A DNA stretch of 64,000 nt from Mesaphorura yosii (lineage: Eukaryota > Arthropoda > Collembola > Poduromorpha > Tullbergiidae), in NCBI GenBank assembly GCA_009869945.1, contig WIXG01000032.1, positions 248,001-312,000 of the forward strand. The letters run 5' to 3'. Within the stretch, counting starts at the first letter, position 1; the number at the start of each line of letters is the position of its first letter. Below the pieces are notes generated by a model, which was not told where the DNA came from, made no database searches, and saw only the letters and a program-made list of their open reading frames with translations. This document shows positions 1-64,000 of this stretch, one piece after another. The translations under genes were made by a program, and so were the position numbers.

Positions 1-3000
1 ATCGTCGTCTCATCAGCAACAAGTCTTCTACTTTGTGATCGGTAAGGAAATCCAAGCCAAAGCCAAGCCTTTGTTAATTTACGATTCAAAAATTGCAATT
101 TGAAATCCGCACCCGCGCATTCGAGAGCTCAGTTCATCGGTTGCAGTGCAGAGTCAAAGAGTAAACAGCAAGTTTTGCTTGTTTTCTGGGCTCAAATGAC
201 ACGTCGTGTCATACGACGTACATGTGTGATGGAAACTTCATCCGATCATGATTCATTCGCATATCGCATGTTTGGTCTTCCAATTCGCATAGTGTGAGAA
301 ATGGGACTCTGAGTCTTTCGTTCCTGCTGCAACGGGCCGCGTGGCGGTGGCACGCCGCACCGGCAGTAAATCATACGACATGCAATTCTCAGTTTGAAAT
401 ATGCACGAAACGACTCGGGAGAATGTTTGCCAATTTGTCACTGTGAAGGGATTCTTTTTCTGTTCTGTCTTCATCTTTTGTTTACACTCAACTCGCATCC
501 TCGCATGGCCCGTGTCGGCCCATGCACACACGGCGAGTGGATCATTTTTCAAACTCTGTACGCCAGCTTCCTTCCTGTACGTGCCTCTGCGAACTTCTGC
601 CACGTCATGCAGATGAGTCAAGATGAGTTGCAAGCAGGCACGGCGGCTGGCATAATTCATTTTTCGCATCTTCCTTTTATCGTAATTCAATCTCTGAGCC
701 CAAATTAAGTTTACCAGCCGCACTGTTTCCCGTAATGGAGAAATCCGAGCCCGGAGCGCAGCATAAACACCACAGACCTGAAGCGTCCCGAAAGGATTGC
801 TTTCACTCGCTTTCACTGCATCCGTCCATCATTTTGCGTCTTGCCAGCCTCTTCCCCGCAAGCCGACGAATGCTCATGCATCACACTGGCTATCGCGGAT
901 CATCTGCGTTGTTAAATCGCTCGGCCTCGCATTGATGACGGCCATAATGAGGCGCAAAGTCTCACTCGCTGATTCTATCGAGGCTATTACGAAGATTTAA
1001 TGCATCGCCAGTGCAGCGCATGGATGCGGATGCGAATGACCGCGCAGGGTTCGTTCGTTCTAAATTCTTGCATTTCTGCTCACTGCTCTCCGGCTCAAGT
1101 GAGTCCGGCCGCCGTGGAAACTGGAGCGTGGCAGCAGCAGCAGCGGCATGGCAGAGCTGAGGAAGCAGCAGAGAATGAGAGAAGTGCACAGCTTTAATTT
1201 TATACACTTCATTACATTTAATTTGATTTCCATTTCCACGATTCTCGTTCTTGTACCGCTGTGCGAGAACGAGTGCGAGGAGCAGTTAGAGTTGTGCTTC
1301 TCCTCCGTGCCGTGCCATTCCATGCCGGTTCCGTTCCAGTAAAAGCAGAGTAGCAGAATTGTGCGACTACAACATTTTCCGTGCGAGGCGCTTTCACTTT
1401 GCTGCGTGACACACCGACCGTCTCATACTTCATACTCGCGCTGCTCCATTTTATTACGACGTAACCTGGAATCGGAATCCAGTGTGCACCGGGCTGAACC
1501 AAATTGCACGGTACAACTCCACTGGCAGCATGCAATTCGCAAGCAGAGGCAGAAAGAAACACAAAAGACACGACACTGGCAAAGTGGAGTGCCTATTGCG
1601 AAAGCGAAAAATCGAAGTTAAATTATATGGCATGGGAAACGGTTCAGGAAAGAAAAGAAAAAGAACGTGGCGATGCTAAAAACTAAAAACCTTTGCAACT
1701 CTGCAAAGAAAATGCAAAATAAAAATTCTATTTCTCACTCGGCTTCGGTATCGCCGCAATTTAAATACAAATTCGTGAATCCGAGTGCTGCTGTGAGATT
1801 TTGATTTCGTTTTCGTTCCTGCCTTTCCAATTCATTAACCCGAATGCGCCTTCTTCCGTGCGTGCGTGCAGTAGGAACCCGACTGGGGTAATTTGAGCAC
1901 ACTTTGCGTCTCGAGCATTCACTCACTCTCTCCGTCCGTCCGTGGCAAAGTGCTCTCCATCTCTTTACGATTATGACAATGCGTGGCAGCCACTTAATTT
2001 AATGATGATGGCGATGATTACGATTATGCCTACGCCAGGCGGGCCAGGCCAGGCCGAGCCTCGACTGTTTAATTGCTGGAATTATTCACGCTTTCCTAAT
2101 TGCTCTACCTTGCTCTGCCTTTCCTCATTGCAGATTTCGCGTCGGGTGGCTACCATTTGCTTGGCGCCTTCAGCGAGCCAGAGCGAGGCGCGTGGATGGA
2201 CGCGCTCCGAAACGCCGGCTTCTCGATGCTCCGCAGCAAAGTGAGCGCGTTGCGAGCCGAGATTCAGAATGCGGTTGTCAGTAAACGACAGAGTGGTGCG
2301 GGTGCGGGAGCAGGCACTCTTCACGGCCAGGCTAATGAAGGTGGCGGTGAGGAGGATCAGCGCAACGTCAGCCACAGCGGCAACGTTCCTCGCATCAAAC
2401 ACTGCGGATATGTGGCAGGTGAGTGATTTGTGTATTTTCAACTTCTGTTGCCATTTTTCTCTTTGGTCAAAAGCCACAAGCAACTTGCAACTGTCAAAAT
2501 GAATGCAGAATGGCGCAGCGTTTGAGATGTGTGAATTTATTTACACGCGAAAGCCGAGTTGCTCTGTTCTCATCCTCATCGCCACTTTGTCTTAACCCTC
2601 CTCGTTATATGTTGTGTTTCTATTTCAGATGTGTCAGAGTCACCGATCTGCGAAATCTCTTTAGCCTGTGACAATTTATTATGTGATGCACATGGACGAC
2701 CACCGAACCCAAAGTGTGTGGTACACGTTCGCAACACGACGACCACGCTGCACGGCGGATTGGCGACGACGCCATGGATCAAGTACAGTAACACCGAGCT
2801 TGTCGAGGTGAGCCACGCCACAGCCACAACCGAGGTGGTCGTAAATTAGACACGCGTTTAAGCGGTTCGGTGAGGAGCCACGCCATGCCATTTGTTACTT
2901 TACTTGCTGAATGGGGAATAGACAGTTGGCGTTGGCGGTGCATTTTTCTTGTTCTCGTTTGTCTTCTGCGTGAGATTTGCAAGATGCATACATCATAACT

Positions 3001-6000
3001 TTCCCACAGCAGGCCAGGCACTGCCACTGCGTGCCAATTATTAGAAAAATATTTAGGCTGTGAAGCAGTCGCTTGTTTGAGGACGCCCGAAGGACGAGTG
3101 ATGATGTGAACGAGATGCAAGAGGTGTTCGCCAACGTCCGCATCTTCATAGTCTTGTTTCTTGTTTCAAGTTGTCGGATGCATTGATTTCTCTCATCTCG
3201 GCCAGGCCTTGGAATACAAGCGCAAGAAAGAAAGAGGAACAAGCCTTTGTTGTACGCCAGTTTGAGAGGCGATAGCGATGAGGGAAGGCTGGAATGGAAT
3301 ATTCAGACAAATGAGCAGAAAAAGTGAATGCGAAATGAGGGAAATGGAACAGCGGAAAGGAGAAAGGAAAGAAAGTGAAAGATGAACTTTAAGAGTTTAA
3401 GAGGAAAGCGAAAGAGTTTAACGAGTTGTTAAGCGGAGACGATAGACAAAGAATTCAGTGAGCATAAAAGTTCAATTGCCATGTAATTCCATGTTTCATA
3501 ATGGAATGCTGGTGGTGAAACATCAGACTCATTTGGACCTGCTGTTGCGCGTTACACGCCACCAGCTGCTTCTCATCGCAGTAATGTTTGTGTTCAGCAA
3601 GAATTTACCCGTGTTTTCGTAATTTATTGTCGCGCAGAAAAGCAGCAATCCGACATTCCTGACGACCGTCTACTTCCGTGGTTCGGACGGCCTCGACGAG
3701 AGCACGCAGCTCAGGTTCACGGTATACGACGTGCGGGAGAGGATGACGGGGATTCAGGTTATCATCGGACAACTCATCATGAGCCTTGAGTCCCTCCGAG
3801 CTATCGATCGGATCCGACTCCCCATTTCGCTGTCAACGGGCTCCAACCCGGGCGCCACCGTCCCGCACATTCACGGTGGGTTCCTGACCATCGTCGTCTG
3901 GAATCTCGAGAAGGAGGACCGCTACAGCACCGAGTCAACACCCTGCCGCCTGACGACGGCGGACGGCGTGCCGGGCAGAGAGGCGGCGGCAGCGGTGACG
4001 GGAGGACGTGCAGCAGGAGTGGGTGCTCACGCGCACAGCCACCACCACCAACCGCAACGCAGCACGGTCTCCAACTCGAATTACTGCCCTAACGACATAT
4101 CTGGCGCTGGAGTGGCGGGAGCATCACAAACTCTCGTAAGCCTAATTTACTCCTGTTGTCAATTACCGAGCGTTACAACGGCACGAGGGACCCAGCATTC
4201 AGCGTGAGTATGAAAAGAGGAAGACAAAGTGGTTGTGACTTTTGACAAGAGTTGTTGGCTTGGCCGAGGACGCAGACATGAAATGAGACATTTAATAAGA
4301 CGCACACAAAGACTGGGCTGGGCGCACAGCGAATAGAATTAATTAAAAAGTCTTTGAGAAGAAGAGACAAGGAAGGAGAAGGAAAGGCAGGACGAAGAAG
4401 AGACAAAGACGACGATGATGAAATGAAAATATGTGATGATATGATGTAATTTAGAATTTTTTATAAGTCTCAACTCTCAAGTTTGTCTCATCTTTGCTCT
4501 GACTGACTGCGACTGTTGCTCTGAACCTTCTTCATCCGATGCGGCTGCTTTACTTTGTGTACAAGATGAAAGAAGCACGAGACGGGCTACTCTTCGTCAT
4601 AAACGAAAAGCGACTGAGCGCTTTAAAGACTGAGCAGGGAAATATTATCATTGTCTTGGGCTTCTTATTTCACGGCAGCGGCTCGTCCTTCCACGTCTGT
4701 GCGTTTTGCGTTGGAAAATACGATACAATAATAAGAATATCTCACTTCACACTTCATTTTTAAAGTCGCGTCCCAGGCTTGAAACTTTCTTCTCGTCGCT
4801 TGCAGTTTTCCGAGAAAAGTGTGACAAAGAAATTAAGGTGACTTTCACTTTCACTCTCGTTTTTCTCGCACTTCGTCGTGAATTTGGCCGTTCAACGTTC
4901 CGTACGCGGGCACGACCGCGCCGCGAGTAGAACGACTCGCCTTGACTCCTCACGCGCAAATTATGGACGAGGCTCTATTTGCATAATGCAATGGCAAACG
5001 CGCAGCGTGATGCGTGAAATAAGTATCATAATCGCATTGAGTCGGAGATTTGGAGGGCTCAGGCTCAAGGCTCAAGCTGAAGCACAAAGAGTAATGACCG
5101 GGCCATTGCGGCCTCCATGTTCGTTCCCATTTTGAGCCCATTCGCAAATTCTGCGGCCCGAAATTGCAATTATTTCGATTCATGACCCGCAACTGGCGGG
5201 TGAATGACAACGAGGCCCGTCGACCATTGTCCCGTGCTTCCCGCACACGCACAATGAATGACCGCAATTTTGTATTGTTGTGCTTGTGGGGGCCGAAGAA
5301 AGTTAAAAAGTATAAAATTACGCTGCACGAAGCAGGCCGAAGAAAGTAATCAAGAGTGAATTATGTCTTGTTCATCTTTCCTCCGCCCAACTGCTGCCTG
5401 GCTGCTGGCTTTCACGAGCAGCAGCAGCACACTTTTATTGTGACTTTCATCGTCTTGTGCTCCGTGTTCTCTCATCGTTTATTTATGTTTACTTGTATCT
5501 CGTACCCTTCTCGCATCCGAGCACGCCTGCACGCAGAGGCTCGACTCAGGATTTGGCCGACTGCAACGGCTGGTCGTGTGTGCCGTTGTTTAAACTTTAT
5601 ATGATATTATATTGCTATTGCTGCCCAAAATGAATGAAAAAAGTTTTATTTTACTTTCTTCACTTTTCATTCTTGACTCAAACACACAGAGCAACGCCGG
5701 AGTTAACGTATTATTAATAGCGGCAGACAGCAAATCCGTCCATCCGTTTGCCTCCGAGAATCTGGGACAGAGTAGCAGAGTCGGACTGAAATGGATCACA
5801 ATGGCTTAAAATGCGTAATGTGTAATTTGTGGGTTTTAAAGATTTAAGAGGGATCAGGAGTCGCGCCACTCGAGCGTTGCGTCGAAACAGATTGAGATCA
5901 GCTGCCTCATTGCCTACCTGCCAACGAGATTAAGAATGCTGAACTCTGTTTCCAAAAGTCGGCCAAATACCAGGCCAGGCCACCACGCTGGGGCACAGGT

Positions 6001-9000
6001 ATTAAAAACTTTTGCTTAGTACAAGCTGCCCGTTGGGAGCGAGGCAGAGCGTGCGCAAGTGGCTTAGAACAGGCAAGTAGAAGCACGAGCACGCGATTAT
6101 GATAATTTTGCTGGGAGCTGTTTGCAAACAAAACTTGAAACATCAACGGCGAGTCGCGTCGCGAGTTATTCCGTTGCCAGAAATCCTCCTGACTCCTGTG
6201 CATTCAGGCTGCTGACGACTCTGAATGCACTCAATTAGTAATGCCATTTGTACAGCAAACACAAAGAAAGAAAGTTCTTGCAATTGACTTGGCCCGGTCC
6301 GGCTGGCCTTTTGTGCTCTGAACTCTTGTACGCACGTGCGCCAATTTAATTCCATTTCGCGTCTCGTTGCTCCCGCAGTGCATTGAACACATTTGCATGG
6401 AGGACGTCATAAAACCAGCAGAGACTAGCGAGCCAATCATCTTTATCTTCATCTGGAATAATTTCAATTTTTCGTCAGTGAGACCAAATCCAGCAGAGCT
6501 CGCAGTTATTATTATTGCAGCTGACTGGCCAGACCAGCATTGTCGAGATCTCAAGCCGCCCGACTTATCGTCTCCTGCCCAACTTCTTCTCAGCCTCATC
6601 CCGTTTCCCAGCCTTACAATTATGAGTCCCGCGGGCCTCGTATTCAAATTGTAGTAAAATTCAGTGAAGAAACCGCCTGCATCCATTGCATAACATCGCA
6701 TCGGCGGCGTCGGGCGGTGGCGATAATAAGACAAGCTTCAGCCCGCCGCATTGGGCTCCCTTGTACGGATGAATATTTATTGTCAGCCCATTGCATTATT
6801 ATTACGATGGAGCATCACATCGAATCACATCGCAATCGCATTGGGTACGGGTTTACGTGCGGCTTCCTCGCCCGGATTAGCCGAGATGAATGGATTTTCA
6901 CAGGCATTTTGTAGAAAGCAAAGAACCTTTTGACTCGGAACTTGACTTGACTTGAGACGGTTGAGACGTGAGTGACGACGGCGAGGTTTTGGCGCCCGCA
7001 GTTGCCCGTATAAATATTGTATGGGCTGAAATACGGCCTGTGTGCTGCCGTATAAATATTCTAGAGCAGAGGAGAGCAGAGCCCTGTGTTGTGTTGTATT
7101 GGGAAAATTTATATGGGCCATGATGCTTGCTTCCCCAGCCAGCCAGATCCTGTTCACATCCGCGTTGTTCTCGCATTGCATTAACTGCAATAACTGTCAA
7201 CCATAACAATCAATTTTTTACACTTTCACAGTTTTATCGCGAATTTTTCAATTGTAATTCAATGCGTGTGCGAGCAGAAGCACGGGTCTCTCTACGTGTC
7301 TGCAGCATAGAAATCATTGTTACCGGCAGCCGGGTCTCGCGCTGGCTGAACTGGATTGGGCCTCGTTACTCGCTTCGGAGAATCCCCTCGTGCCGTGCCC
7401 TGACTCCCGACAATGACAATTAAAGCCCGCACTAATTTTGCGTTACTTACCTACGTTCTTTATTGCAGCTCTACGCACATCGTCGCACTCAATCGCTGCC
7501 CCCGAAGCTGGGTTCGAAGCTGAAGCTCCCGCTCCAGACGCACTTCAGTCTGCTGCTCAGTCACCCGTACGTGCAAACATATCGCTTCCACTCGGGTCTC
7601 GGCGGGGACATCTTCGTGCACGAGATCATGGCCGAGGCCAAGCTGGCGTTCAGCTTCCCTCAGCAGTTGCTGTAAGTGTTTGACATGCTTCTCTGAGGAT
7701 GCGGGTCGTCGTCGTCTTGTCGGCACTAATTTAATACAACTTGTACGCAAGAAAGGCAGCACGGGTAAAGCGTGCCGGTTTCTGGTCCAAAAAACTTTCT
7801 TTTTTCTAATAACTCGCAAGGCAAAGGGAGCAGTAGAAGCAAGAACTTGGTCGTTCGATGCTTGCTTCGGAGAAATAGTTTCCAGTTTGTGTCATAAGAG
7901 CGGAGAAAGAATGCATGGGAAAACTGTTTTTATTACTTTTGGAACAAATGGTAAACATGGCTCGGCTCGTTGTCGTCCCGCAATAGCGGCAACGGCAGCA
8001 GCAGCTCTCAGAAAGTTCAGCCTGATATTGATACAGAATTCTTGGTGGGTGAAAGTATGACCAACCAGATCAAATTATTGTGTGGTGTGGTGCAAGTGCC
8101 GGTGCTTCTGCTTCTGTGGCAGAACGTGCCGTGGACTCTGTTTGGACTATTTGTGCAAAGGAAAGAGACTGCACTTGCTCTAGTAGCCCTGACAAATTAC
8201 TTAGACTCAGAGTCAAGTGCTCAGATTTTGAATGGAGACAGCATAAAATTGTATGGTCGCTTGGTTTACGACGGCAGAGAAGATTATCACTTGATTTATG
8301 CGTCAGTCAGCGTTTTGCGCCCTTCGCTGAAGCCCCGCCAGCCAGCTGTAAATCTTGACCAAATCTGTCCAAATCAATTACGAAATCTGCTTTGGTATTC
8401 GGGGCCAAACGAGACCGACTCGAAATCTCTGGAAGGTTTGAAGTTTGAATCGATTCTCGGGGGACGCGTGTTTTGTGTTTCTTTTAAGTTGTGTGCTTTA
8501 GTCAAAGAAATAATCACAACCTCAATACAATGGCCAACAGAGAGCTTAAGGAGACGCTCGTCCATCGAAGGTAGCAAAATGTAATTTCTCAGGGAAACGG
8601 AAGTGGACTGACCAAATTCGGTCGTGGTACGGCTCGAGTAGGAGATTTCCGAGCAGCACGCAGACTATTAACGCGCGTGGGTCTTATCTCGGGGCAAAAG
8701 ATGTGTAGATAAAACATCCACATTATTCCACTTTATGTGTTTAAATCTGCCGCGCGCGTGTCGTGTGTCGTGTGTTTGGTCTCAACGGCTAAGTCCGGAC
8801 AATGACAATGGCCAGTCCGACAGTCGGAGTTAGAATGAGCCGTCCGCAGCTGTGCCCGCCGAAGAGAAAACACACTTAAACTTGTTCTTTAGTCTCTGAG
8901 CCGAGCGAGAGGACGCGCTTATCGGCACGCGTGCTTTTCGTTTTGCGTTCAGTGAAGAGAAGAAAGGTGAAAGAATTATTGTTTGTTCTCAAACTCTGCT

Positions 9001-12000
9001 GCACTGGAATAAAAAAGTCTGTCCACAAAATAAAACTGTCTCGTGTTCCCATTTGTCTCGGAAGCTTTGTGCTGGTGAGAGCAATTGAGACAAAGAGAAA
9101 GTCCATGAACAAGAAATTTTTCCTTATTAGACTTACAGCAGCCGTGTCCTCGCAAGATTGAATCAGAGGCAACTGTTTATACTGCTACTTGAGACTCTCG
9201 TATTACTTGAGTAAATAGACCGACTTCTTCGCCGTCGTTCCGTCGAGTTGGAGCTCTCATCTCAATAAATGTTGAATGTTTCTCAATCAGAGATAAGAAC
9301 GAGCAGAGCAGAACACAGACAAATGGACAAAAACCATTTCTATTTCTACTGCGACTGCCATCGCATCCTTTGATTGTGATCAGGCAGGAGCAGTGCTCAA
9401 TGGCCAATGACATTAATATATTATTATACGCTCGAAGAATGAGACAAGTAGTTTTAGTTACCATTGATAGCCAACTGGAACATTTGTAGTCATAAATCAA
9501 TATTTAATCAAGTATAAAGCAGACCAGACCAAAGAAGGGCTCGAGCTAAGAAATGGAGCAATGATGACGATGATGCGAGTGGATGAGTGGAAAGAGGAAA
9601 GACTGGACTGTCCTGCGCGCCAGCTCCGAGCAGTGGTGGATCTTTAAATCATTATAAATTTTATCTCATCATGCTCTGTTGCGTTGCAGGTCCGTGTGGA
9701 TCGCCGAGGAGAAGGAATTACTCCAGGAAATGATTGGTCTGGGCGAGCTCCGAGAGCCGTGGCACTCCAAACAGGTTCAACTCCTCGAAAAACACGTGTG
9801 GCTGATAAATCACTACACCCAGGCACGGGCAGCCCTCATGGCTCATAAAGGTAACTTCCCCACCGAACCGAACCAACTTTTTTGCGAACGGCAAAGGGCA
9901 AAAACTTTCGGCCGATTACGCCATTTGCTTAAATACTTAAACGCGTAATGATGGCATGCAGTAATTTGTATAATTCCCATAACAAAAACACACCCACGAA
10001 ACTATTGGCCATGAACGAGGATTTAAAATTTTTTAATTACTCTGGCCGCAGCATCCGCCTCGTGATTTACAGCCGTGAAGCCGGTAAAGGTAAACACGGG
10101 CTCGCAGCGAGCCGAGTGTGCGTGCCTGCAGCGGCGCACGAAGCATTACACGATTACGGTAGTAAAAGTCATATCCTCGCTCCAGCATGTTGTTCACACG
10201 CGTTTCATGATTTTGATGTTCCCGAGCGTCTGCCAAACGTTGTTTGGCCTCCATAAATACGGAATCTCGAATTAATGTCCATGTTTGCGTCCGCGTCTCG
10301 CGTCGTATAAACAATTTGTGCGATGTGATCAGTAAACACCGCACCGTACGTCTTTTAATGTTTGCCCCAATTTACGGCCTCAATCTTTAACGGCCCTCAT
10401 CCGCATTAAATTATCGATACTTCCTTCGATCCGTGGCGTGGCCAGGATTGATGCCGTGCAAAAATGCGCAACAATTTTCCTTCTTTCGCCATTTCACCTT
10501 CTCATTCGAGCGAGTAACTGACGGTGAAATGTGGGTAATTTTATTTATCGCATTTCGCGATGTCTTCTGCCTGCCATTACCATCATTGCTATTACCACAT
10601 GCCATTCCATCACATCACGGCTGCTAATGTATTAAAGATGATAATGAAATATGCGTCAAGCATCAAACTCCAGGTCGACACGCCACCCTCAGCATTCAGC
10701 CCTGACCAACTCTCCACAGTTCGTTCTTCCGTTTGTTGCCGTTATGCGCCCGCTTCTTTAATGGCTTTCATCATTTCGTGTTGCAGGCTCCGACTTTCGG
10801 CCGAGCTCCAACAAGACGGATCTGCTCTACGAGTTTGTGCCCGTCAACCTGCACCTGCAGCGGATGTGGGCGCAGAACGAGAGCCTCCACAAGAACGGAT
10901 TTCACGATGTGATATCGGTCGGTGCTTTCAGTGCCATGGCGCAGGGATTCGAGCATGGAGGACTCGTCAAGTAAGTCCTTCGAAATGGCAAAATTGTAGC
11001 AAAATTGCCGAATGCAGCAGTGTCCGCAGCAGGAGACGCTCTCAAACTTGGAGGGAAATAAGCACGGCTTCTGTTTCTGACTTGCCATATAAATTGTCAA
11101 ATTTAGATTTTTCCATTTTGTGTGAGCCCTCCTCTCTTGCTGCCTGCACTGCACGCTGCCCTCCTTATATTATAATTATTGTGAAATATAGTTACTGTTA
11201 CTGTTGCGGCTTCTCAGGTATTTTTTGCCTTTGCCTGCCGTGGAAGGAGATGCCGTCTTTGCATTTCGCATTCGTATTTATTCGTGTATAAAAAGTCTCA
11301 TTTTTATACACAGCATAGCGTCATATTTCGCAAGAAGAAAGTTGTTTACCGTCTCGCGGTGTGAAATAAAGAAGAAAACAAACCTGAGTTAATAATAAAT
11401 AACAACCATCCAGGCACACAACTCCGCGGCGTTTGAGATCCACCAACTTTAGCAGCAGCAGCCCGTTCGTTGCCTGGGCCGCCTTGCTTTGCTTATTCTG
11501 CGTATGCATTGAATAATAGAGGCCCCGGCTTGCTTGCACTGTGCTCGGAATCTGATCTCCGTCAGCCAGAATGATGGCCTACCTCGCATTCTGGCTTTAT
11601 TCATATGAATCAATTCCGGATAAGCCAAACTGCATTTCCCATGCTACACGAAGTGCGAGAATTCCGTGTAATAATGAACAATTAAAATTTCAGGCTGCTT
11701 CACGCGTACAAACAATTTGGAGAGACGACGACGAAAAGCAGCCGAGGCTCGCAGTCGGCGTGGTACGTCACCAACAAAGTGAACATGACATACGACTCCG
11801 TGCAGGGAATCAAGCGACTCCGGAAGGAAATTGTGGAGAGGATGCAAATCATCATGAAGCTGGCCAAGGAGAGAAAAATTCTCGGACTTCATCGCTACGT
11901 GGAAGACATTTATCACCGGGTACGAAAATACCAAAAACGAGGCGCGTTTGCGCTTGCAGTTAAGTTTGCGCGTTAATCTTAATTTGTGGTTGACAGAATT

Positions 12001-14262
12001 CTAATTGCGTGTGTTGCTTTTAGTGTCGACTTCTCCTGAGCATCTGCGACCAGTCTCTCATCGAAGAAGCGTTCGACTTTTTGGAACAGCAAAAGCTCAC
12101 GTTGCCAAACTCAACATCGTTGGAATTCGACAAGATGCTTGTCGAAGATGCCACCGCGGCTGGAACGACAGGAAATCAACCGAGTATCGACGAAGGAATT
12201 GTCGACACTCCAACTTCGCCGATACGATCGGTCATTGACCTGTTCAAGAAACGACGCAACTTGGAAGGCGCGGCTGCTGGTGGAGGAAAAGGTCTTGACG
12301 ACGGGACGCCGGACTCGGGATTGGGTTTGGACGACATTGTCAAATCATTCCTCGACTCACCCTCTTCAAACTACTATCGACCATCCGAGGAGCCGGAGCC
12401 TTGGGACTTGACGATCTTGAATATCGAAGCAAGCATGATCAGTCTCAACAGCAAAATAAAGGCCATTTGTGGAACTGCTGCGAACATTCAACCACACTCG
12501 CTGCGGCCATCAAACTACTACCAAAGCCAAAGCCACAGACACGAAGCAGAGATGCAACAGGGCGGAACGAATGCGAACGCAAGCATGGCTATTCAGCGGG
12601 CACACAGTGTCAAGAACTCATCATCAATACATTTCAGTAATGCAGGCAGTCCGAAAATTATAAATGCCGACAATTGGAGAAAGTCATTGCGCGAAGAAAC
12701 AATGCTCTCAAGCGTGGCGAATAATTCCAACACGGGCCGAGGTGAATTGGCGATGGTTCCGTTGTCGATCCCGCGGGAAAGAGTTGTGACGGCGCCTCCA
12801 GAGCCAGAACACCAAGTCAGACACGTCAAGAATACATCGATTGACGGAGACTCGGCGAGTGTCGACTGGAGCGAAGAGCTGCGGTCGTCGATCAAAAAGC
12901 TGCGACTCGCAATGGATGGAATCCTCAAGACATCGCGACTTGCTCATTGCATTTTCAGACTGCAAGAGAACAGCGAGAAATCCAATTTGGGATACACAAT
13001 CAAGTACAGGCGAGACGTTTGTTTCTCTCACGCTGTAAGTCACATTTTTCAATCACAACCTGGACATGGCTTCTGATAAATAATCCGTTTGATTCTTTTA
13101 ATTCAGCTAACGTCGTTGGTTTTCGGAATCATGTCAAGACTTTGGTGTCGGAAGCCCGACCCGACGTTTCTGTACATCATCACCAAGCTGGGTCCGTTAG
13201 CCTGCTTCAACGGTCTGCTAACATACAGCGGCGATGGGGCAGAGCAAATTTCGGACATGATGATTGCCGTCGAGGACCTGAAAACAGTTGAGTTTGTTCT
13301 CGTGCTTCACGAGAGCAGTTTTGGCAGCCGAAAATTGAGTGCTGAAGCCACCGCAAATCCGACTTCTGGGGGGTCACAAGGGCCGGGCTCAAAGCAGCCA
13401 GTGTTATTCCCCCTTCCGAAAGTGTATGGCTCACGATCGTCACTGAAGGTGCTTCTACCCATCCCCGACACGCTGCTCTCTATTCTGCCCGTGGAGACTG
13501 CGCAAGGAGGGCGACGAGGAAACACGACCAGTTTCGTGGTCACGCCTGTATTCATGAACATTGGAATCAACGATCGCGCAACAATCGCGGAAAACCTGGG
13601 CAAAGTTGGACCACAGACGAAATCCAATTTGGACAACTTTACGAGACTCAACGAGTACTACAGAAAGTACAAGAAGCTCATTCTGCCCATGCGGGCTCCT
13701 CCTACCAAACGTAAGTTCAAACTGTACCGGTAATTCGAGCAGCAGAGATTAACTTGCGTATTTTCTTTTTTCTATCAGGCAATCTGCTGGCCGAGCCCAG
13801 TCTCGAGACTCTTTTCAATCAGCTTTATGCCGAACTTAATTTCAAGAAGAAAAAGAACGTCGAAGTTTTGCACCTGACGGGTCACATCTGTCGTCAAATG
13901 ATGGGTCTGCGATTCACCAGCTGCAAAAGTGCGAAGGACCGCACGGGAGTCAGCGTCACACTTGAGCAGTGTCAGGTCTTGTCACAAGAGTACGACTTGG
14001 CCGAACACGAGTTCAGCCTGGCTTTGGATGCGATGCGAGCGTAAGTCAAAGATTGTTCAAGTGCAGGAAGCCGCAGGCAATGCCCATTTTAAAATATTTA
14101 TTTCTGCTGCTGTTCTGTAGTGAAGGATGTCGCCGTGAGAACGTACTGAAGAACTGTGGTTCGAGAAAGTACAATTTCAACGCGGTTCAGGTGTACGCGC
14201 TCCCAAAGATTTACCGACCCCCAACTGGGTCCTACGGCGGAGGAAACTACGCCATGGAGTAA
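1..14262 (+). CDS. INPP4: Inositol polyphosphate 4-phosphatase (INPP4 family), 5' partial
   Basis: Removes the 4-phosphate of PtdIns(3,4)P2 in PI3K and endosomal signalling (family knowledge). Twelve exons join in one open frame: 1-41, 2134-2418, 2629-2807, 3638-4135, 7469-7671, 9690-9850, 10787-10970, 11694-11919, 12024-13034, 13107-13710, 13779-14040 and 14121-14262 (stop TAA). All junctions are GT-AG and in phase; about 1264 residues are visible. Domains in order: the end of a PH domain across exons 1-2 (FYFVID, then [15 protein letters not shown]), a C2 domain in exons 3-4, a conserved helical middle region ([13 protein letters not shown]), a variable Ser/Gly-rich linker in the 1011-bp exon, and the C-terminal phosphatase domain. 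The catalytic CX5R motif CKSAKDR is encoded at 13922-13942 and is followed by a family-typical C-terminus (EGCRREN, GSRKY, YRPP). The start codon lies left of the window. Vertebrate INPP4A/B lack the PH domain, so the architecture differs. Confidence 0.95.
42..2133 (+). other. INPP4 intron 1 (about 2.1 kb)
   Basis: Donor GTAAGG at 42 and acceptor TTGCAG at 2128-2133 join exon phases exactly. The interval holds several open frames on both strands, the longest 187 codons at 253-816 on the minus strand, but none shows a recognisable domain or splice context. No repeat or RNA gene was seen. Confidence 0.8.
4136..7468 (+). other. INPP4 intron 4 (3.3 kb)
   Basis: The interval runs between the C2-domain exon and the next helical exon, with phase 0 on both sides. 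I see no coding exon, RNA gene or recognisable mobile element inside. The smaller introns at 2419-2628, 2808-3637, 7672-9689, 9851-10786, 10971-11693 and 11920-12023 are likewise empty as far as I can tell. Confidence 0.7.
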
Positions 14263-14880
14263 ATCATGATCCTCACCACCACCGTTCACGTTAAAAGCGG
14301 TAGAAAGTAAACCCCAAGACAAAGCAGAAGCAGAAGCTTAGTTTATGTTGTTAATTATCAGCACCAATGTAACAGTCTCTCTAGTCTCTAGTCATTCTAG
14401 TCATTCTCCGAAACATGATCCAAACTGGAAATACGTATTAACCATTAAGAATTAAGACGTAGACTAGCTGGAAGTGATGTTCTGTAACCGATATACGTAA
14501 TGCGTATTGCATACCCACCACTCGTGAATACTTTTTCCATTCGAGTTATTGAAACAGTAACTTTCCAAGAGAAGGAAAAACTTTTCCAGAATTTGTACAA
14601 TTATCTTGCAATTACAATTACAGATTGGAATCTTCTTACAATTAAGGCAAGGCAATTAGTGCTCCTGGAGTAAATTGAAGTGAAGTCGAGTACCTGTCAA
14701 ACTGAAGAATTCTTCTATACACAGAAACAAAGAAACTATTTTATACTACAATTAAATTAAATCTGTTATCAATTCATTGTGTTGCAGTACTCGGTAGCTC
14801 TTCCCCATTCCCGCGCGCCCAAACTTTTATCCTGTCACTTGTAATTTGTAGTACACATTCCGAGCTCAACCAAAATAAAA
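14263..14880 (+). other. INPP4 3' UTR
   Basis: About 610 bp lie between the TAA stop at 14260-14262 and the first good plus-strand AATAAA. The stretch is AT-rich with no coding signal. Confidence 0.6.
14874..14879 (+). terminator. Poly(A) signal of INPP4
   Basis: This is a perfect AATAAA 612 bp after the INPP4 stop codon. It lies only 36 bp from the minus-strand signal of the convergent ZnT1 gene. Confidence 0.6.
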
Positions 14881-14914
14881 TGTTTGTAAATGTGCATTTT
14901 GATTTTACGCGTAT

Positions 14915-14920
14915 TTTATT
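14915..14920 (-). terminator. Poly(A) signal of the ZnT1 gene
   Basis: TTTATT on the plus strand reads AATAAA on the minus strand. It is about 1.35 kb past the ZnT1 stop; I noticed no closer perfect signal in that 3' region. Confidence 0.5.
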
Positions 14921-16270
14921 TTGCACTGACTTGGTATTCGTATTCCACAAAAGAACTTACAAGTACAAAACAAAAAATTGATTAATAATGATTGGCTCTT
15001 AAACGGGAAACTAAAATACTAGAAAGTCATTTGATTGATTGCACGTCGCGCGTACACGGGACACGTGAGATTTAGATCATACGTTCAATGCAGCCAGTCA
15101 TGCTTTAATGACTGAAGAATCGCGACTCTTGACGTGGCGATAAGTAAAAATTAAAACTATAATGTAGTATTGACTAAACGTTCCATCTGCTCTTACTTAA
15201 GGGCTACAAAAAATACGTAGTTTCATAGCGTATTTTTAAGTACGCAAATAACCTAAAATAAAAGTTAAAGTTAAATTAAAAAATTGCGTTTTGTTGAAAG
15301 TTAACACAAAAGAAAGACGCAAGAAATTTCAAGGTTGGGTTGGTTTTGATTGCACCGACCGGTTGGGACAATCACAATCACTCTTCACTCGTGTGGTTTA
15401 ATTAAAAGGCTGCAACAACTTGAGCTGGTCAGTAAGCCAGCCATTCGTGCTAGAATAAATTAGCTATACTAAATCGCATACTTTCAGGACAAGTTACAAT
15501 TCGAGTTGAGTTTGGATATAAAGACTAGGGCGAATTTGTCATAATTTCGAGTTGTCAGAGTACAACTCGTTAAGAGTGTCCTGATGATTGACAACCGTTT
15601 CCAAATTCCAGTCCCACTCGACCAAAGCCACCAAGAAATTGCCAAGTTGCGGGTGAAGTCGGGACCGGGACTCACAGTCGCACAACAATCTTTGCATTAA
15701 GTTACGTACGTCCCATTCACGCTAAACAAAACTAGCTAACAGATCTCGTTCATTTCCGCTTAAAATTTAAAGGCTTCAACTACTTTGTAAATTAGAACCG
15801 ACTAATTACTATTTAAGTGATATTGCCGGGCCCTGACCGGAAACCAGTTTATCGAAACACTTTTAGCGACCACTCTCTAAAATTTCCAACTGGTCGAATT
15901 TTGGGTTTAGTAAACTCGAATTTGAGGTGTTAGGCATGGGAAGGGCAATGACGTTTGTCACTTTAGTCGTTATTTAATACACTTAAGTTTGAGGTTGACG
16001 TTAAACCCAGAATTACAATTACGTTTCGAATAAGGATTACATAGTTCATCAGTCGATATATTGACACGACTAGAGAGTTAGCCACTGCAATTAAATTCGT
16101 TTTGGTTCCGCTTGGCTTGGCGTACAAAGTTCTCAGTTTAAGTAAGTAGAAAACAGCAGATTCCAGTAGTTTGTGAAAACGAACGGTGTTTCCCAGGAAG
16201 GAATTGAGTACAGCTAGTTAGAAGAGTTTAGTTTAGCTGTTCTGGCTCGAAGAGATTGAAGTCCTGATCG
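14921..16270 (-). other. ZnT1 long 3' UTR
   Basis: This AT-rich stretch of about 1.35 kb runs between the ZnT1 stop codon (16271-16273) and the minus-strand AATAAA. It has no coding exon, RNA gene or repeat that I recognise. Confidence 0.5.
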
Positions 16271-18268
16271 TCACTGCGCAATGACAACTGCACTTGGTCG
16301 ATGTTCACGCTGTTGTGGTCCACAGCAACTGTTGGCAGCGCAGTTGATGGCTGCAGTCTCGTCCAACGGGCAGGCGAGGAAACAGTCCTGGGTGTTGCCC
16401 TTGTTCTCGGGGTAGTGCTGGCCAAACCAGAAGAAAATCAAATCTCCAACTCTAAATCTCTAACGAAGTGCAACCAAATGGATTCTTACCTCGAGAAACT
16501 CGGGTTGAATAGTAGTTGAGTGAATTCCCTCGTTGTGGAAGAATTCCTTAACCTTCTCAGCAATTCTGATGTAGTCATGCAAATTCCGGCACCTGGACAC
16601 AACACCCACGAATGACGAATACGTCAAACACATACCATTTGGCGGCTTAATCTACCTCTCGTCTCTCATACTTACCGAATGTGAGCTGAAGCGATGATGC
16701 GATCACCGGCCAACTGCCAAATATGAAATTCGTGCACCGCAATCACACCCTCAACCTCGTCAACCAAACGTCGTTGCAAGTCATCGATTTGAATATGAGT
16801 AGGAACTGTTTGCAGGAGAATCATAGCCGATTCTTGCACTGTGGAGTGAAAAGCGACTTATAAGTTTCCAGTTTCCAGCAGCTTCAAAACTGGGTAACTG
16901 GGTTACAATTTGTAAAACTTACACAATGGCCAGACAGAGTTGAGGATCAAGACGACCATGATGACACTGAGCGTCGGGTCGACGTACTCCTCAAACTCCC
17001 AATCAGTGAGCCAAATAATGAGAGCAGAGGCGATCACGATAACCGAGCCGAGAGCGTCAGCGAGCAAATGCAGAAAAACACCGTGCATGTTCATCTGCGT
17101 TCGAAGCGCAAAGAGCAAAAAATTATGCTATGCATTAAAAAACATCTTAACTGATGAATTACATTTGATCCCCCGTGGCTGTGTCCGTGAACTTTCGGAG
17201 CAGGAGGTTCTGGTGGAGGTGGAGCGTTATCGGCAGACGTCACACGTTCATCGTTCTCGTTGTCATCGGTCGCCACCATGCGAGTGAGGCGACTTTGATG
17301 CTTAATTGTGTGATGTCCAGCGTGAGAGTGGCCGGAACCGCCATGGGCTACAACGAAACAGGTGCTTAGACGTAGAATATAATTTAAGGGCCCTTAGATC
17401 TGAATATCAGGAGTGGACTTACAATGAAACATGCAAATTCCGAGCAAGTTGACTACCAAGCCAGCGATCCCCACACCAAGAACCAGCTGAGGATCGTGAA
17501 TCTTATCTGGCGAGATGAATCTCTTCACAGATTCGATAAGAATTGAGAAACAGAGGGCCACCAAGAAAACCGCGTTGACGAGGGCTCCTAACACCTCGGC
17601 ACGAGCCCAGCCAAACGTGTTCTTGGACCACTTCTTAGGAGACATCTGGAAATTTCAAATGTGCGAAAGTATAGACAATGTGAGTGAGGGAGAGGTTTTG
17701 TAGGTCATTCACCTTAACAGCCAAGAACGCGACGACCAGGGCAGCCACGTCACTGAGCATGTGGAAGGAGTCGGCCACCAAGGCCATGGAGTTGGACTTG
17801 TAGCCGACGATAATCTCGACCAGAAAGAATCCAAAGGTGAGGGTGAACATGAGCATGAGGCGAGTTTTGTTGCTCTTGGCGTGCGAGGTGGTGACGGCTT
17901 CTTCTGAAATACGACAAAAGACAGTCTCGTTCACATTCAGACAATTTGGGTATGGTCAGGATAAAAATAAGAGGAGGCGACAAGGCAAAGGTCATCAGGT
18001 CAAATTAAAGAGACAAAGTAAACCAAGGCGAGGCAGACGATAAAAATAAGCTTAGACATGCGAAAAACTACAAAACCAAATCTTGTACTTATAAAAGCAA
18101 AAGTAAGGTCGACAACGAGCAAGAAAGACACATCGACACTTTCAAATTTTGATTGCTACCTTCTCCAGTCTGAGCTCCATGTTTCCCTTTCTTGCGTATC
18201 TGTCGACTCTCGACAAACTTAATACGCTGTTCGTCCTCTAAGGAGTTTTGTCGATGAGATCGCGACAT
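16271..18268 (-). CDS. ZnT1: Zinc transporter ZnT1-like (SLC30A1/ZnT63C type)
   Basis: Cation diffusion facilitator predicted to export Zn2+ across the plasma membrane. Eight exons (minus order): 18268-18160, 17903-17713, 17645-17423, 17347-17163, 17094-16923, 16838-16676, 16592-16490 and 16417-16271. All phases match and give 430 residues, close to arthropod ZnT1. The TM2 site is in SFHMLSD and the TM5 site in FLHLLADALGS, giving the His/Asp zinc-binding quartet. The exon beginning MSPKKWSKNTFGWARAEVLG matches the ZnT1 TM3 region. The cytoplasmic loop is His-rich (HGGSGHSHAGHH, HGHSHGG) with a Pro-rich stretch between. The C-terminal domain has HEFHIWQLAG, GIHSTTIQPEF and a Cys-rich tail (CFLACP...NSCCG) as in ZnT1. 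The short first exon encodes a charged N-terminus starting MSRSHRQNSLEDEQR. The next exon could also be reached from a distal first exon at 25595-26147. Confidence 0.93.
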
Positions 18269-18600
18269 GTTGAAGTACAATTCTCACACAAGACTTATGA
18301 AGACTAATGAACACTTGGGTATGTGTCAATTGTAGATCAGGAGTGACCTGAGAGATACAATTCGAGTCAATAACCTGCGACTGCGCGTCATTCACGTATT
18401 GGCTTTTGGATGAGTCAGGGAGATCACCGCAACTGTCCTAAGAATACCACTGCCGACGGAATAATTATTCTAGGTGGAGTTTATCACAGACCCATTTCTG
18501 AAGCAGCAGCAGCGGCGGCAGGAACAGGCGTTAGCTGCCGAACAATGACTTGGGCCACTTGGGAATCAGAATCGGACATTGTTGTCTTCACATGATGCTT

Positions 18601-18607
18601 TTTTATA
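18601..18607 (-). promoter_or_regulatory. Possible TATA box for the proximal ZnT1 promoter
   Basis: TATAAAA on the minus strand lies about 330 bp upstream of the proximal ZnT1 ATG (18268). The position suits a TATA-driven start with a 5' UTR of about 300 bp. This is a sequence match only. Confidence 0.3.
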
Positions 18608-21600
18608 CTTGTGGCTGGTAGGACAAACCCTGAATGTGTTTAGAGTTGGCAGACACAGATTGGCACCAGACGTAGCTCCAAAATTGATTACTACTAATTA
18701 ATTAAGAAATTCACAAAGTCACTGAAAACTAATTGTAAGAGAGTGTTTAGCTAAAACGCTGGCAATGTTGAAGACCCCGACCAGAGGAGCAACAAACTGT
18801 GTTGGACTCCCGTCTTCTTTCTTTCTTTCGTCGTCTTGGTGAGTCGGGGAAAGAAAATCTTTGGGATAGACGTTCGAGGCAGCTGAACGTCAAAACCACT
18901 GTCAAGTGTATAAAAAGTGCAAGAAAGCAGCAGCTCTTTACTGCAGCTCGTTGAAATCGAGCTGTGTGTGTGGCCTGGGCACAGCAGAGCTAAGAAAAAA
19001 CCACCTGGCAATTCGCATACTCGCAATCGCAACGGCTTTCGTACTTACGAAAAGCTTATTTTAAACTGTGACGTGCACTCCTATTTGGTGGTCCGTGTGC
19101 AAAATGGCAAAAACCTCGAGCACTGCTGCTGCAGTGTGAGTGCAATAGACCGTTTAATGGTTCGCCTGCGGAAAAATTTCTTTGGAATTGGTCGTAAAAA
19201 ATGAAAAAGTCCCGAGCTGGACGAGACGAGGAGGGGGTAGCACCGCACTAGAAAATGTTGAATCGAGCCTGTTCCTTTATGCAACGACAACGACTGGTCG
19301 TGCAATTCAAAGGTCTGTAGGCCGTGAGGTTCAAGTATAAATGCACTGGACAACAGAACAACAAGACGGGAAGCCACTGACGGAACGGACGGGGCACGAT
19401 GATCCAATAATACCGTCGATAAGCGTCTGGTCCACGATTAGAGTACACCAGAGCCAGAGTCAGAGCCTTTGAGCTTTATCAGTGTCACTCGACAGCAATC
19501 TAAATATACGACACTATTGATCTCTCTACTCGAAAATACAAGCCGTACAATGTTTCGTTAACCCAACAATAATTATTTCTGTAGCCCGTCACCCGATTCA
19601 ACAGTGCAGTTGCGAGTGACGGCTGGCTGGTCCGACGGCAGCATGAGACTATCAGCCAGTCGTACCAGCATAGCAGCCTTAACGTTGTTCAGCAATATCC
19701 ACACACGCGACACGCACGTTGCTATAATTTTCCCCATGACGCGGTCCATGCATTAGGCAGGGCATAAAACATATCCTATTCGTTTAGCGTACAAGTCAAC
19801 ATTTGTAATAAACAGCCGAGTCGATTTGGTTTGATTTGATCTGAGATTTTGACATTTCCAGAATTACATGCCTCAAAAAGAACGGGAAAGAGCTTACCAG
19901 CCGTAGTTTTATGAGATGGCGGAAAGTTACTCCCTAAATGCCATAAAACTAACGATTTCTTGGGACGAGTCTCTGCATTCCCATTTATTTCCGATTTCTA
20001 CTTGCACGCGCAGGTGCGATCGTTGACCTCAGCTCGTTTCCTTCCGTGCACAAACGCACTGTTCCAGCCAGCCATCAGTATTTCATCTTTCCCATTTCTC
20101 TGAATTATCATTTGACTTTATAATTTGTTATTTGGATAAACACTCAACACGCGTTCAGGAGATGAATCATGCTAGTTCAAGTGTACATTTAGGTCAAACT
20201 TGCAATGCTCGTCCCTTTAAAGTCTCAAGTGTTTTGTTTACCCATCTTTCTTTCCTTTCGGCCATGCCGTCCGCCGCTCTTCAAGCGTAAACGTGATAGA
20301 ACCGCAGTGAGCAGTCAAATTATGTCGCAAACTGGTGAAATGCGGATGAATTAATTCCATTAGCGTTACACAACATTAGAGCGAGCCTCGCAAGCCGCGC
20401 TGCAATTGTCAACAACTGTAGACCGGACATTCGATGAGATTTCAACACCTTTCATTGAGAATGACAGGGAAGGACACGAGAACGACAGGAAATTGGGCCG
20501 ATTTCGTTTCAATTCACAAATCACCTTGAAATTGAAGCTCGACGCGGCTGGGACTGCACAGTTTGATTGTTACTGTCAAGCTTGTAAATAAAAAGTTGGG
20601 CACTGCACTGCATGGAATGAGCGTTACGCACTGCGACTACGCAATTTGTTCTCCGTGCTTGCTTCTTCTGCATACTAATACGAATACGGAGAACTATTTA
20701 CGAATTCATAATGACACGATTAGCGATTACGGCTTTACGATCGAGACGACAGGCAGGCAGAGAAGCTCGCATCAACTCGACATGTGCATTCCAGAAACGA
20801 CCTTCGACGACTTGACTTGGCGTAGAATTGGAATTTGCGTTAAATTCCATGAAATTGTACCCACATTTTCTTTGCGAGGGAGTGTTTTTGTTTCTTGCTG
20901 AGTAGCGTCACTAATCGGAGATCGAGTTATGAATTACGATCAACACGGGTGAAAAATGCAAAATTCGCAACAATTTGGCGTCCGACCGGCGCGACAGACC
21001 CCTGCTTGTTTGTTGCTTGTGGGTTGGTGTTGACCAAATTGGTCTTTGCCTTTGTCAGAGCAACGAGGGAGCATTGTTTAGTGCTTAGCGTTTTAATGTG
21101 TATGTTTACGAATGTTTACAATGCTCTCAATGTACTACTTGGAAGAAAAGGAAAGGCGAGCGTCAGCAAAAATATTTACGCGTGTGGCTGGCTTTGTCCC
21201 TGAGCAATAGCAATGGCAGCGTTAAATGGATGCCCGAAAGCCCTTAATCCTTTATTAGGTTAGCCCTTAATTCGATTCTACGACTACGACTCACACCTGA
21301 GCCTGAGGCTGAGCCCGAGTCGAGCTCCTTCGATAAGGCTTACCAATGTTTGATGCGATGCTAGAGTCGGACATTTTCAGTGTGCAATCAGTTCTAGCTT
21401 TGGCAAGAACCCCGTCAGCAGCAGCACTACCACCGTTGGGCAGCAGCATAATTAACTAATTAGCGCACTGCAGCAGGCAGGCACACGTGTGGAAGGCGGT
21501 CTGCCCGTGCTGATGTTGATGTTTGTCGGCACTTTTACACTTACGTATTTGTCACTTAGGAATTTCCTACGCTCGAGATCTTTCACTTGTCTGTGTGTCG

Positions 21601-22400
21601 TGTCGCTTCACAAACCACAACTGAAAGAATCGCTAAATCGCTTCACGTTCACAAATTTTCTTTGTCTTGCGCCTGTCTTATCGTCTTGTTTTTCTCTTTT
21701 GTCGCACGAAAAAGTACGACTCACGACTCGAAATCAGAGTGCACTTGATCACAGCCACTCTTCACATTGCATTGTTTTCATTCGTCGCACGTTAGTTTGT
21801 GGTAAATCGCAATTTACAATTCTGAGCACCACAACAACGTTATTAAGAAGTACTGCGTCAAATGCTGCGTCTGTCGGCTGCTGGAATGGAATGCGTGTCT
21901 GATTTAATCCAAATGTTACACTAAACTTATTGGTAGTATTGGAAAGTGTTTAACGATTCGTCGTGTCTGTCAATCGATTGAATGAGACTGCTACTGCCGT
22001 TTGCCGTACGTAACGCAAGGCTGCTTCTGCATTTAGTCAACTGGCCACGTAAGATTATGACGTACTTTAATTATACGTATGCACAGGATTAGAGAAAAGT
22101 CGAATCTAAACTGTATTCGATAGAATTCAATTTAGGTATGTCATCTTCGAATCTAGCATTTTGTGGTTCAGGCTTTGGAATCGAAGTTCTGATGATTCGA
22201 AGCCTAACCTTCGTAGCGACAAAAAACAGAGACGAGCTGGCCGTGCTAATTTTCTATTTTTAATTATTTCACTGATCTGAAGAGGATTTTAGCCAATTCT
22301 TTTTATTGGAACCCTCAGAATAGCATCTAGTAAATAAAGAGTGCTAAAAAATGTCACTGATAACGCTAAAATCGCTTATCTACAAGTGATTTAAAGTGAA
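18608..22400. other. Non-coding stretch upstream of ZnT1 (intron of the long isoform)
   Basis: Short open frames only, none with recognisable domains. A plus-strand TATAAAA occurs at 18909-18915 with no gene attached. If the distal His-rich exon is used, this whole stretch is intronic. Confidence 0.5.
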
Positions 22401-22423
22401 CATACTCGTGTCCAAAAAGTAGG

Positions 22424-24960
22424 GTGCAACTTCAGCAAGAAGGAGAAGTAGAATTTGATCTGTTCTTACACCGTACTACGTCGCTCGCCCCGGACAGGGA
22501 ATTAAGTTTCCAAAGGCTGGAGTACGGGCAAGCGTCAAGCGCAGGTCAGTTCGACCCAATTAAGTCATTAATTCAAAAAACTTGTAACAACATACTCTCG
22601 GAAGAATTCTTTTCGTTATAAATTATGTCAATCATCGTGCACTCGCCACCGAAGACACAATCGACCATCACCAGTTACTTCAGTTCACCTTCAGCAACGA
22701 AGCGAGTTAGGAAAGATCAACCTAGTCAAGAAGACGGAGTGGACGGACGAAGAGAAGGCGAGATTGGAGACATTAATGGAACTAATGAAGCAAGAACACG
22801 AGGACCCGGAAACTAAAATGAAAATTAACACCGACACAATACTACAAAGCATCACGTCACTGTCCGAGAAAGTGAAACCGCTGCAGGAGGAGGATGAAGA
22901 AAATAATAAAAGTATCTCAACACTCGAAGCCAGAGAATGGAGGCTCGCTTGGAGTCAGTCGTAAGGAAGAGCAAAGAAAAGGATTTGGTTTGCTTCGGAT
23001 TGGAGGATCCAACTGGAATGCTGAACGCCAAGCAACTCGTTAACAAACCTTCAAGAGAAATCGGGGTTGACTATCAGAGCACAAGCTACGAAGTTCATCG
23101 AGGGGTGGACTCCCATTTCCCGGTGTGCATGAGTAAGGTGGAAAGTGATTGTTCTACACAGAGGCAAACTTGGCAAAAGTTACATAAGAATCAAGTGGGA
23201 CAAGGGAAAGGATGACATATTCAAAGAACTAATACAACAACAATCTGAAAAGCAGAAAAGGTTACTTGAAATGAGTGAAATTACAACAAACATTTACAAG
23301 TGCGCGGAAGAATGTGAAATGGTGAAAGTGGTTAAACTGTTTTAAATTCAATAATTCAGCATAACGAGCATAAGGTCGAAGAGTTTATGCGCTATTTGTG
23401 GAATTAAGTCAGGCCTTTGATACAGTAATTCATAGTGTGCTAAGGAGAAAGTGTCGTGAAAATGGACTGAGTACCAAGTTTATAGCGGCAGCTAAAACAA
23501 TTTACCGTAAAGGAGTCTTACAAGGAGAAACAATGAGTCCAATGTTCTTCAATTTGTACATGGAGGGCCTAGTCAAGGATTTCGACGAAAGTGACACATT
23601 CCTATGAAAGTTGTGAACGCGGTGATACATCTACTTCTGTATGCTCATTCTCTTCGCGTATTCGGCTGGTGAGTTACAAAAGAAGATCGACATCCTACAA
23701 AAATACTTCAGAAATCATCAGCTAAGAGTGAATCTGGCGAACACTAAATACATGATCTTCGGCAAAAGGAAAATAAAACACAATTTCACATTCAAGTGGG
23801 AGGGGAAAGCGATAGAACATGGTTCACAACACACATATCTCGATGTTCCTTTCACCCACACACGGAATTTCAAAGGAGCTAAAAGACCACTATTCAGAAA
23901 GCGAAAATCCCCATGACACAAACTCTGTTGCTAGCTTTTCGAAGCAGAATGAAAATTTTTCCCAGTGTACTTGCTATATACAAGTCACTTACACGGTCGG
24001 TGCTGTTTTATTGCGCTCCAATCTGGGCCCTGAACTATATGGAATGCCTTGAGCAATAACAACCCACTTCTTCAAGCGATTATTTGCGCTTCCTAAAATG
24101 ACGCCGTAGTGGTTCGTGAGGCGTCTGTGGCCGAAGAAGATTTATTTCTTCGATCAGCGATCAGTTTCTTACACAGGATTTTAAACAAGCCTATGGACTC
24201 TTTAGTTTATAAGTGCTACACAGGCCTTCGTAGTTCATCGGGTGTCAATGCGAGGAATTGGTTTAACCAATTCAAATCGTTTTTCTCAAAGCATGGGTTA
24301 GAAAATATTTTGAATTGTCCTGATATCGAAGTAAACAACCGCGATTTCATACCCAAGGTTACCACGGCGCTGGAAAGGGCGGAGTCTGACTCGTTGGCGA
24401 GAGATATAGCCAGAATGCGAGAGAGCAAGTTTTTTGGAGTATATGTGAGACAAAACTCACGTCAGAATTGAACCATTCTTAGAATCTACCTATTGTTGGG
24501 CTAAGTAACAATTAGTAATGCAAATGAAGCTTGGTGTCTCGCACCTAACATGGAAGGTGAAAAGCCTTAAGCTTAGAGATTTAGAGCACTTCTATAAAAA
24601 CGGAAGATAATTGTTGTGGGATTTGTAGGCAGAAAGAAGATATTTTTAATTTACTTTTTGAGTGTACAGGGTACAATACATCAAGACGTCATCTTTTGGA
24701 AGTTTTGCCAGATGCTGCAACCAAGACTAGAGAAGATTACTTAAAACTATTCAATAGCTAAATGAGTGATCAAGTTCATGCGTCGTATTGCTTCACATCT
24801 TCTGTGGTTAAGCTAATTCAATGAAGTTAAGTTAAGTCAATTTAATTTATAATCAGTTAAGCGTAATGTTTATCTTTTAAAATTAATTTTGCTTGATATG
24901 ATTTTGTTTGTAAGGGTATCGACCTTTTATCGGACAATAAACGGCCATTGATAGATTGAA
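22424..24960 (+). mobile_element. Decayed non-LTR retrotransposon (LINE)
   Basis: Pieces of a LINE in the right order on the plus strand, broken by frameshifts and stops. About 22625-23345 encodes an ORF1-like protein in three frames, with a coiled-coil part (SITSLSEKVKPLQEEDEENN) followed by LES..RKSKEKDLVCFGLED. About 23398-23607 is reverse transcriptase: ELSQAFDTVIH, then GVLQGETMSPMFFNLY. About 23620-23910 continues with LLLYAHS, where active elements have YADD, then LRVNLANTKYMIFGK. About 24109-24470 is the region after the RT core, and about 24606-24760 encodes a CGIC...FECTGYN C-terminal zinc-knuckle-like motif. No endonuclease domain was seen between ORF1 and RT, so there is probably an internal deletion. 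AATAAA near 24946 may belong to its 3' end. It lies antisense in the proposed long ZnT1 intron. Boundaries are approximate. Confidence 0.8.
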
Positions 24961-25594
24961 TTATACGTGTGCTTGAATTTTGTGATTCGTGATGCAAAAT
25001 GCAAAAGCTGCTAATTGATGGATGCCGACAGGTCTCAATTTACCCCCACGTGTTTTGTTTACCGCTCGTAATCGTAATTAGTCGTTTGGTGCTGGTTGGG
25101 CTCCTTAAAAGCGCTACGGCAATGGGGGTACTGCGCGTGCGCGTGAGGTGTCACATTGTTTACATGAGTCATTCATTGTTGAATTAGCCAGCTGCAAAGG
25201 CGGAGGTCCGCTTTGATGAATGGAAACAAGGCCAAAGCACGTGTCGTCCATGCTAGCCTTTGTCCACTTCGTGCTGGTCTACCTCAAACGCACTCAAATT
25301 GAACTCAAATCGCTTGAGTGGCGAAATGATTTGCGTTTCGACGACTGCAAACTGTAAACTGCAGATTGCGGTTGGAATACTGCGAAATGACTGTATGGCT
25401 ACAAACACCTGAAAAAATGACCGCTGAACGGATGCTGCACTGTGGTTAGGCCGCCGAGCTCTCTTCTTGGCCACGAAGGAGTGAAAGCGGAAAGCATCGA
25501 CGAAGCAATGCAACAATGCAAGCGGGCACGAGCTGCTGCATAATGTACAATAAACAGGCTACGCGGGCAGGCACTGCAGCAAATTTTGGCGTAC
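24961..25594. other. Non-coding interval between the LINE and the His-rich exon
   Basis: I see no coding exon, repeat or RNA gene here. Confidence 0.4.
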
Positions 25595-26147
25595 CTTCGT
25601 GCTCGTGGTGTGAATGATGTTCGTGTCCGTGATCCGAGTCTCCTTCTCCTGGCGTACGCGTTCCCTTCGCCTTGGATGTCTTCTTGTTTCTGGCCAGCTT
25701 GGTCTTGCCGCTTGCGTGAACGTGGTCATGGCCTGGGGCATGGTCTTTTTCTGAGGGAGGAATCGGCAGGATCAAATTGCGACCAACTTCTGACGGGCAG
25801 CACGGATGAGGGGTCAGTTTTCTTTGTGGTGACGACCCTTGCCCAAGAACGATCAAAGTATTGATACTCCCTTTGCAGGAGGAGGTTGATGTTGACGCAG
25901 GAAGCTGCTGCAGGTGAAGTTTCGGCACAGCGGCCTCGCGCTCTGCCTGTTCATCTTCATCGTGGACGATACCGTGATTATCCTGGCCCAAATCACCATC
26001 GTTACAACTACAGCATTGCCCGCGTGCTGAAGGCAGCGGTGATTCTTCACCCGTGTGTGACGACGCGTCTGAATTCAGTCCAGAGTCATGCGCTGCTTTG
26101 ACGGCGAGGGCCCTGCTGTTCGGTGCTACAAAGTCAATCCGGTCCAT
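25595..26147 (-). CDS. Histidine-rich alternative first exon, probably of ZnT1
   Basis: A 184-codon open frame begins at the ATG at 26147, with an in-frame TAA 15 nt upstream, and ends at a donor GAAG|GTACGC in phase 1. That is the same phase and almost the same donor context (GAAG|GTAGCA) as the short ZnT1 first exon, so it would splice in frame to the exon at 17903. The encoded N-terminus has a Cys pair region (CCSC), two His clusters (HAPGHDHVHASG and DHGHEHHSHHEHE) and a basic stretch (KLARNKKTSKAKG) between them. His-rich cytosolic segments are typical of zinc transporters. Spliced to ZnT1 it would give about 578 residues. No other minus-strand gene lies between the two. It could instead hold a small intron (acceptor-like TCCCTCAG before AAAAAGACC) or be a chance open frame. 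Confidence 0.55.
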
Positions 26148-27558
26148 CGCCGATCGATTTTACGGTATGCAGCAGAGTCACACTGAAAGAGCAGCACTTT
26201 TGGCAGTTGGCTAGACTTTGATGTTTACGTGAGCATGTCAGAGCTGCGTTTGAATCTGGATTCTCGTCAATCCGAGCAGTCAACAACTTATTAACTTTTA
26301 AACGGCTCGCATTCTATTCTGTATGGACTCTTTCTTCCCTCTGCACGGCGCAGCAGGTTCCAACGAAAAATGTTGATTAGATGCAGGTTGTAATTGAGAG
26401 GCGATGAAGCGAGTCTCTGATCTCAACAAAGAATATGAATGGAACATATGCTGTAACTTGGCAGCTCTTCGCAGGAACTTCGTCTCCAAATATTTAACAA
26501 TTAAATCAAGAGACACGAAAATCTGGTTTTCCTGCGAGCTGTCTGCAAAACGTAGGGCCAGAAATTGGCGATTGGCGTTATCGGGCGGTTCGACGCAGAA
26601 TTGTTTACCCGAATTTTATTGGCACAGCTGAAACCTTTGATCGTGATCGTTTTGTTATGCAAATCGGAGACTGTGAACTCGGCTCAAGTGGAAAACTCTA
26701 CATTTTTGTGCACCGCACCGTAATTACGATTTATTTACGAGTTGGTCGGCCCGCAGTTCGCAGAAGGAATCAAGAATTCGAAATCGTTGTGGGCCTGAAT
26801 TGTTGAATGTTGTGAATTGTTAATTACCTTCGTCATCACGATCACAGAGGCTTCTTCGCTCGATTCATTTGGAGAGCTCTACTTTGGAATTGTAAATGAG
26901 GCTGACGACTTGCGCAGTTTAGCTATTTAGCATCGAGGACGAAGAATGAATTGACAAGCGACAAATTGAGTATCTTGTGTGCGTGCATCGTTGAATAAGC
27001 CGCCGTAATCTGGAAAGCGTCATTTCAATTATTTGGTGCCGTGTGATTGTGGTTGATAATGCGTAATGCTACGATTAGTGAGGCTGTAAACCTGTGCTAT
27101 GAATGGCAATTCGGTTTGGGAGTTTTGCACGAGAACAACGACACGTGCTGCTTTGAGATTCCGCTGCTGACAGAAATAGCAGTTAGGGATTTCAGCTGCA
27201 GACGGCTCGCTTAGCGAACGAAGCGGAGTGTTTGCGTTTACGAGGCAGAAGAGTCGGAATCAACCTGATCGGCAATCACGAGAAACCCCATTTTCAATTT
27301 TTATGTACTCTGATTTATGCAGGTTCCTTCTCATAATGTCTAAACCGTATGACAATTGCGTTTCGAAGTGAAAAAAGTAGCGAACAACAATAAATAGTAG
27401 CTCAACCATTCCACAACTAGAAACAATGGCGGGACAAACCCCCCATTAAACACAGCCGGCGCACCTACCAACAAGTACAACAATACGTTCTAGCCTAAAG
27501 CCCAGACTACACGTTACGTCACTTTGGTTGCTCATCTCGTTCCTCGTCTAACCTAAAT
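26148..27558. other. Intergenic interval before IMMP1L
   Basis: Only short open frames without domains. It would contain the promoter of the distal ZnT1 exon and the 3' end of IMMP1L. No convincing signal was found. Confidence 0.4.
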
Positions 27559-28211
27559 CTAATGTAATACTCCATCTTGAATTTTTCGGTTTGGGATCAG
27601 TAAGGCAATATCACGAAATGGCCAAATCCGAAATAATGCTCGGCCGCGAACAAGGCCCATCGGAATCGGGCCGTATACTCTTGAGTCTGTCGAATTGCGC
27701 TCGTTATCACCTTCGATCCAAATGTAGCCCTTTGGTATCTGCGGAGCAGAAGAAAAATTAGCATTGGCACTGAGATCATACACGGAAGGGCGATGAACAA
27801 TTGGACGTGGGACCTCACCATCAGTATTGAGCCGTCGTGCTGGAGCAAACTATCACCACCAATCCCAACAACGCGTTTGCAAATGAATTGTCTCGGATTG
27901 GAAGGGCTCCTTGTAACGATAATGTCTCCCCGATTAAGCCACCCGTATCGCGGAGAAATGTGTTCCGTTATAATTACGTCACTAGTACGAATAGTAGGTT
28001 CCATACTAGGGCCCTGGCACTGAATAGCAAGGAATTGTTCACCAGTCAATTAGTAATTTGATGGGACGAGTAATTTCTATTGTCGACTTACAACTACGAA
28101 TTCCCCGAGGTATTCCAGAGTGCAATGCGCTATCACACCCCATTTGGCCACGTTTACCCACACCCCCATCGCCCTCCACATCACCGATCTGAAGTTGCTC
28201 CAGAAGCTCAT
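27559..28211 (-). CDS. IMMP1L: Mitochondrial inner membrane protease subunit 1
   Basis: Signal-peptidase-like serine protease of the mitochondrial inner membrane that trims sorting signals facing the intermembrane space. Three exons: 28211-28092 (40 codons), 28019-27819 (67 codons) and 27738-27559 (59 codons plus stop TAG), all in phase 0. The 166-residue total equals the human protein. Exon 1 encodes the membrane-anchor helix (VIAHCTLEYLGEF). The nucleophile Ser45 lies in CQGPSMEPT and the general-base Lys88 in FICKRVVG. Box E is GDNERNSTDSRVYGPIP, followed by GLVRGRALFRIWP. The S/K dyad and all boxes are intact, so it looks functional. Confidence 0.95.
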
Positions 28212-28407
28212 AACGCACTCTGCTCTGGTCGGTTTCCCGAGTCTACAAACCAGGAAACATGCAAATTTCGATCAGTTCAGTATTGATGATAAACTTAATC
28301 CAGAAAGGGTTATAAACTTACCCAAATGTCGCTATGTACAGACTGAAGGCAAGGTTAATTAAATATACGTCGAGGACATCGCCTTCTTCTACTTTGAAAA
28401 CACACCA

Positions 28408-28998
28408 TCATGGTCTTTGATCCGAAGTGATATAAAAATCCCTCAGAATAACTTTGACCAGATGATCTTCATTGACGCATCCAGGCCCACATTTTGAGGA
28501 GAATAGTGAGCGACCAGTACCAATCTCGGTGGCCGATCTGATCAGAGTAAAATTAAGGACTGGATCAATATTTCCTGTATACGAGTAATTAGTGAATACT
28601 GCCTTACCAAGAATTGAGAGCTCCAAAGTTCCAACCCTCAGAAAAACTGCTTGTGGAGTGCGCAAAGGAGGCGTTAATCAGTTAACCTCTACTCCACAGG
28701 AGCAGAATAGCCGTTCTTCGTGAATGGTGACCACGAGTCAGCAGTAGTTTGCCGTCCCGTTCTCACTTCAATTGACAATTCAATCAATTGTGTCTTCAAT
28801 CACAATTCTTCGCTTCAATAAGTTGCGAGCTCCGTTTAGCTCCAAAATCTCAGACCTCGTGCTTTTGCGGGGAGTTTTGCCGAGATAGCGCTGCCTGCTA
28901 CTCAACAGATTAGTGAACGTCTCATTCGAGCCGTGTCGTACTGTTCCATTGCTGATCCGGGCCTCAACGTCAGTACTTTTTATTCCCTTTTGTCTCAT
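28408..28998 (-). pseudogene. Uncertain minus-strand gene or gene remnant
   Basis: Two blocks look protein-like. The 28998-28780 block is a 72-codon frame with TPRKSTRSEILELNGARNLLKRR. A second block near 28665 down to 28408 has TPPLRTPQAVFLRVGTLELSIL, a donor-like CTTG|GTAAGG, an acceptor-like TATACAG, then NIDPVLNFTLIRSATEIG and a stop. In the frame of the second block a TGA lies three codons upstream with no acceptor between, so the blocks cannot be joined cleanly. The TP-x-LRTP pattern faintly recalls the C-terminal part of Borealin. That resemblance is weak and I do not assign it. It may be a decayed copy. Confidence 0.25.
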
Positions 28999-30896
28999 AA
29001 CAGCAGTCTTCGTTCAAGTTCAGGTTCTGTTCACAGTTAACCGTTCCAGCAAATAATGAAGCGCAGATGAATCAACTGGAACTATGAGACTTGTCTGAAA
29101 TATTTTCTTGCACAAATGCTGTCACTCAAGAGTCATAAAATTCAATGATAATGTGTACTTCAACGCCAAGATCCGAAGAAGGTAATAAAATGATGCAGTT
29201 TATGACAAGAAATTACTGCGGGAGGAAACAATAATTGTGAAATATGAAGAAAAACGGCAAAATACAAGCATAACAAAAACAATGTCGCGTGAGTACGAGA
29301 CAACCAGTAAAATCCAAGATTTTTCAAACACATCAGTCAATGGACGCGAGCCGGACCAAAGCAGCAGCCGGGCATGGACAACAATGACAACAAACAAACG
29401 GTCTCCTGCTGTGTAATGATAGCATTGTTGACGAGGACGGACGGCTTAAGATAAAAACTCATCTTCCAGTGCACTTGCGCGCAACGGCTATGAACTATGA
29501 CTCATTTTCCGCCACCTCAGGAAGCCGCTGCTGCTTGCTGGAATGAATGAGTTGTCGAGATTGTGACGCGACTAACCGCAGTCCGTCCGTTTTGAACCCT
29601 GTCTTCTCTTAACTTCAACGTGAATCAACGGTTGGTCACAAATGCTTAGCACCGATGAGTAATTTGTGCACTTGGCACTCTCCATGTACGAGAACTCATG
29701 AATCGTGAAGTGGATGCGAAAATTAGGAATGCGGTGATACGCAGCACAGCGCATTCGTTATTCGTCATTCGTGGCCTATCCTCCGTACTCCCTTCCTAAT
29801 TGATATGATCGGTCGCTCTTTAATTTCGTGGTCGATAACTGTAACTTTCCAGCACGAGCACGACAGGGATCATAGTCACTGTTTTATGTCGTCATCATGC
29901 GATCCGATTGGAATTGGAACCCCGCATGAGAGTGGCACACAATTCTCTAATCAGTTCAGTACTCAGAAATGGGCAATCAGCATATGCGAAAACAATATAG
30001 GACAGAGCGGAGAACAGAGTCGTACTGGCATTTTGCATTTCGCAACGTTGTTGGGCTGAATCTCACCACTTTTCGCATGTACTTTTCCTTGGTGGTTGGG
30101 CTTTCTGCGAACGAGCTGTGCCGTGCCGTATGCCAGCATTTATTCCGCTACTTGGAAGTTTGCGTGTGGCATTCGTGGAGCGAGAGAGCTGCAGTACGGA
30201 ACGAGTGTGAGACAAGTCAAGTCAAGGCGGTGCAGTGCACAAGTGCAGTGCAGCATTCAACCCTTTCGTGAATCTTTTCGCTCTGGCTCCGGCCGCTGCT
30301 GCTGCTGCCAAACTGACAGTTCAGTGAAAATAAAAATTCACAACACAACTGCAGCAGAACAGAACACCGACACCGCCTTTTTCTCATTTAACTTTCGTAC
30401 ATCCAGTCCAAAGTAATAACTAATTAGTGTCGACTGCCAGTAGTTAACAAGTTGTAATAATAATCGTCAACCAGCCAGCTTCCGACTCAACTATGCATTT
30501 AGGACCCAGTAAGTCGTTATTATAACGTAGTCATTTAGGTAAATTCTTAGGCTAGTTAACTCTTAACTGTAACCCGCCATCACAAGCCGCAAGTCACCAA
30601 CATTGAAACGAAGGCTACAGATTCTGGAATGGTCACCGCTCTTAAGATAAGCCATACACCAGAAGAGACGTCGAAGTGAAACGGAGGAGCCGGAAGACTG
30701 TCAATTCACCAGTGTCACCAGCATCGGCACTTCAGATCTTTCACTCTTTTGCCATTGGATCTCCAAGCTCATCTCTTCGTCGGCAATAAGCAAGTGACGG
30801 GTCAGTGCCGCGTAGATCTTCCTGAAGATACTCATCACCACTATCAAGTATTAGTTAGTTAGCCAGTCAGCGTAGCCAAGAATACTGATAAGCAAG
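28999..30896. other. Upstream region and 5' UTR of egghead
   Basis: About 1.9 kb with no supported coding exon. The last few hundred bases before the ATG at 30897 probably include the egghead 5' UTR. I cannot place the start site. Confidence 0.4.
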
Positions 30897-33800
30897 ATGA
30901 TTGTCTTATCGAGTCGAACAAAACACATTCTCCATGTATGCTTGCTCCTCATCACCGTTCTTGGACTGGAGTACCTGAGCGGCGCCCTCAGCTTTGGAGG
31001 AGCAGGAGCGAGAGATCTGGAAGAACTGAACCCGTGGACAGAGTACGGCTACGTCGGGGCGTTCATCCTCTACGCCCTTCGTCTCCTGACATTTCTCGCT
31101 CTGCCACAAGTACTATTCAACTTCATTGGGCTGATATTCTTCAACACATTTCCGGAGAAGATTCTACTCAAGGGTTCTCCCCTCCTCGCCCCATTCCTCA
31201 GTATCCGCATCGTCACCCGAGGCGACTTTCCAGAGCTGGTCAAGAAGAACGTTGGCCGCAACCTCAACACATGCCTCGACGTCGGACTCGAGAATTTTAT
31301 CATCGAAGTAGTGACCGACCGTGCCATTCCTGGTCTCGATCAGTTCTCAAGAGTGCGGCAGATTGTCGTCCCCTCGACGTACTGTACGAAAAGTGGTGCC
31401 CTCTTCAAGGCACGCGCACTCCAGTACTGTCTGGAGGAAGATGTAAATATGCTCGCAGATAGTGACTGGATTGTGCATCTCGACGAGGAGACTCTGCTGA
31501 CGGAAAACGCTGTTCGGGGAGTTGTCAACTTCGTACTCGACGGCAAGGCACAGTTTGGACAAGGACTCATCACGTATGCTAATGACCAGGTATGTCAGCA
31601 GTAGTTAAGCAGTCACAATCGATCAATTACTTATTTTTACGGTAGTAAACACTCTGGCAGATGGGCTTTTTGATTATGATCAAGTTCAAGACTAATTAAG
31701 CATTTTGCATTTAGCATTCGTCTGAAGGTTAGGCGAGTCATGTGTCAATGTCTCGGAAATGAAAGTAGGCGGAAATATGATTCTTGACTTGACATTCGTC
31801 ACTCCTGCGTTGCGCCGCGCCGCTTTCAAGTTCATTGTGTCGTGCCCAATGCATTCTCAAGAAATTTGATATCTCTTCCACTACTTTGCAATACTGCTAT
31901 AAATAAAATCAAAGTCGGTCAGCGATGTCAAGGCAGCGCAGTGCAGCACACAGCCGCATCAGTGGCTAGTTTAGTGGTTTGGTTTTGTTTTGTGCTGTGC
32001 TGATAAGATATACGCTCACCGAATACCGAAACTATGCTCAGCAACAGCAGCAGCGGCGGCAAAACATTAAGCAAGTCAAGTCACTAGCAAAGGCTTCGTC
32101 TGAAGTCACGTTCGCAGTGCACATCCACCACGGCGAGTGAGTGAGGAGCTGCGTGTTCGAGATACTTGTTTTCAAGTACCATAATTACATGGTGATGGTC
32201 TAACGATGGTCGTATTTACTGCCATAATGTGGTTTCTTAATTATAGAAGACGCATTACTCAGAGGAGTGCGAGAATTTTTCACATTGTTAAATACTGGAT
32301 GACCTTGCCAATTGCCATTGCAAGGCATTGCATTGGAAGTACGGCAGTAGCCTCAAGCAAAAGCAAAATCAGCATCCCCGTGAATGATGTTTGACATTGG
32401 CTAAAGTTTTTAGTGCCAACTACGCCGCAAAGAGCCAAGAGCTTGGTTTGGGAAATGCTGAGGGAAGACTCATTGCAATTCCAAATTTGCAATTAACAAT
32501 TGGTAAAGTAGTTAAGCAGTTAGTAGTGTAATACGAGTGAATGTTAAGTAGTATGAAATGCTGGCTGCAAGAGTCGTGATGTGCACTTGTATAGGTAACC
32601 TTCCCATCGAGAGTCACATCGCTACTCGACCGGCGTCGTCACAGCGGCAGAGGGAAAGAATGTGAATTGCGAATGCGAATTTAAATGACAATACACGAAG
32701 AGCGAATGCGAATTGCAAATGCGAATATTCATTCATGCACTCATCTCCCTACCCTTAACGCTAACAATGCCGAGATTAGTCACGGACAATCATACAATAT
32801 TGCGGTACCCATGTAAAAAATTGTGCAATCGCAAAGGCAACGGCAGGGCAAAGCAAGCAAAATAGCTGGGCAGACAACATATTCGCAATGCTATGCTGGG
32901 GAAACTTTTTGCATTGCAAGCAAATGCAAAGCGGCTCAACGCTCAAGCAGTTTTACGTACTTCATATTTTATTGCTTCTGCTGTCATAACTCGTACATTC
33001 TGATCCTTTTGTCCTCCGTCTTCATTTCATTGTTATTGTCATCGTCATCTTTTCTTCTTCATGGTAGTGTTTTGTTATGATCTACCATGACAAATAACCC
33101 CTAAGCACAATGGCCATGCAATACGTGCACTGTGATGACTGTGACTGGGAGCGTATCGAAATTAATTCCTGGAGGAAGGAAGCAATTTTAGGCTCTAATT
33201 ATTTCCATGCAAAACACAGACGAAGGCAGGAGCAACAACTATGATACAGTACAAAAGTACAAGTACAATGAGGGACATGTCCTCAAATTCATTGGCCTGT
33301 CCCAGCGAGATAATGACACGAGCCTGTGTCATACTGATTTTAATGCTGTGAGCAAATTCCTAGAATCTGAAGCACTGAATTTTCTTTGATGTTAATGATC
33401 ATTAATCATCGAGGCTTTGTGTTGGCACGTGTTCGTGTTTGAAGTTTGTGTTAACATGCTCGTAGTCTCGTAGAGATTTACTGTTGCTGTATGGAAAAGG
33501 GACCGACCGGCGTGACGAATCTTTTATAAACGCATCCAGTCAGTCGGCAGCGTTTCATTAGCATTTCGTTTTTGCACACTTTGCCTTGTCCCACATTGCC
33601 TTGCCATTTTCCTATCCTAACTCGTCCGTCGTTCGCTCTTGTTTCGCAACGCGAGCCGATGAGTGCTGTTTCAAAGTTTACATCTCCCTTCGCTAAAAAT
33701 AGCAGACGGCGTTTTGAGAAGTCTGGCTTTCGACCGACGACCGTCTCGCCTCCACCGGCAGCCGACTCGACTCTGAAAATTTGCTGCTGCGTGCTGCTCC

Positions 33801-36800
33801 CGCCTGGAATGATTTATTCGGTCGAATTATCTGAGAGCACGAAGAGCACATACTGCCTGTGAGTCTCATCTGGCGCATAGCATCGCATATTTAATTAACC
33901 CCAGGCCTGGCCAAGCGGGACAGATGACCGAGGTGGCTGGGTGAGTCGCGAGTGGAATTTAGAGTTCAGGGAAAACAGTCGGCTGAAACATTTCAGTACG
34001 CGTAAAACTGCACGAAACCACGAAACTGCCGTTTTAAACGCTATAAATAAGGAGCCAAGAGCTTGGCAGTCGCAGCCAGACTCGGATGGCAATGGCAAAT
34101 GGGTGAATAATTTTTGGCACAGGCTTCGAACTCGAGCCGGCATCGTGAGCATCATGCAGCATGCAGCAGCGGATTAAATGAGGAATTACGAGCCCGCAAA
34201 GACAATAATTACGAGCAACGAGCAATGAAAATGAATCCTAATTAAACTCGAATTCTTCTTATTGCAGGTTATAAATTGGGTAACGACACTTGCCGACAGT
34301 TTTCGCGTGGCGGACGACATGGGGAAACTCCGAGCACAGTTCTACCTCTTCCACAAGCCGTACTTCTCCTGGAAGGGATCCTACGTCGTGACACAGGTGA
34401 GCATTAGTTCACTCCAGTAAAGTTTTCGCTTCATGTGACACGCGCCTCTGTTGTCTACTTCGATACGATTTCACAGTCATTCCACCTTTTTGCACGCACA
34501 CGCTCTGGGGAAATGTCAAGCATGGATTGTTTTTCTGCTTTCTGCGCTGCTAAAAAGGAGAACGCGAAAATTTTCCATTCTCAAACACCCAAACTTGTGA
34601 TTTCTGAACTCGCGTACTGTTTGCGAGTTTTTGCAAGTTAATTGCAGCGCTTCGCCGGTCGATCCTTTCAAGCCCGTGCGTAGTTAGTTGGCAGTTGGCG
34701 TTGCTAGGCTGGCCCAGTTGGCAATGCTGCTATAAATAAACAATGAATCCATACAACCGGCAAGCAAGCCCAGCAAAGACAAAGGCAGTCTGGCAGTTTT
34801 CATTCTAAGGTCAACTGTTTTTAATAACTCGTCTGGACTGAAGCAGTACAAAATGCCGATGGACACCAGACACTGCCCTTTGTTTGACGTTTTGAGCTGG
34901 CCTGTCGACCATCATTGAACCGAATCGACGCCGACTCGTATCGCAATTCAAAAAGACAAAATGCCAAGGCAAATGGCAAACACAAATCGAATGACGGTCG
35001 ACCAATTCCGTTGAATTTTTAAACTGCTCAATTCTCCAGAATACCAGAATCTTGCATCAACTTGTTTTATATCCTGTCCATGTTCGCTCTACTCGTCCGA
35101 TATCTGTTTGAGTTGTAGAATTGGAATTTAACAAGCCAACGCATTGGCAAGCCAGTCACAGCTCATGTTTCTTGTCTTCTGTGCAGGTTACAATTGGGCT
35201 TCAATTGAATTATTGATGCGAGTAAATAACTGAATCTCCATGCCTCAGCGCTACTGACTTGCATTGAAGTATGGGCATCTGCATATAATTGAAATATAAT
35301 CCCGCATTATATAAGCAGCGGTCGTCATGTGAGCGTGAGCAGTGAGCCGCAGCCACAGCCATAGAGTGTCTGATGACTGATGACTGTGACTCAATTGTAG
35401 CATTCCAGTCAAGTGCCAATGTCCATGTACTTTGCCACTCCCCATGCTCTGTAATTCTCTGTAATTGAAACTTGTGGCTTTTGACTTGATTCACACTCCA
35501 AGTATTCACTTCACTACGATAGTGAATACGACGCCTTGCGCACGGCCCGGCATAGCACTCAGTAATATTCCGTTATAGGTTAAGATGATGTAATTGTAAT
35601 TAATTAACACTTCTCATTGTCTACTGGAACATTGTGGCACAAGCACAATGCAATTATGCAATTGCAATTAAGCTGGCCAGTAATTCTTACACGCATTGAT
35701 TAGTTATTGCTATTGGATTTCCAACCAGTTTGCTTTGGCTGTTTGCGTTTGTAGGCCAGGCGGTTAGGCCAGTAAATTAATGTCATCAATTGCCAGTACA
35801 GCAACTCGTCCAGGTCCTGAATCTCGAACAATGTTGAATAGCACAATTGCGATATCACTCGTTAATGTCGTTAATAGCTTAAACCGTTTAGCAGATATCA
35901 TTTCACACTTCATTTGTCTATCTTATCTTCCACTCGTGCTGTACAATCACCAATCACTAATTCCAGGACAAATAGACAAATTGTCTGTTTTTGTACTTGC
36001 GCTCAGTTCCCATTATGAGTAGTTGAGAGTCCCGTGAAACAATGCCAGCCAGATTATCATCTTTTCTCCTTTTAATTCTGGGACTCGAGCTGGCTAAGAA
36101 ACCCAGCACAGCATTTTAATTGGAAATCGGCTCCGCTCTAATTTTCTAAGTCTGCAGATGATATTCATAATTGAGAAGAGTTTGGCCTTCAATTTTCATT
36201 CTAAGTGTAATTAAATACATTTTTTGCACTTGTTTACGTTTATGTCGTGCTCATGACTGATGATGGGCCGTGATGCGCCAGTTACTTTCCTACTTCTGTC
36301 GCTGATTTTCATGCGGCAGGGCAGGGGCCATGAGTTTGCTTAATGGTTTCTCTCATTGATGGTCACACTCAAATTCATAAACATCATCTCATCATCACAT
36401 TCTAGACTAAACAACTCACATCCTCCCCGTCGCGGCCGTCGCTTTGCCATGCGATTTATAAAGCCTTTCATGCACGCGCACCGCGAGCGTTTGCGATTAA
36501 TCGCTCAGGATTCCGTATTGTATTTTGCATTCCACTTGCTATTATTATTCGTTCATACTCGATGACTCACCGCCGCGATCGTGCTCACTGCTCACTTCTC
36601 GCGCACAATTTTTATCTTCCCGTCGTGCCGGCGTCTCTCGCGACTTGAATCTTGAATGAATGGATCCGAAATTACAAGTACTCGGTTTTATGAGCCCAGG
36701 AAGGCATAAACCACTTTATGCGCCATAGAAGCTTATTATTGCCATTGGCAGTGCCATTTCTCCTGCACTGAACGAACAGATGAATTTCGGAATGGCAAGC

Positions 36801-39800
36801 GCACTTCTTTCGGCAACGAATTCAGGTTGGGAAATTCATGCATCATAAAAATATGTCGTAAAACTTTATGCCCTCGCTCCGTCTCGCTCTGCCCTGTTGA
36901 ACTGAGAACCTGAGAAATTTATAATTTAGAAATTACATTTATTCTTAATTTGCCCCAATACAATTTTAAATTGCTTTGCTCCACAATTTCCACTACTGTT
37001 TCTCGTGCAATCGGCCACGAGCGCGTCTCGAGCGAGTCACAGCATTGCCAGGCCATAAACTGACAAATTCGTCAAATTGCCATCTGCGCCTACTCTGCCA
37101 GGGTTATTGAACGTATAAATTAGTTTCAATGCAGTTCGACCCTCGGGTGGGGGGAGGGGTACGAATGGCAACACGAACGTGGCTATAGTTAATATTATTT
37201 TTGCGGTTTCGTGTCTGGCATATTTTATGTAAATTGGGAATACAAGCAAATATTGAATCAGCTCAACGGAGTGCATGTAAATATTTTTGTACGATAATTG
37301 ATAAGGCAAGGCAGTATGATTGCATTGCATCTTGTGTGGTCAGAGTCGAGTCGGCGCATGTCCCAAGAAATGATGTGAATGGCTTCTGATTCAATTTTCG
37401 CTCTCGTGAGCAACTAGGAAAATCATTTTTAACACTGCGATCGACTGCGTGGCCGGGAATTATTCATTCCTGGAATCAGAGTCAAGAATTAGCAAGTATG
37501 TCTAAGGCCTGGAGGCAGAGACGTGCAAAACATGACTCACGACTTCTGTCGACCTGTCGCTACGTTGCAGCCGCAGCATTCAGGCTCCAATTAGCGCTTC
37601 ACCACAATTTGAGACAGACTTCTAATTTTGGTGCGCATGCGGTACGGAAAGCAGCACTTTCTGATAATGACGTCTGATTCTGATTAAATTTCGTACAATA
37701 CTAACACTTGTTATTACGTAAGCATTCTGCCGTGTGCTTTGCGCCGTGTATGTCAGGCTAACAATTTTACATGGAAGCGAGTGGAATTTGATTCCTTTAC
37801 ATCATCAATTAAAAAACATGTACTGTATTCTACATCTACTCGCAAGTTACAAGTCCTTATCTTATCGGAATGTACGAACTGAAGCCTTCAATTTAATTTC
37901 ATGCAATTGCACTCAGCAGCATGGACCCATTGTTGACTCATGACTTGTGACGCTCAAATGCCGGGATGATTAATGCTTTGCTTCATCGCATCACATCTGT
38001 GATTAAAACCGGTGAATCATTACGAGGCGAGGCGTCGAACTCACGCTCGCTCGCTCTTCTTGGAAGGATTAACAAGAACAATAAACAAATACGAATTAGT
38101 TATCCCGTGATTCATGCTCACGATCGATGCAATTCCAGCCATCGAAGATTTGACCCGATTTGGCTTTGGCTTTGAAGACAACGCGACGAAAGTACGACTG
38201 TGGTGTATTTTTCCATTTCCAGTGTTTTCTGCCATTCTGCGCAATTATACGTATCAGGAATGAGGAATGGTAATTACAGACCAGTAATTGGACTTTGACA
38301 GCGACCGACGCCAATGCAAACGTACACAGAAACGCTTACATGCACAATGTCGGCAATCGCAAAGAACAATTTAATTGTGTTGCCGCGTGACTGAACGACA
38401 AAAATGGATAAAAGTTTGAGGATGAAGCGAACCAAATTACAGTACAGTCCATTAAACAAGAGGCACGGAATGATTGCAGCCTTGAGTTAAGTGCGATTTC
38501 GTCATTTGCCATATATAGTTTTGTTTTTTAGTTTGCTTCATCGATTTTCGAACACAAATTCCAAGGTGTACGTGATTCTCAGCCATGCATCGTAGCTCCA
38601 GAGGTCCGGGAAACCAATTTAATTGATAAGTTATGCGCATTTGTCATGAATACCCAAAAAGTACGGCCGGGAATCGGTGCCGCATGCGAGGGCCATATTT
38701 TAGGGCGCTGGTCGCAGGTGCGCTAATCCATAATCATGGCTTCCTGTCGGACGCCGTACTTGCTGTCTGCTACACATACAGGACTCTATAAAATAAAAAT
38801 GATATTTTTCTTGTCACAGGCCGGAGCTGAGCGCAAAATCACATTTGACAACGGACCAGATGGGTCGGTGGCAGAAGATTGCTTCTTCGGGATGAAGGCG
38901 TACGCGCAAGGATACTCGTTCAACTTCATTGAAGGCGAAATGTGGGAAAAGAGTCCGTTCACAATCTGGGATTTCCTTCAGCAGCGAAAGCGGTGGATGC
39001 AGGTAACCAACCGTGCTAATTTGAATACTGTCTCTGGAGAACATTGCCGGAATTGTTATCTCATCTCATTTCGAGCAATTCTCATCGTTTTCATCATGGT
39101 TTGGCTTAGTGCGGTTCATCGTGCATTTGAGAGTAAAATTCATCCGGGTCGAGGCGCGGTGCGCGTGTGGTGCGAAGCGAGGAGTTATGGTGACATCAGA
39201 TTGCAAATGGTGAAACTTTTGTCTGTGAATATAAAGACCATCCGCAAAACATTCGTACGAGTTGTCGGCAAACTTTCTTCTTTCCTGGGAAAAAGAAGCA
39301 AAGGGGCGATTTACATTCTGATCTCCGATGAGAAATCCAGGATCTCTGGTAAAGCGCCTCGCATTACGCTGTTCGACGTATAGCAGGCAGGTATAGCATA
39401 TAAAAGCGTTATTGCAGAAATTGTCATAATAAAATATGACACAGGGTAATATATTGCACGTAGAATAGAGAACGCAAAAGGCTGTCATTGCCAAATCCAG
39501 CTGCGGCTTGCCTTTCGCTGCTTTCGTTCGCTGCCGACTCACAGAAGAATGTATGATGATGAAGATAAAGATATTACAATAAGATGTGAGAGAATACGTG
39601 AATACTCGTTCGGTAAACAGACGGGAGATGCGATGTGCGATACCGCCAGCAATGAACAATAGTTTATCCCTGAGATTCTGATCTCGGCTCATTCTGTTTC
39701 CGTTTTCTCCTGAGAACTGCCGAGATCTGGAATGGAAATGTTGCAGCACAGCTGCCGTTGTTTGTATGCCGGCCTCGACGCTTTGAGCCAACATTTAATA

Positions 39801-42800
39801 ATCATATGAAATGAGATTTTTATTTGTGCCATTTCAGTCTCGTTCTTTTGTTCCGATGTCTTGTGTCATTCTCTTGAGAATCTGTGCCGCCGCCACTCGC
39901 AGTCGTTCGCAGATGAGCGATGAGGACGCGCGAGAAAGGAGAAAGTCTGCAAAGATTTCAGGTTGCAAAGTTTATTCTTTATTGCAAAGAGTACGCAAAG
40001 TTAATCCGCTCGGAGGAAATGCTGGATAGCTGGATTATTAGTTTATGAAATAAATCTTGATTAATGCGAGAGACGGCAGGCAGGCAGGCAAGAAAAATTA
40101 GACGCGGTGGGGAAGGCAAAGGCTCGAGAGGGCAAATCTCGTTCGCGAATGTTGTTTTCGGAACTTGCAAGGACAAACAAACTTTTTGCGAGAGGGGAAA
40201 GTGGAGTCATGCGTGAGTCGTTGCAGATGTTGGCTCGCTGTTGCTGTTCTCGGTTTGCAGCAGACTATGCTAATACTAATGATCGTTTGTCATGGAGAAC
40301 GCAGCACGCTTGGCATCGATTATCATGTTTCCTCCATCGAACGAATGCCGAATGAGGTTAATGCATCGCATCGTGTGGACCCGCAACGAACGACACCGCC
40401 GTAATTTATTAGAAATCCATTACGCAGGAGTAGCGAACGGTGGCAGGCTGAATGAAATGAAATTGAGCGAGCACATGCAACGCAATGCAAGGAACAAGTG
40501 CGTTAAGTAAAATGAAGTAAGTGATCGTGTTTAGAATTTACGACGGACGACTGATAGGCCGCATGCGAACACGGTCGAATGCAGTAGCGGCAGCGGCAGG
40601 CACGAAAGATTGATTTTTGCCATTTCGCGAATCGCGTTCGCGATTCTAATAAATATGTAATAGTATTAATATATCATGTTTCGTGGTGAGTTCCACGTTG
40701 TTTGAGTGCGGACGAGCGGTGTCTTGACTTTCTCCGAGTGCCGAGGAGCGGCGGCAGGGCACTCGAACGAGCGCGCGGCGTCTTTTCGGGTCAAACCACT
40801 CATATCGACATCAGCTTTTTAGGCATGCATGTCGTGTCCGCACGGCGTCTCCTCCTCACGGAAGTTTCAAGTTCCTTCTCCACTCCTGCTCTCTCTCGAG
40901 CTGAGTTCGTAGAAAATTACTTCACTCGCTTGACGACTCGCAGGCAGCGACAGCCAAAGCAAGAGAAAGTTTGCGAATGGCAATGGAATACGCGAGAGAC
41001 GGGGAAATGGAAGCCAGACTCCAAAGATATTTAAGATATGAGCAGAATAAATATTTGGGCTTATTGACTTCTTTGGCTTCTAGAAAGCTAAAAACTTTGG
41101 CACGGTTGGTATGAACCCCGAAGTTTTCTATTTTCTTCGGAATGAATCCCGATTTGAGGAACTGTAAATTAAATTGAGATTATCAGCTCTCCTTTAGCTT
41201 TGTCGGCACATTCGCAACTCGCATTCGCATTTTAGGCTCGTGCTTGGCATAATGGACGTGGTTTACGACAGGAGAGGCAAGGCAAAGGGGAGTAATTTCC
41301 ATTCGCATTTGCAAATACAGCTCGTGTGCACGTTGCGAGTAGAGAACAAAAGCTTGGCATAAATCATGAACACCATAAACTTCAACACTGCGAACGAAAC
41401 CATAAAACACGCCACTCTTTACATTGTAATGATACCGTTTCTGTTTCATGTATTTCGTGCTGCGTTGCATGAGAACCGGTACGCGTGCAGCTTGCAGGAT
41501 GGCCGGGCGCACTGAGCAACAAACTTTCACAGCTTTCACCGTGCGCGCGCACCAGCGTAATTCGTTTTCTTAATTGGTTTTTCTATTCGCCCTCACCTCA
41601 ACCGCACGATTGAGTGTGTTGTTATTACATTACCGTGCCAAAGGAATAAGTAATGGAATACGTATGTTTGTGCTGGCGGGTTCGACTCGTTTGCCGTTTG
41701 GGTGTGGTGCATTATTCGATATCATTTGAGCGCACGCGCACGGCGACTGGGCCGAAGCTACAGCCACAGCCGCACTGTCCTGCCATCAAAAGAATGAGAA
41801 ATTACTGAATTAGCCACACAAAGAGAAACAGCGCGCGTGGCACGGAGGGCATGGCAGACGTTCGCATTCACATTGGTAGTGACTCCTGGTTAGATTGATG
41901 CGTGCACTTTGCCCGGAATTAAAGCCCATAAATTTACGCCCTTTCATCGCCCTCCCGCTCTTTGTTCCTGCTGTTGTCCTCGCCATATTTCTCACTGATC
42001 CCTTCCGGATCGTGGGCAGGGGCTTATGCAGGTAGAGCATAAACAACGAAGCTACCTGCGCCTGCTCCTGCTTGCTCCAGTTTTACACATTAAATGGCAA
42101 ATTTGTAAATTCATTATTCAGCGTGAGCGTGTCTTTATGCCTGTCGTGGCATTTAACAAATTCCCGAGCAATTTCTGGGTTGACTTGGTTGTTGGTTCTA
42201 GAACGCCAAACTTAAATGTACGCTGTAACAAGGAATTAGAGCTCGTCAACTTCCAAACGAGTGGCCCACACGCACACGCAGTCGTGAGAAATGACACAAT
42301 GATTAATTAAAGTCTGAAGTCCGCCGCTCGAGAGAAAAGTGGGATCTGAATTGTCGAGTACGACGACGCGTGTAAATACAAAATGAGTGATTATGATACA
42401 TTAGGTTAGGGGCTCGCGTCTTGCCGTCTTGAGTCTTGCCTTCCAGTCGTCGAGCGCACAAAGCTAGTCGCTCGTTTCTGCCCAAGTCAAGCGTTCGTGG
42501 TGCAATTTGTTTCGTGTGCGTTTATTGATCGCCATTGCATTGGAAGCGATAAGCAATTGCCTTCGCCATCACCGAATTCCTCGGAAATTGGAAACAGAGA
42601 TAAAAGTTTCAAGTCGAGCTCCACTCGACTGTCGACTCTGCAGCGGCTCCATAATTTAGCGTGTGGAAAATTACTTTTCTTTTTTGTCCAAATATTTAAT
42701 ATATTATGACAAAGCAAACAGGGCACAATGGCTGGGCTCAAACTAGAAATCAATACGACCACTTTCCATTATGCGAGAATTCGGGAATGACAATTCTCGG

Positions 42801-45410
42801 AACTCAGAATGAATAAGAAAAAAGCAATCGTCCGTCTCCTTCCTCGCGTTGTCCTCCGTGCATGTGCCTGCCCTGCCGTGCATCGTGTGCTGCGGGTTTA
42901 TTATGTCACTGTCAGGAAATACGAAATATGTGACAATGACCATCCCAAGTGCCATTGCCGTCAGACAGTAAACTAAATATTGACACTAAATTATTCCGTC
43001 CTTCGTTTCCTGTCTAACTTATTTGCCACAAACTACCGTCCAGCGACCGTTGGTTGAGTGGGCTTGAATTATGCACGGCGCAAGGATAATGACTCAATTT
43101 CGATTTCTCCGCTCGTGAATGTGGACCACTCCACCAATTTGTTTCGGCCAAGATGAGCTGTAATTAAGATGTTTCGACCAATTTAGGTCGCAGAATGCTC
43201 GCTCCATCGTTTCCCTCATGCACTTGTCTAATGAAGCTCCATCATCGAGCTTGAGCCTTCTGCGACTTACGACTGCGAGCAGGGCAGCGCTTCGCCTTCG
43301 CCTTTCACTTTTTCCTAGTAAATGAACCTTGTGTCATGAATGGAAGCAGAGAAAGGCATGACATGGCAGGTTGGAAGCGTGCAATGCAATGAAGTAAAGT
43401 GGGTCCCACTCTGCTGCTGCTGCAGTGAGTGGTGGGAGTTCAACGAATTCCACGAGAGATAGACACAGCAGATAATGCAACATAATGCGGCAACTTTGCC
43501 TGCAGAACCCGACGTTAATACGTACGTGCTCCACCGGCGGGCGGCGTACGTACGTCTGCTGTCTGCTCGTTTAGACTTTCCGTTCTCCGTCGTGGCACAA
43601 CAAAAAGTTTGGCAAAAATCGATTCAATATTCCGCACGGCAAAGGTACGACGGACGCCGGCTTTCACCGGACAAACCTTTACTTTTGCTTTCTTCGAATT
43701 GGTGTTGCTACTCTCGTTTCTTGCTCCCAAGTGAACGGAATTATGTTTTATGGGCCATGGGCTGTGTTTGGGCAGCGAACACGCCGAGCCTACGTGATGC
43801 GCTCTAAAATACAGTAATGCAATTTGTGTTTTGCAGCTTTGGCCCTTCTTCTGTATCCTGTATCATCATCACCATCATATTCTTGATTAAACAAGTACTT
43901 AACTTACAACGGCAGGGCACGGGCGAGGCAACGTTGAGACACGACAGAAAACACAAAAAAATCCAAAAACACGGAAAACCGACCTACGAATTCTTATGAC
44001 AAACTTTCCCAGGATTTTATTATCCCAGACGAACTCCCAAGAACAGTTGCATAGGCTGGCGTGGCGTGCCGAAGAGCAGAGACAAAGACGCAATTCTGCA
44101 TTCTTCGCACTTCTCTCGCAAATACTCGACTCGCGAACCCGAGTTTGTTGTTTCTTTCCTTCATTTATTCTGGTGTGAAACGAAGCGCGACGAAAATGAA
44201 TGAGATGGAAATGAAATGGAAGAGTTTCTTGTTCGCAGCGGACAGCGACAGCGTCCCCGAAGATTGCGAGAGAGAAAGCAAACAATAATGACACGATGCT
44301 ATGGCGAGATATTAACATTGTGTTGTGTAGTGAGGATGCAAAGAAAGATCTTGCGGAATCCGCGTAATGCGATGCCCAATGCGATTCCATTACAAACTTT
44401 GCACTCCGACAGATTTATGCATTGTACGCTTAATTAAAATGTAGTTGGCTTGGCGAGCTTGAGCGTTATTTATCACCGTCGGCGCAGCAACAGCGGCGGT
44501 GGCTCATTCTGACATTATTTTACAATCAAAGCTCAATGCTTTGAATCATAAGCCGATATTAAGAATTCCAGGCCAGATCAAGCTTTGGATAGGCGCTGAG
44601 TCGCAACTCAATAGAGTAAGCCCGATAAGATATTCCAGCCGTGTGATTATTATTGATTGGCACAAGTCGCACTGGCAGTTGCTCTCCGATGGGAATTCAT
44701 TTTGAATGAAACCTATGCGTAGTGTGTCTGAGAGCTTGTACGCTTGCACTACAATGGAGACGAGGTAATTAGAGACGACTTCATCGTGTTGAAGGATATT
44801 AACGAATCATGATGTGTGTTCCTATTGTTTCCACCGACAAACAAGTTCTACCTCGTGATTAATTATAAGCGATCCAATTAATTAGAGCCACGCTCGATAT
44901 CGACCTGAGTTGAGATATGCGATGTTTGTTTGCTAGACGCGAGATGAGATGAATATTTCAAGAAATAATTAGCCGAGTTTGTAGCAGCTGTTTCTAATCT
45001 TGTTGTTTGTTGTTTGGCAGGGAATCTTCCTGGTCGTGCACTCGTCTGCGATCGAGTGGCGGAAGAAGATTCTGCTCACCATCTCATTGTACTCCTGGAT
45101 CACGCTTCCGCTGAGCACGTCCAACATCATCTTCGCCTGCATCGCCCCCATCCCCTGCACGCCGTTGATTGACTTTCTTTGCGCCTTCATCGGAGCCATG
45201 AACATTTATATGTACATTTTCGGCGTGATCAAGTCCTTCTCGCTCCATCGTATGGGCGCAGTCCGCCTCGTCGTCTTCATCGCAGGAGCTTTAGCCACGA
45301 TTCCATTCAACATTATCATCGAGAACATTGCAGTCATGTGGGGTCTCTTTGGCAACAAGTACCACTTCTACGTCGTCAACAAAGACTACAAGCAGCCCAC
45401 AACCGTGTAG
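30897..45410 (+). CDS. egh: Egghead: GDP-mannose beta-1,4-mannosyltransferase
   Basis: Transfers mannose to glucosylceramide to make the arthro-series (mactosylceramide) glycolipid core in Golgi/ER membranes; called egghead in Drosophila and BRE-3 in nematodes. Four coding exons: 30897-31589, 34268-34396, 38820-39002 and 45021-45410 (stop TAG). All are in phase 0 and give 464 residues, close to Drosophila (about 457). N-terminal membrane segments span residues 10-30 and 55-85. The GT2-type core includes GSPLLAPF, RIVTRGDFP, the acidic metal/sugar motif in DSDWIVHLDEE (about 188-198), NGPDGSVAEDCFF and QQRKRW (Q-x-x-R-W). The last exon adds C-terminal membrane helices (PLSTSNIIF, NIYMYIFGVIKSFS). 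Introns are 2.7, 4.4 and 6.0 kb and look empty. Identification is very secure. Confidence 0.97.
31590..34267 (+). other. egghead intron 1 (2.7 kb)
   Basis: No exon or mobile element recognised. From about 32300 to 32940 the sequence is strikingly rich in short words such as TGCATT, GCAAT and GCGAAT repeated irregularly. Confidence 0.7.
34397..38819 (+). other. egghead intron 2 (4.4 kb)
   Basis: No exon, RNA gene or mobile element recognised. Near 35640-35670 there is a local run of GCAATT words. Confidence 0.7.
39003..45020 (+). other. egghead intron 3 (6.0 kb)
   Basis: The largest intron in the window. Open frames on both strands are short and without domains. A (GGCA)n-type microsatellite of about 20 bp lies near 40074-40094. 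Nothing else was recognised. Confidence 0.7.
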
Positions 45411-45729
45411 AGCCCAGCATCAACTCCCTTCGTTCCGCTGCATCTCAGCCAACTTCGACTCAACAAATCAACTGATTACCGACGAAAACCATCAAAATTC
45501 TACTTAACTCAGTGCATGAAAATTACGACCGCATTTATTTATAGACATATTTATAGTTAGGCACGCATTTCACAAAATCAAGAAAACAACTGGTGGCGCT
45601 TCGTTTGTAGCCTCTGCACAAATATTTATTTCATGTCCCTAAAATTAAGCGGATCCTCAGCGATTGTCGTCGTCGCTGGGGCAGACGGCGGTCAAGGGAA
45701 GTTGATTGGAAACTCTGTAGCCCCACAAA

Positions 45730-45735
45730 AATAAA
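45730..45735 (+). terminator. Poly(A) signal of egghead
   Basis: First perfect AATAAA, about 320 bp after the egghead stop codon. Confidence 0.5.
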
Positions 45736-47079
45736 CCACAAGTGTGTTAACTTAGAGTTAAGGAAGGCTTGTGCATTGCATTGCATTGTGCACGAAGAAG
45801 AATTTGACTGAGATGGACACTGTATACTACACTGCAGATTGCAGCCTGTTTAATTGTTGTTTTTGTTTTGGTGTGGCGGCGGTGCCGGTGTTCTTTTCTG
45901 TTCTGACGTGATTGCCAGCGTCTGGCAATGAAAATGATATTCTCTTATCCTCGTGTGAATTGTTGTATTGTGCTGAGTGCTGTGTGGCGTTTGTTAGGCA
46001 GTCAATGAGATTCTTCAAGCTTTATGTGACAGTATGTTGTACGATGCTGATTAACGAACGAAATGATCTTGATCCAACTCATTCTGGATGATATACTTCG
46101 GAGCTGCAAATTTATTTATTATTGTAGCCCTTGGCGGACGACGCTGGCTCGAGTATATGTCATTTGTAGTGCCAGTGTCCAACCCAAGCAATTGTAATTG
46201 ATGATGCTGATGCTGCGCAAAAGCCATAATTCATATACGCACCGTAGAGCTTGGGAAGCCTGGAGCTGACAATTTTTGCTAAAATCTACTTACGTCTGCG
46301 GCAATTTGTGTGCACAAAGATCTTGTTCAGCTAAATTATGGAATTCGAAATGTACTCAAAATTTTGTTCCTGTTTGCTTTGTTTCAAAGCTAGACACTTG
46401 ATTTAAAACCGACTCGCCCCGAATCCTGTTTGTTAATTTCTGCCCTTGGAAGACGGGACTGGATTTCGTTCAAGTATTACTACTCCATTAAGTTACTAAG
46501 GCATTGAGCATGATAATTACTAGCGGTGTAATCAATGAAATGTATTAAGTACGTCTTAACGCAATCTTGATGATCAAGCTGCTGACTTGGTCGTGCAAAT
46601 GCCTACCCTTGTTTTAATCTAAGTTAGTTGTGTTTCTTGGCTCCGTCCTCTGCCCCCAATGTTTTGTTAACATTTCCTAACTCGACGCATGCACTTTTTT
46701 GGATTTGCGGTCCACTGGGCCACGTTGAGCTATGAACCTGTCCAACATGAGCCGTGCTATGCATTGTATGTCCATCCTGAGCCCCACACGTACTCCTACT
46801 CTAAGTTGGTAAAGAAATGAAGATATTTGTATGGTGATCTTGTCACTGTAATTATGACTCTTAATCTAGCTATTTATTAATCGTTCTGGACGGTACACCA
46901 ATCATGTAAAACAAACGTAGAATCAAAACAATTCCAGATAATAAAAGCAGATGAAAACTTTATTGCATTCGTCAAATCATGCGTCAATAAATAAATCCTA
47001 CGTCTCAAATCACACATGCGAATTGCCTCGCTTGGTATATACTTATGCACCAGAATGAGGTGCTTTTTAAGGTTTGTTT
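45736..47079. other. Intergenic interval between egghead and EOGT
   Basis: AT-rich, with only short open frames. Further AATAAA copies occur near 46940 and 46985 on the plus strand, so a longer egghead 3' UTR is possible. Confidence 0.4.
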
Positions 47080-47082
47080 TTA

Positions 47083-47345
47083 TCTTGAAACCTGAGTAAC
47101 AATTGAGCCAAAGACAAGGCCACCTTCTTCCTTATCCATGGTGTCACGCCAAATGAATCTTAACGGCCTTCTCAGTTTGATATGAACTTCCACATATTTG
47201 ATAGTGATATCCTGCATGGAAATCAGATTACACGTGTCAGGTTTAACCATACAAAATGCGGGACACACAGAAAGCGGGACTGACCTTTGTACTCGTCCGT
47301 TCCAGATGATATGACTTAAGGCTAACTTTTCTTCAGAAGATAATT
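47083..47345 (-). other. Possible small coding segment downstream of EOGT
   Basis: On the minus strand an acceptor TTTCCATGCAG near 47220 is followed by an open frame with the character of real protein (DITIKYVEVHIKLRRPLRF, then IWRDTMDKEEGG) and a TAA stop. Upstream, across a roughly 60-bp interval starting with GTCAGT, is an in-frame segment SYHLERTSTK. I do not recognise it and found no start codon. It could be the end of an unknown small gene, an alternative EOGT end, or chance. Confidence 0.25.
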
Positions 47346-47543
47346 ATAGTGATGATTAGTTTTCCGACATGCTTCTTGACGTTCTTGGTAGGAATACTTG
47401 GAATACGCTAATAATCGTTGATTCCTTTACAAGTGGCGAGCGAGCAAGGGCACAATACAATAACATGGGTTACGAAAAGTCAATTCAACTGAAAAAGCCC
47501 GCCTCAAGTTGCAAGGATTGAATCTCAAAAATTTTTAGATTCT

Positions 47544-47549
47544 TTTATT
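47544..47549 (-). terminator. Poly(A) signal of EOGT
   Basis: TTTATT on the plus strand reads AATAAA on the minus strand, about 100 bp beyond the EOGT stop codon. Confidence 0.6.
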
Positions 47550-47645
47550 CCAAGCAATAAATCACATCTTTATGGTAGAGCCGAGGAATTAGAGAGCAAT
47601 TAATAATTAATCGTACAGCTAATAAGTGGTTATTGATTATCATTC

Positions 47646-50021
47646 TTAAAGCTCGTCATGTTCCATGGAGTGACAGTGACTGGTAGAAACCTGCCCGTTC
47701 TTAATTACGAGAGCCGCAGCCTTGTTCACCAATCGAACAGCCTCCTCAACGTCAAACACATAATTCGCAAACTTGTGATAATGTTCGGGAGTATCCAAGG
47801 TGGCACTGATTTGCTTGGCTTCCAACTTCTCCGGATCCTCCCATGTCAGATACTCAACATCAGCCAGACGGGCCAGCTCGCTGTAGCAGTTTGGATCCTC
47901 GCAGTGATATCTGCCAGCAAAGGAAACCCAAATTCTACGGAGAAACGGCAAGCAAGAATGACCCGAATTACTTACATTTCAAAGACTGCTGCCCATTTCG
48001 GCAGGAAGAGCAAATGTGTCAGTCCAGCGCCGTGAATGCCAACTAAAATATCTGTGTTTCTAATAATTGCCAACTGCTCTTTGAAATCAGTCTTTTCGGT
48101 AAATTCAACCTGCAACAAAGCATGTAATTCTGTTTGGAGAATGAGCAGACGAATTTTGGGCCATGGCAGAATTTCCCACATACCTTTGTTACAGTTAAGT
48201 TTGTATTGTTCGCCTTAATCGCTTGAATGATCTGATCCTCGTTTAGAACCCGCCGAAATATCGTTTGTCGACTGAGGAAAGTGACTCGGAGCTTGTTTGC
48301 CTTCGGCTCAGACTGCCGCAACGGAATCTGTAGACGGTGGAGCATAAAATCGGAGAATGCTCGAAATAGTCCACTGCCACGGTAGCCAGGCACCTGAATA
48401 GCAAGTATACGTTGCATGGAAAAATTAGCTTACTACCTTAATACTTAAGGACTTACAACAGGGGAGCTGTAGTAAAGGCCAGCCACCATTCTGGGCAGCA
48501 GAGAGAAGACCACATTTCGAAAACAGACTCTTTGGCCGAAGTATTGCGCCAAAGTCATCAGCGGATGGCGGGTAAACGGGTCAAAAGCAGTCTCAAAGCT
48601 GGAGCGATACCAGCTCCTCCAAATTAATACGTTCACGTCAATATCGAAAATATTGTGACCCGGCGTTCCATTGACGAACAAGGTTGCGTAAAAATTAAAG
48701 AAATCACAGAAATGGTGGTACATGTTGTTTGCTGCCGAATAAAGGATAAAAACTCATTCAATGATCCAATAAATAGAATTTATATCGACTTCTGTTGCAC
48801 TTACTCGCATCGAGTTTCATAACAAACGTCGGCCTGTCCACGACCACGTCACAAAGTTGTCGGTTCATTTTCCACTCAGACGGTGTATGTCTGAAATGTT
48901 TGATTTCTGGTCCCCACGTCGTCAGCGCACTCTCAAATCTGGAGTTTCCATCTATGAATTCCGTGTCCACTTGGCAGTTTCCCCCAATGTCGCCATCTCG
49001 AAGCACGTTCATGTCGTACATGATTGGCGTCGTGCGATTTGCCAAATGGCGCAAGTCGATGAAGATGTTTCGCCCTCGACAAAAGCCAAGCGTTTCGGTG
49101 CACTCCAGTGAGGAGGCAGTGATCGTGCTTGAATCGGCCTTCGGACTGCAGACATGTCGCAAGGAGTTTCGAAAGGCTTTGACGTACCCGAAGTCTGCCT
49201 GTGAGTGAAACAGGGCCCGTCCTTCTTCGACGGCTGATGGAATGCTCCCCGAGTACGGGTGTCGGCGACTAGGGTCGCGAGTTCCTTCGAACGGGGTGGG
49301 GTACGGATACGAGAACGAGAAGGGCTTCGTGAAATCGCAGTCGTCCTCATAACCCCAGCAGTAATTGCTGTTGGTGTTCAGGCCCTGAAACAAAAGTTTC
49401 ATGGAGCTGCGTGGACAAAGAAAACAGAGAACGCCGCCTAGCTTGCTTGCTGGACGAACTCGAAGCGCAGAAGCTGCAGCGCTTGTTATTGTACGTTCTG
49501 GAAGTGGAAAACATCAACTCTCGTTGCATAGAACTGCGTCTCAATTATACAAAGTGCAGCTGGGATTAATTCATCATTTTATTTAACCTATTATTCATCA
49601 ATTAAATCACAGCCCTACAAACGCAAACGCAAGACACAAAGCACGAAATCAGCTAAAAAGCACCGTCCACTCCTTTACAACTAAGCAGCTACTGACTTCA
49701 CTCCTGCGATCGTTACAAAATTTGATAGTACCGAGTTTCCCTGCTTAAACTTTTACACACGATCTTAGTTTGACAGTTCAAGCTAAACAAAAACTCAATT
49801 TTGGAAGTTAAGTGGGAGCTTACCGTCGTCTCCTCCTCCTCCTGCCCATTGCCAGCAGTATTTCCAGGACCAGAAAACCTTGGTGAAGAGCTTGGTTTGG
49901 AATAATAGAAAGGTAAATGATTCACTGGCAAATTCGGGTCTTCATTGTGCTGAGCAAGAGTATTAGCAATAAAAGTGGTTGTCCACAGCGTTAGGAGAGT
50001 CTGTAGTGACTTAATTGGCAT
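47646..50021 (-). CDS. EOGT: EGF domain-specific O-GlcNAc transferase
   Basis: ER-lumenal GT61-family enzyme that adds O-GlcNAc to Ser/Thr of EGF repeats (Notch ligands, Dumpy-type matrix proteins). Six exons: 50021-49824, 49384-48805, 48731-48457, 48393-48184, 48109-47976 and 47910-47646 (stop TAA). Phases match throughout and give 553 residues, slightly longer than human (527). Exon 1 encodes a signal peptide ([16 protein letters not shown]) and a divergent linker ending in EEEETT. The catalytic part shows [86 protein letters not shown] and [13 protein letters not shown]. The protein ends in HDEL, an ER-retention signal, as in human EOGT. The start is supported by the signal peptide. Confidence 0.95.
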
Positions 50022-50407
50022 TAAAGAACAGAGAATCTAAGATCACTGAAGCTCTACTCTGTTTGACAGTAATTAATATAACTTTTAAAGCTGACAACAT
50101 CAACAACAGATTGGGCGACTATAAGCCAATTATTGAAGCTGAATCATTAATTGAATTATACCACGTTTTACCAGTGCGAATTTTATCGCCTGAAGGTACA
50201 TACTTTATGTAGGTGGGTAGGTTACCCAAATTCGCACATGCAATTCGCGATACACTGGCCGTATGCAAAAAAAAATTAAAGGTCTTTCCTTTCTTAACTA
50301 CGTCGCAGATAAATTAGTTGGTTAATTGATATTCTGCTTTGTGTATTTCAGTGATTCGGACTCGAAGACTCTGTATTAATCAGTTTTGTCAGTTGTCGGT
50401 GTCCAAG
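50022..50407. promoter_or_regulatory. Bidirectional promoter interval of EOGT and VAMP7
   Basis: The two ATGs point away from each other with only 386 bp between them, so both promoters and 5' UTRs must lie here unless upstream non-coding exons exist. No TATA box is obvious. Candidate starts were not resolved. Confidence 0.55.
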
Positions 50408-51611
50408 ATGCCTATTTTATACACGGTGATCGCACGGGACTCGTCCACAGTGCTTGCGAAATACGCAGCGTGCACTGGAAACTTCGCAGAAGTCACTGAA
50501 CAGATTTTGGCCAAGATTTCGACAGAAGATTCCAAACTCACGTACTCACATGGTGCTTATCTATTCCACTACATCAAGGAAGACTCAGTCACCTACCTCT
50601 GCATTACTGACGATGTAAGAAACATTTCTTTAGCAACTCAGTACCCTTGCAAGAGCTGATTAAACTGAAATCTGAATTGCAGGACTTCGAACGATCAAAG
50701 GCATTCATGTTTTTGGCTGAGATCAAAACCCGGTTCAGGCAAACTTACGGATCATCGCGGATTCGTGATGCCTTGCCATACGCAATGAACTCGGATTTCG
50801 CGACCCTGCTGGCTTCAGAAATGGTACTGCTTGTTATAAAGTTAGAGAAGCTGCAAACTTGGACGCGGCCAGTGCAATTTTTTTTAATCCTGCCGAGTTT
50901 TCCGTTATTACTGAATTCCAGAAACGATTCTCGGAGTCTCGTGATTTGGATGCTATTTCAAAGGTACAAGGTCACTTGGATGAGCTCAAGGATATTGTGG
51001 TGAAAAATATTGGTAAGTGTGGACTGACGACGACTGGACGTGAACCCTACTTGGACAATTCTATCGGCAGATACTCTGACTATTTAGATAACATTGCTGC
51101 CCGCGGGGAGAGACTTGAATTGCTGGTCAACAAGGCCGAAAATTTGAATACCACCGTAAGTTGCCACTCTGGTCGTACACAATTCATGCGTATCTGCTTA
51201 ATTGCGTGTACTCTATTTCAGTCGCTTTCCTTCCGAAACACCAGCCGCAGCGTAGCACGGAAAATGTATTGGAGAAATATCAAGTTTGGGGCCATCATGG
51301 TTTTGATCGCAATTGTAAGTTCAACTGTTACGCCTTTTTTCTTGTTCTGTTGCACTGTGGCAGGGCAGTGAAAGTGCTCTCTTTCGCTGTTCGATTTCTA
51401 AGAGACAAGTCACGCAAGGCAAAATGAGTTTCCAGATGATTTAGCTCACTAATTGCATGTACTTCCTGGTCTGTTCCTCGTGATTCTTGTACTCTTTCGT
51501 ATTGATTTCTTGTAGTTGATCATCTACTTGATCGTTTCCTTCTCGTGCGGTGGCCTTACTTGGAATTCGTGTGTTGGTGGCGGTGGGTCGCCGTCTAACA
51601 AAACCGGATGA
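50408..51611 (+). CDS. VAMP7: VAMP7, longin-domain R-SNARE
   Basis: SNARE for fusion of late endosomes, lysosomes and secretory vesicles. Six exons: 50408-50614, 50683-50823, 50922-51012, 51088-51155, 51222-51314 and 51516-51611 (stop TGA). Phases match and give 231 residues (human 220). Residues 1-116 are the longin domain, with MPILYTVIARDS, ILAKI, LTYSHGAYLFHYI and YLCITDDDFERSKAF. The SNARE motif has ELKDIVVKNIDNIAARGERLELLVNKAENL, whose Arg in RGERL is the expected zero-layer residue. A C-terminal transmembrane helix (IMVLIAILIIYLIVSF) precedes a short lumenal tail with CGGLTWNSC, close to vertebrate VAMP7. Introns are 68-201 bp. SEC22 and YKT6 were considered, but sequence identity favours VAMP7 strongly. 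Confidence 0.96.
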
Positions 51612-52592
51612 ACAAGGAGCAACCCAGTCAAATATATTGATGCTCGTGTCCTGAGTCAAGATGTCAAGAAGTCGTGTTTAACTGAAAATATAAAAGTCCC
51701 CAAAGAGCAGAATTCAACTCGACGTCTTTCTACAATTACGCAACATGCAAAGTAATACAAAATCGATACGAATAATTTTGCAATTAAGTCAGCCATTTTC
51801 GTGAGAGTAAAGCTTAAAGCTTGAATCAATTAATTATCTATGCAACTTATGCGAGTACTTCTGTTCTCTTTGTATTGTGTTTATTTGCACCATGTATTTC
51901 GAATCTCTGAACAAAAATTCATTGGAATTCCTCAATTTGTCACCAGAGATTGGGATTTATAATTGTGATTTTTCATTTACTAGCTTGTCTGTCAGACTCA
52001 TGATTGTAAAATTGTTCATTCAATGATTTTATCGTTGGCAAAACTCCGCAATAAAATAAATTGTAATGAAGGAGCGAGCAGTGAATGTGTCACATGAAAG
52101 CGTTCAAATAACGCAGCTTAAATCCAAAGAAGAATTCCTGACGTCGTTCGTCGCTGGCAATGCAGCATATTTTAGCCCGAGCGAAACGAGTTACGTAAGG
52201 TACGAAGTTAAAAACCGTCGCCCTTGATGATTACGATGAGTCGTAATGCCGTCGGAGTGGCAAGCAGGCGTGGAATGGTCAATGACTTTGGTCTGATCGG
52301 AAAGTGCAGAACAGCAGAACTCGACAGTGACTCGTCCTCATGCGGGTGCTTCGTTGTTGCGAATACCGGTTTCACAACACATGATTCAATCCCTTCGTGA
52401 GGATTTGCAATTTGCCAATTGATTCGTTACCCAAACTCGTACGAAAGAGCTTTCGTGCTGGCAGATCTTAACCTGTTTTTTTTCACAGTTACGCGCAATT
52501 CCTGAGTTTAATCAACCTGTTAGGCCCGAGTAATCGGTTCAGTCTACGGAGTGAACTTCCCGACGGCAGAACCATTATCTTGGCCGGCCATC
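51612..52592 (+). other. VAMP7 3' UTR and upstream region of the next gene
   Basis: Overlapping AATAAA signals at 52050-52060 probably end VAMP7. A strong acceptor-like tract (T-run plus CACAG) ends at 52488, 104 bp before the next ATG, suggesting that the following gene has an upstream non-coding exon. No coding sequence was recognised. Confidence 0.5.
52050..52060 (+). terminator. Poly(A) signals of VAMP7
   Basis: Two overlapping AATAAA hexamers 440 bp after the VAMP7 stop codon. Confidence 0.5.
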
Positions 52593-54124
52593 ATGTATAA
52601 CATTTTCGTTGTAAGCTGGAATTGTCCATTTGCCCTTTGTGACTGTGCCGGTGACCTTGCACTGAATTTTGCACTTTTGTTTTGGCTCGCAGAGAAACCG
52701 AGGCTGGATCTGTGTGGCGTCCTGCGCGCTGACGTTTCTGGCGTTGCTGGTCACAGTCACCGACTCGCAGGGCGTGAGCGAGGCCGCCTGGCCGTACCAC
52801 TTCTACGCTCCTGCCTACAGCCACTCTGCAGTGGGGCCGGTGGTCATCCAGACGCCATACCACTACCTGGGCGCAAATCGCGACCGACGCATACTGAGCC
52901 TCTTTAAGAAAGGTGCGGGCCCTCAACTAGTAATTAGGCAAAAGCAAACCGGGCACGGGCACGGGCACGGGCACGGGTGGGGACACGGACACGGTGGTGG
53001 TGGACATAGTAGTGGAGGAAGCAGCGGAGGTTAATTCACATCTCCATGGGCTCTGGACTCAACTGTTCACTGCCGCCGCCGCAGGTGGAGCGAAACTAAC
53101 CACCTTTCCTTCTGTTCTGTTCCTTCGCAGGCTCAAGCAGTGGCGGACTCTTGAAGGGATGGCTGCCAAAGAAGAGCTTCGGAGTGCACGTAACCGGTGA
53201 GCCAAAATTTCCTTTCCTGATTAAAGCATTCAAGGGATACGCGCACTCATTTCCGGTCGAGGTCTCGGACTCTTAAGAAAGGTTTCTAATTCCTCAGTGT
53301 GGAATCTCGCTTCAGACAGCACGGCATTCATTCCTTCTTATCAATAAACAACAAAGCAATTCAGAGGTAGACAAGGCGGAGAAAGAACCACATGATGAAG
53401 TAACGAGAGACCAGGCAGGCAGGCGAAAAAGTTGTCGGACAACAAATTTGCAAAGTGATGGTTGCGTTCTTGTCGTGTGCAATGAAAATACAGCAATGAG
53501 AATGAGCAGAGGGTCAAGCCAGGTAGGGTTCGGAGACCGGACACACAGACACTCGTGCCACCGCCGCCATGGCCCGTGGCAATTACAAATTGTACTACTC
53601 TCGAGACGAAGCTCGACTGGCGATTTCGGCTCGAGACACGTGATCCGGCCGACCCGTCATTGAGACAAGACTTGTTTTGGGTCCACGAATGCTGTCTCTG
53701 CTGCACTGTGTTGTTACATTTTATGTGTTTGTTGTGTAATCTCGCAGGTGGGCTTGGCTTCTCGTTCGGTGGCAAGAAAGAGGAGAAGAAGGAAGAGCAC
53801 CACCATCAGGGCTACGGATGGGGGTCGTACAAACCCCATCATGGGTGGGGGAGCTATCATAAGCCAAACCACGGGTGGGGAAGCTACCATCATCCGCACA
53901 GCCAGCATTCGTACGGCTACGGTGGCTACGATGACGAGTACAGCTACGACGACACCGAACGCAGCGCCATCACCGGTCTGGACGTGGACATGGACGAGGA
54001 GGACGCTGAGATCGAGGCGGAGGAGCGCGCTGACCTCCGACCCAGACTTCTGCTTCTCGACAACCTGTACGAGGACGAGGACGAGCCTTTCCTGTACGCC
54101 CCCATCGAGGACGAGTACTATTAG
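52593..54124 (+). CDS. Unrecognised secreted Gly/His/Trp-rich protein with acidic tail
   Basis: Function unknown. Four exons: 52593-52610, 52693-53029, 53131-53196 and 53748-54124 (stop TAG). Phases match and give 265 residues. The first exon encodes only MYNIFV. The next begins with a charged RNRGW and a hydrophobic signal sequence (VASCALTFLALLVTVTDSQG), so the protein is probably secreted. Order after that: an aromatic/His segment (WPYHFYAPAYSH, PYHYLG), a (GH)n run with GHGHGHGHGWGHGHGGGG, a Gly/Ser linker, a Lys-rich patch (GGKKEEKKEE), three GWGSY repeats separated by His/Pro/Lys (KPHH, HKPNH), a Tyr/Gly/Asp stretch, and a strongly acidic tail. Exon 3 is 66 bp with phase 1 at both ends, so it can be skipped. 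An internal donor (AAAG|GTGCGG near 52911) would remove the (GH)n run in the same phase. Composition suggests a cuticle, silk, glue or metal-binding extracellular protein, which is inference only. Confidence 0.8.
52950..52980 (+). repeat. GGGCAC hexamer tandem repeat in coding sequence
   Basis: About four direct copies of GGGCAC encode the Gly-His run of the secreted protein. The tract is likely length-variable between individuals. Confidence 0.7.
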
Positions 54125-54320
54125 TCCCTACCCATGAAGGAATTATTCAGGTTGCCAAATACTTGAGTCTTGGACGGGAGCGTTGCATTTTGTGTATTCA
54201 GAAATTTTAAAAATTTGTGGACGAGATTTTAAATTGTTTTGGGGTCTGATCTGGGCAGTCATTGGGATAAAGTTCACGTTCACTGCGAGACTCTGCACGT
54301 GGACGTGGAGGTGAAAGTTG

Positions 54321-54326
54321 AATAAA
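54321..54326 (+). terminator. Poly(A) signal of the secreted Gly/His-rich gene
   Basis: AATAAA about 200 bp after the stop codon. Confidence 0.6.
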
Positions 54327-55760
54327 ATTTGCCCGGCTGATGCAGTCTGCGTTTTAATTACCTCGTCAGCTCATTTCACATTACACGTGTGTGCGACTTT
54401 GAATTATTCAAATTGGCGTGGGAACTATTTGCAAAAACTTTTAGCAAACTTGGGATTCCAGTGAAAGCACACTCTTCCCGTGCAGCAGAGGAAGGCGATT
54501 GCAAAAGAAACGAGAAGAAAGTGCTCAAGAATCGTTTGAATACAGCATTTGTGGGAAAGACGACTTTCTTTCTGCTCTGTCACTGGTGCTGGATCGCAAA
54601 CATGCGAATGTCAGCATTAATCACCCGCCCGCCCTGCTTTGCTGGCTGCATCAGTAGCAGTAGCAGCTCGGAAAGGCAACATTATTATCGTATTCATTAT
54701 TGAGTCATTGCGTTGGCTGTTGGTGAGGACGGCATGAAAAGACGACATACATTTCTTATTATTGGATAAAGTTGCCAATCACCGAGTTGTTGGGACGCAC
54801 GAGCGAGAAACAGCATCTTGAGTGGTTTGATTCCGCCGCAGTTCCTTGAAAAGATGAGAATTGACTTTGCACTTTGGCTCTGCTTTCTTCTGCAGCAAGA
54901 AGGCAGGCAGGCAGGTTGGCTGCGTTTGCGTGAGCGCGCGTTATTAATGGTGAAAGTTGGCTGGGCTGGCAGGCAGGGTTGTCGGTCCCTCCGGCGAGGC
55001 AGAGTGACTGTGTGGCATTGTGAGATGATCCCGTTCTCAATAATCCCTGAGCATGAAGCCCCCTCGCAGGATGAAGTCAGACAGATAAGTAAGTCAGGGA
55101 GGCAGGCAGGCAGACAGACAGGGAAAGCACGGCGAGCGAGTGAAAGTGGAAAGAGAAAAGAAATTAAGCAAAGTTGGAGCAGAGCCGTGTTCGGTGGGAC
55201 GGAGACGCGAGAAGGAGCAGAGCGAAGAAGCCTGTGCCTCTCTGTGAATGCGGTGCTGAATATGAGCTTGACACATCCAAAGCCAGACTTTCCCACTCTC
55301 CTCCGCTGCTGTCGTTACCTGAGCGGGCGTCTGGAGAAAGTCTTTCAGTGAAAGCGAGTGGCGAAGGAAGGACGAGCCTGTGCCTGTCTGGAGAAGAACA
55401 CGACCACTTGACTCAGTCTCTTCTGCACTACTCTGCTCTGCATTGTTGTGTTGTGCTGTTGTGTGGGGAGCGGACGACAAATCACTCACATTTTAAATTA
55501 CTTTTTTCATTTCACATTCACACCATCGCACAGATCAATAATCGATTTCTCAATTCTAGACTCTTCATCTCTGCTGGCTGGCTCGGACGGGATGCTGCTG
55601 ATCTCTGCGTGCGTGCACAGCGTGGCTGTGGCTTAGCGCGGCTGAAGCAACGGTCGATATTAATTAGTCATCTGCCAATTGCACTGCGGTGTTTAGTGTT
55701 CGCTCATTTTGTCCGTGCGTGTGGCACTCGTGCGAGTAAAGTGACTGCAGCAGCAGCAGG
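54327..55760. other. Intergenic interval upstream of the LCCH3-like gene
   Basis: No supported exon. It contains short GGCA/GGCAG microsatellites (near 54900-54915 and 55100-55120). The promoter of the receptor gene should lie near its right end but was not located. Confidence 0.5.
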
Positions 55761-58183
55761 ATGAAGACGAAACTGTTAATTGTCTGTTCCTGGATCTTTC
55801 ACTGGACCACATTTTCCAAGTAATGCAAATTAGATCCACGTTTCTTAGCTATCAACTCTTAACTCGGTAAATTGCCGTGTTATTTGCAGCTTGATGTTTG
55901 GGTCGTCGGCAACCTCGAGCGAGAAACTGGAGAACGTGACTCAGACGCTATCAAAACTACTCAAAGACTATGATATAAGACTTCGGCCGAATTTCGGAGG
56001 TGAGCTCGCCTGCCTGCTTTGTGTCGCTACACAAACGTGGCGAGGTTTATGTCCCCATTAAATTTTATGGAGTGAAAGTGGGACAGGAGGCCCGAGATTG
56101 CTTTGTGCTCTCGTCCTCTCGACATTCCCCATTTGCTATTCGCTTCACGGTTGTGCAGCCAGAAATGAGTGCTGGAGGAAGTGATACTAAACTTTCATGA
56201 GCTGGCCTTCACTTCACGTGCGAAAAGTGAGCACATTTATGCGAGTTGCGAGAGCGGGTGACACGAGTCGATGAGAGGTAGGCAGGCAGGAAATCGGGAC
56301 GCTCGTAAAGATGCTTCTCGCAAATTATTCAGTGTGATGGTCAATAAAGGCCAGGCCAGAGCGAACAGCGAAGGAAGAATTGGAGTGAAAAAAAGTATTT
56401 GAATTTTGCCTGGGTCTTGCAGGGGAGCCGCTGTATGTCGGAATGGATCTGACAATAGCCAGCTTTGATCATATCTCTGAAGTCAACATGGTAAGCCACT
56501 AACGAGTGCGAACGAGAAGAAAGAATGGAATGATGCCATGCCTTACGCTGTTGCGTTGTAGGATTACACAATTACAATGTACCTTAATCAGTACTGGAAG
56601 GACGACCGACTGGCCTTCAGTTCGGAGTCCGAGGTGCTGACACTCAGCGGCGATTTCTCCTCAAAAGTCTGGGTGCCAGACACTTTGTAAGTTGAGGACC
56701 CACACTTCTTTAGTGGGCATATTTTGCATTGCTTGATTGCATTATTTGGTTGGGTCCCACAGTTTTGCGAACGATAAAAACAGTTTTCTCCACGACGTCA
56801 CAGAGAAGAACAAAATGGTGCGGCTATACGGCGACGGGAGCATCACGTACGGAATGCGGTTCACAACCACGGTGAGCTTTCAACTCGAATAACTCGTTAG
56901 TAGAACTCGTTAATGTTTTTGTTTTACTGCAGCTGGCCTGCATGATGGAGTTCAAAACATTCCCGTTGGACAGCCAAAACTGTTCTGTGGAAATTGAGAG
57001 CTGTATGTCGAATGGCTATCAGTCGAAATATTTGCATTTCGTGATGTCTGAACTGTTCCCTCTCGTTGACAGATGGCTACACGGTCTCAGACGTGGTCAT
57101 GTACTGGAAAGACACGCCTGTGCTGGGAGTGTCGGACGCCGACATTCCGCAGTTTACGATAATCGGGTACGGGATCCACGACCGGATCGAGACGCTGGCG
57201 ACGGGCGTATACCAGCGTCTCTCGCTGTCTTTCAAGCTGCAGCGCAACGTGGGCTACTTCATCTTCCAAACGTATCTGCCCTCGATCCTCATCGTCATGC
57301 TCTCGTGGGTCTCCTTCTGGATCAACCACGAGGCGACGAGCGCCCGCGTGGCGCTCGGCATCACGACCGTGCTCACGATGACCACAATTAGCACTGGCGT
57401 CCGCTCTTCGCTCCCTCGTATCTCGTACGTCAAGGCCATCGACGTGTACTTGGTCATGTGCTTCGTCTTTGTCTTTGCCGCCCTGCTCGAGTACGCCGCG
57501 GTCAACTATACGTACTGGGGAGCACGCGCCAAGAAGAAGAACAAGTGCAGAGCGGGCACTCCCACCAAGAGACTTGCTCACCAGTGTGGGCCCGGAGGAA
57601 ACGAGGAGATCATCGAGCTGCACGTAAGTACCGTCAAAAATTCAAGTCAGGCCTTTGATGCACGTATGCAAGGAGTGTGGTTTTTGCTTTTGCCCTGCAG
57701 GAGCTCCAGCTTTCGCCGATCCCCTCCATCCGCCAGCGGTCACACCACTTTGGCGCCAGTTCACGCAGCGATCCCTCCAGCGCGGCCAACTCGCCCAAGT
57801 ACCCGCCTAGTTTCAGAATCCACCGCCCGCACTACCCGCTCGCAACATCACCAACTCTCTACTCGGGCGGTGCCTACAACCGCACCGGATCACTCGGTGG
57901 CTCCGCACGGCGGCGCAGGGGCGGGCCCAGTCGGAGCAGCAGCAGCAATATGCCCCGCCAGAGCATATACGGGCCTGGTGTGATAGGCGCCGTGGCAGGA
58001 GGCGGCGGAGGTCAGCAGCCCAGAAATGTACGCATGTTTGATTCACTACGGAATCGTGCAAGTGCAATCAAACAGTCGATTCCTAGAATTCGTGACGTGA
58101 ACGTCATTGACAAATTCTCACGAGTGATTTTCCCCGTTTCGTTCATTGTGTTCAATGCCATTTACTGGTGTTTCTATTTGTAA
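55761..58183 (+). CDS. Lcch3: Cys-loop ligand-gated chloride channel, GABA receptor beta-like (LCCH3 type)
   Basis: Pentameric neurotransmitter-gated channel subunit of the nervous system. Eight exons: 55761-55819, 55890-55999, 56423-56490, 56562-56686, 56763-56871, 56933-57002, 57073-57623 and 57701-58183 (stop TAA). All phases match and give 524 residues. Features in order: signal peptide ([15 protein letters not shown]), extracellular domain ([46 protein letters not shown]), Cys-loop [15 protein letters not shown], and TM1-TM3 from [15 protein letters not shown] on. TM2 carries the anion-channel [14 protein letters not shown] in place of PARVALG, as in LCCH3. The intracellular loop is long, Ser/Gly/Arg-rich and divergent. 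TM4 follows [17 protein letters not shown]. The extracellular and TM core is nearly identical to insect LCCH3; only the loop is lineage-specific. Confidence 0.95.
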
Positions 58184-58743
58184 GGCTTCCGGAAGTGAGA
58201 CCAGAAGCTTCTGAGGCTTCTGGGCGGTGTGATACTCAAAACGCGTGATAAGTGACGAGTGTTTCCTGCTTCAGGCTGACCAATACAAGCACGCACGTAG
58301 TGAGCAGTTAGGGGCGTGGTGCGAGATTTCGATTTTGAAAGACGCGTACTCCGTTTCTACATATAATGCAATACACCAGCCATAAACTAAGCCATATTCT
58401 AATAATCTCGTGGTTTAATAATTAAAGAATTAAACTGCACTTGAATTATTCAGGTGTGAGCCAAAGCCAAATTCCCAACTTCTGTTCCTCTTCGAAGTCT
58501 TCGAGCCCGTCTCGTGCGTGCTGGGTACGAGATGAGAGTTGCACAATTTGTTCAGCGCTGAACGCGGCTGACCACGAAACCACTTTTGTAAGTATCCTGT
58601 CCTCACCCACCCACCCACGCCCATGTGATGCCAAATGTATACGGCTTAGAACACATAGCGTAGTGATCATCCGTAGAATCAGCAATCAGTAATCATTGAA
58701 TAAAGTCAAGGCAATTGTTTAACCGGTAGGCAGGCACGATCAT
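58184..58743 (+). other. LCCH3-like 3' UTR
   Basis: 560 bp between two convergent genes. A plus-strand AATAAA at 58699-58704 lies 516 bp after the LCCH3 stop. No coding sequence was seen. Confidence 0.5.
58699..58704 (+). terminator. Poly(A) signal of the LCCH3-like gene
   Basis: Perfect AATAAA 516 bp after the stop, so cleavage would fall close to or inside the convergent Ly6-like gene's last codons. Confidence 0.5.
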
Positions 58744-58748
58744 TTATT
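58743..58748 (-). terminator. Poly(A) signal overlapping the Ly6-like stop codon
   Basis: The minus strand reads AAATAAATG at the end of the gene, so the hexamer AATAAA contains the TAA stop codon itself (58744-58746). If used, the 3' UTR would be only about 10-30 nt. Confidence 0.45.
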
Positions 58749-59734
58749 TCCAGGGTATAAGGATGAAAGTTACTGCCAATGCCAGGGCAAGGAGCAGTTG
58801 TAAACTGCACCCGGCGCCGGCGGGCAGTCGCCATGCTCCATTGCAGTAGTCTCCTTTGCAGATGCACACTTCGTGGATGCGCCCGCCCCGCGACTCTTTG
58901 TAGCAGCCCGAGTCCAGCAGCTTCCCGTTGTCCTGCGTGACCGTCCCACAAAAGTGGGTCTCGTTGACCAGCGTCTTGTCGTCGTCGTTGTTGAAGATGG
59001 AGTACTTGACACACGTCGCATGTGAACAGAAACACGCCTCACTAAAGTTGATGCAGTAGTCACGCACAGCGCGCGGGTGGGGGCGCTTTGACGAGTTTGA
59101 GTCTGGAACACGAACAGTGAGAATTCTAGGAAACGTGCACAAGCACGACGCATGCATGGCGATTGGCGAAGGACTTACACGCATACACGATCGGGTCGAA
59201 GCACGCTGCAGCCGGGTTGTCTTCCTTCACCTGGGCGCAGGTTCTAGAAATATTCGACGTTGGGATCTCGGGCGGCCTGTTTTGCGTCTGCTCGTTGCCG
59301 GGCCATGTGTACTGCATGCAGCAGCTGCGGTCTCCCGAGCTGGTCATACAGCCGGTGCTCGTCGTGGCGTCTCCCTCGCCCACATCGTCATCTGCTCGTG
59401 ACTCCACCGCTCTCGGGAGGCGGAGCGCCGGCGGTGCTGGGCCGTCACTCTCGACACCTAAAAAGCAGTAATAAGGAACAGTTTCCTTGTACCTTTCTTC
59501 TAACTTGTCCTATGAACGCGCACCTTCGATCGAGAGGCTCCTGGACACGAAGGAGTGCGCCTCGCCGTCCTCTCCGTGTGCCTCCAAGATATTCGCCCGC
59601 AAATTTTCGATCTTACTAGAGCTCGGTGTAATTATATGCGTGAATACGAAGTAGGCGAAGAGTAAAAAGTACAGCGAAGAACCTAAGAAACTACTGGGTC
59701 GTAGGAAACGTGGAGCTGGCCTCCGCTTCACCAT
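58744..59734 (-). CDS. Ly6/uPAR-like cysteine-rich membrane protein
   Basis: Specific function unknown. Three exons: 59734-59524, 59457-59179 and 59102-58744 (stop TAA), in phase, 282 residues. An N-terminal basic stretch (MVKRRPAPRFLR) precedes a hydrophobic helix (SLYFLLFAYFVFTHII) that could be an uncleaved signal anchor or a signal peptide. Then come a charged linker and two Cys-rich parts: an upstream one (TGCMTSSGDRSCCMQ, ISRTCAQ, AACFDP) and a downstream one (YCINFSEACFCSHATC, HFCGTVT, SGCYKE). The domain ends in CICKGDYCNGA, the typical CxCxxxxCN signature of three-finger folds. The last 25 residues are hydrophobic (LQLLLALALAVTFILI), as in a GPI-anchoring signal. TGF-beta type I receptor ectodomains share the fold, but no GS or kinase domain follows. 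Confidence 0.8.
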
Positions 59735-60212
59735 TGCCAAATGTTAATTGCTATTGCGATTGTGCAGTGCGTACTTTAGAAAAGCAGCAGAAAGTTGGCA
59801 CTGCCCGTGTGTGAACAATTCTGGAATGGAACGGAGCGACAGTTGACAAATGGGGACAAGTGGATAGAGCAGCGGTTTGAATATACCGACCTATCTGATC
59901 GGCCTTTATCAGCAAAGTAGCGCGTGAACTTTATCTGCGTGTGTACGAGGCAGTGGAATTGCAACGAGTAGAAATGAATATTTGCCGTATCTTATCTTGG
60001 ACCCCGTAAACGAGTTTCAGTGAGTAAGGAAATGTAGCCATACAGGCGATACAAGAGATTGTCGAGACCAATTGAAATGAACAATTTTATTTAAGGATTT
60101 ATGTCATAAATATTCAAAGACTGAAATACTTGAACTTCGTCAGGCTGGCTACTTGAACTAGTAAGCTATTAATTTAGAGTGAAGGAGAGTCAACTTGTCT
60201 GTGGGAAGCTGG
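59735..60212. promoter_or_regulatory. Promoter interval of the Ly6-like gene with WGATAR cluster
   Basis: Upstream of the minus-strand ATG are four matches to WGATAR (read on the minus strand) at 59891-59896, 59906-59911, 59931-59936 and 59992-59997. A GATA-factor-controlled promoter is possible. No TATA box was identified. Confidence 0.3.
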
Positions 60213-60858
60213 TCATAGATCTCGATGCATATCCTCGTTCGTTGGTACTGATGATGGCGGTGTTGAGAATCCATATCCCTATTACACGAGGTGACAAAAA
60301 TTATACGACTCCACACGTCTACGGCCTACTGTTACGCCAGCCAACTGACTGAACTCACTCACTTTGTTGGGGCCCACGCCGTCGTCGTTATCTTGATCTT
60401 TCTGTTGATCATCTTCGTCTTCACTGGACGACAGCCCCAAAGCTGATAATCTCTTCCCGAACGGGTGGGTTGGAGATCGTGTCCGCTTTGGGCTTGGAGG
60501 CTTAAACTCCTGTGCAAGGCACGAAGAAATTAGTATTCTACAAGCAGTTATACAGAGATTTGTGTCTGGACAAGTCAAGATTACATGACAAACTCACACT
60601 TGCCTTCGTGTCCATCGTCAGGCCAAGGTCACCACCATCCAAATTATTGCTAGCTTTCGCGCTGGAGTCAAGGTGGAGAGACGAGAATCTTCTCTTGCAG
60701 TCTCGGGCCAGGCGCTGGTCCTCATCTGGACAATCTGGAGCCTGCTTCGGTTCCTCCTTCCGATGGCACTCACGCTGAATTAAGTCTTTTCGGTTCGGTT
60801 TTAAGATGATCCTGTTTGAATTGGTAGAGCACCAACACTTGCCAACTTGGACTCTCAT
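60213..60858 (-). CDS. Unrecognised small charged protein, 155 aa
   Basis: I do not recognise the family. Three exons join in phase 0: 60858-60604, 60509-60363 and 60278-60213 (stop TGA). The first junction requires a GC donor (AAG|GCAAGT); using the nearby GT would run into a stop. The predicted protein is hydrophilic with no signal or membrane segment: a basic/acidic N-terminal part (IILKPNRKDLIQRECHRK), DCKRRFSSLHLDSS, then a Pro/Ser/Arg segment (FKPPSPKRTRSPTHPFGKR) of SP/TP-site type, an acidic run (SSSEDEDDQQKDQDNDD), and a short tail (GYGFSTPPSSVPTNEDM). Such a profile fits a nuclear or phosphoregulated protein, which is inference. The true start may be an upstream exon, and the third exon is the least certain. 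Confidence 0.55.
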
Positions 60859-61996
60859 TTTGAGTCTAATCTGCAATTTGCTATAAACTGTTAACGCTGT
60901 TTAGCTGTCTAAAGTTAACTAACCTCTAATCGTTATGTTTTGGTATAAAAAACGTCCGAACTCGATACTCGTCTGCTCTCTAAGAGATGTGAAGTCAAAC
61001 TACGTTGTCTACGTATTTCGTGTGTTGTTGTTGACCTGACGCTCGATGAATTTCATCTTATTTACATATCTCCTCGCCAATATCTCTTGCGTACAAAAAG
61101 AAGAATAAGAAAACACATGAGTCATTACTACTTGATTATCAGATCGTAAGCACGCAGTCACTACGCATTTGTAATGACTGTCATCGGTTTAAGCATCGAT
61201 TACAACCGTGACTATAATAACTTGTGGAATTTGGCTTGGCAAATTAAGGCAGAAAAGAAAGCAAGATTGGATCTCAAAACCGCCCAGAGAAAATTGCGGC
61301 CTGAATAGACAACAGTGATAAGTGCATTGAAAGTTTTGAGCTATGTGTTTGGCAGTTTCACCTGTTTAGAGTTGTCTAGGCTATAATTACATTCAGCAAC
61401 CATTCATAAAGCGGGTCCTCGTTGGGGTCGTTGGGGAGTCTATCCGTCCGTTTTATAGTATTTACAGTCTGAATATTAATGGGAATTCATTGTTCCAAGT
61501 TAGACGGATGGCAGGCAGCTACGGAACACCGATTTTGGTCTGCATTCGGCATTCAGACAATTCAGAGAGCGTTCAGCTCGAGTGTGCTTGTGCCTTACGA
61601 ATATTGCAATTCGCGTCACCCAATTCGTATTGCACAATTCTGTTGAGAAAAACACTACAAAACAAATTAGCGTCCGTCTCATTTTATTGGGGAGCCATGC
61701 CACAGCCCAGCGGTGTGCAAACAAGTGGCTAGCCGGACAATGGAATAATTAATTCGTTCTTCATTGTGCACTGACTGAGTGAGTGTTCCTGGAGCAACAC
61801 AAGACTACAAGTACGAAATACGCAGAGTCGTAAATTAAGAGCGAAATCGCGCCAGTACGTCATGCCCCAATTTCACCCGACGACGACGACTGTTGCTGCG
61901 GTGAAGCGAATCGACAAATGCAACTCCAAGTTCAACCCTCATTTGTAATTTGGCACTCCTTCTAGTCGGTTCCTCCAAAATGCAGTGAAAGTGATC
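60859..61996. other. Divergent intergenic interval before the GPCR gene
   Basis: Contains the promoter regions of the minus-strand 155-aa gene and probably of the GPCR. A plus-strand TATAAAA is at 60944-60950, too far from the GPCR ATG unless a 5' intron exists. No coding exon was recognised. Confidence 0.4.
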
Positions 61997-63100
61997 ATGG
62001 CCCATTACGCTGCTGGCGAGTGGCTCATTCTCTCCGCGTACATCGTGCTTGGTGTGCTTGGGGCAGTGGGCAACGGGTTCATCCTCTTTGTGATTTATCG
62101 GCGGAGCAACATGCGGACCACCACCTTCTACCTCCTGGCCAACCAGGCCATCTCGGACGGGGCCTGCGGGCTCTTGTACCTCAGTCTCTGGTACTTTTGC
62201 TCGGCCCAAATGCTGGAATCGTCAGCGGGTCAGGTCACCTGTGAGATCCTGTACACCTGCAAAGTGGCAACGTTCTTCGTGTCCGTGCTGACCATGATGA
62301 CGATTTCGCTCGAGAGGTACGTGAAGCTGTACTATATTCAGTCGACAGGTCTCCATCTGCGCTGGTCCATCACGCTCATCTGGATCGGGGGCATGTTCAT
62401 CGCCGTGCTGGCCATGTTCCACTTCAGAGTGGCTCGCTTCTTCACCGCCGAGCGTCTCGTCGGCTGCAGACTGGCGTACGAGGTGCAAGGCGTCTCCTTC
62501 TTCGAGGAGCACTACAACTTTCTTCTCATTTTCCTCCTGGGCAGTGTCATTCCGCTCTCAATCACCGCATTCAACTACTGGAAAGTCGTGCAGAAAATAC
62601 GCAACCGACAGGCTGTCGGGGGACGCAGTGTGGCGGCGGCGCCCAGCACGGCCTCGCCCGAGGGTGGAAGAAATGCGTTCGGTGCTGCCGTCACCACCAG
62701 CCAGAGACGAGCCAAGAAGAACAAGCGCAAGACCGTCGAGATGCTGATCGTCATCGTCCTGGTGTACGTCGTTTTGTGCGGCCCGCTCTACGCTGTGTAC
62801 CTTATCAGCTACTTTGTCACCCCCATCCTACCCGATCGCTGCGACGCGAGCACGGAGGAGCCCGCCTTCTACCTCGCAGCCTACTTCATGGCCGTTTTCT
62901 CCATCTGCATCAACCCGGTCATCTACTGCTACTACAAGAAGGAGTTCAGGACCGAACTCAAGGCCGGCATCAGCGTTCTCTCCTGCAGGAAAGTGTTCCA
63001 GGCTGCGGGTGACGACTCGGCGGCTGTGGAGGACACGACCTTACACTCGGGCGCCAACGGGAACGACAACGACAACGGCGGGAATTGGAAGTCAACGTAG
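61997..63100 (+). CDS. Orphan rhodopsin-class (class A) GPCR, intronless
   Basis: A single open frame of 367 residues encodes seven hydrophobic segments. Landmarks: TM1 GNGFILFVI (Asn25), TM2 LLANQAISDG (Asp54), the disulfide Cys82 at the start of TM3 and Cys157 in the second extracellular loop, SLERY at the end of TM3 (E/DRY position), TM4 W129, TM5 P186, a long basic third intracellular loop, TM6 VYVVLCGPLY, and TM7 NPVIY (306-310). The third loop (about 200-247) is Ala/Ser-rich then KKNKRK. The extracellular N-terminus before TM1 is only about 8 residues and has no glycosylation site, so an upstream coding exon is possible. TM6 lacks the usual tryptophan of CWxP. Ligand unknown; peptide or amine receptors are both possible. 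A short upstream ATG frame (from 61980) precedes the start. Confidence 0.85.
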   Translation: MAHYAAGEWLILSAYIVLGVLGAVGNGFILFVIYRRSNMRTTTFYLLANQAISDGACGLLYLSLWYFCSAQMLESSAGQVTCEILYTCKVATFFVSVLTMMTISLERYVKLYYIQSTGLHLRWSITLIWIGGMFIAVLAMFHFRVARFFTAERLVGCRLAYEVQGVSFFEEHYNFLLIFLLGSVIPLSITAFNYWKVVQKIRNRQAVGGRSVAAAPSTASPEGGRNAFGAAVTTSQRRAKKNKRKTVEMLIVIVLVYVVLCGPLYAVYLISYFVTPILPDRCDASTEEPAFYLAAYFMAVFSICINPVIYCYYKKEFRTELKAGISVLSCRKVFQAAGDDSAAVEDTTLHSGANGNDNDNGGNWKST

Positions 63101-63229
63101 GCCAAGTTCCCCGTCGTCTTATATTTTACGACGTATAATTTCCATAATTTCAATGCAAACAAAAGCAATGTGAATGTGGTCAGCATGATTAGAGTTTCAT
63201 TACATGATTCGCAACTGGTCAACTAAGCA

Positions 63230-63235
63230 ATTAAA
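63230..63235 (+). terminator. Possible poly(A) signal of the GPCR gene
   Basis: The variant signal ATTAAA lies 130 bp after the stop; no perfect AATAAA was noticed before the convergent gene. Confidence 0.35.
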
Positions 63236-63334
63236 AAGTAGAAATTTGGTTAAGGTCTTAAAGCGGCGTCTGTGGCGGCCGCCGAGTGTTAAAGCTCCAG
63301 TTGTACATGAGAGGCCAGAAACCCTGAGTGCCCA

Positions 63335-64000
63335 TCAAAAGATGGTGCACGAACGCGTGCCGCTGCCCCTCCGCTTTTCCTTCCCCCTGTCCTTGGCCTG
63401 CTTGGCCACGCGTGCACTTGCTGCCTCCTGGCGCCGCCACTCCTGGCGGCGAATGAGCCGCACAATCTCGTGAAACATTTCGTGAACATGCCACTGTTTA
63501 CGAACACTCGTCTCGACAACAGGAACACCAAAGTACGCCGCGATTTCGACGATTTCTTCACGTGTGACCTGAAATGGCGAAATGGGGCATGTGGCTTGAG
63601 TTCAGAGAAAAATAACATCAACAAAAACACGCACACCGTCCGCATGCACTCACCTGACGCCCCTTCACGTCACATTTGTTGGCCACCAGAATGAGCGGAA
63701 CGTCGTCGTCATCTTTGGCCACTCTTACCTCGCGAAGGTAGTCTCGCAGATGCTCGAACGATTCCCGATTAGTCACGTCAAAGACGAGCAGGTAGCCATC
63801 GCCCGAGTCGATGTACGAGCTGCGGAGTGTTGCAAACTCCGCATGACCTCCGGTGTCTAGCACTGGCGGACAAAGAATGAATGAGAATTGCTAGTAATGA
63901 ATGCCTCGGTCTCAACCAGGGGCCCGCTTTTCTGTGTTAAGATGTACCTTCCAGGAGCACAGGCCCTTTGTCCACCACAAACTGCTTCGTGAAGCTGTCT
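63335..64000 (-). CDS. Atypical Ras-family small GTPase, 5' partial
   Basis: Membrane-bound signalling GTPase by family. Three exons are visible: 64000-63948 (continues beyond the window), 63862-63654 and 63568-63335 (stop TGA). They are in phase and give about 164 residues from the switch I side on. Seen: SFTKQFVVDKGPVLLEV before switch II, then DTGGHAEFATLR where Ras has DTAGQEEY, RSSYIDSGDGYLLVFDVTNRESF, the G4 motif NKCD, the G5-like ETS, a basic tail (RGKEKRRGSGTRSC) and a CAAX box CTIF. The final Phe predicts geranylgeranylation. The P-loop and effector switch I lie outside the window. The changes at Ras positions 59 (A to G) and 61 (Q to H) are unusual. The exact subfamily is not resolved. 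Confidence 0.85.

What the first reader, a model, noticed from the sequence alone, without database searches (positions are those of the whole stretch)
52593..54124. Undescribed secreted Gly/His/Trp-rich protein with GWGSY repeats and an acidic tail
It combines a signal sequence, a (GH)n run, a Lys/Glu patch, three His-flanked GWGSY repeats and a dense Asp/Glu/Tyr tail in one protein. His-Gly-Trp repeats of this kind resemble copper- or zinc-binding repeats such as the prion octapeptide by analogy only. The opposite charge blocks suggest self-assembly, as in glue, silk or cuticle proteins. I know no named family with this order.
Basis: partly seen in the sequence, partly recalled or inferred. 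Interest (0 to 1): 0.75.

Follow-up and report, generated by a model that had tools for sequence, protein, structure and literature searches.

The report
Histidine-rich secreted structural protein gene
This is a convincing gene for a small, floppy secreted animal protein with a histidine/tryptophan-rich block and a strongly acidic tail, most likely a building material of arthropod cuticle or a similar secreted coat, and probably one more member of a familiar kind rather than something fundamentally new.

Summary
A four-exon gene (ATG 52593, stop 54124; GT-AG introns, matching phases) encodes 265 aa with a signal-like N-terminus, a (GH)4 run, a Lys/Glu patch, three GWGSY units and a D/E-rich tail. 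The GWGSY count, GH run and acidic cluster were each reached in 0 of 3000 shuffles. The 18-nt first exon splitting the signal peptide matches the layout of most intron-bearing Anopheles CPR cuticle genes (PMC2259329, passages). The mature chain lacks cysteine and has 9.5% His, within the 6-45% reported for silkworm His-rich cuticular proteins (PMC8062583). Pfam shows no family up to E 10, so membership in any domain-defined cuticle family is unsupported. No collection searched covers animal genomes, so relatives and taxon restriction remain untested. Best reading: a disordered, charge-segregated cuticle/matrix protein whose His, Lys and Tyr serve as cross-linking or metal sites, with opposite charges that cancel near pH 6.2 (interpolated). 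Function is inferred. Points against: no canonical TATA box, no AAP motif, and a weak second donor that allows a 119-aa short isoform.

The parts
52539..52543 (+). TCAGT, candidate initiator (A+1 at 52541, 52-nt leader)
   Evidence: Only TCAGT in 52001-52600; position. A 5-base match can be chance; no canonical TATA in -40..-20.
52593..52610 (+). exon 1, 18 nt coding, MYNIFV
   Evidence: best scoring of 4 candidate first exons at donor score >= -1; donor GTAAGC at the 94.0 percentile.
52693..53029 (+). exon 2: hydrophobic part of signal sequence, aromatic N-terminal region, basic LFKKG patch, (GH)4 run, Gly/Ser stretch
   Evidence: codon score 0.128 bits/codon against at most -0.120 in the other five frames.
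53032..53034 (+). in-frame TAA met if intron 2 is retained (119-aa short form)
   Evidence: Sequence, ORF ending ...GGSSGG; donor GAG|GTTAAT scores only 0.08, 92.4 percentile of all GT on this strand of the window.
53131..53196 (+). exon 3: SSSGGLLKGWLPKKSFGVHVT
   Evidence: Gly/Ser run continues across the exon 2/3 junction; donor at the 99.3 percentile.
53748..54124 (+). exon 4: Lys/Glu patch, three GWGSY units, acidic Tyr-containing tail, stop TAG
   Evidence: sense codon score 0.273, but the antisense frame is also open and scores 0.227.
53774..53797 (+). KKEEKKEE patch
53816..53887 (+). three GWGSY units (53816-53830, 53843-53857, 53873-53887)
53930..54121 (+). acidic tail, aa 202-265
54321..54326 (+). 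AATAAA, candidate polyadenylation signal, 197 bases past the stop
   Evidence: Only AATAAA in 54101-54800; distance.

Best explanation
A secreted, cysteine-free, intrinsically disordered structural protein of an arthropod cuticle or cuticle-like apical matrix. Shown from sequence: the gene model, signal-like N-terminus, block composition and charge segregation. Inferred: it is packed in secretory granules near pH 6, where the His/Lys/Arg body (+25.7 at pH 6) and the acidic tail (-22.6) nearly cancel, which favours a dense fluid phase. After release to higher pH the histidines lose charge and become free as nucleophiles and ligands; His, Lys and Tyr are then joined by quinone tanning or dityrosine cross-links, or hold divalent metal, while the GWGSY units add aromatic contacts.
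For: In-phase four-exon model. Codon use matches window genes in both large exons, as the best of six frames in each. An 18-nt first exon splitting the signal peptide: PMC2259329 reports this in 86% of intron-bearing Anopheles CPR genes, with first exons of 3-36 nt (passages); PMC2793513 says most CPR genes have such an intron (passages). Mature chain with 0 Cys, 22 His, 18 Tyr; PMC2259329 notes that Cys is scarce in mature CPR proteins. 9.5% His, within the 6-45% of silkworm His-rich cuticular proteins (PMC8062583 section 8); one of these was cross-linked in vitro by laccase2 with NADA or NBAD (section 11). Charge segregation reached in 0 of 2000 shuffles, total charge +3.1 at pH 6 and -3.4 at pH 6.5. 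Single-sequence AlphaFold2 models show no ordered part beyond the signal helix (mean pLDDT 55.8 and 55.1).
Against: No chitin-binding or other cuticle domain in Pfam. No AAP motif and only 2 GGxG. No canonical TATA in -40..-20, whereas 145 of 153 Anopheles CPR promoters analysed had one. A short first exon is not unique to cuticle genes (PMC2259329 says so). No expression data. The six neighbours that Pfam named at E <= 0.01, of 10 ORFs scanned, are not cuticle genes. Low pLDDT without an alignment is weak evidence of disorder. The taxon is unknown.
Confidence: 0.55

Rival explanations
2. A metal- or mineral-handling matrix protein: the His/Trp block binds Cu or Zn, or the acidic tail binds Ca and controls mineral.
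For: 22 His, with 6 HxH, 4 HxxxH and 3 HGW; tail of 64 residues with 26 D/E. His-metal contacts stiffen polychaete jaws, spider fangs and insect mandibles (PMC6477608, passages).
Against: His density is within reach of shuffles (142 of 3000). No PDB relative beyond a GH-run match at E 0.0072. Nothing shows that this animal mineralises.
Confidence: 0.12
3. A precursor cut into short GWGSY peptides (neuropeptide or antimicrobial).
For: Repeated short motif behind a signal-like sequence.
Against: The five dibasic sites (aa 71, 78, 132, 150, 154) all lie before the repeats; none separates or follows them.
Confidence: 0.03
4. The gene model is wrong: exons 1-2 form a short secreted protein ending at TAA 53034 and exon 4 belongs elsewhere or is not coding.
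For: Weak donor 2 (0.08); a phase-2 GT at 52977 scores higher (1.78); the antisense of exon 4 is open and scores 0.227 bits/codon against 0.273 for sense. An upstream alternative first exon (MRVLLFSLYCVYLHH, donor -0.63) also exists.
Against: Gly/Ser continuity across exons 2-3 and agreement of three junction phases. The 52977 donor would lead into the exon-4 frame that has 4 stops.
Confidence: 0.1

Closest known systems
Silkworm His-rich cuticular proteins (e.g. BmorCPR152, CPLCP11/12; PMC8062583, passages and sections 8 and 11)
   Same: Secreted, low complexity, His 6-45% (here 9.5%); imidazole proposed as the cross-link site.
   Different: Most of those carry an RR-2 or another family signature; none found here. 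No acidic tail is described in what I read.
CPG (glycine-rich) and CPH (hypothetical) cuticular proteins (PMC12426002, passages)
   Same: Signal peptide, glycine-rich, no chitin-binding domain required for the name.
   Different: Few GGxG (2) and no AAP; similarity to a named CPH or CPG could not be tested.
CPR genes of Anopheles and Drosophila (PMC2259329, PMC2793513, passages)
   Same: Short first exon splitting the signal peptide, TCAGT-type initiator, AATAAA within 500 bases, cysteine-poor mature chain.
   Different: No R&R consensus, no canonical TATA.
His-metal proteins of polychaete jaws and arthropod biting parts (PMC6477608, passages)
   Same: His-rich and Gly-rich; possible metal ligand sites.
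   Different: Working analogy only; no sequence comparison made.

Membership tests
CPR cuticular proteins | R&R consensus (PF00379) | tested here: not met
   0 Pfam families at E up to 10.
CPR cuticular proteins | short first exon interrupting the signal peptide (frequent, not exclusive) | tested here: met
   18-nt exon 1; reported range 3-36 nt.
CPAP / peritrophin-like | cysteine-bearing chitin-binding domain (cysteine framework recalled) | tested here: not met
   0 Cys in the mature chain, no Pfam hit.
CPCFC | C-x5-C motif repeated | tested here: not met
   0 Cys in the mature chain; definition from PMC12426002.
Tweedle and CPF | their conserved blocks (recalled to have Pfam models) | tested here: not met
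   No Pfam hit.
Resilin | RR-2 region and YGAP-type blocks | tested here: not met
   No Pfam hit; no YGAP in the translation.
CPG | GXGX or GGXG repeats | tested here: inconclusive
   16 GxG but only 2 GGxG, 16.8% Gly.
CPH | signal peptide and sequence similarity to known CP genes | not testable with these tools
   Signal-like N-terminus by eye; no animal protein collection to compare with.
His-rich cuticular proteins (descriptive group) | 6-45% His in a protein recovered from cuticle | tested here: inconclusive
   9.5% His met; presence in cuticle not testable.
CPLCW | invariant Trp in a conserved mosquito domain | not tested
   No reference sequence was available.
Neuropeptide precursor | repeat peptides flanked by dibasic sites | tested here: not met
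   Dibasic sites only before the repeats.

The most novel reading that the evidence does not exclude
A single-chain, self-complementary polyampholyte: the His-rich body and acidic tail form a one-component coacervate that is charge-balanced near granule pH and sets on release, with HGW-containing GWGSY units as copper or zinc nodes; retention of intron 2 would switch between a tail-less 119-aa form and the full self-condensing form.
Probability: 0.1. Interest if true: 0.65.

Novelty: new member of a known kind. Interest (0 to 1): 0.3.

Why it matters
If the reading is right, it adds a compact natural example of a secreted protein that carries both partners of a charge-driven condensate plus cross-linking histidines in one 232-residue chain, useful for cuticle biology and for bio-inspired materials. 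It does not by itself change a known picture, since arthropods have many fast-evolving low-complexity cuticle and matrix proteins.

Tried and rejected
Relatives: exon 4 against viral contigs (600 pattern matches, 0 confirmed) and exon 2 against genome contigs (97 pattern matches, 0 confirmed). Neither collection is of animal genomes, so these negatives say little. Paralogs inside the window: tblastn with low-complexity masking found only the gene itself and one match at E 0.80 (41084-41158, minus), taken as chance. PDB: 5 sequences at E up to 10. The two best, E 0.0072 and 0.06, align only to the GH run; two at E 0.59 are light chains of a clostridial toxin complex, and one at E 1.9 is a linker construct; I take all five as chance or low complexity. 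Whole genome: none held. tRNA scan: none.

Papers, 10 searches used. GWGSY: 1 paper, on antibody design, unrelated (listing). Five longer peptide strings: 2 papers, both holding only the GH string (listings). Searches gave listings from which I opened six papers, as passages or named sections. One search (with mayfly) gave none. One search, meant for the Drosophila Vajk proteins (recalled), listed 8 of 39,761 papers and none of the 8 held that name, so that comparison was not made. 'Not in print' is therefore claimed only for these strings in this library.

Considered and set aside: neuropeptide precursor (no dibasic sites in or after the repeats); prion-repeat homology (analogy only, not tested); structure searches (both models too poor to search, so fold search was not used).

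Full report
What is there. Nothing in the six-frame listing alone shows the gene, because exon 2 contains no ATG and ends in an in-frame TAA. Splicing four exons gives one 265-aa frame: 52593-52610, 52693-53029, 53131-53196 and 53748-54124, with phases 0, 1, 1, GT-AG borders, and three acceptors ending CGCAG. A TCAGT initiator-like site places a start 52 bases before the ATG, and AATAAA follows 197 bases after the stop. Both are short strings that can occur by chance, and there is no canonical TATA at -40..-20.

How sure is the model. Using 523 codons from five Pfam-supported stretches of this window as training, the modelled frame scores best of six in exon 2 (0.128 bits per codon; next -0.120) and in exon 4 (0.273). 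The antisense frame of exon 4 is also open and close behind at 0.227, so codon use alone does not decide exon 4. Donors 1, 2 and 3 rank at the 94.0, 92.4 and 99.3 percentile of all GT on the + strand of the window, by a matrix that I recalled. Donor 2 (GAG|GTTAAT) is weak; if it is not used, translation stops at TAA 53032-53034 after 119 residues. A phase-2 GT at 52977 scores higher (1.78), but would lead into the exon-4 frame that has four stops. Of four candidate first exons with donor score of at least -1 in 51500-52650, MYNIFV at 52593 is best (0.59); a hydrophobic alternative, MRVLLFSLYCVYLHH, exists at 51849-51893 (-0.63). The Gly/Ser run that continues from exon 2 into exon 3 supports the second junction.

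What the protein is like. The N-terminus is signal-like, by eye and by hydropathy; no signal predictor was available. Taken from aa 34, the mature chain has 232 residues: 16.8% Gly, 9.5% His, 7.8% Tyr, 0 Cys. Blocks in order: aromatic N-terminus with a basic patch, (GH)4 run, Gly/Ser stretch, KKEEKKEE, three GWGSY units in a 40-residue segment with 11 His, then a 64-residue tail with 26 D/E and no His. Shuffling aa 33-265 reaches the GWGSY count, GH run and acidic cluster in 0 of 3000 cases each, the K/E patch in 5 and the His density in 142. Charge segregation exceeds 2000 of 2000 shuffles. Synonymous-only differences among the GWGSY copies argue for constraint on the peptide; the GH run looks like recent slippage. 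Single-sequence AlphaFold2 gives only the signal helix for exon 2 and nothing ordered for exon 4 (mean pLDDT 55.8 and 55.1), which agrees with disorder but is weak evidence.

Surroundings. Of 10 neighbouring or larger ORFs scanned, 6 gave a Pfam family at E up to 0.01: synaptobrevin (50769-51368 +), Neur_chan_memb (57045-57980 +), rhodopsin-type 7tm_1 (61949-63097 +), Glyco_trans_2_3 (30876-31601 +), Peptidase_S26 (27600-28049 -) and, below its curated cut-off, QVR/Ly6 (58747-59226 -); 4 gave none. The channel ORF is closest in PDB to GABA-A receptor beta subunits (best E 1.1e-61). This is an animal genome. Arthropod origin is an inference from the layout and from my recall of such genes; no tool named the organism. 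I found no cuticle gene beside it, but I scanned only those 10 ORFs.

What it most likely does. [quoted passage not shown] PMC2793513 says the same placement holds for most CPR genes (passages). Silkworm scales contain 23 and 20 His-rich cuticular proteins at two stages, with 6-45% His, and a 45% His member forms films when cross-linked by laccase2 (PMC8062583, sections 8 and 11). The present protein fits this chemistry but has no domain of that group. Calculated charge is +25.7 for the body and -22.6 for the tail at pH 6, total +3.1, against -3.4 at pH 6.5 and -10.6 at pH 7.4. From this I infer granule condensation near pH 6 and setting after release, with His, Lys and Tyr as cross-link or metal sites. 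None of these steps is shown experimentally. Against it stand the missing TATA box (145 of 153 analysed Anopheles CPR promoters have one), no AAP motif, and no expression data.

Novelty. No Pfam family at E up to 10; PDB matches are to the GH run or chance; the string GWGSY occurs in one unrelated paper of the library. Absence of relatives cannot be claimed, since no animal collection could be searched. Low-complexity, fast-evolving cuticle and matrix proteins are a well-known kind, including classes kept for the unclassified (PMC12426002, passages). I therefore score it as a new member of a known kind with modest interest.

Noticed in passing
53714-54127 (-): The antisense of exon 4 is also a long open frame (137 aa) with a codon score close to the sense frame (0.227 against 0.273 bits per codon); probably a by-product of the codon bias, not followed.
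   Followed up: partly
25446-26159 (-): Open frame with a His-rich stretch (DHGHEHHSHHEHEG) that by eye resembles a zinc-transporter loop; Pfam found no family.
   Followed up: partly
58747-59226 (-): Possible Ly6/quiver-type membrane protein with a hydrophobic C-terminus; QVR match is below the curated cut-off.
   Followed up: no
61949-63097 (+): Long single-exon rhodopsin-type GPCR (7tm_1, E 2.3e-35).
   Followed up: no
24097-24468 and 24585-24761 (+): Open frames that by eye look like the end of a retroelement-type reverse transcriptase (listed); not tested.
   Followed up: no
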